From: Scenedesmus sp. ARA3
Lineage: Eukaryota > Chlorophyta > Chlorophyceae > Sphaeropleales > Scenedesmaceae
Reading direction: 5' to 3'
NCBI GenBank assembly: GCA_004335835.1
Contig: RWJK01001753.1
Coordinates: 1 to 64,000, forward strand
Length of the DNA: 64,000 bases
Every line of letters starts with the position of its first letter. The first letter of the stretch is position 1. The notes beneath the pieces were generated by a model. The model made no database searches. It saw only the letters and a list, made by a program, of their open reading frames with translations, and was not told the origin of the DNA. Below are positions 1 through 64,000 of the stretch, in pieces. A program made the position numbers and the translations under genes.

Positions 1-275
1 CTGCAAGGGGGTACTGCTCCTTGGGTGGCAGTTGCACGGCAGCTGTGGCCCTGTTGGGCTGCTACTACAGATCCGTGCACACGTGCCACCAGCAGCAGGC
101 CCTTGGGGGCTGCTGTTGTTGCCGACATCATGTTTTCCCATCTGCTCCTGCGGATGGGTGCCTCCCCTCTGCATTGCGTGCACTTGCGATGGGGCTGCGG
201 GCTCTACCACCGCTCCGACATCTAGGTACAGAAGCTGTGGATGTGGCAGGGTTATGCTAGCGTTGCGGGCAAATC

Positions 276-1417
276 CTTTTTTTTACAGTTTCTCAGGATT
301 GGGAGTGGTTTGCACAGCGACGGGAAGTTGTGGTTGGTCTTGAAAGTGTGGCTGCCGTTGGCTTGCTGCAGCTGCCAAAGCTGCAAAATGTTGGCCAGGC
401 TGTGCTGCTCTCATCCGAACTGGACTGTGTGTGTGCTTTGCGTAGGTTACCGGCTCAACACGCTGCGTATGAGCATGACATCTGGGGCCCATGGCTATGC
501 CACAGGGTACAGTATGCTGACAGGCAGGTGGCATGTCAGCACGTGCAAGCTTTGCTTGCGCTCATTCCCATCCAGTGGATTGGTGCCGCACTTATGCACA
601 TGGCAGCAGCTTATGCTGCTGGTGAAACTACAGCTCAGCTCGCTGCATTGACACCTGATGCGATGTTTTTACCGCGTGAAACGTTGTGTGCAGATCTGGG
701 TTGGCAGCGTCTTGGAGGTGATACCAACAACATAATTCGTGTGGCAGATCTTACTGTTGCTGTTGCCACTAGATTGCAACGTCTCATTGCGTTAGATGCA
801 CTTGCTCCTCGTCATGGTGCATTTTTGAACAGTGTCAGACCATTGGATGGATTGTCTGAGGGTACCCAGCTCCCTGCTGTGCAGCTGGTGTTGTCCCGCT
901 GGTGGAAGGTCAGAGTGGCTAACACTTACAAGGAGGCATCATGGCGTCTGGCATTGATTGCAGTTCCTACTGCGCAGCGTATGCACCTCACCACGGGGTG
1001 TGCAGCATGTCCAGTTGTGAGACCAGGCGTGGAGCATCACTTTTGGACCTGTCTGGTAGCTGTTTTTGTTCGGCGTGAGGTGGAAAGCCAGCTTATAGTA
1101 TGTCATATGCTCACAGCAGGTGCAACCCTGCCGTGCAGCGCCTTGTGGCTGGCATGTGCCCCTCCTGGGACATGGTATGTATAGCTGCAATACACGCTTT
1201 TGATGTCGGCCGCAGGGCTGTTTGGGCGGTTTTGCACAGGCTGAATGTACCTGTGTTCGTTGAGCAAGTTGCTGTGCGCGCAGCAGTTGATGCCTTTTGG
1301 GATGCGTTAGCAGATTTTGCTGCTACAGCTAGAGTGCCCTGTCGGTACATGAACCAGCTGCTCACACGTCAGCTATTTGTTGCTTGGCACACTGTGTTGC
1401 GAGGCAATGGCAGATGA
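276..1417 (+). pseudogene. Broken C-terminal part of a non-LTR retrotransposon reverse-transcriptase ORF
   Basis: The reading frame open from about 276 to 1184 ends with a cysteine/histidine cluster (GCAACPV, then HHFWTC) that resembles the zf-RVT zinc-binding tail found after the reverse transcriptase in many plant and algal LINE-like elements. The expected continuation (WDMVCIAAIHAFDVGRRAVW and on) is in the next frame, 1100-1417. One frameshift near 1165-1175 therefore breaks the ORF. No polymerase core (YxDD) is visible in the window, so this is a 5'-truncated, frameshifted remnant or the end of an element that starts outside the window. The family assignment is inference from the tail only. 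Confidence 0.55.
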
Positions 1418-1683
1418 TGCCATGTACACTTGTGTGTGAATGCATGACCTGCTATCCACACATGTACCTAATTGTGCGCTTGCTTTGCATGCCGCCAGCC
1501 TGGGGCAGTGACGAGTGACAATGCTAGCATAACCAACGTCATGCCTTAGACACGAAGGTTTTTTCTGAGGGTGAAACCTCACAGTGACAGCCCGAGATGA
1601 GCTGCTTGCAGCTTCCTATTTTACCAGGTGTCTGTGGTGGCTTATGCCGCATGAACACACCGAGTAACCCCTCTATCCATCTT

Positions 1684-2272
1684 TTGGTTTTGGAGGCACC
1701 ACTAGCAGTGTTGTGTGCTGCAGACTGTAGCGCCGGCCCCGGCATCACGGTATGCTACAATGTGAATAACTTTCAACTCCCTGGGATGATTGCCCTCAAA
1801 CTAGAAACCACAGGTCAGCAGTTGATATAACAGGCTTGAAGCATTTCAAGTACGGTAGGGAGATTGGTTTTCGAACGCACCACTAGCAGTGCTGTGTGCT
1901 GCAGACCAAATTGCTGGCATAGCTGCACGGCACACTACAACGTGATTAACTTTGAACTCCCTGGGCTGATAGCCCTCAAACTTGAAAGTGTGGTAGGGAG
2001 ATTGGTTTTTAAACACACCACTAGCAGTGATGTGTGCTGCAGACCAAATTGCTGGCCTAGCTGCACGGCACACTACAACGTGAATACCAAAACCACAGGT
2101 CAGCAGTTAATATAACAGGCTTGAAGCATTTCAAGTACGGTAGGGAGATTGGTTTTTGAACGCACCACTAGCAGTGCTGTGTGCTGCAGACCAAATTGCT
2201 GGCATAGCTGCACGGCACCACTACAACGTGATTAACTTTCAACTCCCTGGGCTGATAGCCCTCAAACTTGAA
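1684..2272 (+). repeat. Four-copy tandem array, unit about 100-135 bp
   Basis: Four related copies lie at about 1684-1805, 1853-1987, 1990-2090 and 2139-2272. Each carries the marks CACCACTAGCAGTG, TGTGTGCTGCAGAC and, except in copy 3, CAACTCCCTGGG or GAACTCCCTGGG. Copies 1 and 3 are each followed by a second shared block (ACCACAGGTCAGCAGTT, then GCTTGAAGCATTTCAAGTAC). The higher-order unit is therefore about 300 bp, present twice. The array lies directly downstream of the retroelement remnant and may be its tail or an independent satellite. No coding capacity is evident. Confidence 0.75.
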
Positions 2273-3167
2273 ACGCAGGCCACCAGCACTACCAGAGGCA
2301 ATGGTAGTGCAAACAGCTGTGGCACTCGGACGTAGATGTTGGTGTCGCTGTGCACCTTCTGCTGTGAACATGCTAGCTGTTTGTAGCTGTCTACCCCTTG
2401 ATCAAAGGTGTTGGTGCTTTCCTGGTGTCTTTGTGCTTAAAAGCACTAGTCTCAGCAAGTGCCTTTACGCGTTCAGGATGGCAGCCACCACAGGCGTTGC
2501 CAGGCATGATGCACTCGCATGTTTGCTGTGTTGAATCACGCATGCCGCATGCAGTGCACTGGCAGTCAAGCACCTCTTGCCAGCTCAACTGTACATTAAC
2601 ACTGCCAACGCGCCTGAGCATGCACACCTGGTAGTATGCGGCTATGTGCGGAGCCTCTGAGTGTCACAGGCTGTGGCGTGGCGCGCAACTTGTGTAAGCG
2701 CACCGTCCAAGGATGTGTTGGTGCTGGGGTGGTGAGGAGCTGAAGGAGCTCTGTCTGTGGTTGTTCTGGCTGAGTCGCAGCAGCAACCCCCACTGCAGCC
2801 CCCCAAAGCGTTGCATATGCATGTCTGTATTGGTTGCAGGCCATTGGGGGCTCAGATGAGGTGTACATGGATGGGTCTGCAGACATGTGGCAGCTGTTGC
2901 TGTTGTGCTTCATCATGGGTGTGTGAGCTGTGCGCTGCTGTGACGCGCGTTCAGAAAATAGTTTTAATTCCTCCTGAAAACGTTCGACGTGTTTCCTGGC
3001 ACGTCTGAGCGCAGGAAAGCATGAGAATGCGAACCGGCGAAAATAACAAAAAAAATAACACATTTGCGTTTATGTATGCTAGATTTGTCGTTTTGCGCAT
3101 TCGCGGTGGGGTAGCCACGGCTGAGTCCGTGGATTGCTAGACGCCAGGGTCGCCCCTGGTGAAGTCA
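2273..3167. other. Gene-poor stretch between the tandem array and the tRNA
   Basis: No gene is supported here. A minus-strand ORF (2391-2627) has a cysteine-dense patch (CQCTACG, then CECIMPGNACGGC) that looks like a zinc-binding or transposase-type cluster. It has no recognisable flanking domain. A short hairpin (CCAGGG/CCCTGG) lies about 20 bp upstream of the tRNA. Confidence 0.4.
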
Positions 3168-3248
3168 GCAGCGATGGCCGAGTGGTTAAGGCGCTAGGCT
3201 GCTAACTTAGTGGGATTTCCCGCGGGAGTTCGAACCTCCCTCGCTGCG
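3168..3248 (+). tRNA. tRNA-Ser (anticodon GCT)
   Basis: This 81-nt class II cloverleaf has acceptor stem GCAGCGA/TCGCTGC with discriminator G. The D arm has the A-box TGGCCGAGTGG. The anticodon stem is CTAGG/CTTAG (one G-U pair) with loop CTGCTAA, which puts GCT at 3201-3203. A long variable arm follows, as expected for tRNA-Ser. The T arm is GGGAG-TTCGAAC-CTCCC, and a TTTT Pol III terminator lies at 3255-3258. There is no intron and CCA is not encoded. It reads AGC/AGU serine codons, the codons produced by one frame of the CAG repeats that fill the neighbouring genes. Confidence 0.96.
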
Positions 3249-3258
3249 CTCACCTTTT

Positions 3259-3804
3259 GCGTTTCTTGCTGGTACACCTTCCCATGTTGACAAACACCTC
3301 CATCTGCTGCCATACACTGACGCTTCTGAGAGCCAGGCCATGCATGGGGGGTGTGGGCAGGCTGAGTCATCTGCGACGTTCCAGATTTTCGGGTGTTCGT
3401 TGCAACGTAGTTGCCTGTGCACACCGTGTAACCCCTCTTCTTCTGGGTGTGGGCAGGGGCAGTCGCCAGCCAGCCAGCTGCGAATGCCACCCGCGGGCAC
3501 ACAGGGCATGCTGTGTCCTGCAACCCGATATGCTAAAGCCCTGTTTGGCAAGCCAGCGGTGCACCAGCAGCATCAGGGGGTACTCTAGCTGGTGTTACAG
3601 TTGAATTGTAATGATCGCATGACTTTATTTGCAGAGCACATTGGGAACTGTTGCTGTTGCCTGGGCTGACGCCTATGCTGTCCTGATGCACTGTCCGAAC
3701 AGTTTTATACCTTTCTTAGCTTGTTGAAAACGAGACACCTGGCATGGCAGTTCAAGAGGCTGGAATTGCCTGGCCCCCATGTGTAACAAACACAAACAAA
3801 AGGC
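3259..3804. other. Intergenic, upstream of the LSD1-type gene
   Basis: No convincing ORF or element was seen. The stretch should contain the promoter and 5' UTR of the downstream demethylase gene. No clear TATA box was recognised. Confidence 0.4.
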
Positions 3805-5530
3805 ATGGACACCAGCACAGCACCAGAGGGATCGCCAGTTGATGTTTCGGACGACGCACACAGGCACCTCGCTTTGTCCAGTAGTGATGCCTTCACTACA
3901 GTGTGGCCAGAAGCAGTCATTACAGACGATGAAGATGACGAAGGGCGAGCTCACCGAAAGCGTGGCCCCAAGCGGGGCAGAGCAGATGGCCAGCCAAAGA
4001 GGCAGAGGGAGGTCCCTGATACGGTGCTAGAAGAGGAGGTGGCACATGCTGGTAGGCCTAGCTGCCGGGATATTGGCATGTAACATTGCTAAGCGATTAA
4101 GAACATGTCAGCTGCAAGAGCAGCAGCAGTAGTAGTAGCAGCAGTGCAGCAGTAGCAGCAGTAGCACTGGCAGTGCAGCACATGACATCAGAGACTGCTC
4201 CATCTTTGTATATGATATAGCAACAGCACTGGCATGAGAAGCCAGATATCAATTAACATGTTGCGACAAGGCTGCTGCATGATGGCTTCAGGTCAAGTAA
4301 GGATGCTCGTCGTTGGCCAGCGCAGCAGTAGAGCTGTGTGCCCCTTCAGCCAGCTCACTGCATTAACAGCTGAGCCTGTCCCCACACTGCTGCATGCGTC
4401 TCCTGCTTGATGCTGCACCTGCACCGCTTGCAGTGGGCCTGGACGTGTATGGCATGAGCGAGCATGAGGCGGGGCTGCTGGCAGACGACTTGGATGAGGA
4501 GGTGTACTGCCAGGTGACACAGCAGCAGCGGCAGCGGCAGCGGCGGCAGCAGCAGCAGTGGCAGCAGCAGCATGTGGCTTGACAGCTGTGCTAGTAGCAC
4601 AGGTGCAGCTGCAGCTGTACTGCAGTACGCTCGTCGAAGAACATAAGGAGTATCAGCTGCCTGTATGCTGCTACGTGCCTGGCGGCTGGGCACTGATGAA
4701 GGTGCAGCAGCACAGCCGAAGGTGCCTGCAGCTGCTGCAAGCTTATTGAATTGGCGTGGCAGGAAAAGGATTCAGTAGCAGCAGCAGCAGCAGCAGCATC
4801 AAGCACTGTTGTTGCATGTTCTCAGGTGGTGCGCTGCTGCTGTGCTGGCAGGTGCGCAACCACATCCTTGCGCGCTGGCGTGCTGACGTCAGCGCCTTCC
4901 TGTCAGAGGAGGAGGCAGCAGCCAAGATCCTGCCCAAGCACAGGTGCGGCAGCACACCGGGAGGGTTAGTTTCGTGCTTACGTCCTTTTACATCAGGAGG
5001 GCAGCAGCGCACCGCCGGTTCAGCAGACACTGCGGCAGTAACCAGGCACTAGCCAGGCACTAGCCAGGCACACAGGCGCTTGTAGTAGCTGCATCCTGCG
5101 AGCTCTGCCGACAGCCAGCCACGTTTAAGCAATGTGCTGTCAAGCCTCTTGCACCCTACACTTGGCGTTTGCTACACCCCGCCGGCTTGCACTTGTGCAT
5201 GCGCGTCCACACTTCATCCACACCGCGCACTGCCGGCTGTGCTGCTGTGGGCTGTTTGTCCTGCAGGCACCTGGTGAGTGCTGCGTGGCGCTTCCTGGAC
5301 CTGCACGGCCACATCAACTGGGGTGTGGCGCCAGCAGTGATGGCCCGGCCCAGCCCGCAGCGCCAGGAGACTGTGGTGGTCATTGGGGCAGGGCTTGCGG
5401 GTGCGTTGGCGGTGCCATGTGTTATTTGTGTGTTACTAACGTAGCCACGTAGGGAGCTGCGGGGCAGGCTGAGGGCTGGTGGCTGCTGTCTCTAACCAGG
5501 GAAGCAGGTGGCAGGGTGGCAAGGATGGAA

Positions 5531-5573
<43 letters not shown>

Positions 5574-6074
5574 AGCAGCTGACAGTGGGAGCACACAGTG
5601 GGTGCGGCTGGCCTCGCAGGCAAGCATTGCCTGCCTGCAAGACTGCCGCCGCTTCTGGCAACGCGCACTTATCCTGTTGTGGGGTGGTGCTGTTGCTGGC
5701 CAGCAATGGATGAGCATGAGGCACCCAGTATGAATTGCAGCAGCAGCGGCTGCAGCAGCATTGCCCTCTTCCGCTGACGCCTGTCTGTCGCTGCCGGGGA
5801 CTTGGTGTGGCTGCCTCGCTGCTGCTCCCTCTGCTGTTACTTACATATGCACACACGTGTGTCCTGTCTTCTGGTGTGCCGCAGGCCTGTCTGCTGCGCG
5901 CCAGCTGGCCAACCACGGCTACAAGGTGTTGGTGGTGGAGGGCAGCAGCAGGCCTGGCGGCAGGGTGTTCACGCAGCGGATGCAGGTGAGGGCGCAGCCG
6001 GGCTGCCGTTGGGAGCAGCCAGGCTCTTGAGCTGCGGCAGCTAGCAGGGTTGGTTGGGATCATGTGCTTTGTGT

Positions 6075-6111
<37 letters not shown>

Positions 6112-6310
6112 CTGCAAAGCTGGCCAAACTTCAGCTGGTATTGATGGTTTGATACATGGTTCTTGTTGTTGGCCGAGGCACGAGGCCGCATGGTGCGTGG
6201 GGCTGGTGCGTATGTGGGCTGTTGCAGGCCGTGGCGGCTGCAATCTGTTTACTGCCAACATGCAGGCGCCTTGGGCAGAATCTGGCATGGCTGACACATC
6301 CCATGCTTCT

Positions 6311-6350
<40 letters not shown>

Positions 6351-7151
6351 CTGCTGGCAGTCAGCCGACGGCAGCATTGCTGCTGCCGCAGACCTCGGGG
6401 GCAGCATCATCACCGGCATTGATGGCAACCCGCTGGCAGTGATTGCCAGGCAGCTGGACATCCCGCTGCACGACATCAACAGCAGCGATGTGCCGCTGTA
6501 CTTGAGAGATGGCAGCCAGCTGGATGCTGGCCTCGACCTGCAGGTGAGGTCCTTGTGGCTGTGCGGCTGTGCGAGCTTTGGTGGACGAGTGATGATTATG
6601 TACAGTGATGAATGGTGGCAAGGATGTGTGTACTAGGTACAATGGCCTTGCTTCTGGCTTCACAGCACGCCGCGCCATCACTGGCGCCTTCAGCCTTGCC
6701 AGGCAACCTCAGCGCCTTAGTGGCAGACAAGCAGTGTCTGTGGTGTGGTTGCATCAACAGGCAACGCCCTGGCCAACACACAACCGGCTGCTGCTGCTGC
6801 TGCCTCAGGTTGAGGCGTGGTTCAACCAGCTGCTGGACCGCTCCGCAGCCCTGAGGGACAGCCTTGGGCGGGGTGGGGACGCTATCAGCCTGCAGTCATC
6901 ACTGGACGGCCTTTGGAGCAGGAGGGAGGCGCGAGTGCGCCGCCACGAGCAGCAGCAGCATGGGCTGCCGCAGCAGCAGCAGCAGCAGCAGGTGGCAGAT
7001 GATGCAGAGCAGCTGAGAGTGAACGGGCATCATAGCAACGGGTATCACCCGCCACCAGCAGTACACGAGCAGCAGCAGCAGCAGCACAGTTCCTTGCAGC
7101 AGCAGGGGCCAAGTTTACAGCAGCAACGGCAGCAGCAAGAAGGGTACCAGG

Positions 7152-7203
<52 letters not shown>

Positions 7204-8478
7204 CATGGCTGACAGCTTGGAGAATCAGCAGGCTCGGCACCTACTGATGCAGTGGCACCTGGCCAACATAGAGTTTGCAAATGCAACGCGACTGAGGCGG
7301 CTGTCGATGCGGGTGAGGGCCGGGACTGCTGCTGCTGTGTTAACAGCCAGATGCATTGCCGGGCACCTGTTTTTACTTCTGCGCACACTTCTGCACACCC
7401 CTGCACACTTGCACAATTGTTTGCACACTTACATACTTTACATACACACACGCACTCACACTCATGCAATCGTTTGCGCGCATCTACACACAATATATGT
7501 ATTGCCGCATGTCTGCTCACTGGACGCCTGGGCACACTTCTTCACACGCTCACACCTACCCAAACGCTCTAGTACGTGCTCAAGCATTCTTCACACACGC
7601 CTCCGCACATTCCTGCATGCGTACAATCACTGCCACAGCACTGGGACATGGACGGCGAGTACGAGCACGCAGGCAGCCACACGCACTCACACACTCTCCT
7701 GTTGCACTGCTGCACACGCCTCTGCAGCACTGGGACCTTGATGACGAGTACGAGCATGGGGGCAGCCACGTGTTCCTGCCGGGCGGCAACCTGCGGCTGC
7801 TGGAGGGCCTTGCTCAGGGCCTGCCCATCTTCTACAACAGCACAGCACGCCTGCTGCAGTACAGCGCCGCAGGGGTGTGTTTACATGCACGGCCTGCCGG
7901 ATGATAGACGCGTCAACTGGGCACGGTCTGCAGCTGCTTGGCGGTGTGTTCCAACAGCCACAGGACAGACATGTGGCAAAGCTGTTTGAGTGGCTTGGCA
8001 GCAGCTCTGCATGGGAATATGCAGGCGGGTTTGTTGGCGGCAGCACTTGTTCAGGCTTGTCAGACACTGTCAGCTCCTGCTGACCACAGCCCCTGCTGCT
8101 GCTGCTGCTGCTGTTTGCAAACATCACAGGTGCAGGTGCACACTGATGCTGGCGTGTTCACCGCTGATGCTGCCCTGGTGACCATCCCACTTGGTGTGCT
8201 GAAGCGGCCAGATGCCATGGTCTTCCAGCCGCAGCTGCCGCCACGCAAGCGTGCAGCTATCCGCCGGCTGGGCTTTGGCTGCCTGAACAAGGTCATGCTG
8301 CTGTTCCCGCACTGCTTCTGGGGCGACAAGGTGCGCTGCACTGCAAATTCATAATGCCCCGTTTTTTTAGCGCAGCAAGGCGGATATTGCGTGTTATTGC
8401 GAGCACCTTCCTGTACTGCTTCCTCTGCTTGGTGGCTAGCACAGTCGCCTGACAGCGTTGCTCCTGGTGCTGCAAGTG

Positions 8479-8515
<37 letters not shown>

Positions 8516-11095
8516 AAGTCCTATCACACCTGCAACTTGCTCGTTTCACTTTTGCCACGTCATGCATGCCAACATTGTGTTACTCCAGGACATGTTTGGC
8601 CACGTCAGCAGCGAGCCGCGGCAGCGTGGGCGCTACTACCTCTTCTACACCTACGACAGCATCTCTGGTGGCGCGGTGCTGGCTGCGCTGGTGGCTGGTG
8701 ACGCTGCTGTCGAGTTTGAGGCCAAACCTGAGGCTGTGGCAGTGGGGGAGGTCATGGCGCTGCTGCGCGGCATCTTTGGGCCGCAGGGGGTGGTAGTGCC
8801 TGAGCCGCTGCAGGTGCGCTGTGCAGGTGGTGGTGCTGCGTGACAAGCGTATTCCTTTGCTACCTGCCGCCAATGCACTCCGCAGGTTTGGCTCTATATG
8901 TGGTATGTATGCGGTGTATATGTGGTGTTCGTGAGCCTCAAGGCGTGGCAATGCCTGAGCCGCTGCAGGCGCACTGTGCACGTGGTAGTGCTGCGTGACA
9001 TTGTGCATGCATGACATTGTGCATGCGTGGCACGGCGTTCGTAGTATGTCCGTAGTTGCTACTTGCCGCTGGTGCAGCCTGCATGTGTGTGCGTACTGCT
9101 GCTGCATTGCTGTTGCTGCGGCTGCTCGTATCCCTGCGCCGTGTGCAGTGTTGTCACGCTCTGGTGCTGCCGCGCTGCTGTGCTGCTGTTGCATGCCGCA
9201 GGCTGTGTGCACGCGCTGGGCCTCCGACCCTATGTGCTATGGCTCCTACTCCTCAGTGGCTGTGGGCAGCAGCGGCGCTGCTGATTATGATGCACTGGCA
9301 CAGCCGCTGGGGGACAGGGTCTTCTTTGCAGGAGAGGCAACCACATCCAGGTGGGCCGCATTGTCTTGGAGTGTTTGCGCGGAGTGTTAATTCAGGTGGT
9401 CGCTGTGAGTTTGGCTTGCTTTAGGCTGGTGCTTCAAGCTCCTGCTTGCTCTGTAGGTGTGGTTGGTTTCACTCAGTGAGGCCGCCTGCATCGCAAGAGG
9501 GATGCAGGGCTGCTTGGTGCCAGCCTGGCACCAAGCATCCCTGCATCCCTGCAGGTTGCACTTCCCGGACGCCTGCTGTCCCAAGCAATTTATCACCATA
9601 CTCACCTCCAACCCGCCACCACCCCTCAACTCGCCTGGCGCACGTAATCACCACCTGCTTGCATAATCCATTGCAAGTACCCCGGCACCATGCACGGCGC
9701 GTTCGCCACAGGCCTGCGTAAGGCCGCCGCCATCGTAAGTCACTGCAGGTGGCAGCTCCTTGACCCTGCTTACCTGCCGTTCCAAGCAACGTGCGCACTG
9801 CGCCTGACCATCAGCCCTTCACTCTGGCATTGCCCGTCACCACACCATTGCGCGCGTGCTGCACATTTTGTCTTGCCGCAGGTACCCTGCCACCATGCAC
9901 GGCGCATTTGCCACCGGGCTGCGTGAGGCCGCGGCCATCATGGCTGCCTTTGCTGCGCAGCGCGGCGAGGAGCTGCGGCCTGCACTGATGACGGGCAAAG
10001 AGATGCGGGAGGCGGCGGACCCTGGCAGCGTGGCTGCGGGGCAGCAGCTGGTGCAGCTGGCTAGCCTGCTGCAGCAGGTGATTGTGTGGCACACATGTGT
10101 TGTGATCATGGTGTTCGTGCTGGCTACTAAGGGTGCTGTGGCAGAGCAAGGGAGGGGATGTGTGTTTTGTTCTGCTGTGAGCTGCATCACACATCCCTGT
10201 GGCAGGCCTGATCCGGCTGCGTGGCTGCCGGGCAGCAGCTGGTCACACTGGCTGGCCTGCTGCAGCAGGTGAGGCGGTTGCTTGCTTGCTGTTGCTGATT
10301 GCTGATGGCGAGATATCAAAACCTTTTGCAGTGTGCTGCAGCTCACTGTAGCCCAGTGGCAAGCATGCTTCCTCCCAACAGCATGCGTGCGCAGGTGACG
10401 CATATGCAGTATTGCTGAGGTTGTTGCTGTGTTGTGTGCTGCAGGTGTTTGACAGCTCTGCTGTTGACAGCCAGGGGCTGCCGGCTGGCCCTGATGAGGA
10501 GTTTGGCGTGTTTGCTGCTGCCTACGGCCCACCAGGCACCGAGTTTGAGGACCAGGCGCTGCTGGCGATCAACCTAGGTAGGTCACAAAGCATTTTAGAG
10601 CTCAGCAGTCTGCCCTGCCCCTGTCATGAGTCGATCTCTGATGCTGCTTGTGCCCCATTCCGAAGTTTGTCTGATGTAGCAGCCCCAACACACGTGTCAA
10701 TCAACTGCTTGGCGTACACTCGCTGCCGTTGCCTCTGCGGTCACTCTCAACTACCTCAAACCTCTGCACTCTCCTCCTCCTGCTGCGGCTGCTGCTTCAC
10801 TGCTGGACTGTTGCTGCTCCCACCCATCACAGCCGCGCTGCGCAGCGCCGCCAAGCACGCCCCAGTTGTCATCTACACCTCCATCAGCCGCACCCAGCTG
10901 GAGCTGCTGCGAGACGTGCCAGGTGGCGATGAGCGGCGCTTAGGCATGCTGGCTGGCGAGCTTGGTGTGAAGCTGGTGGGGCGGCCGCTGCAGGGTGACA
11001 GCCTGAGGCTGCTGGAGGCCATTGTGCAGCACAGGGGGCTGGCTGGCGCTGATGGTGATGGCGAGGATGATGCAGGCAGCAGCGACGTGGACTGA
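3805..11095 (+). CDS. FLD/LDL-type lysine-specific histone demethylase (SWIRM + amine oxidase)
   Basis: A flavin amine oxidase that removes methyl groups from histone H3 lysine, acting in the nucleus. Fourteen exons join in phase to 884 aa: 3805-4051, 4434-4513, 4852-4943, 5267-5400, 5885-5985, 6361-6543, 6809-7312, 7728-7874, 8130-8330, 8589-8813, 9202-9350, 9882-10077, 10445-10577, 10833-11095. The N-terminus is acidic then basic (TDDEDDEG, KRGPKRGR, a likely NLS). SWIRM spans about 85-170 (VRNHILARWRADVSAFL, HGHINWGVAP). The FAD fold has VVVIGAGLAG near 176 and VVEGSSRPGGR. The catalytic lysine is in FGCLNK (K550), and the closing FAD motif is FFAGEATTSRYPATMHGAF. A glutamine-rich block (about 326-411) sits where human LSD1 carries its Tower domain. 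The C-terminal piece (VIYTSISRTQLELLRDV, LGVKLVGRPL) matches the tail of Arabidopsis FLD. Several introns carry degenerate exon copies. Confidence 0.94.
5531..5573 (+). repeat. (GCT)n/(CTG)n microsatellite, intron 4 of the demethylase gene
   Basis: About 14 uninterrupted GCT units lie in the intron between the two exons that build the FAD-binding GxGxxG motif. On the sense strand it is CTG, like most intronic tracts in this window. Confidence 0.95.
7154..7201 (+). repeat. (CAG)16 polyglutamine tract in exon 7 of the demethylase gene
   Basis: A pure CAG tract encodes the longest Gln run in the protein, inside a wider Gln-rich segment (about 6948-7201). It lies directly before the conserved WHLANIEFANAT motif of LSD1 enzymes, the point where the Tower insertion joins the catalytic fold in animals. 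Confidence 0.95.
9499..9549. repeat. 51-bp near-perfect palindrome in intron 11 of the demethylase gene
   Basis: Left arm 9499-9523 (GGGATGCAGGGCTGCTTGGT then GCCAG) and right arm 9525-9549 pair at 24 of 25 positions around a single unpaired base. RNA from either strand would form a 25-bp hairpin. No target-site duplication or coding function is seen. Confidence 0.85.
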
Positions 11096-12195
11096 ATGCG
11101 GACGGTTCACGCAGCGTTCACGGAGTGTTACGAGTGTCCACTGAGTGTGAAGTAAGGCACCATGCTTGACGCCGCGGACGCAGTTTGCTACACGCTTGGG
11201 ACAGAATATGGTCTTCAGAGCTAGCTAAATTGTTGGGTACCAGCTGGCTTTGTGTGATGTGCTATTAGCATTTGTGTGATCTGCTACTAGCAAAGGTGAA
11301 TACGGGGCAGCAGGGCTGACTGAGCTGTTGGTCTTGCGCTAATGATGATGCACATGACGCTGGCAGCAGTGAGGATGAGGCTTGAGTCACTCCATGGTGG
11401 CAGTTTTGGAAAGGGGTGCCGGTGATCACGTTTGTGTATCGAAGGGTGGATTGCAATCTCCTGAGCTGACTCCTTGGTGTAGGCCAAGCTTGGCCTTGAG
11501 GTGTGCTGTTGCCTGATGGTGGAAGTGCGGGAAGGGGCCTTCATATTCACCAGCTGCTGCAAGATGCAGGCTGAGGCCTTGGCCGTGTACTGTGTGCACA
11601 TTGTGGCGCCAACATTCAGTGATCTCCCTTCTGTGGTATAGCTTGCTGCGTCATGGTTTTGCTCGCCTGTAGAGCCTACACATGGCTAACTCTACACATG
11701 CTGCTGACTGGCCATGCATCAGTGAAGTACTCCATTGCACTGCACTCCGTGGCTTCTTGATGGTGACGCTGTTTGCAGGCGCAAGCCTTGCTGAGCACTC
11801 CGCTTGGATCCACTCCATTCAGGAACTCTACACTTCTTGGCCCAGATTGTGTGGTAACAAAAATTAATGTGTGTTGATCCCACTGTGCTCGTATCCTCGT
11901 AAGAAGCTTTACATGGTGCCAGGACCCGCGTGCAACTTGCCAGGAGTCGTTACATGCACAACGGGCCAGCTCTGTGCCGCAATCTGGCACCTGACCCAAG
12001 CAGATGACGTCACATATCATGACATGTGCACCGCTGACTGCGCCAGTACAGTGGCTGTCGTGACGCGCCTACTATCAGGGAGCGACTACCTTCTGCAGAC
12101 AGGATGCACATCTATCCACTTGCGCAAGTCCACAAGCGCGCAAAGTCGCTTTGGCTAGCGGCTAGCCAGCAGCTGCACAGCGCAACTGCAGCGCG
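11096..12195. other. Convergent 3' region between demethylase and TRAPPC11 genes
   Basis: This 1.1-kb stretch should hold the 3' UTRs of two convergent genes. A TTACA (minus-strand TGTAA) lies at 11950-11954, about 245 bases past the TRAPPC11 stop, and is a candidate poly(A) signal. No TGTAA was found for the demethylase gene. No separate gene is supported. Confidence 0.4.
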
Positions 12196-15100
12196 TCAGA
12201 ACGGCATGACGTGCACGTGCGCGCTCTGCGTCACCACTTGGCTGCTGAAGCGCACCGACGACACGCGCACCGCAGGCAGCGGCAGCTGCCCAGACACGTG
12301 TGCCACCAGCGTCCATGACAGGCTGCTGCTGTCTTTGGGCATGAGCGTGACTGCCTGCTGCTTGCTGCCTGAGAACACAAAGCTGGGCGCCTCCTGTACT
12401 GACACCAGCAGCTCCTGCGGCTTGGAGGTCAGGTTGCGCAGCTGCGGTGAGCAGCAGCAGAAGCAGCAGCAGCACAGCAGCAGCAGCAGTGGCAGAGGCG
12501 GCAGGCAGGGGTTCCTCAGCAACAGGAGGATGCTGGCGGCTGCTGCAGCACGGGCAGCTGCCGGCGGCAGTTTTGGTGGCCCTCACCCAGCAGCGGGTGT
12601 CTGGACAGGTGCTTGCAGGCACAACTGCTACAGGCAACTCCAGACAACTCTGTGTGTCCAGTTCAGGTGAGCTTGTTCTGGCAGTGCGCCTACCTGTACA
12701 GTGAAGGGGAAGGCGATGCCGGCTGTGGCCCTGTGTGGTGACACCACCTTTGCACTGAGCAGGCTGTCCTGCACCAGCACCCGCGGCAGCTCCAAACTAG
12801 TGGTCACCTCATCCGGCGGTGCAGCACCAACCGCCAACTCAGCAGCAGCAGCAGCAGCAGGCCCTGCTGACACACTGCTGCTGGTGCTAGTGCTGCTGCT
12901 GGTGCTAGTGCTGCTGCTGCTTTGGGCTACTGCTGCAGGCTGCTGCCGCCTCCAGCGCAGCGTCAGCCGGCCCATGCTGACTGGGCTGCTGGTGTTGGCC
13001 ATTGGCACCAGCTGCAGCAGCAGGCAGTGCACGCTGCCCTGGGCTACTGCCAGGGGCCTGCCTGCCAGCTGGTCACTGAGCTTGTTCAGCAGCTGCAGGG
13101 TAGAAAGAAGCAGAAGCAGCAGCAGCAATGACAGCATGTCAGCAGACATTGAGAAGACACACGAGGCGGCTTGAACCCACATGACTCCACGAACAAGCAG
13201 ACATACACACAACATTGCTGTGTAGCAAGCAACGGGAGCTGTCACTGTGCCAAGTTCTGCTAGGAGTGTTTTAAACAGCAGGACAGTTAAACGTGCAGCT
13301 GCGCAGCGTGGTGAGTCACAGCTACCATGCAGGTAGTGCGCACACAACCACCACGCAGCAGCTGCTGCAACCGCCAGCCGTATTACTCACCTGCAAGCCT
13401 GCCTCCTGCTGCAACTCCAGCTGCGCATCCAGCAGCTGCAGCTCCACAGCATGCAGCGCCCGCACCAGCACCTGCGCAAACACAACCTGACCAACCTCCA
13501 GCGGCACGCCCTCCGCTGCCCCTGCTGCTGCTGAAGCGTCCTCTGAACCCTGACTCTGCGCAGCAGCTGCTGTTGCTAACGCGCCTGCGTCGCTGTTGGC
13601 AGCTGCATACGCGTGTGAGGCTGCGACCAGAGTATGCACCCCCACCTCCCCATGCAGGCGTGTTACATGGTCAAACGGCTCACTGAACCACAGCTCTGCG
13701 CTTTGACTGACGACAGCTGGGCAGCTGAGTACTGCCATAAGCCTGCAGGAGTTAGCCACCAGGGATCGGACCCACAGGTGCTGCGTGAAGCTGCTTCCTG
13801 CAGCTATGGCTGGCAGTTCTAGGGTTTCTCCTTCAGGGTTTATTGCATGCAGCTTGCCATTACGTGAGGCTGCAAGCAGGGTGGCATCACCTGGAGTGGC
13901 GCCCATGGCTGTGCGCAGTGACAGCTGCAGCGTTGCCGGCAGCTGCGGTGAGGATGCTGACACTGTTACTTGCAGCGGCGCAAACTCGTTGACTAGCAGC
14001 AGCTCCGGCCGCAGCACCTGTAAGGTGACAGAGACGCAGAGAGTGCAGCGCATGAGTTAGTCAGCTGATGTTGACAGCGCTGCAAGGTTGGGCAGGTGGC
14101 TGCGCAAGGCAGGCAGCAGCACACTGCGGCACTGTTCATGCAGGGTGCTAGCAGCCATATCTGCTCGCGTACCAGTTTTGCTGCAGCATCAGCAGGCCAA
14201 TGGTGGCGGCAGGACGCGCACACGGCCTGCTGCTGCTCAGGCGGTAGTGATGCACCAACGTCCTGCTCACCAACACCATGCACAGGAGCTGCAGCTCGCA
14301 TCAGCCGGCTAACCAACAAATGTAACAAATGTAACAAATGTAACAGTCATCATTAATCCGAAATCTCACCTGCAGCTGCGGCAGGCGCCCCACGTGCTGC
14401 ACCTTCCCCAGCCACGCCCCCAGCCGCACGCCCTGCCGCACTTTGAAAGGCTCGCCACCTGGCAGGCTGCTGCTGCCCAAAGCAGGCCTGCCAGGTGGAA
14501 ATGAGCCTAGCACGAAGCTGACTGTGCAGTGCTCACTCAGCTGCAGCTGCAGCTGCTCGGCCGCCACAGCACCCACGCAGCGCGGCGGGAAGCGCACATG
14601 CAGCAGCTGCCAGCTGCCTGGCTGCAGCATCAGCGGCCAGCTGCCTGCTGCTGCTGCATCCTGCGTGCCAGTAAGCTGCAAGATCTGCAGGGCATCAGCA
14701 GCCTCTGCTGCTGCTGCTTGCACACCTTGCTGACCGCTAGCAGCCGCATGCTGCTGCTGCTGCTGCTGCTGCTGCTGTATATCGGGCCCTGGGCCTACTG
14801 CTAATGGCACCGTCCAGCTGCCTTGGCTATCTGTGAGAGTGAGTGACGCCCCATCCAGTGGCAGCGCCACAGGCAGGTGGCAGTTCAGCGCTACACACAG
14901 CTGCAGCTGCGCAGGGTCTGGCGCATGTGCAGTGAAGCCGCCGGCTACTGTGAGGATGCGCCACCAGCCAAAATCCTGCTGGTTGAACCTGCAGCATGCA
15001 TTCAGGGACAGCACGATAGTTATCAAATGCAAGGTAAGTGCAAGCAGCGCTTGCAAGGAAAGCACTAGACTAATGCTGGACAGGTGATGGTGTGCCATGC

Positions 15101-16155
15101 AGGTGCATTGCGTTATAAATGCAGCTGGAAGCCAGCTGCTTCTTGAGAAGCATGCGTGGCCTTAGGGCACCTGCCAGACATACACACATTTGAGAAAACA
15201 GTACACCACACCCACTCACCGCAGCAGCAAGTCAGTGATTGCACTGGCCTGCGCAGCTTGCTCCTTAGCCGGCACCTGCTGCAGCGCTGCCGGCAGGTCA
15301 AGCTGCTGCACCACGTAGTTCCAAGCAGTGCTGCTGCTGCTGCTGCTGCCCAAGGGGCTGCTCGGGCTGCCTGCAGCCGCAATCGGGCTGCTGCTGCCGC
15401 CTAGCTGCTGCTGCTGCTGCTGCTGGCCTGGCGGCTGACCATCCAGCAGCCGAGGGCTGCTGCTGGGGCTGCTGCTGCTGCCAGCTGCCTTCATGATGCT
15501 GCTGCGCTTATCAAGCGGGCCTTTCAGCACCGCCGCAAGTGCTGCAGCCGCCATCTCAACGGCCTGCTTGTGATCTATAAGGCCATCAGCAGCAGCAGCA
15601 GGAATACTTGAGCTGTTGCTGCTGCTGTGGCTGCTGCTGGGTGCTGCCAAGCTGTCAGCAACGCAGGAGAGCTCCAGCGAGTGCAGCAAGGCTTCCCGGT
15701 GCAGCTTGAGGCGCTGGCACACATCGCGCAGCAGCAGCAGCGAGTGCGACAGCAGCGTGCTCCAGCCGTCCCTGCAGGAAGAGATGAAACGGCGGCACAC
15801 ATGAGAATGTCAGCAGCAGCAGCAGCAGAAGCAGCAGCAACATCCTATGTGGGTTTCCGGCAAGACTATGCTTCGCAAAAGACGCGCCGGGGTCATGTGT
15901 TCAGCAGGCATGAGATGCAGCTGGTGCGTCGCTAGACCAGATCGCATGCGCGGAGCCTAGTACCATACATGCACAGCTGCTTGCTGCATGCTATGCACAG
16001 TGCCGCAGACAAACCCAACTCACGTCCTGTACGTGTGCACCGCTTGCATCAGCAGCTTGCGCGCAGCGGTCAGGTTGTGTGTGTCCACCTGCTGCTCAGC
16101 AATCTGCCAGGCCAGCCGCGCCTGCAGCCTGTCTGCTGCTGCATGAGACGTCTTG

Positions 16156-16191
<36 letters not shown>

Positions 16192-16705
16192 GGCTGCCCA
16201 GGTGCTGCTGCCACAGGCTTGCTGGCTTGCCGCAGGTGTGCTGCCTGTGCTTGCAGCAGCAGATCCAGCACCAGCTGGCTGTGGTTCACACGCCGCTCCT
16301 CGGCCTCTAAAAAGAGGCAGAACTCGGCATCAGTCATGTCACTGTGGGGTGTGGGCGGCGGGCCGACAGACGGTAGGCGACGAGTGAGATGGTGACAGGT
16401 GTCTAGTGGGCAGGGGTGGCAGAAAGATAGGCTGCAGGATGCACATGACACGGGTGCTGCCACAGTACATGATGGACTGCAAACTGGGCTGCCCGGATCA
16501 CCACGTGTTTTGACGCGCAACAGACGAAAGTCAGCATAACATCCAACTCTGTTCAGTGCGCCTACATGCCGACCACAGCACCAGATGCTTCCAGCTACCC
16601 CTGACAAGCATGACACATGCAGCCGCTGCACACCCCGTGGTACATGCTCTCTGCTTCACCATGCACTGCCCCGCGCCACACGCTTGCCACAATCGCACCT
16701 GCTGC

Positions 16706-16738
<33 letters not shown>

Positions 16739-19700
16739 GCCGCCGCATCTCCAGCTGGCCCAGGTAGCGCCCCTTGCGCACAGCAGACGCATCAAACGGC
16801 GTGGGCCCGCCACCCCTGGCTGCTGCCAGCTGCTCTGCTGCTGCCTTGCGGCTGATGGCGAGCTGCGCTGCACACATCAGCAGGTGGCAGGGGCGCGCGT
16901 CCTTGTGGGTCTGCAGCAGCAAACATAGCAGCAGCAGGATCAGCAGAAGGTGAACAGCGGCAGGCTGAGCAGGAGTTGTCACTTATTGATGACAAAGGGA
17001 GAGGCAGAGTCGCAGCCGCACAGATATACCGCACAGATCTACCGCATCATGCAGGGAGGAGCCGGGCCAGCGCAGCAGCTGCAGCTGCCAAGAGCCGTCA
17101 GGACACAGCAGATCAATATGGATGATGTAGATGTGCAGCTAGCCGAGTGTGAGCACACCGCCCCACCTGCAGCACTGCCTCATCCATCCTGGATGTTGCC
17201 ACCATCTCAGCAGCAACCTGGTACTGCCGCGACAGCCAGCCGTAGTGCGCGGCTGCAGCAGCCAGTGGCAGGCCCTCTGCGGCAGTATACGAGCGCACAG
17301 CAGCAGCCAGCATGAAGTAATGTAGAAGGATTTGGCAATATATACTGCCATCGCTTGCCTGGCCATCCTCAGGCACATGCTTATTGTTGATCCTTCTTTG
17401 GAAGCATGGGGCAACCTTTTCTGTCCTGCTGGCACTTGCTGGCATCCTCCTAGCACCTTTACCAGACACATCCAGCTGTCTGCTGACGTGCCATGCCATT
17501 GTTCTGCCTGAGTCTGAGACGCAGTGCGTTGCTGTGCAGCCGCATCATGCCAGAGCCTCACCCGGCAGGGGCCCAAACGCCGCCAGGTGCCCCCGCAGCT
17601 GCTGCAGCGCCTCTGCAAAACGCTGCTGGTGCAGCAGCAGCATCATGGCCTTGAAATGTGCCACCTCAGCCACAGCAGCAACCTCAGCATGCCGCTGGCA
17701 GCTCACGGTGGGCTTGCCCAGTGGTACACCTTGCAGTGCTGCTGCTGCTGCCTGGTAGGCGCTGACTGCTGCCAGCCAGTCCTGGCGGAACTCCGCCAGC
17801 ACAGCAAGCTGCATGCAGGAGCAGGCGGCAGCAGCATGGGCGGCAGCACTTACGATAGGCATGCATGGAGGCTGAATTGGGTGTTGGAAGCATGGCATGT
17901 GATCAAACGGCCAGCATGGGGTCGGAAGTGATGCCGATCAACGCCCTGCTTCAACTGATTCAGCATAGTAGCCTAGGTTCAGCGATTCTTGCAACCTCAG
18001 GAACCAGCTGCATACCATAGACTTCACATCGACCACATACAAAGTGCAGCTGTACGTCCACGTCAGTTGCTCCTGCTGCTGCTCCCTTGCTGCAAGGTCA
18101 CCGCCAGCTGCGCAGTGCTGCCGCCACCTACAGGCTCCACCCCCGCACCTTGAATGCAGTGGCTGCATTGACCTCAGGCGGTGAGCTGCCCAGCGCAGCA
18201 GTGATGTCCAGCTGCTTCTGCCGCAGCCGTGCAGCAGAGCTGCTGTAGTATGCTGCTGCCGCCTCTGTCACAAGCTGCCCCAGGGGACCCAGCTGCGCAT
18301 CCTGCAGCTGCTTGCGCGCCTCTGGGGACAGCGCCGGGTCACAGCACTGCCTGCTGATCACGCACAGCTGCCTGCAGTGCATGACAGGAGCAGGGATTTG
18401 GCGACAAGTGCTTGCGTGTTGATCTCACACCTGTTGCGAGAGGCAGCGGCGACGTGGGTGCTTTGGAGGGTGAGTGCAGTGCTGCTTCAAACGATGGCTG
18501 CCACTCCATGACACCAAGTAGGACACGTGCGTCAGCGCACACGCGTTGTACCAGTTGCTTGGTGACAGGCATATTTCTCAGACACAATTTCCATCAACAG
18601 CAGGGCCCAGCAGCAGCAGCAGTAGTAGCAGCAGCAGCAGCCGCACCTGTGCTCCAGCCCCAGGTTGCTGCGCAGCCCCGCCAGCCTGTCGGGAGGCAGC
18701 TCGCTCAGCTGCCCCTCCTGCACCACCACCAGCAGCAGCGCGGCGCCCTTCACGCTGGCCGCTGCACGCACAGCGCGCAGGCCAGCCAGCATGTGCATCC
18801 AAGAGCTGGGATCGCCATCCACGTGAGACCTGACAACAGCAGCAGCAGCAGCAACCGGGTGTGTTACACAAAACACAGGCCATGTGACAGCGCCTTGCTG
18901 GGGGCTGCTGCCAGAGCTGTGTGCAGCTGCCATCTAGTGGCCTATGGCCAGTTGCAGCGCGAAGGGTGCAGCACATTGATGTGGCTTGCGATGCAAGACG
19001 CCATCACTGGTGCATGGAAAACAGCACCTGCAAGACGCACGGCCTGTCCCCGTTGCAGCTGCTGCTGCTGCTGTTGCGATGTAACACCATCGCTGTCCAA
19101 GCTGCTCAGCTTACCTTGGCACAAATGCCACAGCCACTGCCGCCCGGCGTTGCCGCTGCTTTGCAAACCAGTCCGCCTGCATGTGCGGCAGACAGTGACA
19201 CACAGCGTCACAAGCATTGTGCTGTGCAGCGCAAACAGTCGAGAGCTACGACGTCAACAGCAGCTGCTTTTGTGACTGCAGCAAGCACCAGGCCTGCATG
19301 AATGCACCGTTGCGACATGTGGATGGTGTGGTTGAGGCGCTGCAGGATGTGTATGCTGCAGTGTGACGAGACAAGCTTTCCTGCAAGCAGCTGCTGCTGT
19401 GCTGCTTGCCTTGAGGATGCCATCTGGCGTGCTGAAGGGCTTCGGCTGCCGCTTCACTCCTGCAGGAGAGCATGGAAGCAATGAGCAGTGGCAGATAGAC
19501 ATGCACAACAGCAGGTAGACATGCAAACCTACACCAGCTGCTGCTCATTGCCTCAACTACACAGGTCAAGAGGACAGCCTACATGCAAGTGGCAGCGCAC
19601 AGCACAGCAGCTGCTACGCCCGAAGTAACTACTGCACGTGCCATGTCAGCAATGGCAGCAGCACAGCTAGGCCTTCAAGACGCTGTCAAAAGTGTTCTGC

Positions 19701-19900
19701 ATGGTTGGCCACGCTTACTGCCACTCACCAAACAAGCGCACCAGCAGCGACTCAGTGGCCTCTGCTAGGCCAACAGAAAAGAAGGGTGGCCGTATGGTGT
19801 GGTTGAAGTATGAGCCCACATCCTTGTGCAGCTCAGGGCAACCAATAAAAGCAATTACTGGTAGCGGCGGCGTGCGAAGCTCATTGGGCAAGGCGTTCAT
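12196..19900 (-). CDS. TRAPPC11 homologue (foie gras/gryphon family), TRAPP III vesicle-tethering subunit
   Basis: A subunit of the TRAPP complex that acts in ER-Golgi trafficking and autophagy. Exons 1-7 join in phase: 19900-19729, 19459-19410, 19176-19115, 18829-18647, 18371-18149, 17808-17562, 17276-17167. The start (MNALPNELRTPPLPVIAFIG, then CPELHKDV) matches plant TRAPPC11. The next marks are DGILKADWFAKQR and the foie-gras signature FKLAVLAEFRQDWLAAVSAY. Later exons carry THKDARPCHLL (from 16910), TDAEFCLFLEAEERRV (about 16345-16020), and TYRTDGWSTLL with KLHREALLHSLELS (to about 15250). A beta-rich C-terminal half follows (NQQDFGWWRILTVAGGF near 14990), then the last exon (about 12450-12196, ending in SAHVHVMPF). 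Exon borders from 16.9 kb down to 12.2 kb are approximate. Intron 2 uses a GC donor. Confidence 0.9.
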
Positions 19901-20498
19901 GCTGATGCTGATGCTGGTACTGCTGGTTTATCAGGTACTGCAGCTCCTGCAGGCCTGTCAGGCAGCAGATCAGTAATATTATGTCATGATTTCACGGTAT
20001 TATCAAGGAAAAGACGTAACATGGGAGCCTTGCATTGTGGATCAAACAGCAGCAGCAAGTACTGCTGCTGGTTCTCAGGCACAGCACCAACACGGACAAA
20101 CTCTCACAAACACGCAGTCTTACAATACAGCCATGAACCCTCTGATCCTGACTTTAAAGGAAACCATTTCCGAACAAAACACATGTTGTGTTGACACTGA
20201 CAGGTCACTCCATACCCAACACGTGTGACCTGATGGTGCAAACATAGATATGGTTACTGCTCAGATGGGGGACCAACTTACTGATCAACGTGTAGCTTGC
20301 AGAGCTTGCCGGGCGACTTATCACGTTCACACACGCAGAGCAGGAGCTTCACTGTTCGAAGGCTGACTGTAGATCGACTCGTGACTATTTTTCAGACATC
20401 AAACATTTTCTTGAAGCTCATGCTGACACATCGCCCGGTCTGGTGGTGTTGGTGACGTTTGGCGGGGCCATTTCCACCAACTTTCGTCACAGGGCACG
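19901..20498. other. Divergent promoter region, TRAPPC11 / proline dehydrogenase
   Basis: About 600 bp separate the two start codons, so both promoters and 5' UTRs must lie here. No TATA box or other motif was recognised with confidence. Confidence 0.5.
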
Positions 20499-20960
20499 AT
20501 GAGCGTGCTGCAGGCACTGCAACCCCTGCTTCCTTACTCAGTAGCAGTTTTGCCGCAGCTGAGACAAGCTGTGCTTGCAGCGAGCTATGGAGCTAGAAGC
20601 CAGGTGAGCTGTCTGTACAGCCTGTGCCACGCAAGGCCATGTGATCACCAGCACTTTCCGACACAGGTGCTTATGCACCATCATCGTCCCAAAGGATGCC
20701 ACAACCATTGCTTTGTGGCCGTATTGCTGGTTCTTGCTGGTAGCAGGCCATGGACAGCCTGAAGATGCTTCAGCAGTAGCTGCTTCTGCTACTGCATGGA
20801 AGCCTGTGCATGGCTCCAACACTCAGCCTGGCATCTGCTTGCGTGTGTATCTGCCAATTGTACTATGCGTGCAGGGGCTGGAGGCTCAACTGGTCAGCAA
20901 GCATGCACGGCATCTTGCCACGAGCACAAGGCCTGCAGCTGCTCCTTCAACCAGCCAGGC

Positions 20961-20996
<36 letters not shown>

Positions 20997-23900
20997 CACA
21001 GCGCAGTCTGCACCTCAGCTAGACTTCAATGACTACCAGTAAGTATCCTACTCTCAGATCAGCACTTCTGCTCTTGCTCTGTGCGCATGCCCCGCTGTGT
21101 GGGCATGTCGACGTCCGGCTGCCACCTGAGTCATCGTGACTCACCCAGGCTGGTTGTGCTTGTCGCAAAGGATGGCAGCAGGAAGCAGCACCTCAGCCAT
21201 CAGGAGCAGAGCCCGCCCTGATTGGCATGTGTCTATCACAGGTCAATCTTCAACATGCGGTCAACAGGAGAGCTGCTGCGCATGTATGTGGTGCTCAAGG
21301 TGCGCGGGCGTGCATGGAGTGTCAGAGCCCGATGCGTGAAGCAGCAGCTGCACAGGCGCACGTGCAAAGCATGCACTACAGCGCCATCTCTCTGGTCTGG
21401 CAAAGCGTGACTATCTTCTTCTTGGTCCTGCAAAGAGCCCCACTGCAGACAAGCCAGCAGTCCCAGCACACCACCTAAGCAGTGGCCGTGCAGCAGGTTA
21501 GGTAAGCCATGCAGCTGCAGCAGCAGACCCGCATGTGGAACTGCTGCCTACTCAAGTGTGCTGTTTGCGCTGGCCCTGCTGCATCACCCTGGCATGCTGT
21601 CCTGCAGGCCTGCTCCATCACGCCGCTGGTCAAGAACGCTGAGGCGCTGGTGCGCGCCTCACGGCGCGTGCTGGGCGATGGCTTCACCTTTGGCCTGATG
21701 CGGCACACCTTCATGAAGCAGTTCTGCGCAGGTTGGCAGGGGGAGGGTCTAGGGAAAACACTTGGGTACAAATGTCAGCCCGTCCCTAACTACAGAACAT
21801 CAGTACAAATACACATGGTGAATGAAGGGTGCGCTCTGTACCTGGCTGTGCTACCACATGTTGCACAGCTGCAGAGGTACACAGCGGCTAGACCCTGAAT
21901 CCCCATAAGATGAGCTCACCTTGTCTGCAGCGCATGACAGCCTATGCTGGTGGCCAGACATTGAGCAGAAACTGTGTAGCAGCTGGCACAGGGTGGTTGA
22001 TTGCGGCAGTTTGCATAGCATTGCGTTGATCCACGGTTGCCAGCAGAAGTGTCTTGAAGTGTGCTCAAATCAGACTATGGTGTCTAGGGAACATGCCCGT
22101 GTATTGATGCCTTTTTACTGCTGCTGCTGCTGCTGCCAGGCGAGAAGGAGGAGGATCTGTGGCCCACTATTAACCTGCTGCGAGCAAACGGCATTGGGAC
22201 GATCATAGACTACGCTGCAGAGTGAGCTTCATTGGCATGCAGGCACCTGGGCCTCTGCGTCCTGCTCATGCCGTTGCAGATGCTGCTTGTGTCTGGACAG
22301 TCCTGTCCATCCTTGTGGCAGACTAGCACACCAGCTGGCTGTGTTCGTCAGACGTTGCCAACAACACATGCATTCATAGTCTGAACCGAGGCGCTGCTTG
22401 TGTGGCTGCTTGCGGCTGCTTGTAGGGATGATGTGGAAGCAGCAGCAAAGCCAGACAGCAAGAGCTCACCACCAGACCAGCAGCCAACAACAGCAGCAGC
22501 CACCACTGACGGCAGCGGCAGCACACATGCAGACGCAGCTGCTGCCGGCGGTGCTGCTGCTGCTGTGCTTGGTGCCACGCAGCTGCCAGGGGCTGTTGCA
22601 GTCAGCAGGACATACTCATATGAAGATGAGGCCACGTGTGACAAGCACGTGGGCATCTTCCTGCAAGCCATTGCAACGGGCGCAAAGCTGCCTGGTCAGG
22701 GCTTTGCGGCAATCAAGGTGGGTTGTGTGCTTGGCTATGTTGAGATTAATTGGGTTTGTGTACGTGCGCAAATGTGTGTTGATGCTGTGAGCACTGAGTG
22801 TTACTGCAACCATGCCACGTCCTCAGCAAACTTGACGCGTCTGTTGTTGATAGTGATGTGCAGCAACGGACTGCAGCGCTGCTGTGTGCATGCTTAGGTT
22901 GGTGCTGCTATCTATCGACTGTTTATGGGCCCCCAGCTAACACCACGATGAAGTGACAGACTGTGCCCCCGCAGGTGACTGCGCTGGGGAAATTTATGCT
23001 GCTGAAGCGCATGTCACCATCTCGGGGTTTATGACAGCTATTTAGCATGTATAATATGTACACAAACAGCCCGCCACCTCATGCTGCCCCCGCAGGTCAC
23101 TGCACTGGGCAACCCCATGCTGCTGGAGCGCATGTCAGCAGCGCTGCTGGAGATTCGCAGCCTCTTCAGGGAGGCAGACCGCGATGGTGAGCAGCAGTGG
23201 GGGCACAGGCAGGTGCTCCTGCAGGCGCAACCATGCATCACTGATACACGGCTTGCAGCAGCTTGCTTATGTAGACAGCAGAGTTGGTGTGCAGGCGGCC
23301 AACTGATGGGGTGCTCGGCACCGGCGCATGGATTGAAGCCATTAGCACTGTTGATGGCAACTGAACCTGTCGCTCTACTGCAACGCTGCAGATGTCCGCA
23401 GGCTTCACTCCCAGCTGTTGTGTCAGCGCTTTGTACAGGCTTTGCTCACATATCTTGCGCAGCTGCTTGTAACTTGTGCGGCGTTGCTGCTGCTGCAGGC
23501 GATGGCTTTGTGGATCGTGCCGAGTTTGAGGCGCTGTACCGGCAGCTGTTCCCTGCCGCCTCCCAGGAGGCCATCGGCCGCGCCTTTGCTGCCCTGGACC
23601 TGGAGGGGGCCGGCAGGGTGGACATCATCAGCTGGTGAGGGGGCCTAGGAGGAGGATCATTGTGTGGCGCTGCTGTTGGACGTGCTGACTGTTTGAATGT
23701 GTTTCTCTGGCAGCGAGGCTTCGTTGTGCCAGTCAGGAGCTATTGCACACGTGACCACATCAGCACCTGGGGATGTTGAGTCCCACAGCAACAGATGCTA
23801 CCTGCCACATTCAGTGTGGTGACAGCCAAGCCAAACCCTGCACAGGCCGTGTGCTGCTGTCACTGGCTCCCATTCAGCAATGCTCTACAGTACACATGTG

Positions 23901-26387
23901 TGGTTTATACAGCTTCCAAGCCGTGACAGTAGGACTGCCGCTGAAATGCACATGCAGGAGCCACCGCATCCATCTGGCTGACATGCCTGGCATGGTGGCG
24001 CGCATTAAGAAGCAAGGTGAGGGGCCAGCACAGCATGCGCTACGAGTGGCTGCACATATGTAGCGCAACCAGCACAGTTAAAAACACGCATAGTCAGGCC
24101 TTGGATCATTTCAACATGCTGCTGCGCAGGATTTGTCTGTTGTGCAAGCCTTTGACAGACCTTCACATGGAGCAAGATGCGCAGTTCTCACACCCCTGCT
24201 CCATGCTGCTGATGATGACCATGCTGTGCCTCTCGCAGCCCCATATGTTGTTAAAACTGAAGTACTCACTCCCCTGCTCCTGCTGCCTCTCTCGCTGTTG
24301 TTGCAGGCACACGCACGCGCCTATCAGACTCTCTGGTTGCTGCCGCGTTGACCCAGGAGGAGGTGGCGCTGGCGCAGGCGCTGCTGGGGCGCGTGGCCAA
24401 GCTGGCTGCTGCTGCCGTGGGCACCAACGTGAAGCTCATGATCGATGCAGAGCACACCTACTTCCAGCCTGTGAGTAGGAGCGATGCAGCAAGAAAATGA
24501 GACCGTTGCGTACAGTGGGTACGCACAGTGCATACATTTATTGATCCTGCGTATGCGGGACTTCTACTTTGTTGATGACTGATCAGCACAAGGGCACAGC
24601 TGGCGGCACCGCTCTGCAGCAGGACAGCTCAAAGCAGCTCACAGCCTTGCCATCAACAGCTGCTGCTGCTGCTGCTGCCGCCGCTGCTGCCGCCGCTGCA
24701 GGCCATTGACCACACCACGCACGTGCTGAGCCTGAGCTACAACCGGGCCTCCCCCATCATCTTCAACACCTACCAGGCCTACCTCAAGGGCAGCTATGAG
24801 CGCATGGCAGAGGACATGGAGCGAGCACGGCGTGAGGGCTACGTGTTTGCTGCCAAGCTGGTGAGCGCTGCCTGTTTGCTGTGGTCACCTGGTATGTTGC
24901 TGCGCTGGTGTGCATATGCATAGGCCTTCAAGCAGACCCACTGTGGCATAGGCTGCATTGAGCAAAGACGGACGGCAGCTGCCGATGAGGCATCACTGGA
25001 TGGGTGCAAGGTGATGCTGCAGCACTCATGCCTTGTGTGGTATGGGCCACGTGATCTGCTGCTCACTGACAACACCAGCAGCTGAGCTTCTGTTGGGGTG
25101 CCATCATGCACGTCAGGTGTTCAGCAGGTGTGTTGCGCTACTCTCAACTCTACTTGCATTGTGGGTCTATCAAGTGCTGAGCACTGTGTGCTGCGTGTTG
25201 CCTTGCAGGTGCGCGGCGCATATGTGCAGGTGAGACAACGGCAGTACTGCAGGGTCGTGTCATGCATGCAGCGACTGCCATGCAGGGACAGCGGCTGTAG
25301 TGTATCCCTCTGTACCACAGTCGCAGCGTGGCATGTAGGTGCTGCTGATGCCATCCTGCCTTGTCACTGTGCTGGTGTGAGCCATGCCAGCCCGTTGATT
25401 TCAGCATGAAAATTTGTCTTGCGCTTGTGCTGCCGCCGCTGCTGCTGTTTGGCTGTGCAGCTGGAGCGCAAGCGTGCTGCTGCCATGGGCTACGAGTCGC
25501 CTATCTGGGACACCATCGAGGACACGCACAGCAACTACAACAAGTGCCTGGAGGCTGTGCTGGACCAGGTGGGGCACAGCAGGATAGGGTTTGATGTAGC
25601 CTGCAGGCAGCCTTGTGTAGCTGGTGTATCGGTGTTGGTGATGGTTGAGGAGCTGCAGAGTAAGAGGACAGGCACAGCCTGGCTTGATCCTGTTGATCAC
25701 GGTCCAACTGCATGCGGTTGTTTTTGCTGGCAAGGGGTGAGAAAATAGCTGGCAGCAAGGCGGGATTCAATAGCAGCCGGCTGTGCTGAGGGTGCCCGGC
25801 TGCTGTGCTCTGGCATGAGATGTCCTGGCCTGATCACACTGTGCACATGCCTGGTGATGGCTGCAGGTGGCAGAGCACAAGGCAGAGGTGATGGTGGCAT
25901 CCCACAACCAGGCATCCATCGAGCGCACTGTCTCAGGTCAGACCAGGCAATCAGCGCAGCTGCCGCATCTGCAGTTGTGCTTGTAAGCACAGCACCATCA
26001 GCACGCCGTGCATGTCAACTTGTGGTTGTGTTCTGTTTGTGGATCTGCACTCCTTCCATCATGCATTGTGTCTCCTCTGCTGCCTCTGCTGTACCTGCAG
26101 GCATGGCTGCACGAGGGCTGAGCCCCTCGGGGGGTGGCGTGTACTTTGGCCAGCTGCTGGGCATGGCAGACAACCTCAGCTTCACTCTGGGCCAGCACGG
26201 CTACGAGGCATTCAAATACGTGCCATACGGGTGAGCGCGCATGACAGACAGACAGCCTGCCTCGGCCAGCAGCTGCAGCAGCGACAGCTTGACTGTGTGC
26301 CAGGTGCTGTGCTAGGATGCAGTGCAGCTGTGCTTTGCTGACGGGAGCCTTACACCTCCTGCGTCTGGCGCACTCACACTGGTCCTG

Positions 26388-26426
<39 letters not shown>

Positions 26427-26863
26427 CTTATGTCAACATACGTCCCCTGCCCCAACATACGTCCCCTGCCCCAAGCATACACTCCTGCCTCTTGCCCATC
26501 AACATACATGCCTGCCCCTTGCCTTGTCTGCTACCGCTCGCCTGCCTCATGAGTGCATCCCGATCGAGCTGGTGATGCCGTACCACATGCGCCGCATGCC
26601 TGTGTCAGATCCTGCTTCATTTTTTCCTGTGTTAACATGCGTGCATGACCCGTGCTGCCTCTGTCGCCCCTCGCCTGCCTCATGCGCGCAGCCCTATTGA
26701 GCTGGTGATGCCGTACCTGATGCGCCGCGCGCACGAGAACAGTGCCATGACCAAGGGCCCCGGCATTGGCAAGGAGCTGGCCATGCTGCGCACAGAGCTG
26801 TGGCGGCGGCTGAGTCACCCCGGCAGCAGCAGCCGCGGCGCCAAGATGCACGCAGCTGCATGA
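20499..26863 (+). CDS. Mitochondrial proline dehydrogenase with EF-hand insert
   Basis: FAD enzyme that oxidises proline to pyrroline-5-carboxylate at the inner mitochondrial membrane. Sixteen exons join in phase to 644 aa: 20499-20603, 20875-21038, 21242-21299, 21608-21731, 22140-22221, 22426-22717, 23096-23186, 23499-23634, 23958-24016, 24307-24470, 24702-24860, 25209-25229, 25461-25568, 25867-25936, 26101-26230, 26692-26863. The N-terminus lacks acidic residues for 35 aa, as in targeting peptides. The alpha/beta barrel shows LMIDAEHTYFQP, IIFNTYQAYLKG, KLVRGAYVQ, MVASHNQASIE, VYFGQLLGMAD and the substrate-binding YLMRRAHENS (596-605). Residues 303-314 (DRDGDGFVDRAE) form a canonical EF-hand loop, and 339-350 (DLEGAGRVDIIS) a degenerate partner. 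Plant ProDH1 has no such insert as far as I recall. Introns contain decayed exon copies. Confidence 0.95.
26391..26427 (+). repeat. (CCTG)9 tetranucleotide microsatellite in intron 15 of PRODH
   Basis: An uninterrupted run of about nine CCTG units lies in the intron before the last exon. It is the only long tetranucleotide run noticed among the many triplet tracts. Confidence 0.95.
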
Positions 26864-27884
26864 GCCCCATGCATGCAGCTGCGGTCTGGCTGCTGGGGCT
26901 GTGGTGCTAACTGTGCACAGGTAGTGCTTGTCTGCGGGGGCCAAAGTGTGTTCTTACTTTTGTGATCAGGCATGCGCCGCGCGCACGAGAACAGCGTGAT
27001 GACCAAGGGCTCCGGCATTGGCAAGGCAAAGAGGTGGCCATGCTGCGAACAGAGCTGTGACGACGGCTGTCGAACTTTGGTGCAAGCAGCCGCGGCGCCA
27101 AAGTGCACGCAGCTGCTTGAACGGCAGGCTGTGGCAATGGTGTGGCTGCCGAGGCTGTGGTGCAACCTTTGTACGATGTTTCTTAGGGCCTGTGTGTGCC
27201 ATGTACATTTGTGATCAAGCATGTGTGTATGCATAAGGAGCAGCTGTGGGCTTCGACAGGGACATTGCGTCCGGACATATGTTACATAAGCATTGACTTT
27301 GTTAGCTTAGCAGTGGCTGCAGACGCCCTGTGTGATCCTTCTTCTGATATACTAATATCAGCATCTAATGTTGAGCCAACAAGCTTGGCATTAATAATAA
27401 ATGCTGCATGTGACGCGAGCCTGACAGATTTGGCAGATTTGGAGGCTTGGGTGCTGAGCATGTGAGTGATCAGCCACGCTTGTGCATGATCGTGGCGTGC
27501 ATCATGAGCTGAGAGGACAGGCACAGGTCTTTCATACACGGCACTGCACTGCATGGCATGCATACACCAGAGGTGCTTAGCATGCAATAGTCCTCGTTGC
27601 ATTGTTGAGCAAGGATACATTACTGTTACTGGTTCACACCCCGTGGCACCACCTGCAGCCTGAACTGCTGCCAAACTGCTGCAGAACCAGCTAACGCAGC
27701 GAGCACACCACACCATAGCGAGCTGCAGGAAGCACACTATGCGAAGCACTATGCGAAGCATAGTGCAACACAATGCAGCATATGTTGACAGCATGCGCTG
27801 CTTGTAAGCAGCTGCTTCACTGCTGCAAGCACAAGCCATGAAAGCAGATCTGCCACGCTCGGCTCACTCCAACACTCCCTTCAA
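26864..27884. other. Convergent 3' region of PRODH and the PAP2 gene, with a decayed PRODH exon copy
   Basis: Bases 26970-27170 are a degenerate copy of the last PRODH exon and its 3' flank. The copy begins CATGCGCCGCGCGCACGAGA and carries indels and an early stop. A perfect stem-loop (GCACTATGC, loop GAA, GCATAGTGC) lies at 27746-27766. A TTACA at 27282-27286 is the only minus-strand poly(A) candidate for the PAP2 gene, which would make its 3' UTR about 600 bases. Confidence 0.55.
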
Positions 27885-29970
27885 TCACGCGGTGCTGGAT
27901 GCAAACATGTAAGTGGCCACCAGCGGCTGCCAGGCAGCATCAAACGTGGCCACAACAAAGCCCACAGCAACATATGCTGCAAACCTTGCAGTAACTGCAA
28001 CATCATTTGCAGTCCCATCAACTGCATGCCGCAGCACTAACAAGCTGCAGCCGCTGCTGCCGCTGGTAAGCCTGCTTTCACTCTCCTCGCTGCTGCTATG
28101 TACACCGCTGCTTGTCACGCCTCTGCTGCTACTGGTCCTGCTGCCACCCACTCTGCTGTCGCTGCTGCTGCATTTAGCGACCCCTGCTACTGGCGGCTGC
28201 CACAAGCAGCGCACGCAGGTTGGCACAAGGCCGAACACGCGCGGCAGCAGCAGCAGCATCCCCTCTTTCACCGCAACTTTGGTAGCCGCCACCACTGCTA
28301 GCCCCACAACCATCTTTGCTGCCATCATGCCAGCAGCCATCCACAGTGGCAGAGCTGCAAGCTGCTGCTGCAGCCCCACAGAACGAGCAACCAGCTTCAC
28401 CCCTGGCGCTGGCCCTGGCGCTGCTGCTGCTGCTGCCACTGGATGAATGAAACGGTAGCCCAGTGTCACACCAGCCCAGCCCCCAAGCCACGCTGTGCAG
28501 TAGCTGTAGGCAGCTGTGGGCCTGCTCGCCATAGGGCTGCAGCGCATTACTATGAAGCTGACTGCAGCGACATGCAGCGGCAGCAGCGCGCTGCCTGCCA
28601 GCCATGTGTCGTATGGCTGCTCCAGCAGCTGCCACAGCTGCAGCACTGCGTAGCCCAGCAAGCAGCCGCCAGCTAGGTCCACTGCAGGCGGCACAACATC
28701 AGCACAGCAGAAGGGCAGCATATCAGCATCTTGCAGGCATGAAGAGAAGAAGAAACCAGAAGAAGGAACAACAAGAAGAGCAATGCTGAGCCGAGGGAGG
28801 ACAGCTCCCTGCTGGCCTGTGTGAGGCTACCACCTGCACTGCTGGCTGCTCCCACCTGCACTGCTGCTGCAAGCATTGCATAAAAACACATCATCAGCAA
28901 ACCGCCACATCCACAGCACGCTGTTACAGGTGTCAACGCGCCACACAACTGTGCACGTCCCGTCCTCGTCATCACCACATATGCAGCAGCCCCTGGCGCC
29001 TCTGCACCGCGTAGACCATGTGAAGCCTATTGAAATGCGCCCTGGCAAAACTCTGCCTCTACCATCACCAGCGCCTCACCTGGGCTGTGCACTGCCAGGT
29101 ACAGCCGCCCAAACGCAATCCAGCCCACCCAGCCCGCAGCAGCCAGCTGCAGCGCCAGCTGTGCCTCACTGCCCACCAGCCCTGCTGCTGCTGCCGCCTC
29201 CACGCAGTAAAACAGCAGCGCCACGCTGCCACTGCAGTGTGCGGAAGGCAGGCCGTCCTCGATGTCTCCTGAGTAGTCTCTGATGGTGATGGTGCCCAGG
29301 CTGCAAGGTGTTGCCTTGAGGCAGTCTGCTGGGCGGGGAGACTCCAGCAGCTCCTTCAGGCCAAACACTGAAAGCAGCAGCGGCGGCGGCAGCAGCGGCA
29401 ACAGCATGAGACATGAACAACTGGGTAAGGGCGTCATGCAGCGCAGAGAAGGGAGAAGCAAGGAACAGCAGGGCAGAGGGCAACGCCGGGAACACTCGAC
29501 GCCCATGCCAGATTGTGCTGTCATACGGTAGCAGTGATCCTACTGCAATTAGCGAACAGTCAGGTGTGACACGCCATTCCTGCAAACTTCAACATGGCAA
29601 CAGGAAGCTGTGTCATCCCTGGCGCTGGTGCTACCTCTGCCCCTCTCACCAGCCGCAACTCTCAAGACCCACCTGCTACTGCCTGCAGCGCCATGAGTCC
29701 CACCAGCATTGCCACTAGATGGTCATAGCCACACCACGCCAGCACTGGCAGCAGCAGCAGGTAGAACTCGATGGTCACTGTCGCTGCGCTGAAGAATACT
29801 GCCTGGTCAAGCATAGGATGTGTAAACTGCTGCGCCCATGCCACCAAACCCAGCTGCTGCGGGATTTGGGCCCTCAGGTAGTCCCGAGTTAACCGTCTGA
29901 TAGGCTTGTGCAGCGGGGAGATGATGTTTAACAGCACCACCAGTGCTGCTAGGGCTGCCAGTGCCGCCAT
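27885..29970 (-). CDS. PAP2-family membrane lipid-phosphate phosphatase (sphingosine-1-phosphate phosphatase-like)
   Basis: Integral membrane phosphatase, probably acting on long-chain-base or other lipid phosphates in the ER. Three exons join in phase to 460 aa: 29970-29673, 29367-29080, 28681-27885. All three PAP2 catalytic motifs are present: KELLESPRP (Kx6RP, 104-112), PSAH (140-143) and RLYLAVHSPVD (Rx5Hx3D, 187-197). The last Asp comes from the next exon, so the motif is completed only by splicing. Several hydrophobic helices flank the motifs (for example VTIEFYLLLLPVLAWCG). A Ser/Arg-rich low-complexity loop near residues 345-405 is unusual for the family. The substrate is inferred from resemblance to plant and animal S1P phosphatases. 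Another PAP2 subfamily is possible. Confidence 0.87.
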
Positions 29971-32192
29971 CTGAAGTTGGGTCTGTTGGCAGCAGGCTGG
30001 TGCAGTATCCGTCTGCCTCCTCCTATGCAGTATAGTTGCTACTAGAAGTCCATTACAAGCAGCCTAGTCCCTGTTGCCGTGTGTTGACGGGCAGTCCACC
30101 TGCTTGGGGTCTCTGTCTTGAGTTGGCAGCACAAACGATACAGCGCCGCTGTTGCCACCAGTAGTGATGATTTGTAATTTCAAGCAAGATCAGCGGCAGG
30201 CCAGTGATGTGCGCTGCTTTACGCAAAACGTCCTGGTGCAACAGGCGTGTTGGACAGCTGGCGGGCTACTGCTTAAGGCCCAGATTCGCACACAACGCAA
30301 CAATTCACATATCACGGCCATCAGTCATGCGCGCGGCCTGTTTCGACAAAGGCATCAGTTACAACACAACTGTCATCCTCTGTCACACAACAGCTACTGG
30401 CTACAGCCACGATGGCTGATGCCCTTCTTTTCGCAGCTCGCGTACTCATCAGTGTGTGCCAACTGTTAACATTGACAGCAGCTTGCCCAGCAAGTCCAGT
30501 GCACTGTCTGGACGCTTCAACTGCGCCAGGCTGCATGGCACATCAGGGATGTCATGCTGGCAGCAGGCAGTTGGCTGAAGCCTCAGCAAGCAACCGTGCC
30601 AGCAACATCAGCACAAACCGCCTCAAACATGCAATAATAGGAATGCCAACAGGCATGCCATTGAGTGCAGCTTGAGGAGGGCCCTGCTCTACCTCCCGGA
30701 GTGCGCCGCGCATGCGGCATGCGGCATCAACATGCCAGTTGGGCACTGGCCATGGAGTCCTGAAGTGATGAGTGTTCTGCGGCACTTCGACATGCGCAGC
30801 CCAAAGATGTGCGCAAGCGTACTCACAGTCAACGAGAGCTGCTACATAAACCGGCATAAGCTGCCAACACACGGCTGGGCGTCAGCAGTGGCCCCTTGGG
30901 ATCGGTCATCCCAGGGTGCAGCCAAGGAGGTTGCTACCTCCTGTCTGATGTGGATCCGTGACAAGATCATGACTTGCTCAATCAGCAACGCAAAGGCACA
31001 GTGTGCGGCAGTCCACGCGCCACGGCCATAGGTGCAGCCAGTAAGCAGGCACAACACCCCTTCTACAGTACACGACGGGAACACAGCCCGTTTTCACGCC
31101 AATGACAGGCTCATTGTACAGTCACCGACTGGTCCACCTTACTTTCCAAGTACGGCAGGCACAACAACACAGAAGACCAGAAAGCCTGCCATTGCGGTGT
31201 GGCGCAGTCACCAGGCCAGTACAACCCGGCTGATGCACAAGATGCCCCACTGACCAACAGCTGCTGACAGGGTTCAGGTACCACGACTGTGCTGCGCTCC
31301 ATCAGCTCGCCTCCGCTGGTCACCAATGGCTGGCTGAATGTGCAGCTTGCCTGTTGGATCATGCAGAGCATTTGCAGCAGATAGCGGGCATGTGCTGCTG
31401 TACATCAATGCTCTGGTGGAGGATGGGCAGTGGCTGCTCTGTGCCATCCGCAAGCTAGGCCACCAGGAGCAGTCCACATCAAGCTTGCCCAAACGCACAC
31501 CCACACACGTGCATCGCACACGCAACCACAACTGCACAACTTGATTGGTGTGGCACATAACACAGCCTTACGGCAGCAAATATACATGTGTGCATACATG
31601 CTGCCGCAGCAGGCTGACTTATGATCAAGCTGCTTGGACCGCTGACACAGCATGTCAAGCGCAGCAACAAGTGTGGCCTAATCAACTCAACCGGGCAGGA
31701 AGCTAGTCAAATAGCTGCTGTCTGCAGCGCTAGGCCTGTGCACGCCGGCTGCAATGAGCGCCTGTACACAGGAAGAAGCAAGCATATTCACACATGGTAC
31801 AACTCACAGCGGCAAGTGAGCAGTGCTGTATGCCTCCACACACACGCCACAGGCGCCACTCTTCAACACACATCTTCGACGTGGTGTACGCACACTACAG
31901 AGAACACAGGCAAACACAAGTCCCAAATGCCCTGTACCCATGCAGCAAAGTCAGGATGCTGCACTGGGCAGGGCGCTGTTATACACAGAGTCAAAACACA
32001 AGCCCAACTCTTCTGACACAAGCAATGCACAAGCACCACCCACCCACGTAGCACACACATCAGCAGCCATGCATGCTGGAGGCAGTTCATCAATACACAA
32101 AGTTTGCCAGCTGCTGCAGCCGGCAATCACATGCACATGCGTCAGCTGCACAACTCACGTTGTGATATGCATTCCAGGCATGTTCAGCATGC
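29971..32192. other. 2.2-kb gene-poor region between two minus-strand genes
   Basis: It contains the PAP2 promoter and the 3' UTR of the upstream coiled-coil gene. Minus-strand open stretches around 31040-30890 (AFALLIEQVMILSRIHIRQE, followed by GTAGCA) and 30872-30840 (LMPVYVAALVD, between an AG and GTGAGT) look exon-like. I could not join them in phase or recognise a family. A small unrecognised gene is possible. Confidence 0.35.
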
Positions 32193-33525
32193 TCACAGCT
32201 GCAGTGTCCCTGCTATGCTTGCAGCAAGTGCTGCATCAACAGACCCACGCACAGACTTCAGCCGCAGCCCTGCAGGCTTGCACAACACGCCAGAGCTGCT
32301 GCTGCTGCTGCTGCCATTGGCTACGCACGCAAGCTCCTTCCCTGCATCTCCATTTGCCTCATCTGCTGCTGCTGCTGCTGCCGAAGAAGGACTACAGCTG
32401 CGCAGCTGCTTTGCTTCTGCTGTGTTAGCCGCTGCCGCTGCTGCTGCTTGCTCCTCAGCTGCACTCGCCAACCAGCCCAGCGCAGCACCGCTGCTGCTGC
32501 CAGCCGCCAGCGCATCTGCCAGCTCAGCTGACGCTGCCGATGCTGCTGTCGACACCAGCACTGAAGCGTTGTCAGCATCAGCATCATCTTTGTGGGCAAC
32601 AAGGCCTAACAAATCCTCCCGCAGCTCACACACCAGCGCCACAAGCTGCTGCTGCCCCAATGCCAGCCCTGCAACCTCATCCACAACTCGCCCGCTGTGC
32701 GCTGCCGCCACTTCAACCAGCGCCCCTGACTGCGCATGTGCAGCTTGCAGAGCAGCAGCAGCCTCCAGGCTCTTGCGCTCTGCTGCTGCGCGCTCTAGGG
32801 CGCCCTGCAGGTTGCTGTTCTCTGCCCGCAGGTCCTGGGCGAGGCGGTTGAGGCGCTCGTTGAGTGTGGACAGGCTGGTGACCTGCACAATACACCAGTA
32901 CAATACAGTACAGCACAGTGTGGGACAGGGTGGTGAAGACAGTGTGAGGCCAGACTCGTGGGTGCACAAGCAGTAGGGTGCTCATCTGTTCAGATGCAAG
33001 CTGACATGTTGCAGGACCACCCAGCTAGTGGGCAAGCTCACACGACTAGCGCATAGGAACCAAGCAACAGTCGCTGCGGTACGTGCGGGAACCCCTCTTC
33101 GGGCAACGTCGGTCCAATGCAGCGTTCAAAAACACCAAGCAATCATTCAATCAGCGCCGCGTGCACAGACAAGCTGCAGCATGCAAGCAGCGCGCTGCAG
33201 GCTCACCTCCTGGCCATGCTGCGCCTCCCGCTGCTGCAGCAGCCCCCGCAGCGCTGCCAGCTCCCTTGCCGCCTCACTCTGCAGCCTCGCCAGGTCAGCA
33301 GCGCTGGCAGCAGCAACAGCCTTCTGCTTGCGCACGTTGCTGCAGCCCCAGCCGCCGATTGCCAGGCCCTCTGCTGCTGCCACGCCTGTGGCTGCCTTCC
33401 ATGCAAGTGAATACACCATGGCTGCCTTCATGGCATAAGACAGCGTGAGGTATGCAGCAACCATGGCGCTTCCAGAGATGACGGCCAGCGCGGCCCCACC
33501 AACCAGCCACCACTTGATCGAGCCG

Positions 33526-33558
<33 letters not shown>

Positions 33559-34892
33559 ATGCGAGGGGCAAGCGGTGTTGCCGAGCTGCTGCTGCGTGGC
33601 AGCAGCGGCCCCACCAGCTGAATGTGCTGCTGCTGCCGCTGCTGCCGCTGCTGCTGTTGCCGCTGCTGCAGAGCCTCGTGTAGCGGGGACGGCAGGCGCT
33701 GCATCTGTAACTGCTGTTGGCTGCGCATGCCTGTGCCACTGCTGCTGCGGCTCTTGCTGGTTTCCTTGCACGGAATGGCACCAGTCTGCAGCGGCCCAAG
33801 CTCTCCTGCTGCCGCTGCTGCTGCTGCTGCTGGAGGGCTGGCTGCAGGTACAGTTGGTGCTGCATCACGGCTTGCAGCAGTAGCAGCAGCAGCAGCACGT
33901 GGGCTGCTGGCTGGCGGGCTCTGCTCCATGCCAGCCCACCACAAGTGCGATTGCTGCAACAGCACACCCCTTGGCGAGCTGCACCGTGGCGACCCCATGC
34001 CCGTAGCACCCACAGCTGCCTCAGGTGCTGTCGCTGCTGCTGCCGGCCTATTGTCTCTACTGTTTTGCTGGCTGCTGCTGCTGCTGGTGTGCCTGCGCCG
34101 CATCACTCCTGGGATGCCAGGCCCTGACCACACCTCACCCCAATGCAGCAGAGGGTCGAAGCAGGGGCTGGCAGGCCGGCCTGCGCTGCTGCTGCCGAGC
34201 CTGCAGTTGCTGTTGCTGCTGCTGCTGCTGCTGCTGCTATTGGCTCGCTGCAGCTCCACTTCTACTGCTGCAGGTGAGGAGGAGCGCGGAGGGCTGGTGG
34301 CAGCCCCACGGCTGGCAGCGGCTGGCAGTTGCAGGGACGGGTCTGGCTGAGGCGGCTGCTGCTGCTGCTGCTGCTGCTGCTTCTGCTCGGGGCCAGCAGC
34401 TGGTGCTGTCGCAGCTGCTTGTTTTGGTGGTTGAGGCAGCACTGCCTGCAGGAGCTCAGGTCCTGCTGGGGCAAGGTCGGCATGCTTCGGCTTTTGCATG
34501 CTGCTGGTTGCAAGCTGCTGATCGCTGCTGCTGCCGCTCGCAACAATGGCGCCCAGCTGTGGAGCAGTTATGCTGACTGGTCTGGGTTTCAGCTTCAACT
34601 GCTGGATTGCCGGCTGCTTGGGGGAGTTGACTGGAACTGGCTGCACTGCCTGTGCACGGCCCTCGGGCGCCCTGCTACTGCTAGTGCTGCTGCCACTGCT
34701 GCCGTTGCTGCTAGTGCTGCTGCTGGCGAGCAGAGGTTGTCGAATGCCTGATCTTGAGTCATCAGCAACGTACAAGCTTGCGCCACGCTCCCTAACCCCG
34801 TTGGTGCACCGATACCACATGGAGGCAGGCTTGAAGTCCTCCAGCTTTGCTGCTGATGAAGGTGGCGACAGCGCACCCCCTTTCCCAACCAA
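32193..34892 (-). CDS. Unknown low-complexity protein with a membrane segment and C-terminal coiled coil
   Basis: No family was recognised. Two exons (34892-33207 and 32882-32193) join in phase 0 to 791 aa. The N-terminal 440 residues are Ser/Gln/Ala/Pro-rich and disordered, with Gln runs from CAG. Near residues 468-520 a long hydrophobic stretch (GGAALAVISGSAMVAAYLTL then SYAMKAAMVYSLAWKA) suggests one or two membrane helices. Heptad-rich coiled coil follows (ADLARLQSEAARELAALRGL and TLNERLNRLAQDLRAENSNL). The C-terminus is Ala/Ser-rich. The early motif DFKPASMWYRCTNG may be the most conserved part. It is divergent from the gene at 35202, with 309 bp between starts. Confidence 0.75.
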
Positions 34893-35201
34893 ACATGCGT
34901 ACTGTCTGCTTATCCAGCGATGCTTTCAATGTGCCGTGGTACAGGATGACGGTGAGCGTGATGGTTGACAGGGATAGAGAAGCCTAGCGAAAGGAACGTT
35001 GGCAGGAGGCTGTCTGATCGCAGCTAATTTCGCGCCGATGTGATGATATGAAACACCGTAAGCAGGGTGAGGTGGCAGCATATGACGCGGTGTAGGTCCG
35101 AGGTGGCAACATTTGACCTGGCAGCTGCAGCAATGTAGTGTCGAACAATGTTGCGAAAGAGGAGATGATATCTTTGGTGATCGCATGTTTCGACGGACAG
35201 A
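34893..35201. promoter_or_regulatory. Compact bidirectional promoter region
   Basis: Only 309 bp separate two divergent start codons, so regulatory sequence for both genes must fit here. A minus-strand ORF (35024-35272) crosses this space. It overlaps the first exon of the plus-strand gene and has no supporting homology. Confidence 0.5.
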
Positions 35202-36410
35202 ATGGACAGCAGGGGCTCGTCCAGGCCAGAGTCGCGGGCCAGCCAGTACAGCAGCGTCTCCGCTTCTGTCAAACATCAGAGCACTGAGCAGCTTCTGTCG
35301 TACATTGCGAAATCAAACAACACGATAGTGAGTGACTCTAGCTGTCCAGCGTCCTCACCTAACAACTGCTGCTGGCTGGGCGTTGTTGCTGCCATCGACC
35401 AGAAACCGTTTGCAAACATCTAGGAGCACATCACATGCCGAACTGAGGTCCATATATCACCTTCGGACCAGGCTTGAGCACCAGAAGTGCACTATGAAGC
35501 ACAGACTAGCTGCCAACTGTACTGCACATGGCAACCAGCTACTGGCTGCCAGTGCTGGTAATATCCGATAGTTTGGCAGCCAGTATGCACACTCACCAAC
35601 ACGTTTACGTTTACTTACGCAGAAACTGCTTCAAGAAGAGCTGCACAACACCTCACAGTTTGCCATTCAGCTCAGCCGCAAGTATGAAGCGAAGCGTGCT
35701 GAGCGGGACCAGGTCATTAAGCAGCTGCAGGGCCAGCAGAGGTACGCTGCAGTCAGCGCCAGGCTGAAAGCATCCTTGCTTTTAGCGCTGAACCTGATTC
35801 CTGTTTTCTAATACTCCAATATGCTACGTCTAGGTGCTTGTAAGTGCCTGCTAGCTTGCCACACTGAAGCTGTCAACAGCTGTGCGTGCCTGTTCCCACT
35901 GTAGCAGCCTGAACAGTTGTGACGCCTGATGCCACTGACGGACGCCTGTCCTGCAGGCACACTGAGAAGCAGCTGGCGCAGCTGCAGGTGCTGGCCGACC
36001 ATATGGTGCAGCACTGCAGCCGCAGAGACATGCCGGCTGCAGTGGCAGCAATCGTGTCAGGTGAGCAAGGAGCGTGCTATCTCCACATCCGTACCGTCAG
36101 CCGTCGCAGTTACTGATGCAATTGCTGTCCATAACTGCTATCATCAGTGCTGCTGAGGCCTTATACAAGGCCGCATGTAATCGCATCAGCGTAACTGCTG
36201 CAGCTCACCGTCAGCCTTGCTTCCCTTGGCTGCATTGCTGCTTCTTGCAGAGTTTGCTACACCAGCAGCAGTAGCGGCGGCAGTAGCAGCAGGCAACCTA
36301 CAGCCTCTACCCACCCCTGCGCATGGCCAGGCAGCAGCTGCAGCTGACGCTGCTTCACAGCTCCCCGGCAAACAACACCAGCTCAAAGGAGGGAGAGCAG
36401 ATGCTAAATC

Positions 36411-36450
<40 letters not shown>

Positions 36451-37473
36451 GGGAGGATGCACAGTGGAGAGGCTGCAGTAGGTAGCCAGAGCCACAGTAG
36501 TCACAGCACTGATGCTGTGGCTGCTGAAGAGCAGCAGCAGCAGGCGCACGGCAGCAGCAGCAGCAGCAGCCGGCTGCTCAGCAGAAGCCGCGGCGCAAGT
36601 TTCCTGGCCAAAATGGAGCAGCAGCAGCAACAGCAGCAGCAGTGTCCACAGCTGCAGCAGCAGCCAACTGGTGAAGGCTGCCGAGGCACAGTGCATGGGC
36701 ATGGCGCTAGCAGCCAATCACGCAGCAGCAGGGAAGCTCATTCCAGCATGTTCGCTGGGAGGAACTCAGCTGTCGCCGCCGCCGCAGCAGCAGCAGCAGG
36801 TGTTGTTCAGCCTGGCCAGTCTGCTGACCATGCAGTGCAGCTGGGCAGTCAAACATCCATCAGCAGGAGCAGCAGGAGCACCAGCAGGGAGTCAAACAGC
36901 AGCGCAGCACTCAGCGAGCGCAGCAGGAGCAGGCAGCACAGCTCTGCGCTGGAAGCTATGGCGGCAGCTGCCGCAGCGGCAGCAGCGGCTGCAGCAGAAG
37001 CAGAGGCTAGGCTGTCCAGCAGTGCACAGAAGCCACCCGCCCGTGGCCTCTCTGCACCAGTAGCCACAGATGCAATGTTCAGCAGCAGCTCCCCTGCAGA
37101 ACAGCATGCTCCTGTCCAGCAGCAGCAGCAGCAGATAGCCAGCAGCAGCAGTCCACACCCCTTCATTCGCACACAGTCTCGGCGGCTGTTCTGCACACCC
37201 GCCAGCCCTCCTCCTCCTGCTGCTGCTGCTGCTGCTGCTGCTGGACATCCCGCTGCTGAAGCCAGCGCTGCTGCTGCTGCTGCTGCTGCTGCTGAGCCCA
37301 GCAGCCCTGCTGCAGCTGCCTTTGGCAGCCCCTACAGCAGCTGCAGGTCCAGCTACAGCAGCATGCACAGCGCCGGCAGCCGCAGCACATACGCCAGCCA
37401 GGGCTCTCTCACAGCAGCAGCCAGCTCAGCAGCACTACTAGAGCCAGACAGCCCAGCAGCACCAACGCCTAGC

Positions 37474-37510
<37 letters not shown>

Positions 37511-40250
37511 GGAGCTCACCTAGGAGGTTGAGTCCTCGAGTCAGTCCACGGCGCATCAGCCCACGCGGCACCCACAGCAGCAGGATGAGTGCTGCACCCA
37601 CGCCCCGCAGCCTGGCAACTCCCCTAGCAGCAGCAGCAGCAGCAGAGCCACAGGCTGCTGCTGACAAGGCAGCAGCAGCTGCTGAAAAGCCCGCGCCTGC
37701 ACACTCACAGCAGGCTGCTGCTGCTGATGTCAGTGAGCACGCTGGCAGCAAAAAGCAGCAGCGTCAGCAGCGCAAGAAGCAGCTGCAGAAGCAGCAGCAG
37801 AAGCAGCGGCAGCAGCACAAGCATGATGATGCAAAAGCTGACGCGGTTGCGCTCAGCCGCTCAGCCAGCCAGCTGCCATCAGCCATTGACGGCAGCAGGT
37901 CAAGTGACAGCAGCAGCAGCAGCAGCAGCGACATGCAGGAAGCGCAACCTCCTCAGGGTGACACCAGTCATGCCACATCTTACTTAGGCATGGTTGGAGG
38001 TGCACTGACCAACCTGGCAGCATCCGCCTCGCATGCCTCAAAGGCAGCTGCAGTGGCAGTCATGGAGGCCCTGCCCAGCTCCCCTTTCAACAGCTCAGGG
38101 GGCGCAGCTCCGCAGGGCAATACCGGCAACAGCAGCAAGGCTTCACGGCTGGCATCAAGGCCCCGTAGCACGCCGGCAGCAGCTGCAGCATCAGAGGCGC
38201 AGCAGCAGCAGCAGCAGCTTGACCGCAGCTGTGAGCTGTCATTGGTGGGCAATGTGCCTGCTGTTTCAAAGGAGAACAGCAGCGGCGCAAGCAGCAGCAG
38301 TACAACCGACAGTGCCAGCAGCAGCGAGTCTGGCGACAGCAGCAGCAGCAGCAGCAGTGAGGAGGGTGAAGATGACAGCCCCACGCCAGCCCTGTTTGCC
38401 AGGGCAGCCAGCGGCAGCTTCTCTGCAGGTGGCAGCGCTGCTGCTACTGCTGCTGCTGCTGCCAGCTGCAGCTTCTCACTCTGGGGCAGCCCCAGCCTCT
38501 TCCAGACAGACCCACAGCAGCAGCAGCAGCAGCAGCACCAGCAGCAGCAGCCCCTGTTCTCGCTAGCTCCTGCTGGCGGCGGCAGCAGCAGCAGCACAGC
38601 ACCAGGCCCAGCTGCATTTGGGCTTGGGCAGGGGCCTCAGCAAGCAGCAGCTCAGCAGTTAGACAGGGCAGCACCTGGCTCCCCAGGGCCAGCACGGCGC
38701 AGAGCTGCTGCTGCAAGGAGGCGGCAGCAGGGCGCTACCTCTGCTGCACCGCACCAGCAGCAGCAGCAGCAGCAGCAGGAGTTGGAGAGCCAAGCAGTGG
38801 ATGGTCGCTCGCCTGCATTGCAGGCAGGTACTGCTGTGAGCAGCGGCAATCCAAGCAGCAGCAATACTGCTGGCGCTGGCACTGCTGAGCCAAAGGGTGG
38901 TGGTGGCAGCGGTGCTGGGCCGCGCTCACGCAGCGCTGGCGGCAGCAGCAGGTCTGGCACGCCTCCCCGCCGAGTGCCTGTGCTGACCAAGTGAGTGGCC
39001 GGCGTATCCATAGCAATTACTATAAGATGTAAATCTTTCATGCGCTGCAGCGTTATGCTTTTTGTGTGTGGCCTGAAAATCAGGGCAAAGAAGATGGACC
39101 AACGTGATGTTAGCATTTGTCTCAGGCCTCTGACACGGCGGGCATCCGGCCAGCGCATCCTACACATGTGCTGCCCAGGTGTCCACAGCAGTAGCCTAGG
39201 GCTTGCTCATTCAGCTGCTTTTCCTCATATAAAACTGCTGCTGTGTGAAGTTGCATCCTCCTGATTCTAAGCCCTGCCTGCCTGCCCTGCTGGCGTGCCA
39301 GGTACTTTGCTGGCCGGGCCCAGGGGCTGCCTGAGCAGGAGGCAAAACAAGTGCTGCAGGAGGAGCCATGCAGCGGCAGCAGCAGCAGCAGTGACGGCAG
39401 CGATGCTGAAATCAGCAGCGAGGCAGACTATGAAGATGCCGAGGAGGGCAGCAGCAGGGGCAGCAGCTGCACAGGCGAGGGCCAGCGCAGCGGCGCTGCT
39501 GCTCCATCCGTACAAATACCATCATCATCAGCAGCAGGTGAAGCGGCAGATGCTGCAGCGCAAGACAGCAGCAGGCGCAGCAGCAGCCACGAAGCGGGTG
39601 GCACTCCTCCGCGCAGCCCTGGCTGGGGAGGCTTGCTGACTAGGCTGGCTTCAGTGGGCGGCGCTGCAGCAGCAGCACTGTCCCCTAAGCGCAGGTCAGG
39701 GCCTTGTGTACCACCTTGGGCGGATGGCAGAGCAAGCAACAGTGATGATGCAGGTGACCCACCAGCAGCAGCAGCTGCTGCTGCTGCTGTAGTGCGCAGT
39801 GCATCAGGGTCACCCACACCCAAGCCGAGCATTGCGGTGCATGCAGCAGCTGGTGCTGGTGCGGTTGACGCTGACGGCAGCAGCAGCAGCTCAGATGATG
39901 AGGAGGATGCATCTGCTTCTAGCAGCTGTGATTCTGAGGATGAGGGCAGCACTTGCAGCTCTGACAATGGCCAGGCTGCTGCAGGGCGTGCTGCCCAGGA
40001 ACAAGAGCAGGAAGCCTCAGGCAGCAGCAGCGATAGTGACGCCAGCAGTGGCAGCGGCCGCAGCAGCAGCGCCGGAGGACGTGCTCGTACAAACCCGTTT
40101 GGCGTGCTGCAGTGCAGCGGCAGCGATGATGATGGCAGCTCAGACGGCTCAGATGATGACACTTCCTCTCAGGAGCAAGATACAGGGGAGGGGGACGAAG
40201 AAGAAGAGGAAGGAAGCAGTGGTAGTGAGCAGGAAGAGGAGTCTGATTGA
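35202..40250 (+). CDS. Unknown large Ser/Gln/Ala-rich protein with N-terminal coiled coil and acidic C-terminus
   Basis: No family was recognised. Five exons join in phase to 1345 aa: 35202-35327, 35623-35741, 35957-36060, 36251-38990, 39302-40250. The N-terminal 120 residues form a regular coiled coil (IKLLQEELHNTSQFAIQLSR, KYEAKRAERDQVIKQLQGQQ, HTEKQLAQLQVLADHMVQHC). The large fourth exon is almost entirely runs of Gln, Ser and Ala, with Ser-Arg and Ser-Pro patches (SPRRLSPRVSPRRISPRG). The fifth exon, with KYFAGRAQGLPEQEAKQVL, ends in an acidic Ser/Glu/Asp tail. The SR/SP patches and acidic tail suggest a nuclear or scaffold protein, but this is only inference. Candidate poly(A) signal TGTAA lies at 40534-40538. 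Confidence 0.78.
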
Positions 40251-41039
40251 CGGGCTGATGGGGCGCAGAGCTGGTTTTGCCCTCACTGGTTGAACCTGGC
40301 CGATTTCAATTGGCGTGCAGCATTGTCAGTATTGCTTCCTGCTGCAGTTGCCTTTCGTTGCAGCATTGCGCTCAGAAAGCTTTCAATTTGAGCCAGTTGA
40401 AGTTGACGTGGCCACCATTGTGACGTGGAAATTACTTCTGTACCTTGTTTACAACCATGACGTCATGTTTCGACTCTCACTACCAGCGTGCTGCGCGCTG
40501 TGTAGCCAGACAGCAAGTAGGCGCCAGGGTTGATGTAACATGCTTAACAGGCAGTTGAACTTCAACTATGCTAGTTGGGTACTACAGCTTGATGTGGCTG
40601 TCAGCTGATAGCCTGCAGGCGGGTAACGAGCCCATCATCACGGTGATCATCTATCGTGTTACATTTCAAGCCATGGTAACAATCTCGTCGGCCCCGCACC
40701 CCAATGGAGCGCAAAGAGGAAGGAGAACACGATACAAAGCATGAACCGCTGTCTCGTGAGCGTGATGGCAAGAGCATGCTTACAGGAACTGCTAGGCAGC
40801 TGCTATACTATAGTGGCACTAGGCCATGACTCAGGCCAAGCACACTCTGGCACAACATGCCGCGGATGCGGCAACATCTTGCTGTGTTGCTGGTACTCTT
40901 GCTGCCTGGTCAATTGCACGCAGTGCGCACCAACCAACACAAGCCGCACTGCGGCATGTGGCACATCGCCAGTTGCTAACAAACAAGGCGTACAACGGCG
41001 CTGCAGGCTCCTGGCGGCTGTGCTACATCATCCAACACC
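40251..41039. other. Convergent 3' region
   Basis: It holds the 3' UTRs of the flanking convergent genes. TGTAA lies at 40534 (plus) and TTACA at 40780-40784 (minus, about 255 bases past the downstream stop). No other gene was seen. Confidence 0.45.
40534..40538 (+). terminator. Candidate TGTAA poly(A) signal
   Basis: It lies 284 bases after the stop of the 1345-aa gene. TGTAA is the usual poly(A) signal of chlorophycean algae. No transcript evidence is available. Confidence 0.4.
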
Positions 41040-43012
41040 TCACACCCAAGAGTGTGCTCGCCAGCCCAGCTTCCTCAGGCTGTGAAACAGCTTAAATGCA
41101 TCTGCCAGCTTTTTCTTTTCGTCCACGGTGCCGGCCCAGCCCAGCTGCACCATGGGCTGGAAATTCACATGATATTCCAGGAAGAACTCATCCACCAGGG
41201 CAGCAGCAGCAGCGTCACTGGAGAGGCTTGACAAGATGCTGTTCTCTGCTGCGTAGTTGTCGATGTCCAGCTTGAAGGCGACAAAGTCAGCCGCCTGTGC
41301 AATGGACTTGAGGATGCGCACCTGCAAAAGGTAAAGCAGCAGCACAGCCACAATCTTACCATGGTTGTCAGGGTACCAGTGGGTGCCCTGATGCAGTATA
41401 ACGGGCAGTGACAACTTAATTTGATCATGCCTTGCAAGGCCACATGGTGTGCTATGCTTGGAGCAGCGCCAGATCCTGTACGCTATGCACGCACGCCGTG
41501 TGCCAAGCAGCGCTGCAGTCTCTGCACAGTTCAAGCGATATACTCAGCAGCACCGCAGCGCACTCACCGGGTGTGAGGCGTCGCTGTAGTCTGTGCCTGC
41601 TGGGATGTTGAAGTACTGGTACTTGTGGAACAGCTCCTTGGGCAGCTGCGCAAAGATGGCACTCGGCGGGCTGACTGGCACAGCCTCCCACAGCAGTAGC
41701 CGGTCCATGCTGATGCCGCGCTGCTCATAGCTCCTGCAGCAGCACAGGCAGCAGCACGTAAGGTTAGGTTTTGAACTAAATGGTTGGAATGTGTGCATTT
41801 AGCAGAATGCTGTGCTGTACTGCTGCACAACTGCCACACAGCATATGCCATCCAGCATAGCAAGATGTGCAGCGAGGCCTGCCAGCAGCACCACTATCAG
41901 CTGGCTTGCACTTGCTGCTGCAAGCAGTTAAATGCATTTTAGGGCTCGCTAACACCCAGGCTGCTCCTGCAAGCACTAATAGGGCTGTTCCTGCAAGTAC
42001 ATCAGGGCTGCTCCTGCAAGCACATCAGGGCTGCTCCTGCAAGCGCAACAGGGCTGCTCCTGCAAGCACATCAGGGCTGCTCCTGCAAGCACAACAGGGC
42101 TGCTCCTGCAAGCACAACAGGTATGCTCCTGCAAGCACGTCAGCACAGTGAACCAGGGACCGTCTCCCATGCCTTCTCTGCTTCTTGCGATCTCGCTGAC
42201 TGTGTCATGTTGGTGTTGCAGCTCAGCGGCTGCCCCGCCACTCACACAACTTGGAAGGTAATCAAGCCGCTGATTCACCCGCCCCACCACTGACTCGCCC
42301 ACCTGTAGAACCATGCCTGCCCAATTGAGTTGGGGCGAGCCTCCCAGCGGGTGGCACCTAAGTCCATGTAAATGGCCTGGCAGCTCCTGTTGTGGCATGG
42401 CTCATCATTGCCATCAGCAGCTTGAGCACGCAGCGGCAGCGCATCCTTCTGGTTTGCAATCAGCAGGTAGCCCCTGTCAAAGAGGTCAGCCCCCATGCCG
42501 CAAAGTGCATGCGGGTGGCGCAGGCCATGTGCGAGCGGCTCTATCCATGTTGTGATCACTTCTGGCTGCTGCTGCCCGGGGCAGGTTGTGGCGGTGATGA
42601 ACTTGGAAAACACTTCTGGATCGTACTGGATTCCCTGCTTGCCAGCCCCTTCAGCAGCTAGTGTGTCCAGCCAGATCTTGGTCCACTGCTGCTGCTGTGC
42701 TGACTTGACTGTTTCGCAGAAGCTGTCCTGCCATGTTGCAACGCTGTCTAGCCATGCCTGCTCAAATGCCGATGATATGTAGGTTGTCTGTGTTGTGCAT
42801 GGCTGCTGCTGCTGCTGTTTGCCGCCTGCAGCGCGCCCGGCTGCTTTGAGGCTGACACTGATGCTGTCATTGCTGGCTGCTGCTGCACATCGCTCCACCC
42901 CTGGTGAGCTGTACAGAAAAGTCACCAAGGTGATGACACACACTGCCAGTGCCACCTGGTACATGCGCACAGCAGGGCTACGGCCTGGCTGTGTGGATAT
43001 AGGCAGCTTCAT
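41040..43012 (-). CDS. Unknown type II membrane protein, possible FkbM/SAM-methyltransferase-like or glycan-related
   Basis: Three exons join in phase to 385 aa: 43012-42303, 41733-41568, 41321-41040. A short basic N-terminus and one membrane helix (VALAVCVITLVTFLY, about 20-34) suggest a Golgi/ER type II protein. The lumenal part has cysteines and marks such as PHALCGMGADLFDRGYLLIA, YMDLGATRWE, SMDRLLLWEAVPVSPPS, FVAFKLDIDN and VDEFFLEYHVNF, ending in KLGWRAHSWV. DLGA, EA and KLDID recall the Rossmann-like order in FkbM-type methyltransferases, and similar uncharacterised proteins occur in algae and stramenopiles as far as I recall. No enzyme activity can be assigned. Intron 1 holds a 23-bp minisatellite. 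Confidence 0.72.
41958..42141. repeat. 23-bp minisatellite, eight copies
   Basis: Eight head-to-tail copies of a 23-bp unit (consensus begins AGGGCTGCTCCTGCAAGCAC) lie in an intron of the type II membrane gene. The first and last copies are the most divergent. There are no spacers between copies. Confidence 0.93.
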
Positions 43013-43750
43013 GACTGCAAGACTGTTCGGTGTAGGCTGGTTGCTGCAGCCTCCAGGCCCAGTCCGTAGACGTTGCCAAACTGTGCTAGCACCGGCTCAA
43101 CCGCACAGCAGCTGACTTGAGCTGTCCCTGCATGTGTACAGAGCAGTTGGCAGAGGCGATCTGAGCTAAGACGGATTGCAGGTGGTCCTGAGCGGTCCTG
43201 AACGGAGCAATGACATTGCTGGGAGTTCGACACACCTACTATCTTCTCCCATCAACAGCCTGATTGTTCAAGCCCGTGTTGGTTGCGTTGTGTTCTGCAG
43301 GACATATAAGTCACACGCCTGACGTGCACAGCAGGGGTCATTCAGATTATCAATCAGCAGCATCTTTGCTCCGTCTGCAGTTGAGCTGAACAAACTGCCA
43401 TGCGTCGGGCGTCTTGTTGCTCACCTTTTGCTGCCGACCGTCAAGCTTTGTGTGTGACGCTTGACTAGCACACCTACGCTCCCAGACAAAGTAAAGCAAT
43501 TGCAACAAATATGTGCGCGTCGAAATGATGTTTCAGTTGATCGCGCACTGTTCACCCGTGGTTCCGCCAAAGTCCTTGTTACCTTGGACGGAGCGGTTGT
43601 ACACAGAGATTTCCGTTCGCCAATTTGAGCAGCGCATTACATACTTTTCAGCGTAGTGGTCCAGCCGTACGCCGTTTCCAAGGCAGCCTTGCCGTGCTGG
43701 TCAACTGACGAACTTCGAAATACCAGACTGAACAGCAAGCACGGACGACC
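43013..43750. other. Intergenic, tandem minus-strand genes
   Basis: It contains the promoter of the type II membrane gene and the 3' UTR of CSN8. TTACA at 43637-43641 (minus-strand TGTAA) is 110 bases past the CSN8 stop and is a good poly(A) candidate. No ORF is supported. Confidence 0.45.
43637..43641 (-). terminator. Candidate TGTAA poly(A) signal of CSN8
   Basis: It lies 110 bases downstream of the CSN8 stop on the minus strand, a typical distance in chlorophycean genes. Confidence 0.45.
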
Positions 43751-44515
43751 TCAGCTCTCTAGGTGCACCATGTACTGCGCAAGCTGCCGCAGGTTCTCAT
43801 AGCCCTCCAGGTCAACGTCTGCCGCCTGTTGCAGCGCTGTGTGGTACATGCCGCTCTCCATGTCCTGCTTCCAGCCCGCTGGCTCCACCAGGTGCGCCAC
43901 CTCGCCCTCACTCACGCCCAGCAGCAGCGCTGCCTTGGCTGGGGACAGCAGCGAGTAGCCCTCGCTGAGCAGCGCCAGCATGTCGCTGCGCGTCTTGGCC
44001 ACCAGCGCGTCAACAAAGGGCCGCACCTGCGCCAAGCATGCGGCAGCGGGAGCCCAAGCCATTACAATGCCGCTGTACTGTACCCATTCAACATCACACG
44101 GCAGTGTTTCATCTGACAGCTGCTGCTGCTGCTGCTGCTCCTTCTGGCGATGCCAGCAACCTGTTCACCCAAGCCGATCAGTGATACTGTCCCTGTAGTG
44201 CAGTGCACCACGCCTCCTGCTGCAGGACCGCTGCAAGCAGTGCTGCATAGGGATTGCCAATACTCTGCTGATGTTGCTGCCAGCACTGCTGCTGGTGCTC
44301 TTGAGGTGCACAGCTGCCGCCACTGCTAGGCACTACTGCTGTTGCTCCTGCAGGTGCACAGGCGCCGCCACTGCCGGGCACTAGTGATGCTGCAGCTGCC
44401 TCCCACCTGTGGGCTCCACTGGTAGCCCTGCAGCGCCTGCCAGATGCCCTGGTAGTGCTGGTTCCAAAAGTACTGCAGCAGCCGCCACACAGCATCCAGC
44501 TCAGGGTTGGCCTGC

Positions 44516-44600
<85 letters not shown>

Positions 44601-45461
44601 GAGCACATGCACAAGAGCAACACGCAAGGATGTCTTGCCAAGCGAGGAAGCTACTGCAGGCATCTGCTGCTGTTGTGGCCGCTGTGGCAGCAGCAAGAAG
44701 TGCAGCTGGCACAAGAAAATGCAGCTGGCACTTGATGCAGATGTTGTGTGCAGATTGCGCAGCGGCTGATGCCACAGGCTGTGCATTGCTTTGACAAGCC
44801 TCTTGCTGACACATTTACTGATCCAAATGTAGGGATTGTGCGCTGCGCTACTATCTGGCGGACTAGCAGAAAACATGAGTGCTGAACAGCAGTGCCAGCA
44901 GCGGCATGGTCTGCTGCCCGTCTGGTAGCGAGTGCTGCGATCTGCTGCGCTTGCTTAGCAAGCCGCGCTTGCTGCACTGCTGTTCAGCTGCTGCAGCTAC
45001 CACAGCACTCACCCGCTTCACGTCAATAGGCAGGCGCTTCCACAGGAAACGAGCATCCTCCCTGCAACAGCAGGAGTTGTGCAGAAAAACTACTGGGATC
45101 TGACACAGCACACATGCGCTGTTGCATGTGCAGCTGCATGCGAGGGCGGCAGCTGAAGATCAGCACTGCTTCGCATGGTGGATCTTGCCTTTCCAACCAC
45201 TTACAGCTGCTGGTTATACATCAGCCCTAGAAGATGTAGTGTGTGCGGCCACTGGTTGAGCACGTCTGGGTTGCTGGACTGCAAGGGCACATCCAGCAGC
45301 AGAGTAAGGCCTCTGCACATCGCCCGCGAACTGTACATAGTCTGATATGGATGTGTTATGTGTACCTCCAGCTCTGCTGCGTCTAGTATAGGGGCTACGC
45401 TGTCATATTGTTGGTTTGCTAAAGCAGACTGTAGTGCTGCTTCTACTGCTGGATTAGCCAT
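43751..45461 (-). CDS. CSN8: COP9 signalosome subunit 8 (CSN8)
   Basis: PCI-domain subunit of the COP9 signalosome, which removes NEDD8/RUB from cullin-RING ubiquitin ligases. Five exons join in phase to 199 aa, nearly the length of Arabidopsis CSN8: 45461-45366, 45278-45205, 45061-45013, 44511-44407, 44026-43751. Family marks run in order: VLNQWPHTLHLLGLMYNQQ, EDARFLWKRLPIDVK, AVWRLLQYFWNQHYQGIW then QALQGYQWSP, the PCI segment LLSEGYSLLSPAKAALLLGV, and the C-terminal helix ENLRQLAQYMVHLES. Introns are much longer than exons. The intron before exon 4 (sense strand) ends in 27 CTG units directly ahead of its acceptor. Confidence 0.93.
44293..44387. repeat. About 48-bp tandem duplication in the last CSN8 intron
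   Basis: Two diverged copies (about 44293-44337 and 44341-44387) share GGTGCACAG, CGCCGCCACTGC and GGGCACTA or AGGCACTA. Neither copy contains known exon sequence. Confidence 0.65.
44518..44599 (+). repeat. (CAG)27 tract, longest triplet repeat in the window
   Basis: Eighty-two uninterrupted bases of CAG on the plus strand read as CTG in the CSN8 pre-mRNA. The tract ends 6 bases before the 3' splice site at 44511, so it occupies the polypyrimidine-tract position. The open frames through it (poly-Ala, poly-Cys, poly-Ser) are artefacts. Confidence 0.97.
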
Positions 45462-46041
45462 CCCAACGACACAGGAGCTGCAGCTAAGTTTTGATCAGTT
45501 GTATAGCAACACGTCAGCGGCAACTATGCAACGATCAAGAGCGTGCTGGTAGGCAAAGGTTCAATCAGGTGTTCAGTGCAAGACATGCAGCAGATAACGA
45601 ACGCTGGACAAGAAGACAATAAAAAAACTTGGATCACAAGTTTACTGATACATATTGTCGAGGAGCAGCGGCTTGGGCATGCGAGTGACAAGGCTGGTGA
45701 CAAGTGACTGTACCTCAGCTCGTCCTGCCATGTACAGGTCGCGCCCTAGCCCCTTCTGCGAGGCTAGCGGGCATCACAGTTGATTCTGGGGTCATCTTAA
45801 GACAACAGCTACGGACAACACGGCAATCTGCTGCAGACACATCACCATCTCTTGCTGCTCCAGACCCCTGGAACACAAACCAGCACTGCTGCAGTGCAGT
45901 GCTTGCAGTGCAATCCCAACCACGACACGCTGCTAGCATCTAGCTATTGCTATTCTCCTGGACGCTGCTTTTCGCAGCTGCAACACGGGCACACTCAGTG
46001 CGCAAGCGCAGCAGAGGGCAGTGCAGGCAGTGTAGCACAGC
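45462..46041. promoter_or_regulatory. Divergent promoter region, CSN8 / ankyrin gene
   Basis: About 580 bp separate the two divergent starts. No motif was identified with confidence. Confidence 0.45.
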
Positions 46042-46587
46042 ATGCAGGGCGCGCCAGCACCGCCAGACAGGAACAGCCTGATCCTGGCACTGGCCAGAGA
46101 CAACAGGCCAGATGACCTGCAGAAAGCCATTGACGCAGGCATACCTGTCAGCTACGCCAACAGGGTGAGTGCTTGTCCACTGCATGCGCCAGCTTCCTGG
46201 ATGGCCAGCAGCAGGGTGTCCATGCTGGCCTAGCAAGGCTCCGGTTCCCTACTGCAAGTGCTGGGCTTTGCAGTTACTTCCTTGATATGTGTCAATGGTG
46301 TTGCAACATAATCTGTGCAGATGGGCCAGACAGCGATGCATGTGGCTGCGCTGTGGGGCCACCAGGAGGCAATCAAGGTGCTGGTGGCAAACGGGGCAGA
46401 CGTGAAGGCAACCAACAGCAGGTACATGTGCACAGCATCACAGCAGATTGCTTGTGTAATGGCTGACGCTGTTGACAGTGGCCAAGCTGTGCTTGCTCCC
46501 AGCTTGAGGGCTGAGCAGCAAGTCAAGTGAAAGCTGGAGGGGAAACAGCACATGACAGCACAGGCCTGACAATCGGCCAGCGGCGGC

Positions 46588-46624
<37 letters not shown>

Positions 46625-47042
46625 CGGTGCTCAGCCTTGGCAGTACAGCCACAGGCAGCGCCAGCAACAGAGGCTTCGGTGGTGTGACTCAGACATGCTA
46701 GTATATTGTCTGGTGTGTTGCTGCTGAAAGTCATTGCTGCTGCTTGAGGACATCTTCTGTGGCTGTGTGTGTCTTGCAGAGGCACTACTCCGCTGCACTT
46801 TGCAGCTGCTGCCAAGAGCAACGCGCTGGCTGTGTGCCAGCTGCTGCTGCAACATGGCGCAGACCCAAACCAAGCAGGTGACCAGAGCAACAACTGATGC
46901 TGCGACGGGGAACCTGCACTTCAACACATCCTGCATGGAGCAAATGCAAGCAGGCTGCACTCTAGCAACAGCAGCATGCCGTCTATCTTGCAACAACCAG
47001 CAACAGCGTGCAGCGCCCTCACCAATTGTCTGTTGCCTCCTC

Positions 47043-47076
<34 letters not shown>

Positions 47077-49830
47077 CCTTTGTTGCACGCCCAGACCTCT
47101 TTGGCTACCTGCCGTATGAGCAGGCGGACAGCCCGGAGGTGCGTGTGCTGCTGGGAGGGCCAGACCAGCGGCTGTTCGACTACGCAGGTGCGCCCGCAAC
47201 GCAGCATATGCAGCCACACTCGCAGTTGTGCTGGACATTTCTTTTTACCATGCCCATGGTGGTAGCACGTCCTATGAGCCAACCCCAACCAGTGTAGTGC
47301 CGAAGAAGTGAACTACTGTGATGCGCTGGAGCATCGGCCGCCAGGGTGCATGGTGCATGGTGCGTGCTGGGCACGGCAAGCGGCGACCTTCGAGCAACCG
47401 CCAGAGCTTGGTCGAGCACCGCAAAGTTGTGTTGCGCTGCAGTGCACCTGCATAGATGCTACACTGATGATTGAGCCACACCAGTTAAAGCCGTGGCATG
47501 CAGCTCGTAAAGCAAGTTAGTGCGGTGCGCCATGTGCCGGTATAGCATTGCTGATGCGCTCTGCTGTGCTGCGCCTGCTGTGCTGCGCTCTGCTGTGCCG
47601 CGCTCTGCTGTGCTGCGTGTGCTGTGCCGCATGTGCTGTGCTGTTCCGCTGGCCTGCAGTGGAGGGGCGCGTTGAGGAGCTGGGGCAGCTGGTTGCGTCT
47701 GGCGCGGTGCGCTCGCTCAAGGTGGTGGACAGCGATGGGCAGCACGTGCTCAACCTGGCAGTGCGGCACAAGCAGGACGCAGTGGTGCAGGTGAGAGGCC
47801 TGCTGCCGCTGCTGGTGATGCTGGTGATGGGTGTTGATGCTCATTGATGCTGCGGCCCCTCTATGCCTGCTTACTGTTGTCATCCTGTGGTGCTGCTGGT
47901 TGCAGCTGCTGCAATCTTGCCATTGAAACACACTCTGGATGCGTTGAATGCATTGGACGCGTTGCACATTCGCTTGTGGTCCTGATGGCAATGATCCCAC
48001 CCCTCTTTTGCAAAACAACATCTGTGCTCCCTGTACCTCTGCTTTCGCTGTTGCTGCTGCTGCTGCTGCTGCAGGCGCTGCTGCGCATCGATCCTGAGCT
48101 GGCGGTGCTGCCGGACATGACCGCCAACACGCCGCTGCACTGGGCCTGCGAGACAGGCAACACCGCGCTGGTGCAGCAGCTGCTGGCCATGAAGCCGGAG
48201 ATAAACATGCCGAACTTGAACCAGAATGAGTACAGCGCAGGTGGGCTGGATTATTGCCAGCAGGTGCTTGTTTGTGCGTGCTGTTGCGCATTTGGGGGTG
48301 TGGGGATGCATATGGGCATAGCATAGTGGCGCGTGCGCTGCATTACATGCTCTTCTGCTGCTGCTGCTGCTGCTGCCGCCTGCAGGCAACTGGGTGGTGG
48401 CTGACGAGGTGATCATGCCTGTGGATAAGGCACCCATCCACTTGGCAGTGGAGGCGGGGGCGGTAGACATCGTGGCGCTGCTGCTGGCTGCTGGTGAGGC
48501 CCGCTGCTGCTGCTGCTGCTGTTCAGAAGAAGCTGGTGAAGCACATGCTACCGAGCAGAACATATGTTTCAAGTGCACCTGCTGTTGCATGTCAGCAGAG
48601 GGATGAGTCTCCTGCCCGGTCTCCGTATGTGCATGCAAAAACATAGTGACAAACGCATGCTCCGGCTGCTTTTTCGCACCATCCTGTGCTGCTGCGCTTT
48701 GGACTCCAAATGCTCCCTTGCATACCAGTACTGTCTGTCCTGGTTTAGCCTTGGTGCCTGTCGCTAAAGAGTACCACAACCTTCTGGTGGTGTGTCACCC
48801 TGCTGTCCTCTGTGCTGCTCTGCTGCTGCCAGGTGCCAACCCCAACCTGTGTGACTTTGATGGAGCCTCCCCGCTGCACCTGGCAGTGGAGCTGCAGGAT
48901 GAGGAGTGCCTTGCAGGTGCGGCGCCTGGCTGAGCCTGCTGCAAAGTTGATATTTGTAGCTCTGGTTGCTTGGCAGCACATGTGCAGTGCAAGCGGTGTT
49001 GTGTGCATAATGTCAGCAGCTGAATGTTGTGGTGCAGATTGACGGCAGATGACTAGCAAATCAAGCTTTCTGCATGAGGGCTGCATTGGCTACATCCAAG
49101 TTTGTGTGCTGAGCTTCTCTTGGCAAGCCACTGCTCCAGCAAGATTTTTTTGCACGTCACCAGCGTTCTTTGCGTTTTGGACCAGGTGGATGTCTTTCTT
49201 CAACAGTAAACCCGCCTGGCTGCTTGCTGTGCCACACTGCAGCGTTGCTGGCGGGCGGCGCAAACCCCAACCAGCCCAACAAGGACGTGACAAGCGCCCT
49301 GCATGCTACAGCGCAGCGCGGGCCGCTGCGGCTGCTGCAGCTGCTGCTGGAGCACAAAGCTGACGTGGCAGCAGCTGATGCGCAAGGAGTGACGCCGCTG
49401 CATTTGGCAGCACGCAGCGGCAATGCGCAGAAGGTGGCGTGCCTGCTGGCTGCTGGCGCGTCGCATGGCGCGGTGAACAGCCAAGGCAACACACCTCTGC
49501 ACCTGGTGAGAGCACAAGGATAGGCCGGGAGCCTGCATAGTGCGCTTCTAAATACACTGGCAAAGGATAGTTTGAGCTCGAAAACTGGCATTCACAGGCA
49601 GGACTTGGCGGAGTGAACCCCATCAGCTGAGTATGTTGTGCTGAAACTGCATGCCAACCTGGTTGCTGCCTTGCTGCTGCCTGCAGGCTGCTGTCAACTG
49701 CCACAGCAAGGTGGCTGAGCTGCTGCTGGCTGCTGGAGCTGACGCCTCGCTGCCCAACAAGGACGGCCGCACGCCAGCAGCAATGGCCAAGACACCAGAG
49801 CTGCAGGCGCAGCTGGCAGGCAGCAGCTGA
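46042..49830 (+). CDS. Ankyrin-repeat protein
   Basis: Ten exons join in phase to 436 aa: 46042-46164, 46321-46421, 46780-46877, 47095-47187, 47660-47790, 48075-48240, 48386-48493, 48833-48916, 49243-49505, 49687-49830. It is made almost wholly of ankyrin repeats, with clear units such as MGQTAMHVAALWGHQEAIKV, RGTTPLHFAAAAKSNALAV, TANTPLHWACETGNTALVQQ, APIHLAVEAGAVDIVALLLA, QGVTPLHLAARSGNAQKVAC and GNTPLHLAAVNCHSKVAELL. Residues about 109-137 (LFGYLPYEQADSPEVRVLLG) interrupt the repeat pattern. There is no membrane segment, kinase or other domain, so it is probably a cytosolic or nuclear interaction scaffold. Partners are unknown. Confidence 0.92.
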
Positions 49831-50402
49831 CACGGGCAAGCACATTGCTGCGATGTTTGTTTGCCTCTCGTGTCATGATCAGCACTGACGCCCTGAGTGT
49901 GTGGTGCTGTGAAACAGCCATGCTGCGGTGACAGCACGCGCTGTTGGCAGTTGGTACGAGATCAGTACGGCTTCACCACTGGGCTGTGTCACCAGCTGCA
50001 GCTGCTCACATGGAATGTGACGGCTGTTTTTAGCACTTCTGAGGGTTCATAAGGCTACAATTGCGAAGCACGCAGATGGTGTGCGCAGTTCCAGTGTTGG
50101 TGCGCAGCTGAAGCTGCTAGCGAGTGGCATACAACAATGGCTGACCTCTCATAATCACGATGTGCAATTCAACAGCGGTGATATACCATGTTCATCCTTG
50201 CTGGTGACGTGCCGCGAGTTTTGTAAGAGCATGTCTGCCAGCCAGCTGGCTGGTGACCTGAACAACCCCCATGGGGGGTTACGGGTGTCACCCGGCAAAG
50301 CGCGCGACTCGAAGCGAGCGGAAAGGTGCAGCTTGAAAACAGTTGCAGCAAAGATTTATGTATCAGGTGTATGTGACGTGCTAGACTCTGCAGCCTCACA
50401 CA
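49831..50402. other. Intergenic between ankyrin and Nudix genes
   Basis: TGTAA at 50222-50226 could end the ankyrin transcript. A GC-rich double hairpin lies at about 50264-50300 (AACCCCCATGGGG, then CGGGTGTCACCCG) upstream of the Nudix start. No ORF is supported. Confidence 0.4.
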
Positions 50403-50542
50403 ATGCGAGCTTTCACAGTGCGACCTTCTGCAGCCCGGCCACATACTCTATGCGCCACCCAGCATGCAAAGCAAGCGTTCAGAAAGCACCCGGTACAACA
50501 TTGCCCGTTTTTTTCCGCTGGAGCAAGCCAAGTGGCAGCAAG

Positions 50543-50589
<47 letters not shown>

Positions 50590-51711
50590 CAAGCAGTAGC
50601 AATAGCAGCAGCATCTTGCCACCCGAGCTAGCAGACTACAGACCAAACGTGGGAGTCTGCCTGTTCAACAAACACGGCCTCGTGTTTGCTGCCACGCGCG
50701 TGGATGATCCAGCCAAGAGCTGGCAGATGCCGCAGGGAGGCATAGACCCTGGGGAAGACCCGCTCACTGCTGCTGTGCGGGTGAGGATGCTGTGATTGCA
50801 AGGCAGCTGCCAGCAAAGCGTGAAATTCAAGCCAAGTGATGCGCAGCACTGCCAGCGCCAGACGTGCACAGACAGCAAATGCTGGGGAAGCCATCCTCGC
50901 GCGCCAAGGCGAGACAGCATTTCTGCTTGCAGCGTTTGTGCGGCAAAGCAGTTGGCTGAGAACATCACACATTCTGCAGGAGCTGTGTGAGGAAGCTGTT
51001 TCACCTATGGTCAGCTCTCCTTACAGTACCGCCCGCATGGCCTAACCATGCTGCCGTCTACATGCACTCTTGCACCACTGTCCCGTGCAGGAGCTGCGTG
51101 AGGAGACCAGCGTCAGCAGCGTGCAGATGCTGGCAGAGGCTCCCGCCTGGCTGCGCTACGACTTCCCGCCAGAGGTGCGCGCACGGCTGAGCGGCTACTG
51201 GCAGCGCTACAGGGGCCAGGCGCAGCGCTGGTTCCTGTTCAAGTTCACTGGAGACGACTCAGGTGGGGTTTGGTGGCTGGCAGGCACACTCTTTGCCAAC
51301 ACATACTCACTGACAAATTTTGAATGCTGAACATACAGTGATTGCAGATGTTTTATTGGGATGAACTGCCAGTTCAGCAGCCCTGCCTGCATTGCCAAAA
51401 TGTTCCGCTTGCTGCATATCTAGCGCAGCCTGCTGAGTGCTCTGACGCGTGCATACACAGCAGTCGCCATCATGACCAAATTATGTATTGCCTTGTACCT
51501 TGTGTGTGCTTGTGTGCTGTGCTTGTGGCCTGCAGAGATCGACCTGGCCACCAGCCACAGAGAGTTTGCTGAGTGGCGCTGGATGCCGCTGCAGCAGCTG
51601 CCAGGCGCAGTGGTGCCCTTCAAGGCAGCGGTGTACGAGGCAGTGGCAGCAGAGTTTGGGCCAGCTGTTGAGGCGGTAAAAGTGGCCGAGCTGGAGGCTG
51701 GGCTGCAGTAG
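50403..51711 (+). CDS. Organellar Nudix hydrolase (RppH/Ap4A-hydrolase type)
   Basis: Hydrolyses nucleoside diphosphate-linked compounds. The family includes plant NUDT25-27 and bacterial RppH, which act on Ap4A, ppGpp or 5'-triphosphorylated RNA. Three exons join in phase to 241 aa: 50403-50780, 51091-51262, 51536-51711. The N-terminal 70 residues are Arg/Ser/Ala-rich with few acidic residues, as in a plastid or mitochondrial transit peptide, followed by a Ser run from an AGC repeat. The family core shows YRPNVGVCLFN, SWQMPQGGIDPGEDP, WLRYDFPPEVRA, GQAQRWFLFKF and FAEWRWMPLQQLP. The Nudix box (G112 to V134) keeps RELREE, but the late glycine is Ser133 (EETSV instead of EETGV). The substrate is not deducible. 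Confidence 0.92.
50546..50588 (+). repeat. (CAG)14 tract read as poly-Ser in the Nudix gene
   Basis: The CAG run is in the AGC frame and encodes about 15 serines at the junction between transit peptide and Nudix fold. Confidence 0.95.
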
Positions 51712-52081
51712 CTGTGTAGAGTTGACAGATAACAACGGTGGGCTACCCGGCGAGCTCTGTGCAGCTTTTCCTCCTTGGCACAAGGGGGGCCGCGCGCTTG
51801 CATGCGGTCAATCGACGTGCGTGGTGCAGTCTGCGCTGCAACAGCGCTGCTGCAGCACGGCATGGTGCCATGGTAAAAGCATGAATCAGCGTTACTTTGA
51901 GGTGGTCGTGAAATTTGGGAGTCTGCTGATGCCAGTGTCAAGCCCTGACAGGCCAGCTGCACATGAGGTGTGTGGGTGAGTGCATGCTGAGCCATGTCTT
52001 CTTGCAAGCTAGGCAGAACGCTCAGCGTTCCCAACTTGAACTTGTGCGGAATGGTCTACAGATTTTCAACACTGATGCGGG

Positions 52082-52102
52082 NNNNNNNNNNNNNNNNNNN
52101 NN
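52082..52102. other. Assembly gap (21 Ns)
   Basis: A run of 21 N is followed by nine G, which suggests a gap closed with an unresolved homopolymer. Sequence and distances around it should be treated as uncertain. Confidence 0.98.
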
Positions 52103-52865
52103 GGGGGGGGGCACCCCGTAGGTTGTTGGGTATCTTTGGTGAGCCAGCAACTGCAACATCAACAACTCTTGTGCAGCTGTCATGTACATTGCAGCATCTG
52201 CAGCTGCACTGCAACATGTGCAGCAGTTTCATTTGCACCGTTGCCATGGCTATTCAGCCTGAATGCTAGTAGCAGTGCCATGTAAAGGCTTGCACTACAT
52301 TGCCAATTGTGTGACACGGCGGGATGTTGCGCCGAATGTGGACTGTGCCAGCGGGTGACTGAAAAGTCATCTTCACCAAGGTGTTGGTACCAACATGATA
52401 ATGGAATGTTACAGGGTGCCGTTAATGTCACTATGGCATAAAGCAGCAACAGTGTGTACAAGTGCCCACACACGGTCTTGATATCGTTCAAGTGGAACTC
52501 TTTGCTTCCCAACCACCACAAGATCACACCCGCAATCCGCCTGTAGGCCCAGAGGGTTGCAAACCAGAATAGATGCGTTTGCTGCATGCTGCAGCACATA
52601 CCACTCTGTGATGATGCAGCTGCACAGTGACTTTGCAGCACATGCACAGCCCCTACATCAATGAATGGTCAGATATCTGACCATTGCAGCAGAGATGGTT
52701 GCACAGCCATACATAGACAAACAACTGACACAGCTGAAGGGATGGCGCAACCGCCCATTAGACCATACAAACCCAACACTGCTGATCTGGCTGCCACGTC
52801 AGTTGCTGAGGCGACCCGCCGCCATGCTGCAGGTGCACTGGTCACGTGGGCACCAACAGTATATT

Positions 52866-52870
52866 TTACA
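52866..52870 (-). terminator. Candidate TGTAA poly(A) signal of SPC24
   Basis: TTACA on the plus strand lies about 95 bases past the SPC24 stop. Confidence 0.45.
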
Positions 52871-52963
52871 CAGGCGGAGCCAGCAAATTCTACGCCAGCA
52901 GCTGCACTCAAAGCCATGTGCCAGCGACGTTCGTCACCTGCTGCAGCAGCTGCTGCTCAGCTG

Positions 52964-54578
52964 CTACTCCAGGACAGGGCAGGGGATCTCATCCCACAGC
53001 GCGTTGACCTGCTCAAACGTTGGCTGGCTGCGGTCGATGCTGACTGGCCGCACCTCGCCCCTGACCGAGTCTGACACTGTCGCCTGCAGCAGCTGCTCTC
53101 CCAGGCTGCTGTACTCAAAGGCCACGCCAGTGATGTTGGCATACAGCGTGATGCGGTTCCTGCATGACCCACGCCCAGCAAGACAGCTGTCAGCACAAAG
53201 GTGATAGACACACATATGTCCCCTGGACATTCAAGCATACTTTGGGCAACACAAACTGAATGCATCTGCACATTTGGCAGCTGATAGCATTGCTTGTTGC
53301 CGCATGTCTTACGCTTGGCGCTCATGCGATGCTGCAGTGACCCCGCCCACCAGTGCAGTTGTTTGGCATATGCATTCAGTGACACTGCGTCCTGGCTGCT
53401 AGCTGCAGCACTCTGGTGTAAGCCCCGCTAGCCGTGCGAGGTGAATGAAGGTTGTTTATCCAAGTACCAACAACAGGTTGTGGCAGGTTAAGAACCTGGT
53501 GAGCGCAAGCCAGTCCATCCTTGGGTACTCACAGCTTGTCAGGCTCCACCACCTGCTGCTGCTCTACCAGCTGCTCCTTGTTGGCCAGCAGCTGCTTCTG
53601 GCGCTGCTGCAGCTGCTGCTGCTGGTCATTGGCCCCTGTGCAGGCAGGAACAACCAGAGGTAGGCGGGTGAGCCAGAGGCAGCAGCGCGGCAGACAGGGC
53701 GTGAAGATGCACGGTAGCACACGCCGACAGTATGCTGTGCGGACAGGTAGAGATGAGCAGCGCCGCCGGTGCTTTGGTCACATGTGGAGGCAATAAAGAA
53801 ACATGCGACTGCGCCCCTGCAATTCTGATTTGTTGCCGCAGCACTGACTGCTCCTGCCCCAGCAGACAGAGACTTATCTGATGTCTGTGTTTACGCGGTG
53901 CACCTCCTGCTGCACTTCAGCAATTGACGAGTTAATGGCTGTCATGCGCTGCTCGTGGCTAGCCTTGGCGTCGCTGTACACTGCTGCAGCCTCCAAACCT
54001 GCCACCTTTTGGGACAGCTCTGCACGGCAAATGCACAGAAAGTCAGGCATACAAGTGTTTTGCTCAGGCACGAACAGCACCACTGCAGGCAACAGTTGCA
54101 ATCAGGGGTCTTCAGCCGGGCTTTCCAGTCACGGGGAGAGCCCGTGCAATTTTAAGCAGCACACGTGGCAGTAGCGAGGCTGCACTGAGTTTGCCCGTGG
54201 CAGGCCACGCAATCGCCCCAAATCCACGCGGCTGCCCCGTCTAGCTTTCCAAACCCACGGGGGCTGCCCCGTCGTCCCGCGGGTTTGAAGACCCCTGGTT
54301 GCAATGTCCTGGTGTAGGCATGCTGCTTCACAACTACGTGGCTGCTACGACTCATTGCTACTTTAGCACCCCACAGGTGGCACCCCACAGGTCTCGGCAC
54401 CTTTGATGTTGTTGTGCACCCTGTACTCCCTGTCCCTTGCAATCTTGACAGTTGTCTCCAGCAGGCTCTGTATGTCCGCCATGTCTGCTGCATCTGTGGA
54501 GCCTCGGTAGCTCTCTATCATGCCCGTTAGCAGGCTATCCGCCTGCTTGAAGGGCTCTGCTGGGTAAGCAGCTGCCAT
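52964..54578 (-). CDS. SPC24: Kinetochore protein SPC24 (NDC80 complex)
   Basis: With SPC25 it anchors the NDC80 complex to the inner kinetochore. Exon 1 is 54578-54401 (MAAAYPAEPFKQADSLLTGM, then IKIARDREYRVHNNIK-like helix). Exon 2 is 54019-53895 (ELSQKVAGLEAAAVY, coiled coil). Exon 3 is about 53635-53530 (NDQQQQLQQRQKQLLANKEQ). The last exon is about 53163-52964, with the globular RWD-like domain (NRITLYANITGVAFEYSS, QPTFEQVNALWDEI). Exon 1 joins exon 2, and exon 3 joins the last exon, in phase. Exon 2 to exon 3 does not, so a short extra exon (perhaps EQSVLRQQIRIA near 53850-53815) or another donor is missing. The overall length fits the family. Intron 1 contains a MITE. Confidence 0.82.
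54103..54297. mobile_element. hAT-type MITE with 8-bp target duplication
   Basis: A 195-bp element in intron 1 of SPC24 has terminal inverted repeats of 12 perfect bases (CAGGGGTCTTCA) with partial identity beyond. It is flanked by the perfect 8-bp direct repeat GTTGCAAT at 54095-54102 and 54298-54305. An 8-bp duplication and CAGGGGTC-like ends are hallmarks of hAT transposons. The inside has no coding capacity, so it is non-autonomous. Subterminal CTTTCCA motifs occur near both ends. Confidence 0.9.
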
Positions 54579-54858
54579 GACTGCCTGCTGCCTGTCCTAG
54601 TGCTGCTGTTCCTGCTTGGTCAGCTTCGTCGCGTCGGAAGCACTGAAAGGCTGTTTATCAAGCAGTTATCGAGGTATAATTGCAGAGCTGCACGGGTGAA
54701 TACGAGAGGATCACAGCGATCAGTATGGATGCAAGCTGATGACAGCGTCTGTAACGCGCGATCAAGTCCAAGTCTATTTTCCTATTCATTAGTTATCATG
54801 TCATGAAAACAGGCGCCCTCCGAAAACGGCACTGCAAATTCAAACCTTGTCAGTGACA

Positions 54859-57800
54859 TCAGACCCTAGACACCGCCCTAGCAAGTAGCTGCACGGCCAT
54901 ATTGTCTTCGACGACCACCTGCGCTGCTGCATCGTCTTCGGCTACCTGCCGGTGCCTGCCACTCGCGATGGCATCCACTGCTGCCAGCGCAAGTGCTGCC
55001 GCCTTCATCCATGCTGCTCCTTCCAGCATCTGCAACAAGCTGCCACTCCGCCCTTCAACAAGCAGCTCTGCAGCATGGCTCAAGCAGGCGTCCCACGCTT
55101 CACTCAGCTCTGCACTTAGCCAGGCATCCTGAAGCCGCTCCATCTGCAGCCCTCCTAGACCCCTGCTGCCCTGCATGTTGGCTTTACCTGCTGGCCGTTG
55201 CTGCTGCTGCTGCTGCTGCTGCCACGCGCGGCATAGCTGGAAGCTCCAGCCAGCCTCACAACTCCAGGCTAGCAGCAGCACCCCACCACGCTCGCTGCCT
55301 GTGCTGCCTGGCCTAGCACTTAGCAGCGCCAGCAGCTGACCAGTTACTGCTGCGGCAGGCAGCACCACTGGCAGCTCAAGACACACTGCCTGCAGGGATT
55401 GCAAGAACACAGCTGCTGCGCCCACAGCTGCAGGGTATGCATTGCTGCCCTTTTGCTCTGCCTGCTGCTGCTGCTGCTGGCGGCGAACAGCCGCCCAACT
55501 GCTCAGCTGCTGCAGCAGGGGCGCAAGTACTTCAAAGTGCTCTTCCTGCAGCTCAACTGGCGCCGCGCTTTGCTGCTGCTGCTGTCGTGCACGTGCAGCA
55601 GGGAGCCCTGCCAGCAGCTGCTGCAGCACCTGGCATGCCGTGCCCAGCTGCGACTCAAGGCTGCTCAACTCATCTACACCCCTGCTGTCCTGCACAAGCT
55701 GCCCATCTGCAGCCAGACTACCTGCCAGGGCTGCTGCCGCTGCTGCTGCCCCACCTGCAAACCCTGCCAACTGCAGCAAGCAGCCATTGCCAGGGTCCAG
55801 GAGCACAGCTGCCCACTGCTGCTGGCTGTCATTGCTTGGTGCTGTCCAGCATAGCAGGGCAGGCAGCAGGAAGCACACAGCGCTGCTGCCTGACAGCCCT
55901 TGGTCCTGCCCAGGAATGGTCAGTACTAGCAGCTGCGGCAGCAGTTTCTGCAGTGACTCCTGGTGGGCATCAGGCACGTCTGCTAGGAACCTGCCTAGCA
56001 CGCGCACAGCACCCACTGCGAGCAGCGGGTCGATGGCAGCGCTGCTGCTGCCGCTGCTGATGGCTGCTGGTGCCGCGTGCTCCAAGAACTCGCATATGAC
56101 CTGCACATGGAAAGGCAGCAGTTGAGCAGCGGCAGCGGCAGAAGCAGCAGGTTGATCACAACCACGCCTGGTAAATGGACCCTTGGGAGGGGTGAGGATT
56201 TGTCACTGGGTTGCCACACTCGAGACTCTTGCTTCGGAAGCAGAGCAGCATAGCACTGAGCTGAAGGAGGCTGCCACTATGCCAAGACAGCAGGAGATGT
56301 ATCTCCGTCGTATACACGACAGCAGGGAACTACACACGGTCCCATCACCAAGCACAAACTGGTTCGCCAGGCACCCTATCCACAGCAAGGCCCAGCAAGC
56401 ACTTGACAGGCTCGCAGCTCATACAGCTCTGCTCACATCCCGCATCACAGCTCACATCAAGTGCACCGCACAGGAAAGTTGCACCAAGGCATCACCTAAA
56501 GCCTACCGCCCTCACCTCGGTGACCTGCAGCAGCCGTGCCATGAGCTGCTCCACCTGGCGCTGCCCCAGCACCGGCAGCACCTCGCACAGCTGCACAGCA
56601 CGCACGCTGCTGCCGCCCGCTGCAGCCAGCTGCGGCTGCAGCTCGCTGCTGCTGCTTGCGTGGTGCTGGGGCTCGGGTGCATGGATGTCAGCCAGCTGCT
56701 CGAGCAACCCCACCTGCAAGCATCACATGGTGGGGTGACGCCGTGCTGGTGTGAGGCGTACGGCACTGCATGCAGGTGAGCTTTGTGGTGCACTGGCGGT
56801 CATGCGTGACAGATGGTGTCAGGCGTCGACCCGGTGAGCACAGTGCTTGGTCGCTCAGGGGCCGAGGTAGGTGGGCATGAAGCGGTGTGTTACAGCAGTT
56901 GCAAAATGAACACATGTGCGCCCCTCCACCCACCGGGTGGCACCCTGCATACAGTAGCACTTTAGATGCACGTCACTCCACCCCTTTGCCCACAGCTACA
57001 TGTGGCAGGAGCGCCGCACCTGCTGCACCAGCACCTCCAGGCAGCCCTCCAGCAGCTGGTAGCAGGCAGGCAGGCACTGCGCCGCACGCTGCCCCGCCAC
57101 CTGCTGTCCCGGCCCAGGTGCCTTCTCAGCCGGCAGCTGCAGCTCTGCCAGCTGCTGCTGCAGCGACTTGACCTTCTGCTGCTGCTGGAAGCCAGGAGGC
57201 CCCTGGCCAGGAGGAGTACTAGCGCTGTCAGATGCTGCAGGGCTGCGGCCTGCCTGGGCCTCCTGCTGCTGCACCTGCTGCAGCACCTGTTGCACTGACA
57301 GCGGCGGCTGCTGCTGCTGCTGCTGCTGCTCAGCTTGCACCTGCTCATCCAGCTCCATGGAATCATCATCTGAGGCCTCACCATCTTGCTCATTTGCTGC
57401 TTGCTGCTGCTGCTGCTGCTGCTGTTCATCTGCAGAGGTGCTGGGAGCAGCAGGCTGCCTGGCTGTCATTGCCACATCTTCCCTGGGGACTGCTGCCCCT
57501 GGGTTCATGGCATCACTCAGCAGCAGCGGCGTCTCAATTGCCAGCATCTCCATCAGCACTGTCAGAAACTGGTGCTGCGCTGCGCCAGTAGCCACTTCTA
57601 CAGCCGCATCAGCTGCGACACCTTGCTGCTGCTGCTGCTGTGGCAGCAGCCAGCTGGGGCCTAGCAGCTCCAAGCATGCAGCTGCCAGGCGCAGCGCAGA
57701 GTGGCGCTGCACTGCACCCACCCTGCTGCGCATCACCTGGCACAGCCCATGCCTGAGTGCAGCAGGCCAGTCGCCTGCCACTGCTGCTGCAGCAGACACA

Positions 57801-59173
57801 AGCCTGCTGGTGCCACCTTGCTGCTGCTGGCTGTTTGCAGCAGCTTCTGCTGAGTGCGCAAGCAGTTTTGCAGCAGGGCTGTCCTCCGGCAACGGTAACA
57901 GCAGCAGCAGTGCGTGCTGCGCTTGCAGCTGCAGGGCTGCCAGATCAGGCCCACTGCTGCTGCTGCTGCTGCCGGATGTATTGCTTGGCAGGGTGCCGCC
58001 AAACACCCTGGCAAGCAGCATGACTGCTGCTGCAACGCCTTGCGGGCAATCCTGCTGCACGTGCACTGCAGCAGCGGCAGCAGCTTCGCTGCCCAGCAGC
58101 AGGCTCAGCAGCTGCACTGACAGCATGATCTGCTGCAGGGCAGCTGCTACTAGAGCACTTACACTGCCTGGCTGCTGCTGCTGCTGCTGGTGTACCTGCT
58201 CCTGCTGCATTGCAGTGGCATTGTGCTGCTGTAGTGCCGCCAAGGCTGCCTGCAGGGCAGCCACTGCAACCAGGAAGCCGTTGCTCTCCAGCACAACAGA
58301 CTGCTGGTAGCTGCCGCTGATGGCACACGCCACAACGCACTCCAATGCATCCACTGCAGCAGCAACCTCTGCAGATAGATCCACCCAACTGTTGTCCTGC
58401 TGCGCATGTGCTGCTGCTCCTGCTGGTGACGTAACTACTGGCTGCAGTACATACGCAACGCCCCCAGCTGCTGCTACTTTGAGCAGCAGCGGCACCAGCT
58501 GCAGCACATCATCGCTGCCTGCCACATCTGGCAGCCTGCATGCTGCACTGAGGATGCTCAGCCCCAGCACAACAGACAGATGCTGCTGCTGCAGCTTGTC
58601 TGCATCTACAAGCTGCTGCTGCTGCTGCTGCTGCTGCAGGGGGAGCAGCAGGCGCTGCAGGAATGCAAACCCCACAGCATCCAGCACGGCTTGCACTGCT
58701 GCATCGTCGCCCTGTGGCAGCAGCTTCGTCACAAGCAGCAGGCCCACAAACCTGCGGCAGGAGCGTGATGAAGTGTTACGTGAGCTGTGGTGGCACCCAT
58801 GCATGGCATACCAATGCATGGACTTGGTGCTTGCTGCACATCAGGGGTGTCAGTGCAAGTCAACGATCCTGCAAGCGACAAGCATCCTTTTTTCCTCTTC
58901 CTGCAAGCAGGCGTATGGTGCTGCTGCTGCTGCTGCTTACTTCTTCTCATCCACATCTGATCTCAGCAGCTCCAAGCACTGCTGCCAGTTGGCGCTCTGC
59001 CGCACATCTTCAGCGGCAGCCTTAGCCTCAGCGCCGGTAGGTTCATGAGGCTTTGCTGGATGCTGCTGTGGGGTATCATCAAGTAAGTCTCGTGCCTGTC
59101 CATTGGCAGCAGCTGCTGCTGTGCTGGTGCCTGGATCATGCCTTGCATGTGCTGCCAGAAAGCCTTTCTTCAT
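54859..59173 (-). CDS. Neurochondrin family protein
   Basis: ARM/HEAT-like helical protein. Animal neurochondrin is a cytosolic regulator, and the function of plant/algal homologues is poorly known. Four exons join in phase to 1134 aa: 59173-58941, 58751-57020, 56713-56516, 56100-54859. Family marks are NWQQCLELLRSDVDEKKFVG then LLLVTKLLPQGDD, VLDAVGFAFLQRLLLPL and HSALRLAAACLELLGPSWLL. The C-terminal exon is Leu-rich helical (EFLEHAAPAAI, AVRVLGRFLADVPDAHQESL). It is longer than the roughly 700-aa animal protein because of Gln, Ala and Ser runs and an acidic insert (NEQDGEASDDDSMELDEQ). The stop is only 280 bp from the SPC24 start on the same strand. Confidence 0.88.
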
Positions 59174-59580
59174 GGCCGCAGCAAACAGCTACTGATGCTG
59201 GTGCTGCCGCGAAGACTACCCTCACAGCACACCAGCGCAAGACTGTGGCCATTTAAGGCAGCATGCGAGCACGCTCAGTGGTTTTGTGGGCAGGGGGTTG
59301 GTTACTGACAGTGTCACAAAACATGTACAGCTTGTTGACCATGAGGAGCCAGGCAACATGCACGGGGCTAGTTTGTCCACACTGTACAACCTGGCGTATG
59401 TAATTGGCGACACGCGTTCCTGTTCTGTTGTCACTACTGCCCGCCGTCGTCACACGCAGGAACATCAGCCCAAACTGGCCGCGTGGATCCTTGCTTATAA
59501 TCAAACCCGTTGTTTCTACGAGTTTAACGTGTCAGGCACGCGCAGCAGGCGCTGTTGGATAACCCTACAAAGCAGCAGCC
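59174..59580. promoter_or_regulatory. Divergent promoter region, neurochondrin / PDCD2
   Basis: 407 bp separate the two divergent start codons, and both promoters must lie here. No specific motif was recognised. Confidence 0.45.
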
Positions 59581-59762
59581 ATGCCGGCCAGGCCAGACCC
59601 TCTTGTTGAGTCTGATGATGAGCAGGAGGAGGACGTCGAGGTACGTGAAACGATAGTTGAATGAACGTGCAAGACGTTACTGCAGCGTGCGAAGGCTGTA
59701 GGTGGTCAGCCCCATAGCTTTTGTTCCAGCAGAAAGCGGTGCTGATGGCTGCGCTTCTGTCC

Positions 59763-59802
<40 letters not shown>

Positions 59803-62800
59803 ATGCTGCCTTTGTCACATCCTGCAGTACATGCTGGGTTTCGTTGATGACCCAGAGAAGCCAACAGACTTACTGAGGCACAGGTTCCCCAGCAAAGTGG
59901 GCGGTGTGCCGGTGAGCTTGAACCCTATCCTGCTCATTCGCGTCATGCACAAATGCACAGCTGGAGGCCGATGGCGGCAGCCACGACAAGCCTACTGTTG
60001 TCCTCACTATGTGTGTTTGCCACATCTAGTTGGTGTACAGAAGTGGAATGGTTGCTGCAGTGTGACTGTTTGTCGTCTTCACACACTGCTGCCCACGTTG
60101 CTGTACTGCTGCAAAAACTTGCTGCTGCCTGTGCTGCTGTTTTGATGCAGGCCTGGCTGGACCCCCTCAACCTGCCTACAGCAGAGCAGTTGACGTGTGG
60201 CGTCACTGGACGCACGCTGCAGTTCCTGCTGCAAGTGTACTGCCCTGTTGACGACAACCCTGTGGACGCATTCCATAGGGCCATCTTCCTGTTCGTGTCA
60301 CCAAGGGTGAGCAGCTGGTTTGTTGTGTCGCGGCTTGCGGCCAGCACCAGTTGTAGCAGCAGTGCGGCATGCAGGTTGCGTCTACGTTGTTCGCAATTTT
60401 CCCTTGTTATTGTGAACAGTTATCTCCACCACACTGCTGACTGCATCTGCATTGCTGTCATCTTGTACACCGTGTGGAGGCAGCAGCTACACAACAAGTT
60501 CAGTCTTTTCAGTGTCATTGCTTTCACACAAACAACAAACATTCCGCTGTGCTGTGTCGCGTGCTGCCGCAGGGCGATGAGCTGGCCAAGCCTGGCGCGG
60601 TGCGCGCGCTGCGCTGCCAGCTGCGGCGCGCCAACCCCTTCTACGGCGACACCCCAGCGCCAGCCAGCCAGCTGGGGCCCAAGCAGCTGCAGGTGCGCGG
60701 CAGGCCTGCAGCTTGTGCCAGCTGTGTTTGCGAATTTATATTGTGTGTAGGCATCCTGGTTATGTGAATATTGTATGGCTGCTGTGGTAGATGCAGGTTT
60801 GGGTTTCATTGCCAGCAGGTTGTGTGCCTCAAGTGCTTGCCATGCGGCCTGCAGCTGACTGCGTCACCACACACACCCCACAAAACAGCTGCCGACTGTA
60901 TCCATGTGTTTGCTCAATGCATATGGCCTGTTTTGTCAATCACTTGACTCTGCAGGCCGCGGAGCAGCAGCTGTCTCTGGAGCGCGACCCCTGGAAAGTG
61001 GCCACAGTGGAGCAGCAGATCGCAAAGGGTGACGACGCCACCGTTGCTGCGCTGGCTGCCGCGGGGCCTGCCCTGTTTGTGGAGCAGGAGCTGATTGTGG
61101 AGCCTGAGCCTGCAGAGGATGAGGAAGGGGCAACTGGCGCTGGCAGCACAGAAGTGCAGCGGTGAGCGCTCAGCACAATCACAGCACATTGTGTACACAG
61201 TCTGGCTTGGTTACTTGCAGAGTTATTTTGGGTGACAGCGGTGAGCATGTTTGATGTGAGTTGGATGTGGCTGTTGCAGTAGCAGTGTGTGTGTGTGTGT
61301 GTGTGTGTCGCACCATGGGCGCGTCAGGGGTGTTATGGAATGTAGATGTCATAGCCTGCGACTTGGAATGCAGTTGGTTGGCGTCTCTCTGTACATTGAC
61401 TCATGTGGCTGCCGGGCGGCGTGTTGTTTTTGCAGGCTGCTGGCGGCGTACCGCTCCCGTGTTGCTGCTGAGGGCGAGTATGAAGAGCAGGAGCTGCCGG
61501 GGGAGCTGGTGGATGAGCTGGAGGGGGCAGCGGGGCCCGCGGCTCGCGCATTTGCGGTGAGCATGCAAACATGCGGTGCTGGTGCTGGTGCTGCAGCTGC
61601 TGCTGCGGCAGTTGTGCCTGATACACACAGCGTGGGAGTGGGGACGCCACACACGTGCAGGGTGCTGCCAGTGCATGGCACCACCGCCAGCAGCTCGGTC
61701 GGAACACAGACATGTGCCGGCTTGCAACACCGACATGCAACAGCCACAGTCAGCGTTTGTAACGTTCTTTGCTCTGTGCGGCTAGCGCAGAGCTGGCTGG
61801 GTTCTCTTTGAGAGACGTCATCAGCTACAGCCTGACGCCATCTTTGTGTGTATGTGCTGCTTTGCCGCTTGTCCTTGCAGGCCTTCCAAGCCCGTACGGC
61901 GCTGGCGCCTGAGCAGTGCCTGCGCTACTGCTTCCAGCCTGGCGCGACACCACTGTGGCCGTCAGCTAGCCGCCTGCCTGCTGCTGGCGACATCCCGCTA
62001 TGCCCACACTGCGGTGCACAGCGACGCTTTGAGTTCCAAGTGAGCCTGGAAGTTTCAAGTTTGGAGGACTGTGATCTGTTGGTGTGTGGTGTGTGGTGTG
62101 TCAGGGCAGGCTACGGGTATATGACGCAACTGGTTGGGTTGTTGGGAGCCTGTTGTGTGTGAGTATGGGTGTGGGTGACTGATTGCTGTGTGGCTGTATA
62201 GTTGTTGCTTAGCAGTTGTATGAGGCCGCATGCTCTGTTGCAGCATCGCAGTGTGCCGGTGGATGGTGATGTGTGTAGAGTACTTCAGCCACGGCAAGTG
62301 ATGGTAACAGTATATTCTTCACTTTGACCTGAACACTTAGTGTGTGGACACCAATTCATACTCCTGATGCCTGGCTGGCTGGTAATGGTTGTGATATGAG
62401 AGTTGAGTTGGTACATACGCGATCGTTTGACTGGCTATCTTCTCTTAGTGCACTTCTGGGCTGCCTGCTTGTTGGAGCACTGCTTGAACATCTGCCACCG
62501 CAGAATCCTGCAACACCGGACACTCGCTGCTGCCACGCCTCTCCATGGTGGCCGCGGCATTTAACCTGGTGTAGATGAACCTCCACCACACCTGCTGCTT
62601 ATTTTGGCACTTGCAAGATGACCCTTGCAGGTGCCCTGCATTGGGATTGGACAACCTGTGTTACATGCATTCGTACCGTTTTCTTTTCAAGGGCCACAGC
62701 ACCGCATCTGCGCATAAGGTCAGCAGGCGATTGAGCTGTTTCTGCTGCTGTCCCCCCTGCTGCTGCCACCTCAGGTGATGCCGCAGCTGCTGTCGCTGAT

Positions 62801-63193
62801 GGAGTTGGACGCTGAGGACCCTCATGCGCCTGACTGGTGAGTGCGGGGCTGCACAGCATGCAACTGCATATTGACGCAGCAGCTTGCGTGCTAGGCTGGA
62901 TCTCATCAGTAAATCTTGAGATGAGGCAGTTGTCACGATGACAAGCGTAATGTGATTGCTGTAGGCAATGTCAGCACTTATGGGTACTTGTTTTTCTGGC
63001 CAGTGCCCCAGCTGCCTGCGATGCTGCACGTACCGGCACATGGTACGCGCCCCCACAAGTGTGCTGTGGTTGCTGCTGCAGGGGCACGATTGCGGTGTAC
63101 ACCTGCCCAAGCAGCTGCTCACCCCCCCCAGTGCAAGGCGCAGGCGGGCACTCGGCTTACGTAGAAGAGTTTGTGTGGGTGCAGCCCAGCTGA
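59581..63193 (+). CDS. PDCD2/TSR4-like protein without MYND finger
   Basis: PDCD2-family proteins act as dedicated chaperones of ribosomal protein uS5 (RPS2) in small-subunit assembly. Nine exons join in phase to 359 aa: 59581-59640, 59828-59911, 60151-60306, 60573-60692, 60956-61161, 61436-61556, 61881-62039, 62775-62836, 63082-63193. The N-terminus is acidic (VESDDEQEEDVE). Next come LGFVDDPEKP, FPSKVGGVPAWLDPLNLP, GRTLQFLLQVYCPVD, FHRAIFLFVSPR and LRCQLRRANPFYG. The PDCD2_C domain shows CLRYCFQPGATPLWPS, PLCPHCGAQRRFEFQVMPQL and TIAVYTCPSSC, ending in YVEEFVWVQPS. No MYND zinc cluster lies in the middle, which resembles PDCD2L. The first CxxC is reduced to CGVT. Confidence 0.93.
59764..59801 (+). 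repeat. (CTG)12 tract before the second PDCD2 exon
   Basis: A pure CTG run in the sense strand ends 26 bases before the acceptor at 59827, in the polypyrimidine position. Confidence 0.95.
61285..61308 (+). repeat. (GT)12 dinucleotide microsatellite in intron 5 of PDCD2
   Basis: Twelve GT units lie within an intron. No other feature is attached. Confidence 0.95.
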
Positions 63194-64000
63194 GACGCTG
63201 CCGCTGCTGCTGTCATCTATTGATGGGTCAGGGCTGGCCGCCCCATCAGCACAACAGCTGAAACAATGCTGGACGGGTTTGAAGAACTGCTCATTGAATG
63301 TGGGTGCATCACAACAGCATATGTGTGGCGGTCAACAAGACAGGGCAACTTTCAAAGCGGTGTGGAATTCTGTCAGCGCTGGTCAGCAGGGTGGTCAGCA
63401 GGCGAGGGTGGCAAACATTGCCACTGGAAGTAAGGTGGCAAACGCTGGCGGCACCACCAGCTGTGCATCATGACAGGTGAGGCGTGCAAAGATATGGCAG
63501 TGAAAGAAGTAGTGTTTGAAGCTGCCTTTGTAAGCGTGTGCGTGCCGGCATTGCACCTGCAGTGACTTAGTGACTGCATTGTACATGCTGCATCCGTTCA
63601 TCATGCATATGCTGCACTCATGTGGATACTGTCAGCAGCAGCACTTGCATAAAGGCCTGCGCATGCATGAAGTCGTGACCCCTCTCTCTCTCTCTCTCTC
63701 ATGAAGTCGTGGATCAGCAGTCGCAAACAGTTGTTCTTGCATCAGCAGCAGCTGCATGCTTGTTGTGCGCTGTGTGGCACGCCAGCATGAGTGTGTGGGT
63801 GACCCTGTACCACTGTCCGAGTGCAGTACGCAGCTCTGCTGGCCTTTCACCTGGGCACTGCCTCATGATATTGTAGGACGACAAACTCTGCTGCTGCCTG
63901 GCTGCTCTTTTGCAGGTTACCCATCGTCAGCTGCCATAGTATCTGGAGATATGTGAGAAGAATTGGCGGGATCAGATTTGGTGGCCTGCCGGCGCCTTGT
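63194..64000. other. 3' flank of PDCD2 to window end
   Basis: TGTAA at 63529-63533 is the candidate PDCD2 poly(A) signal, 336 bases past the stop. A CT run at 63682-63700 is flanked by the direct repeat CATGAAGTCGTG (about 63666 and 63700). No gene is supported before the window ends. Confidence 0.45.
63529..63533 (+). terminator. Candidate TGTAA poly(A) signal of PDCD2
   Basis: It is the first TGTAA noticed after the PDCD2 stop, 336 bases downstream. Confidence 0.4.

What the first reader, a model, noticed from the sequence alone, without database searches (positions are those of the whole stretch)
7636..27170. Recurrent decayed copies of exon edges beside their true exons
At least seven short tandem copies of exon/intron borders were found in two unrelated genes. 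In LSD1 the copy/true pairs are 7636/7725, 8951/8796, 9677/9882 and 10209/10018. In PRODH they are 22966/23087, 26537/26671 and 26970/26719. The offset is usually 90-250 bp and copies occur on either side of the true exon. In most copies the splice site is mutated or the frame is broken. This suggests frequent local segmental duplication across splice sites followed by decay, a possible route for splice-site migration, intron growth or cassette exons.
Basis: seen in the sequence. Interest (0 to 1): 0.82.

Follow-up and report, generated by a model that had tools for sequence, protein, structure and literature searches.

The report
Echo copies of exon edges
In this green alga, short copies of the ends of exons, each with its own splice signal, sit inside the neighbouring introns far more often than chance would give, which points to a frequent and little-described way in which introns grow.

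Summary
All 7 copy/true pairs are recovered blind; apart from one array and one 23-bp repeat they are the only local repeats of 50 bits or more in the window. In 317 kb sampled from the same genome, 63 of 646 predicted exon edges have a copy in the adjacent intron (window: 6 of 150), against 0 of 1,938 with unrelated introns and 0 of 646 with the reverse complement. There were 151 direct and 0 inverted pairs, and none in Markov controls.

Copies hold 30-60 bp of exon in 47 of 63 cases, lie on the intron side of donors and acceptors alike, and form arrays of up to 7 units. Many carry a real polypyrimidine tract or donor consensus on intron sequence unrelated to that beside the true exon, which simple tandem duplication plus neutral decay does not explain.

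Best reading: real short duplications across splice sites, tolerated because splicing still finds the site joined to the exon body, often templated by a diverged homologue (inferred). Plain duplication with gene conversion, functional decoy sites and, for some young copies, assembly mosaicism remain open. Host: Tetradesmus obliquus or very close.

The parts
7636..7680 (+). copy of the acceptor edge of the LSD1-like exon that starts at 7728 (true block 7725-7769)
   Evidence: 84% over 45 bp, offset 89; AG intact
7725..7769 (+). true acceptor edge, LSD1-like exon 7728-7874
   Evidence: HMM exon; peptide present in P0241 and P0242
8777..8845 (+). true donor edge, LSD1-like exon ending about 8812 plus about 32 bp of intron
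   Evidence: peptide present in P0241
8932..9000 (+). copy of the donor edge 8777-8845; GT changed to GC
   Evidence: 86% over 69 bp, offset 155; motif
9673..9734 (+). copy of the acceptor edge of the exon starting 9882; AG changed to AA; followed by GTAAGT, a single case
   Evidence: 85% over 62 bp, offset 205
9878..9939 (+). true acceptor edge, LSD1-like exon from 9882
   Evidence: P0241
10024..10081 (+). true donor edge of the same exon (donor GT at 10078 by eye; the HMM placed it 6 bp later)
   Evidence: P0241 joins ...SLLQQ to VFDSS
10215..10272 (+). copy of the donor edge 10024-10081; GT intact
   Evidence: 88% over 58 bp, offset 191
22964..23019 (+). copy of the acceptor edge of the PRODH exon 23096-23186; AG intact, residues changed (NP>KF, E>K, A>P)
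   Evidence: 84% over 56 bp, offset 121
23085..23140 (+). true acceptor edge, PRODH exon from 23096
   Evidence: exon chain; P0001
26501..26595 (+). copy of the acceptor edge of the last PRODH exon (58 bp intron + 37 bp exon); AG changed to AT
   Evidence: 79% over 95 bp, offset 133
26634..26728 (+). true acceptor edge, last PRODH exon 26692-26863
26720..26918 (+). true 3' part of the last PRODH exon plus 3' UTR
26972..27174 (+). degenerate copy of 26720-26918 downstream of the gene (frame broken by an insertion; TGA where the true exon has TGG)
   Evidence: 78% over 204 columns, offset 252

Best explanation
Exon-edge echoes: a short stretch spanning a splice site (about 45 bp of exon plus the splice signal) is duplicated within the same gene, so that a second copy lies roughly 90-250 bp into the adjacent intron. 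Shown: the copies are in this assembly, tied to exon edges, direct, on the intron side, at donors and acceptors alike, sometimes in arrays, and absent from the protein models of three genes. Inferred: they arise in break repair or unequal recombination that starts in the exon. They are tolerated because the site still joined to the exon body makes the correct mRNA, whereas duplications inside exons are removed. The repair template was often a diverged homologue (other haplotype or hybrid partner), so the exon edge and its working splice signal are recognisable but the intron beyond is not. Copies then decay, and arrays expand by unequal exchange between the direct repeats.
For: 63 of 646 exon edges have a copy in the adjacent intron; 0 of 1,938 against unrelated introns and 0 of 646 against the reverse complement. 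60-bp probes: exon edge 58 of 551, exon interior 1 of 176, reversed intron 0 of 551. 151 direct and 0 inverted pairs; 106 of 151 have edge geometry, against 33.9 (sd 5.4, max 50) in 100 annotation rotations. Arrays: 13 of 14 examined have 3-7 units, 12 of 14 with spacings of 84-137 bp. Copy acceptors have pyrimidine fraction 0.66 (n=28) against 0.61 at true acceptors and 0.475 at random intronic CAG (p=2.5e-13); 0.65 in the 20 whose flank I judged non-homologous. Copy donors: 18 of 29 GTGNG. Spacer-flank homology falls with exon-part identity: 7 of 13, 4 of 14, 2 of 8. Copies are more synonymous than dead copies of the true edge would be: 97 synonymous to 136 nonsynonymous codons, 1 stop, against about 66 to 176 and 5.6 stops simulated. 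T. obliquus is reported as diploid with extensive heterozygosity (PMC12636532, passage).
Against: No second haplotype or parent sequence was found for the four loci tested, so the diverged template is not seen directly. Proteins of other T. obliquus assemblies (and P0001, unnamed) are 99-100% identical over the searched regions, so allelic introns might well be alignable, which weakens the diverged-haplotype step. In 8 of 13 arrays spacers and copies have diverged about equally (within 0.06), as plain tandem duplication predicts. Synonymous excess varies among sites (p=8.6e-5), so one history does not fit all. Intron identity past the splice signal is still 0.42 at +8 to +30 in the youngest class, above the 0.26 of random pairs, so some intron homology is common.
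Confidence: 0.42

Rival explanations
1. Plain intrachromosomal tandem duplication of an exon-edge-plus-intron unit, kept similar in the exon part by gene conversion from the true edge or by the faster loss of intron homology.
For: 8 of 13 arrays have spacers clearly more alike than one shuffled control (by 0.1 or more); 13 of 35 tested pairs with offset under 200 bp still show spacer-flank homology, most in the youngest class; the window pairs 8777/8932 and 26501/26634 extend 32 and 58 bp into the intron.
Against: 6 of 13 pairs with at least 93% exon identity show no spacer homology at p<=0.01. Intron-only duplications should be at least as common: intron-interior probes hit 46 of 1,359, 37 of these in introns that already hold an edge copy, and intron-start probes 12 of 479. 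An old, converted copy should have lost its polypyrimidine tract, which is intact.
Confidence: 0.3
2. The copies are functional alternative or decoy splice sites, kept by selection (for example unproductive splicing that tunes expression).
For: 47 of 58 GT or AG intact, splice-signal scores equal to true sites, few stops (1 in 53 sites), synonymous excess.
Against: Splice dinucleotides are lost with divergence, roughly as neutral decay would give: 19/20, 15/20, 13/18 intact by identity class (no formal test). No inner splice site. Window copies change conserved residues. Arrays differ widely in copy number.
Confidence: 0.12
3. Assembly artefact: two diverged haplotypes were stitched into a mosaic, leaving each haplotype's version of an exon edge side by side.
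Against: At residues changed in the LSD1 and PRODH copies, proteins of the same or nearly the same species (P0241, P0242, P0001) carry the true residue 29 times and the copy residue 0 times; all homologues checked: true 73, copy 2, other 14. Purely nonsynonymous copies occur in the same gene as the synonymous ones (0 to 4, 0 to 5). Arrays of up to 7 regular units. The window has only one N run, 21 bases at 52082.
Confidence: 0.12

Closest known systems
[quoted passage not shown] potato RdRp case, PMC4974935; Drosophila near-intron pairs, PMC2891723)
   Same: A local direct duplication spanning exon and intron sequence carries splice signals with it; [quoted passage not shown]
   Different: Those cases create a new intron and are single or few. 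Here the existing intron lengthens, the copy is skipped in the protein models seen, and about 1 in 10 edges is affected.
Tandem duplicated and mutually exclusive exons (recalled)
   Same: Direct copies of coding sequence lie next to the original exon.
   Different: Here one edge is copied, the other end has no splice site above chance, and many copies are degenerate.
Introners and transposon-made introns (recalled)
   Same: Many events in one genome, tied to splice sites.
   Different: The sequence is taken from the adjacent exon, not a shared element; exons show 0 of 1,938 matches in unrelated introns.
Intron sliding (discussed in PMC2891723, passages)
   Same: Duplicated splice sites at short distance could let a border move (inference).
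   Different: No moved border was shown here.

Membership tests
Tandem genomic duplication across a splice site | Direct orientation and short distance | tested here: met
   151 direct, 0 inverted pairs within 600 bp
Tandem genomic duplication across a splice site | Whole unit (offset length) duplicated, including the intron part | tested here: inconclusive
   Spacers alike in 8 of 13 arrays; 13 of 35 pairs with offset under 200 bp show spacer homology
[quoted passage not shown]
   Protein models of three genes join the true edges at 14 copy-bearing edges; other genes not checked
Mutually exclusive or cassette exon duplication | Copy bounded by two splice sites | tested here: not met
   Inner-end splice scores no better than random intron positions (58 sites); single exceptions are possible
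Introner or mobile element | Related sequence at many unlinked sites | tested here: not met
   Four queries, each holding a copy, found only their own locus in the 87 Mb assembly; the tool skips very common words
Functional alternative splice site | Use in RNA | not testable with these tools
   No RNA reads are held; the protein models seen skip the copies

The most novel reading that the evidence does not exclude
A process that copies splice-site regions specifically, coupled to splicing or transcription or kept because the copies act as decoy splice sites, plants working duplicates of exon edges throughout the introns of this alga and drives intron growth.
Probability: 0.2. Interest if true: 0.9.

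Novelty: new variant of a known kind. Interest (0 to 1): 0.72.

Why it matters
The papers seen here argue tandem duplication across splice sites from one or a few cases. This genome appears to hold about 115-295 per Mb (bootstrap interval), from nearly identical to badly decayed, so birth, splicing tolerance and decay can be followed statistically. It offers a concrete route for intron lengthening and a large natural test of how a spliceosome picks one of two near-identical edges. It also warns gene predictors: the self-trained HMM called some copies as exons.

Tried and rejected
Chance or low complexity: rejected.

Mobile element or distant paralogue as source: no other locus found for four queries.

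Cassette exons: inner ends carry no complementary splice site above chance. The GTAAGT after copy 9673-9734 is a single case.

Insertion flanked by target-site duplication: I saw no shared motif at the inner boundary (by eye), and the new junction would need a ready-made splice signal exactly at the repeat end. Not pursued.

Donor offsets in multiples of 3 (15 of 29; acceptors 9 of 29): looked suggestive, no prediction behind it, left aside.

Identity falls with distance from the splice site (0.89 in the first 10 bp to 0.71 at 60-70 bp): confounded by the length of older alignments, not used.

A first self-training of codon usage drifted to wrong frames and was replaced.

Literature: in the listings (10-20 titles and abstract starts each) I saw no paper on this pattern in Scenedesmaceae; most subscription journals are not held.

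Dropped rows: 5 of 63 hits (match ended more than 10 bp from the edge), 95 of 646 edges (too masked), 5 gapped sites of 58, 23 of 58 in the spacer test (offset 200 bp or more, short spacer or short flank).

Full report
CHECK OF THE OBSERVATION. A blind self-comparison of the repeat-masked window lists 24 direct pairs within 1.5 kb. The only other rows of 50 bits or more are 4 rows of one array (1684-2286) and 2 rows of a 23-bp repeat (41959-42143); the remaining 11 rows score 30-34 bits. Six pairs copy a splice edge; the seventh copies the end of the last PRODH exon with its 3' UTR. In the true codon frame, mismatches in the six splice-edge pairs plus the first 55 bp of the seventh fall 10, 9 and 26 on codon positions 1, 2 and 3.

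HOST. The LSD1-like protein matches P0241 (Tetradesmus obliquus) at 100% over the region searched, and a saccharopine-dehydrogenase-like gene on the same contig matches P0121 (T. obliquus) at 100% over the whole query. The assembly is 87.27 Mb in 1,567 contigs. By size and contig number it is neither the UTEX 393 assembly (107.7 Mb, 1,368 scaffolds; PMC5255914 passages) nor the DOE0152z assembly (208 Mb, 2,705 contigs; PMC5552973 whole text). T. obliquus is reported as diploid with extensive heterozygosity (passage in PMC12636532 citing Biondi et al. 2024, which I did not see).

GENOME-WIDE TEST. I fetched 270 kb more: the rest of the window's contig to 164 kb, and the first 10 kb of 17 other contigs; with the window 334 kb, of which 317,151 bases are not N. 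This is not a random sample. A codon-usage HMM was trained on the sequence itself with PRODH as seed. It gives 8 of 11 hand-built PRODH exons exactly and all 10 donors, which is not an independent test; LSD1-like and saccharopine-dehydrogenase-like exons agree with protein models, apart from a few donors placed some bases off and some copies called as small exons. Local direct pairs (45 bits or more, within 600 bp): 151; inverted: 0. 106 of the 151 have one block across a predicted exon edge with its partner on the intron side, against 33.9 (sd 5.4, maximum 50) when the annotation is rotated 100 times. Of 646 edges (exon at least 60 bp, intron at least 80 bp), 63 have a match to their exon in the adjacent intron; controls gave 0 of 1,938 (unrelated introns) and 0 of 646 (reverse complement). 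In 58 of the 63 the match ends within 10 bp of the edge; the other 5 were dropped from later counts. In the window itself 6 of 150 edges have a copy. With 60-bp probes: exon edge 58 of 551 (95 edges dropped as too masked), exon interior 1 of 176, reversed intron 0 of 551, first 60 bp of intron 12 of 479. Intron-interior probes hit 46 of 1,359; 37 of these hits, and 18 of the 24 introns concerned, belong to introns that already hold an edge copy. Bootstrap over 34 blocks: 5.8-14.4% of edges, 115-295 per Mb; 21 of 34 blocks hold at least one, so the copies are clustered. Scaled to 87 Mb this would be of the order of 10,000-25,000 (inference from a non-random sample).

ANATOMY. The exon part is 30-60 bp in 47 of 63 (range 23-145). 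Donors (34) and acceptors (29) on both strands are affected alike. Offsets are 87-150 bp in 31 of 58, 200-260 bp in 14, between these in 6 and longer in 7; at least 4 of the 200-260 bp cases hold a decayed middle copy. Of 14 arrays examined, 13 have 3 or more units and 12 have spacings of 84-137 bp; the largest has 7 units (L020 7135-7945). Examples outside the window: an SNF2-like exon with 5 acceptor edges (L018 6083-6577) and a WD40-like exon with a 98% copy (L024); these gene names are my reading of motifs, from no call. The inner end of copies carries no complementary splice site above chance.

WHAT DOES NOT FIT SIMPLE DUPLICATION AND DECAY. (a) In pairs with at least 93% exon identity, intron identity at +8 to +30 past the splice site is 0.42, against 0.26 for random pairs of true sites; that class includes arrays. 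6 of 13 such pairs with offset under 200 bp show no homology between spacer and distal flank at p<=0.01. (b) Both sides nevertheless look like real splice sites. Copy acceptors have pyrimidine fraction 0.66 (n=28 of 29), true acceptors 0.61 (n=324), random intronic CAG 0.475 (n=13,945). Copy donors keep GT in 22 of 29 and GTGNG in 18 of 29; true donors are GTGNG in 237 of 322, random intronic GT in 2,132 of 18,882. (c) Changes are more synonymous than a dead copy plus a constrained original predicts: 97 synonymous to 136 nonsynonymous codons in 53 ungapped of 58 sites with 1 stop, against 66 to 176 and 5.6 stops in 60 simulations. A wider set of 77 sites, some in repeat arrays or possible coding repeats, gives 168 to 219 with 3 stops and significant heterogeneity among the 47 sites with at least 4 changed codons. 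On the other side, splice dinucleotides are lost with divergence roughly as in neutral decay (19/20, 15/20, 13/18), and in 8 of 13 arrays copies and spacers have diverged about equally.

READING. A duplication whose template is a diverged homologue explains (a)-(c) together: the exon edge is alignable, its splice signal was real, and the intron beyond it differs. It also explains why intron-only duplications are hardly seen: they would not be recognisable. Duplications inside exons would be selected out. This template was not seen, and same-species proteins are nearly identical, so the step is inference. Plain tandem duplication with conversion is almost as likely and clearly applies to some arrays. 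An assembly mosaic is unlikely for the window pairs: at residues changed in the LSD1 and PRODH copies, P0241, P0242 (T. obliquus) and P0001 (unnamed, 99%) carry the true residue 29 times and the copy residue 0 times; over all 13 homologues checked the counts are true 73, copy 2, other 14. It cannot be excluded for some young, almost purely synonymous copies (107348, 107900).

USE IN mRNA. The proteins P0001, P0241 and P0121 join the true edges at 14 copy-bearing splice edges (2 PRODH, 4 LSD1-like, 8 saccharopine-dehydrogenase-like) and I found none of the copies in them. Whether those strains carry the copies, and whether the models rest on RNA, is unknown; P0001 comes from a 2.6 kb contig that looks like an mRNA.

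COMPARISON. The closest known process is tandem genomic duplication carrying splice signals, argued from single cases such as potato (PMC4974935) and a handful in Drosophila (PMC2891723) (passages read). The present pattern works like it but, in the genes checked, does not create introns; it is tied to exon edges, and it is pervasive in the sample. I therefore call it a new variant of a known kind.

Noticed in passing
window 1684-2286: Array of long repeats (offsets of 180-465 bp, one pair 98% identical over 184 bp) in sequence the HMM calls intron; no exon edge found in it.
   Followed up: no
window 41959-42143: 23-bp repeat, about 8 copies, touching a predicted exon end.
   Followed up: no
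C1347:84000-93000 and 102000-110000 (L007, L025, L026): Copies are concentrated: blocks 80-110 kb hold 21 of the contig's 32 copy-bearing edges. The genes look like GH9 endoglucanase (name recalled from sequence) and saccharopine dehydrogenase.
   Followed up: partly
window 26501-26728 and 26720-27174: The copies upstream and downstream of the last PRODH exon together match nearly the whole exon, meeting at a shared 9-bp word ATGCGCCGC.
   Followed up: no
C1347:107231-107615: In this 118-bp exon part all 9 differences lie in the inner 84 bp, while the 34 bp next to the splice site and the first 9 intron bases are identical (read); weak hint of gene conversion.
   Followed up: no
G000 sample, all loci: Strong codon bias (GAG 745 to GAA 30, CAG 770 to CAA 14 in training codons), with long glutamine runs in the LSD1-like protein that differ in length between T. 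obliquus proteins.
   Followed up: no
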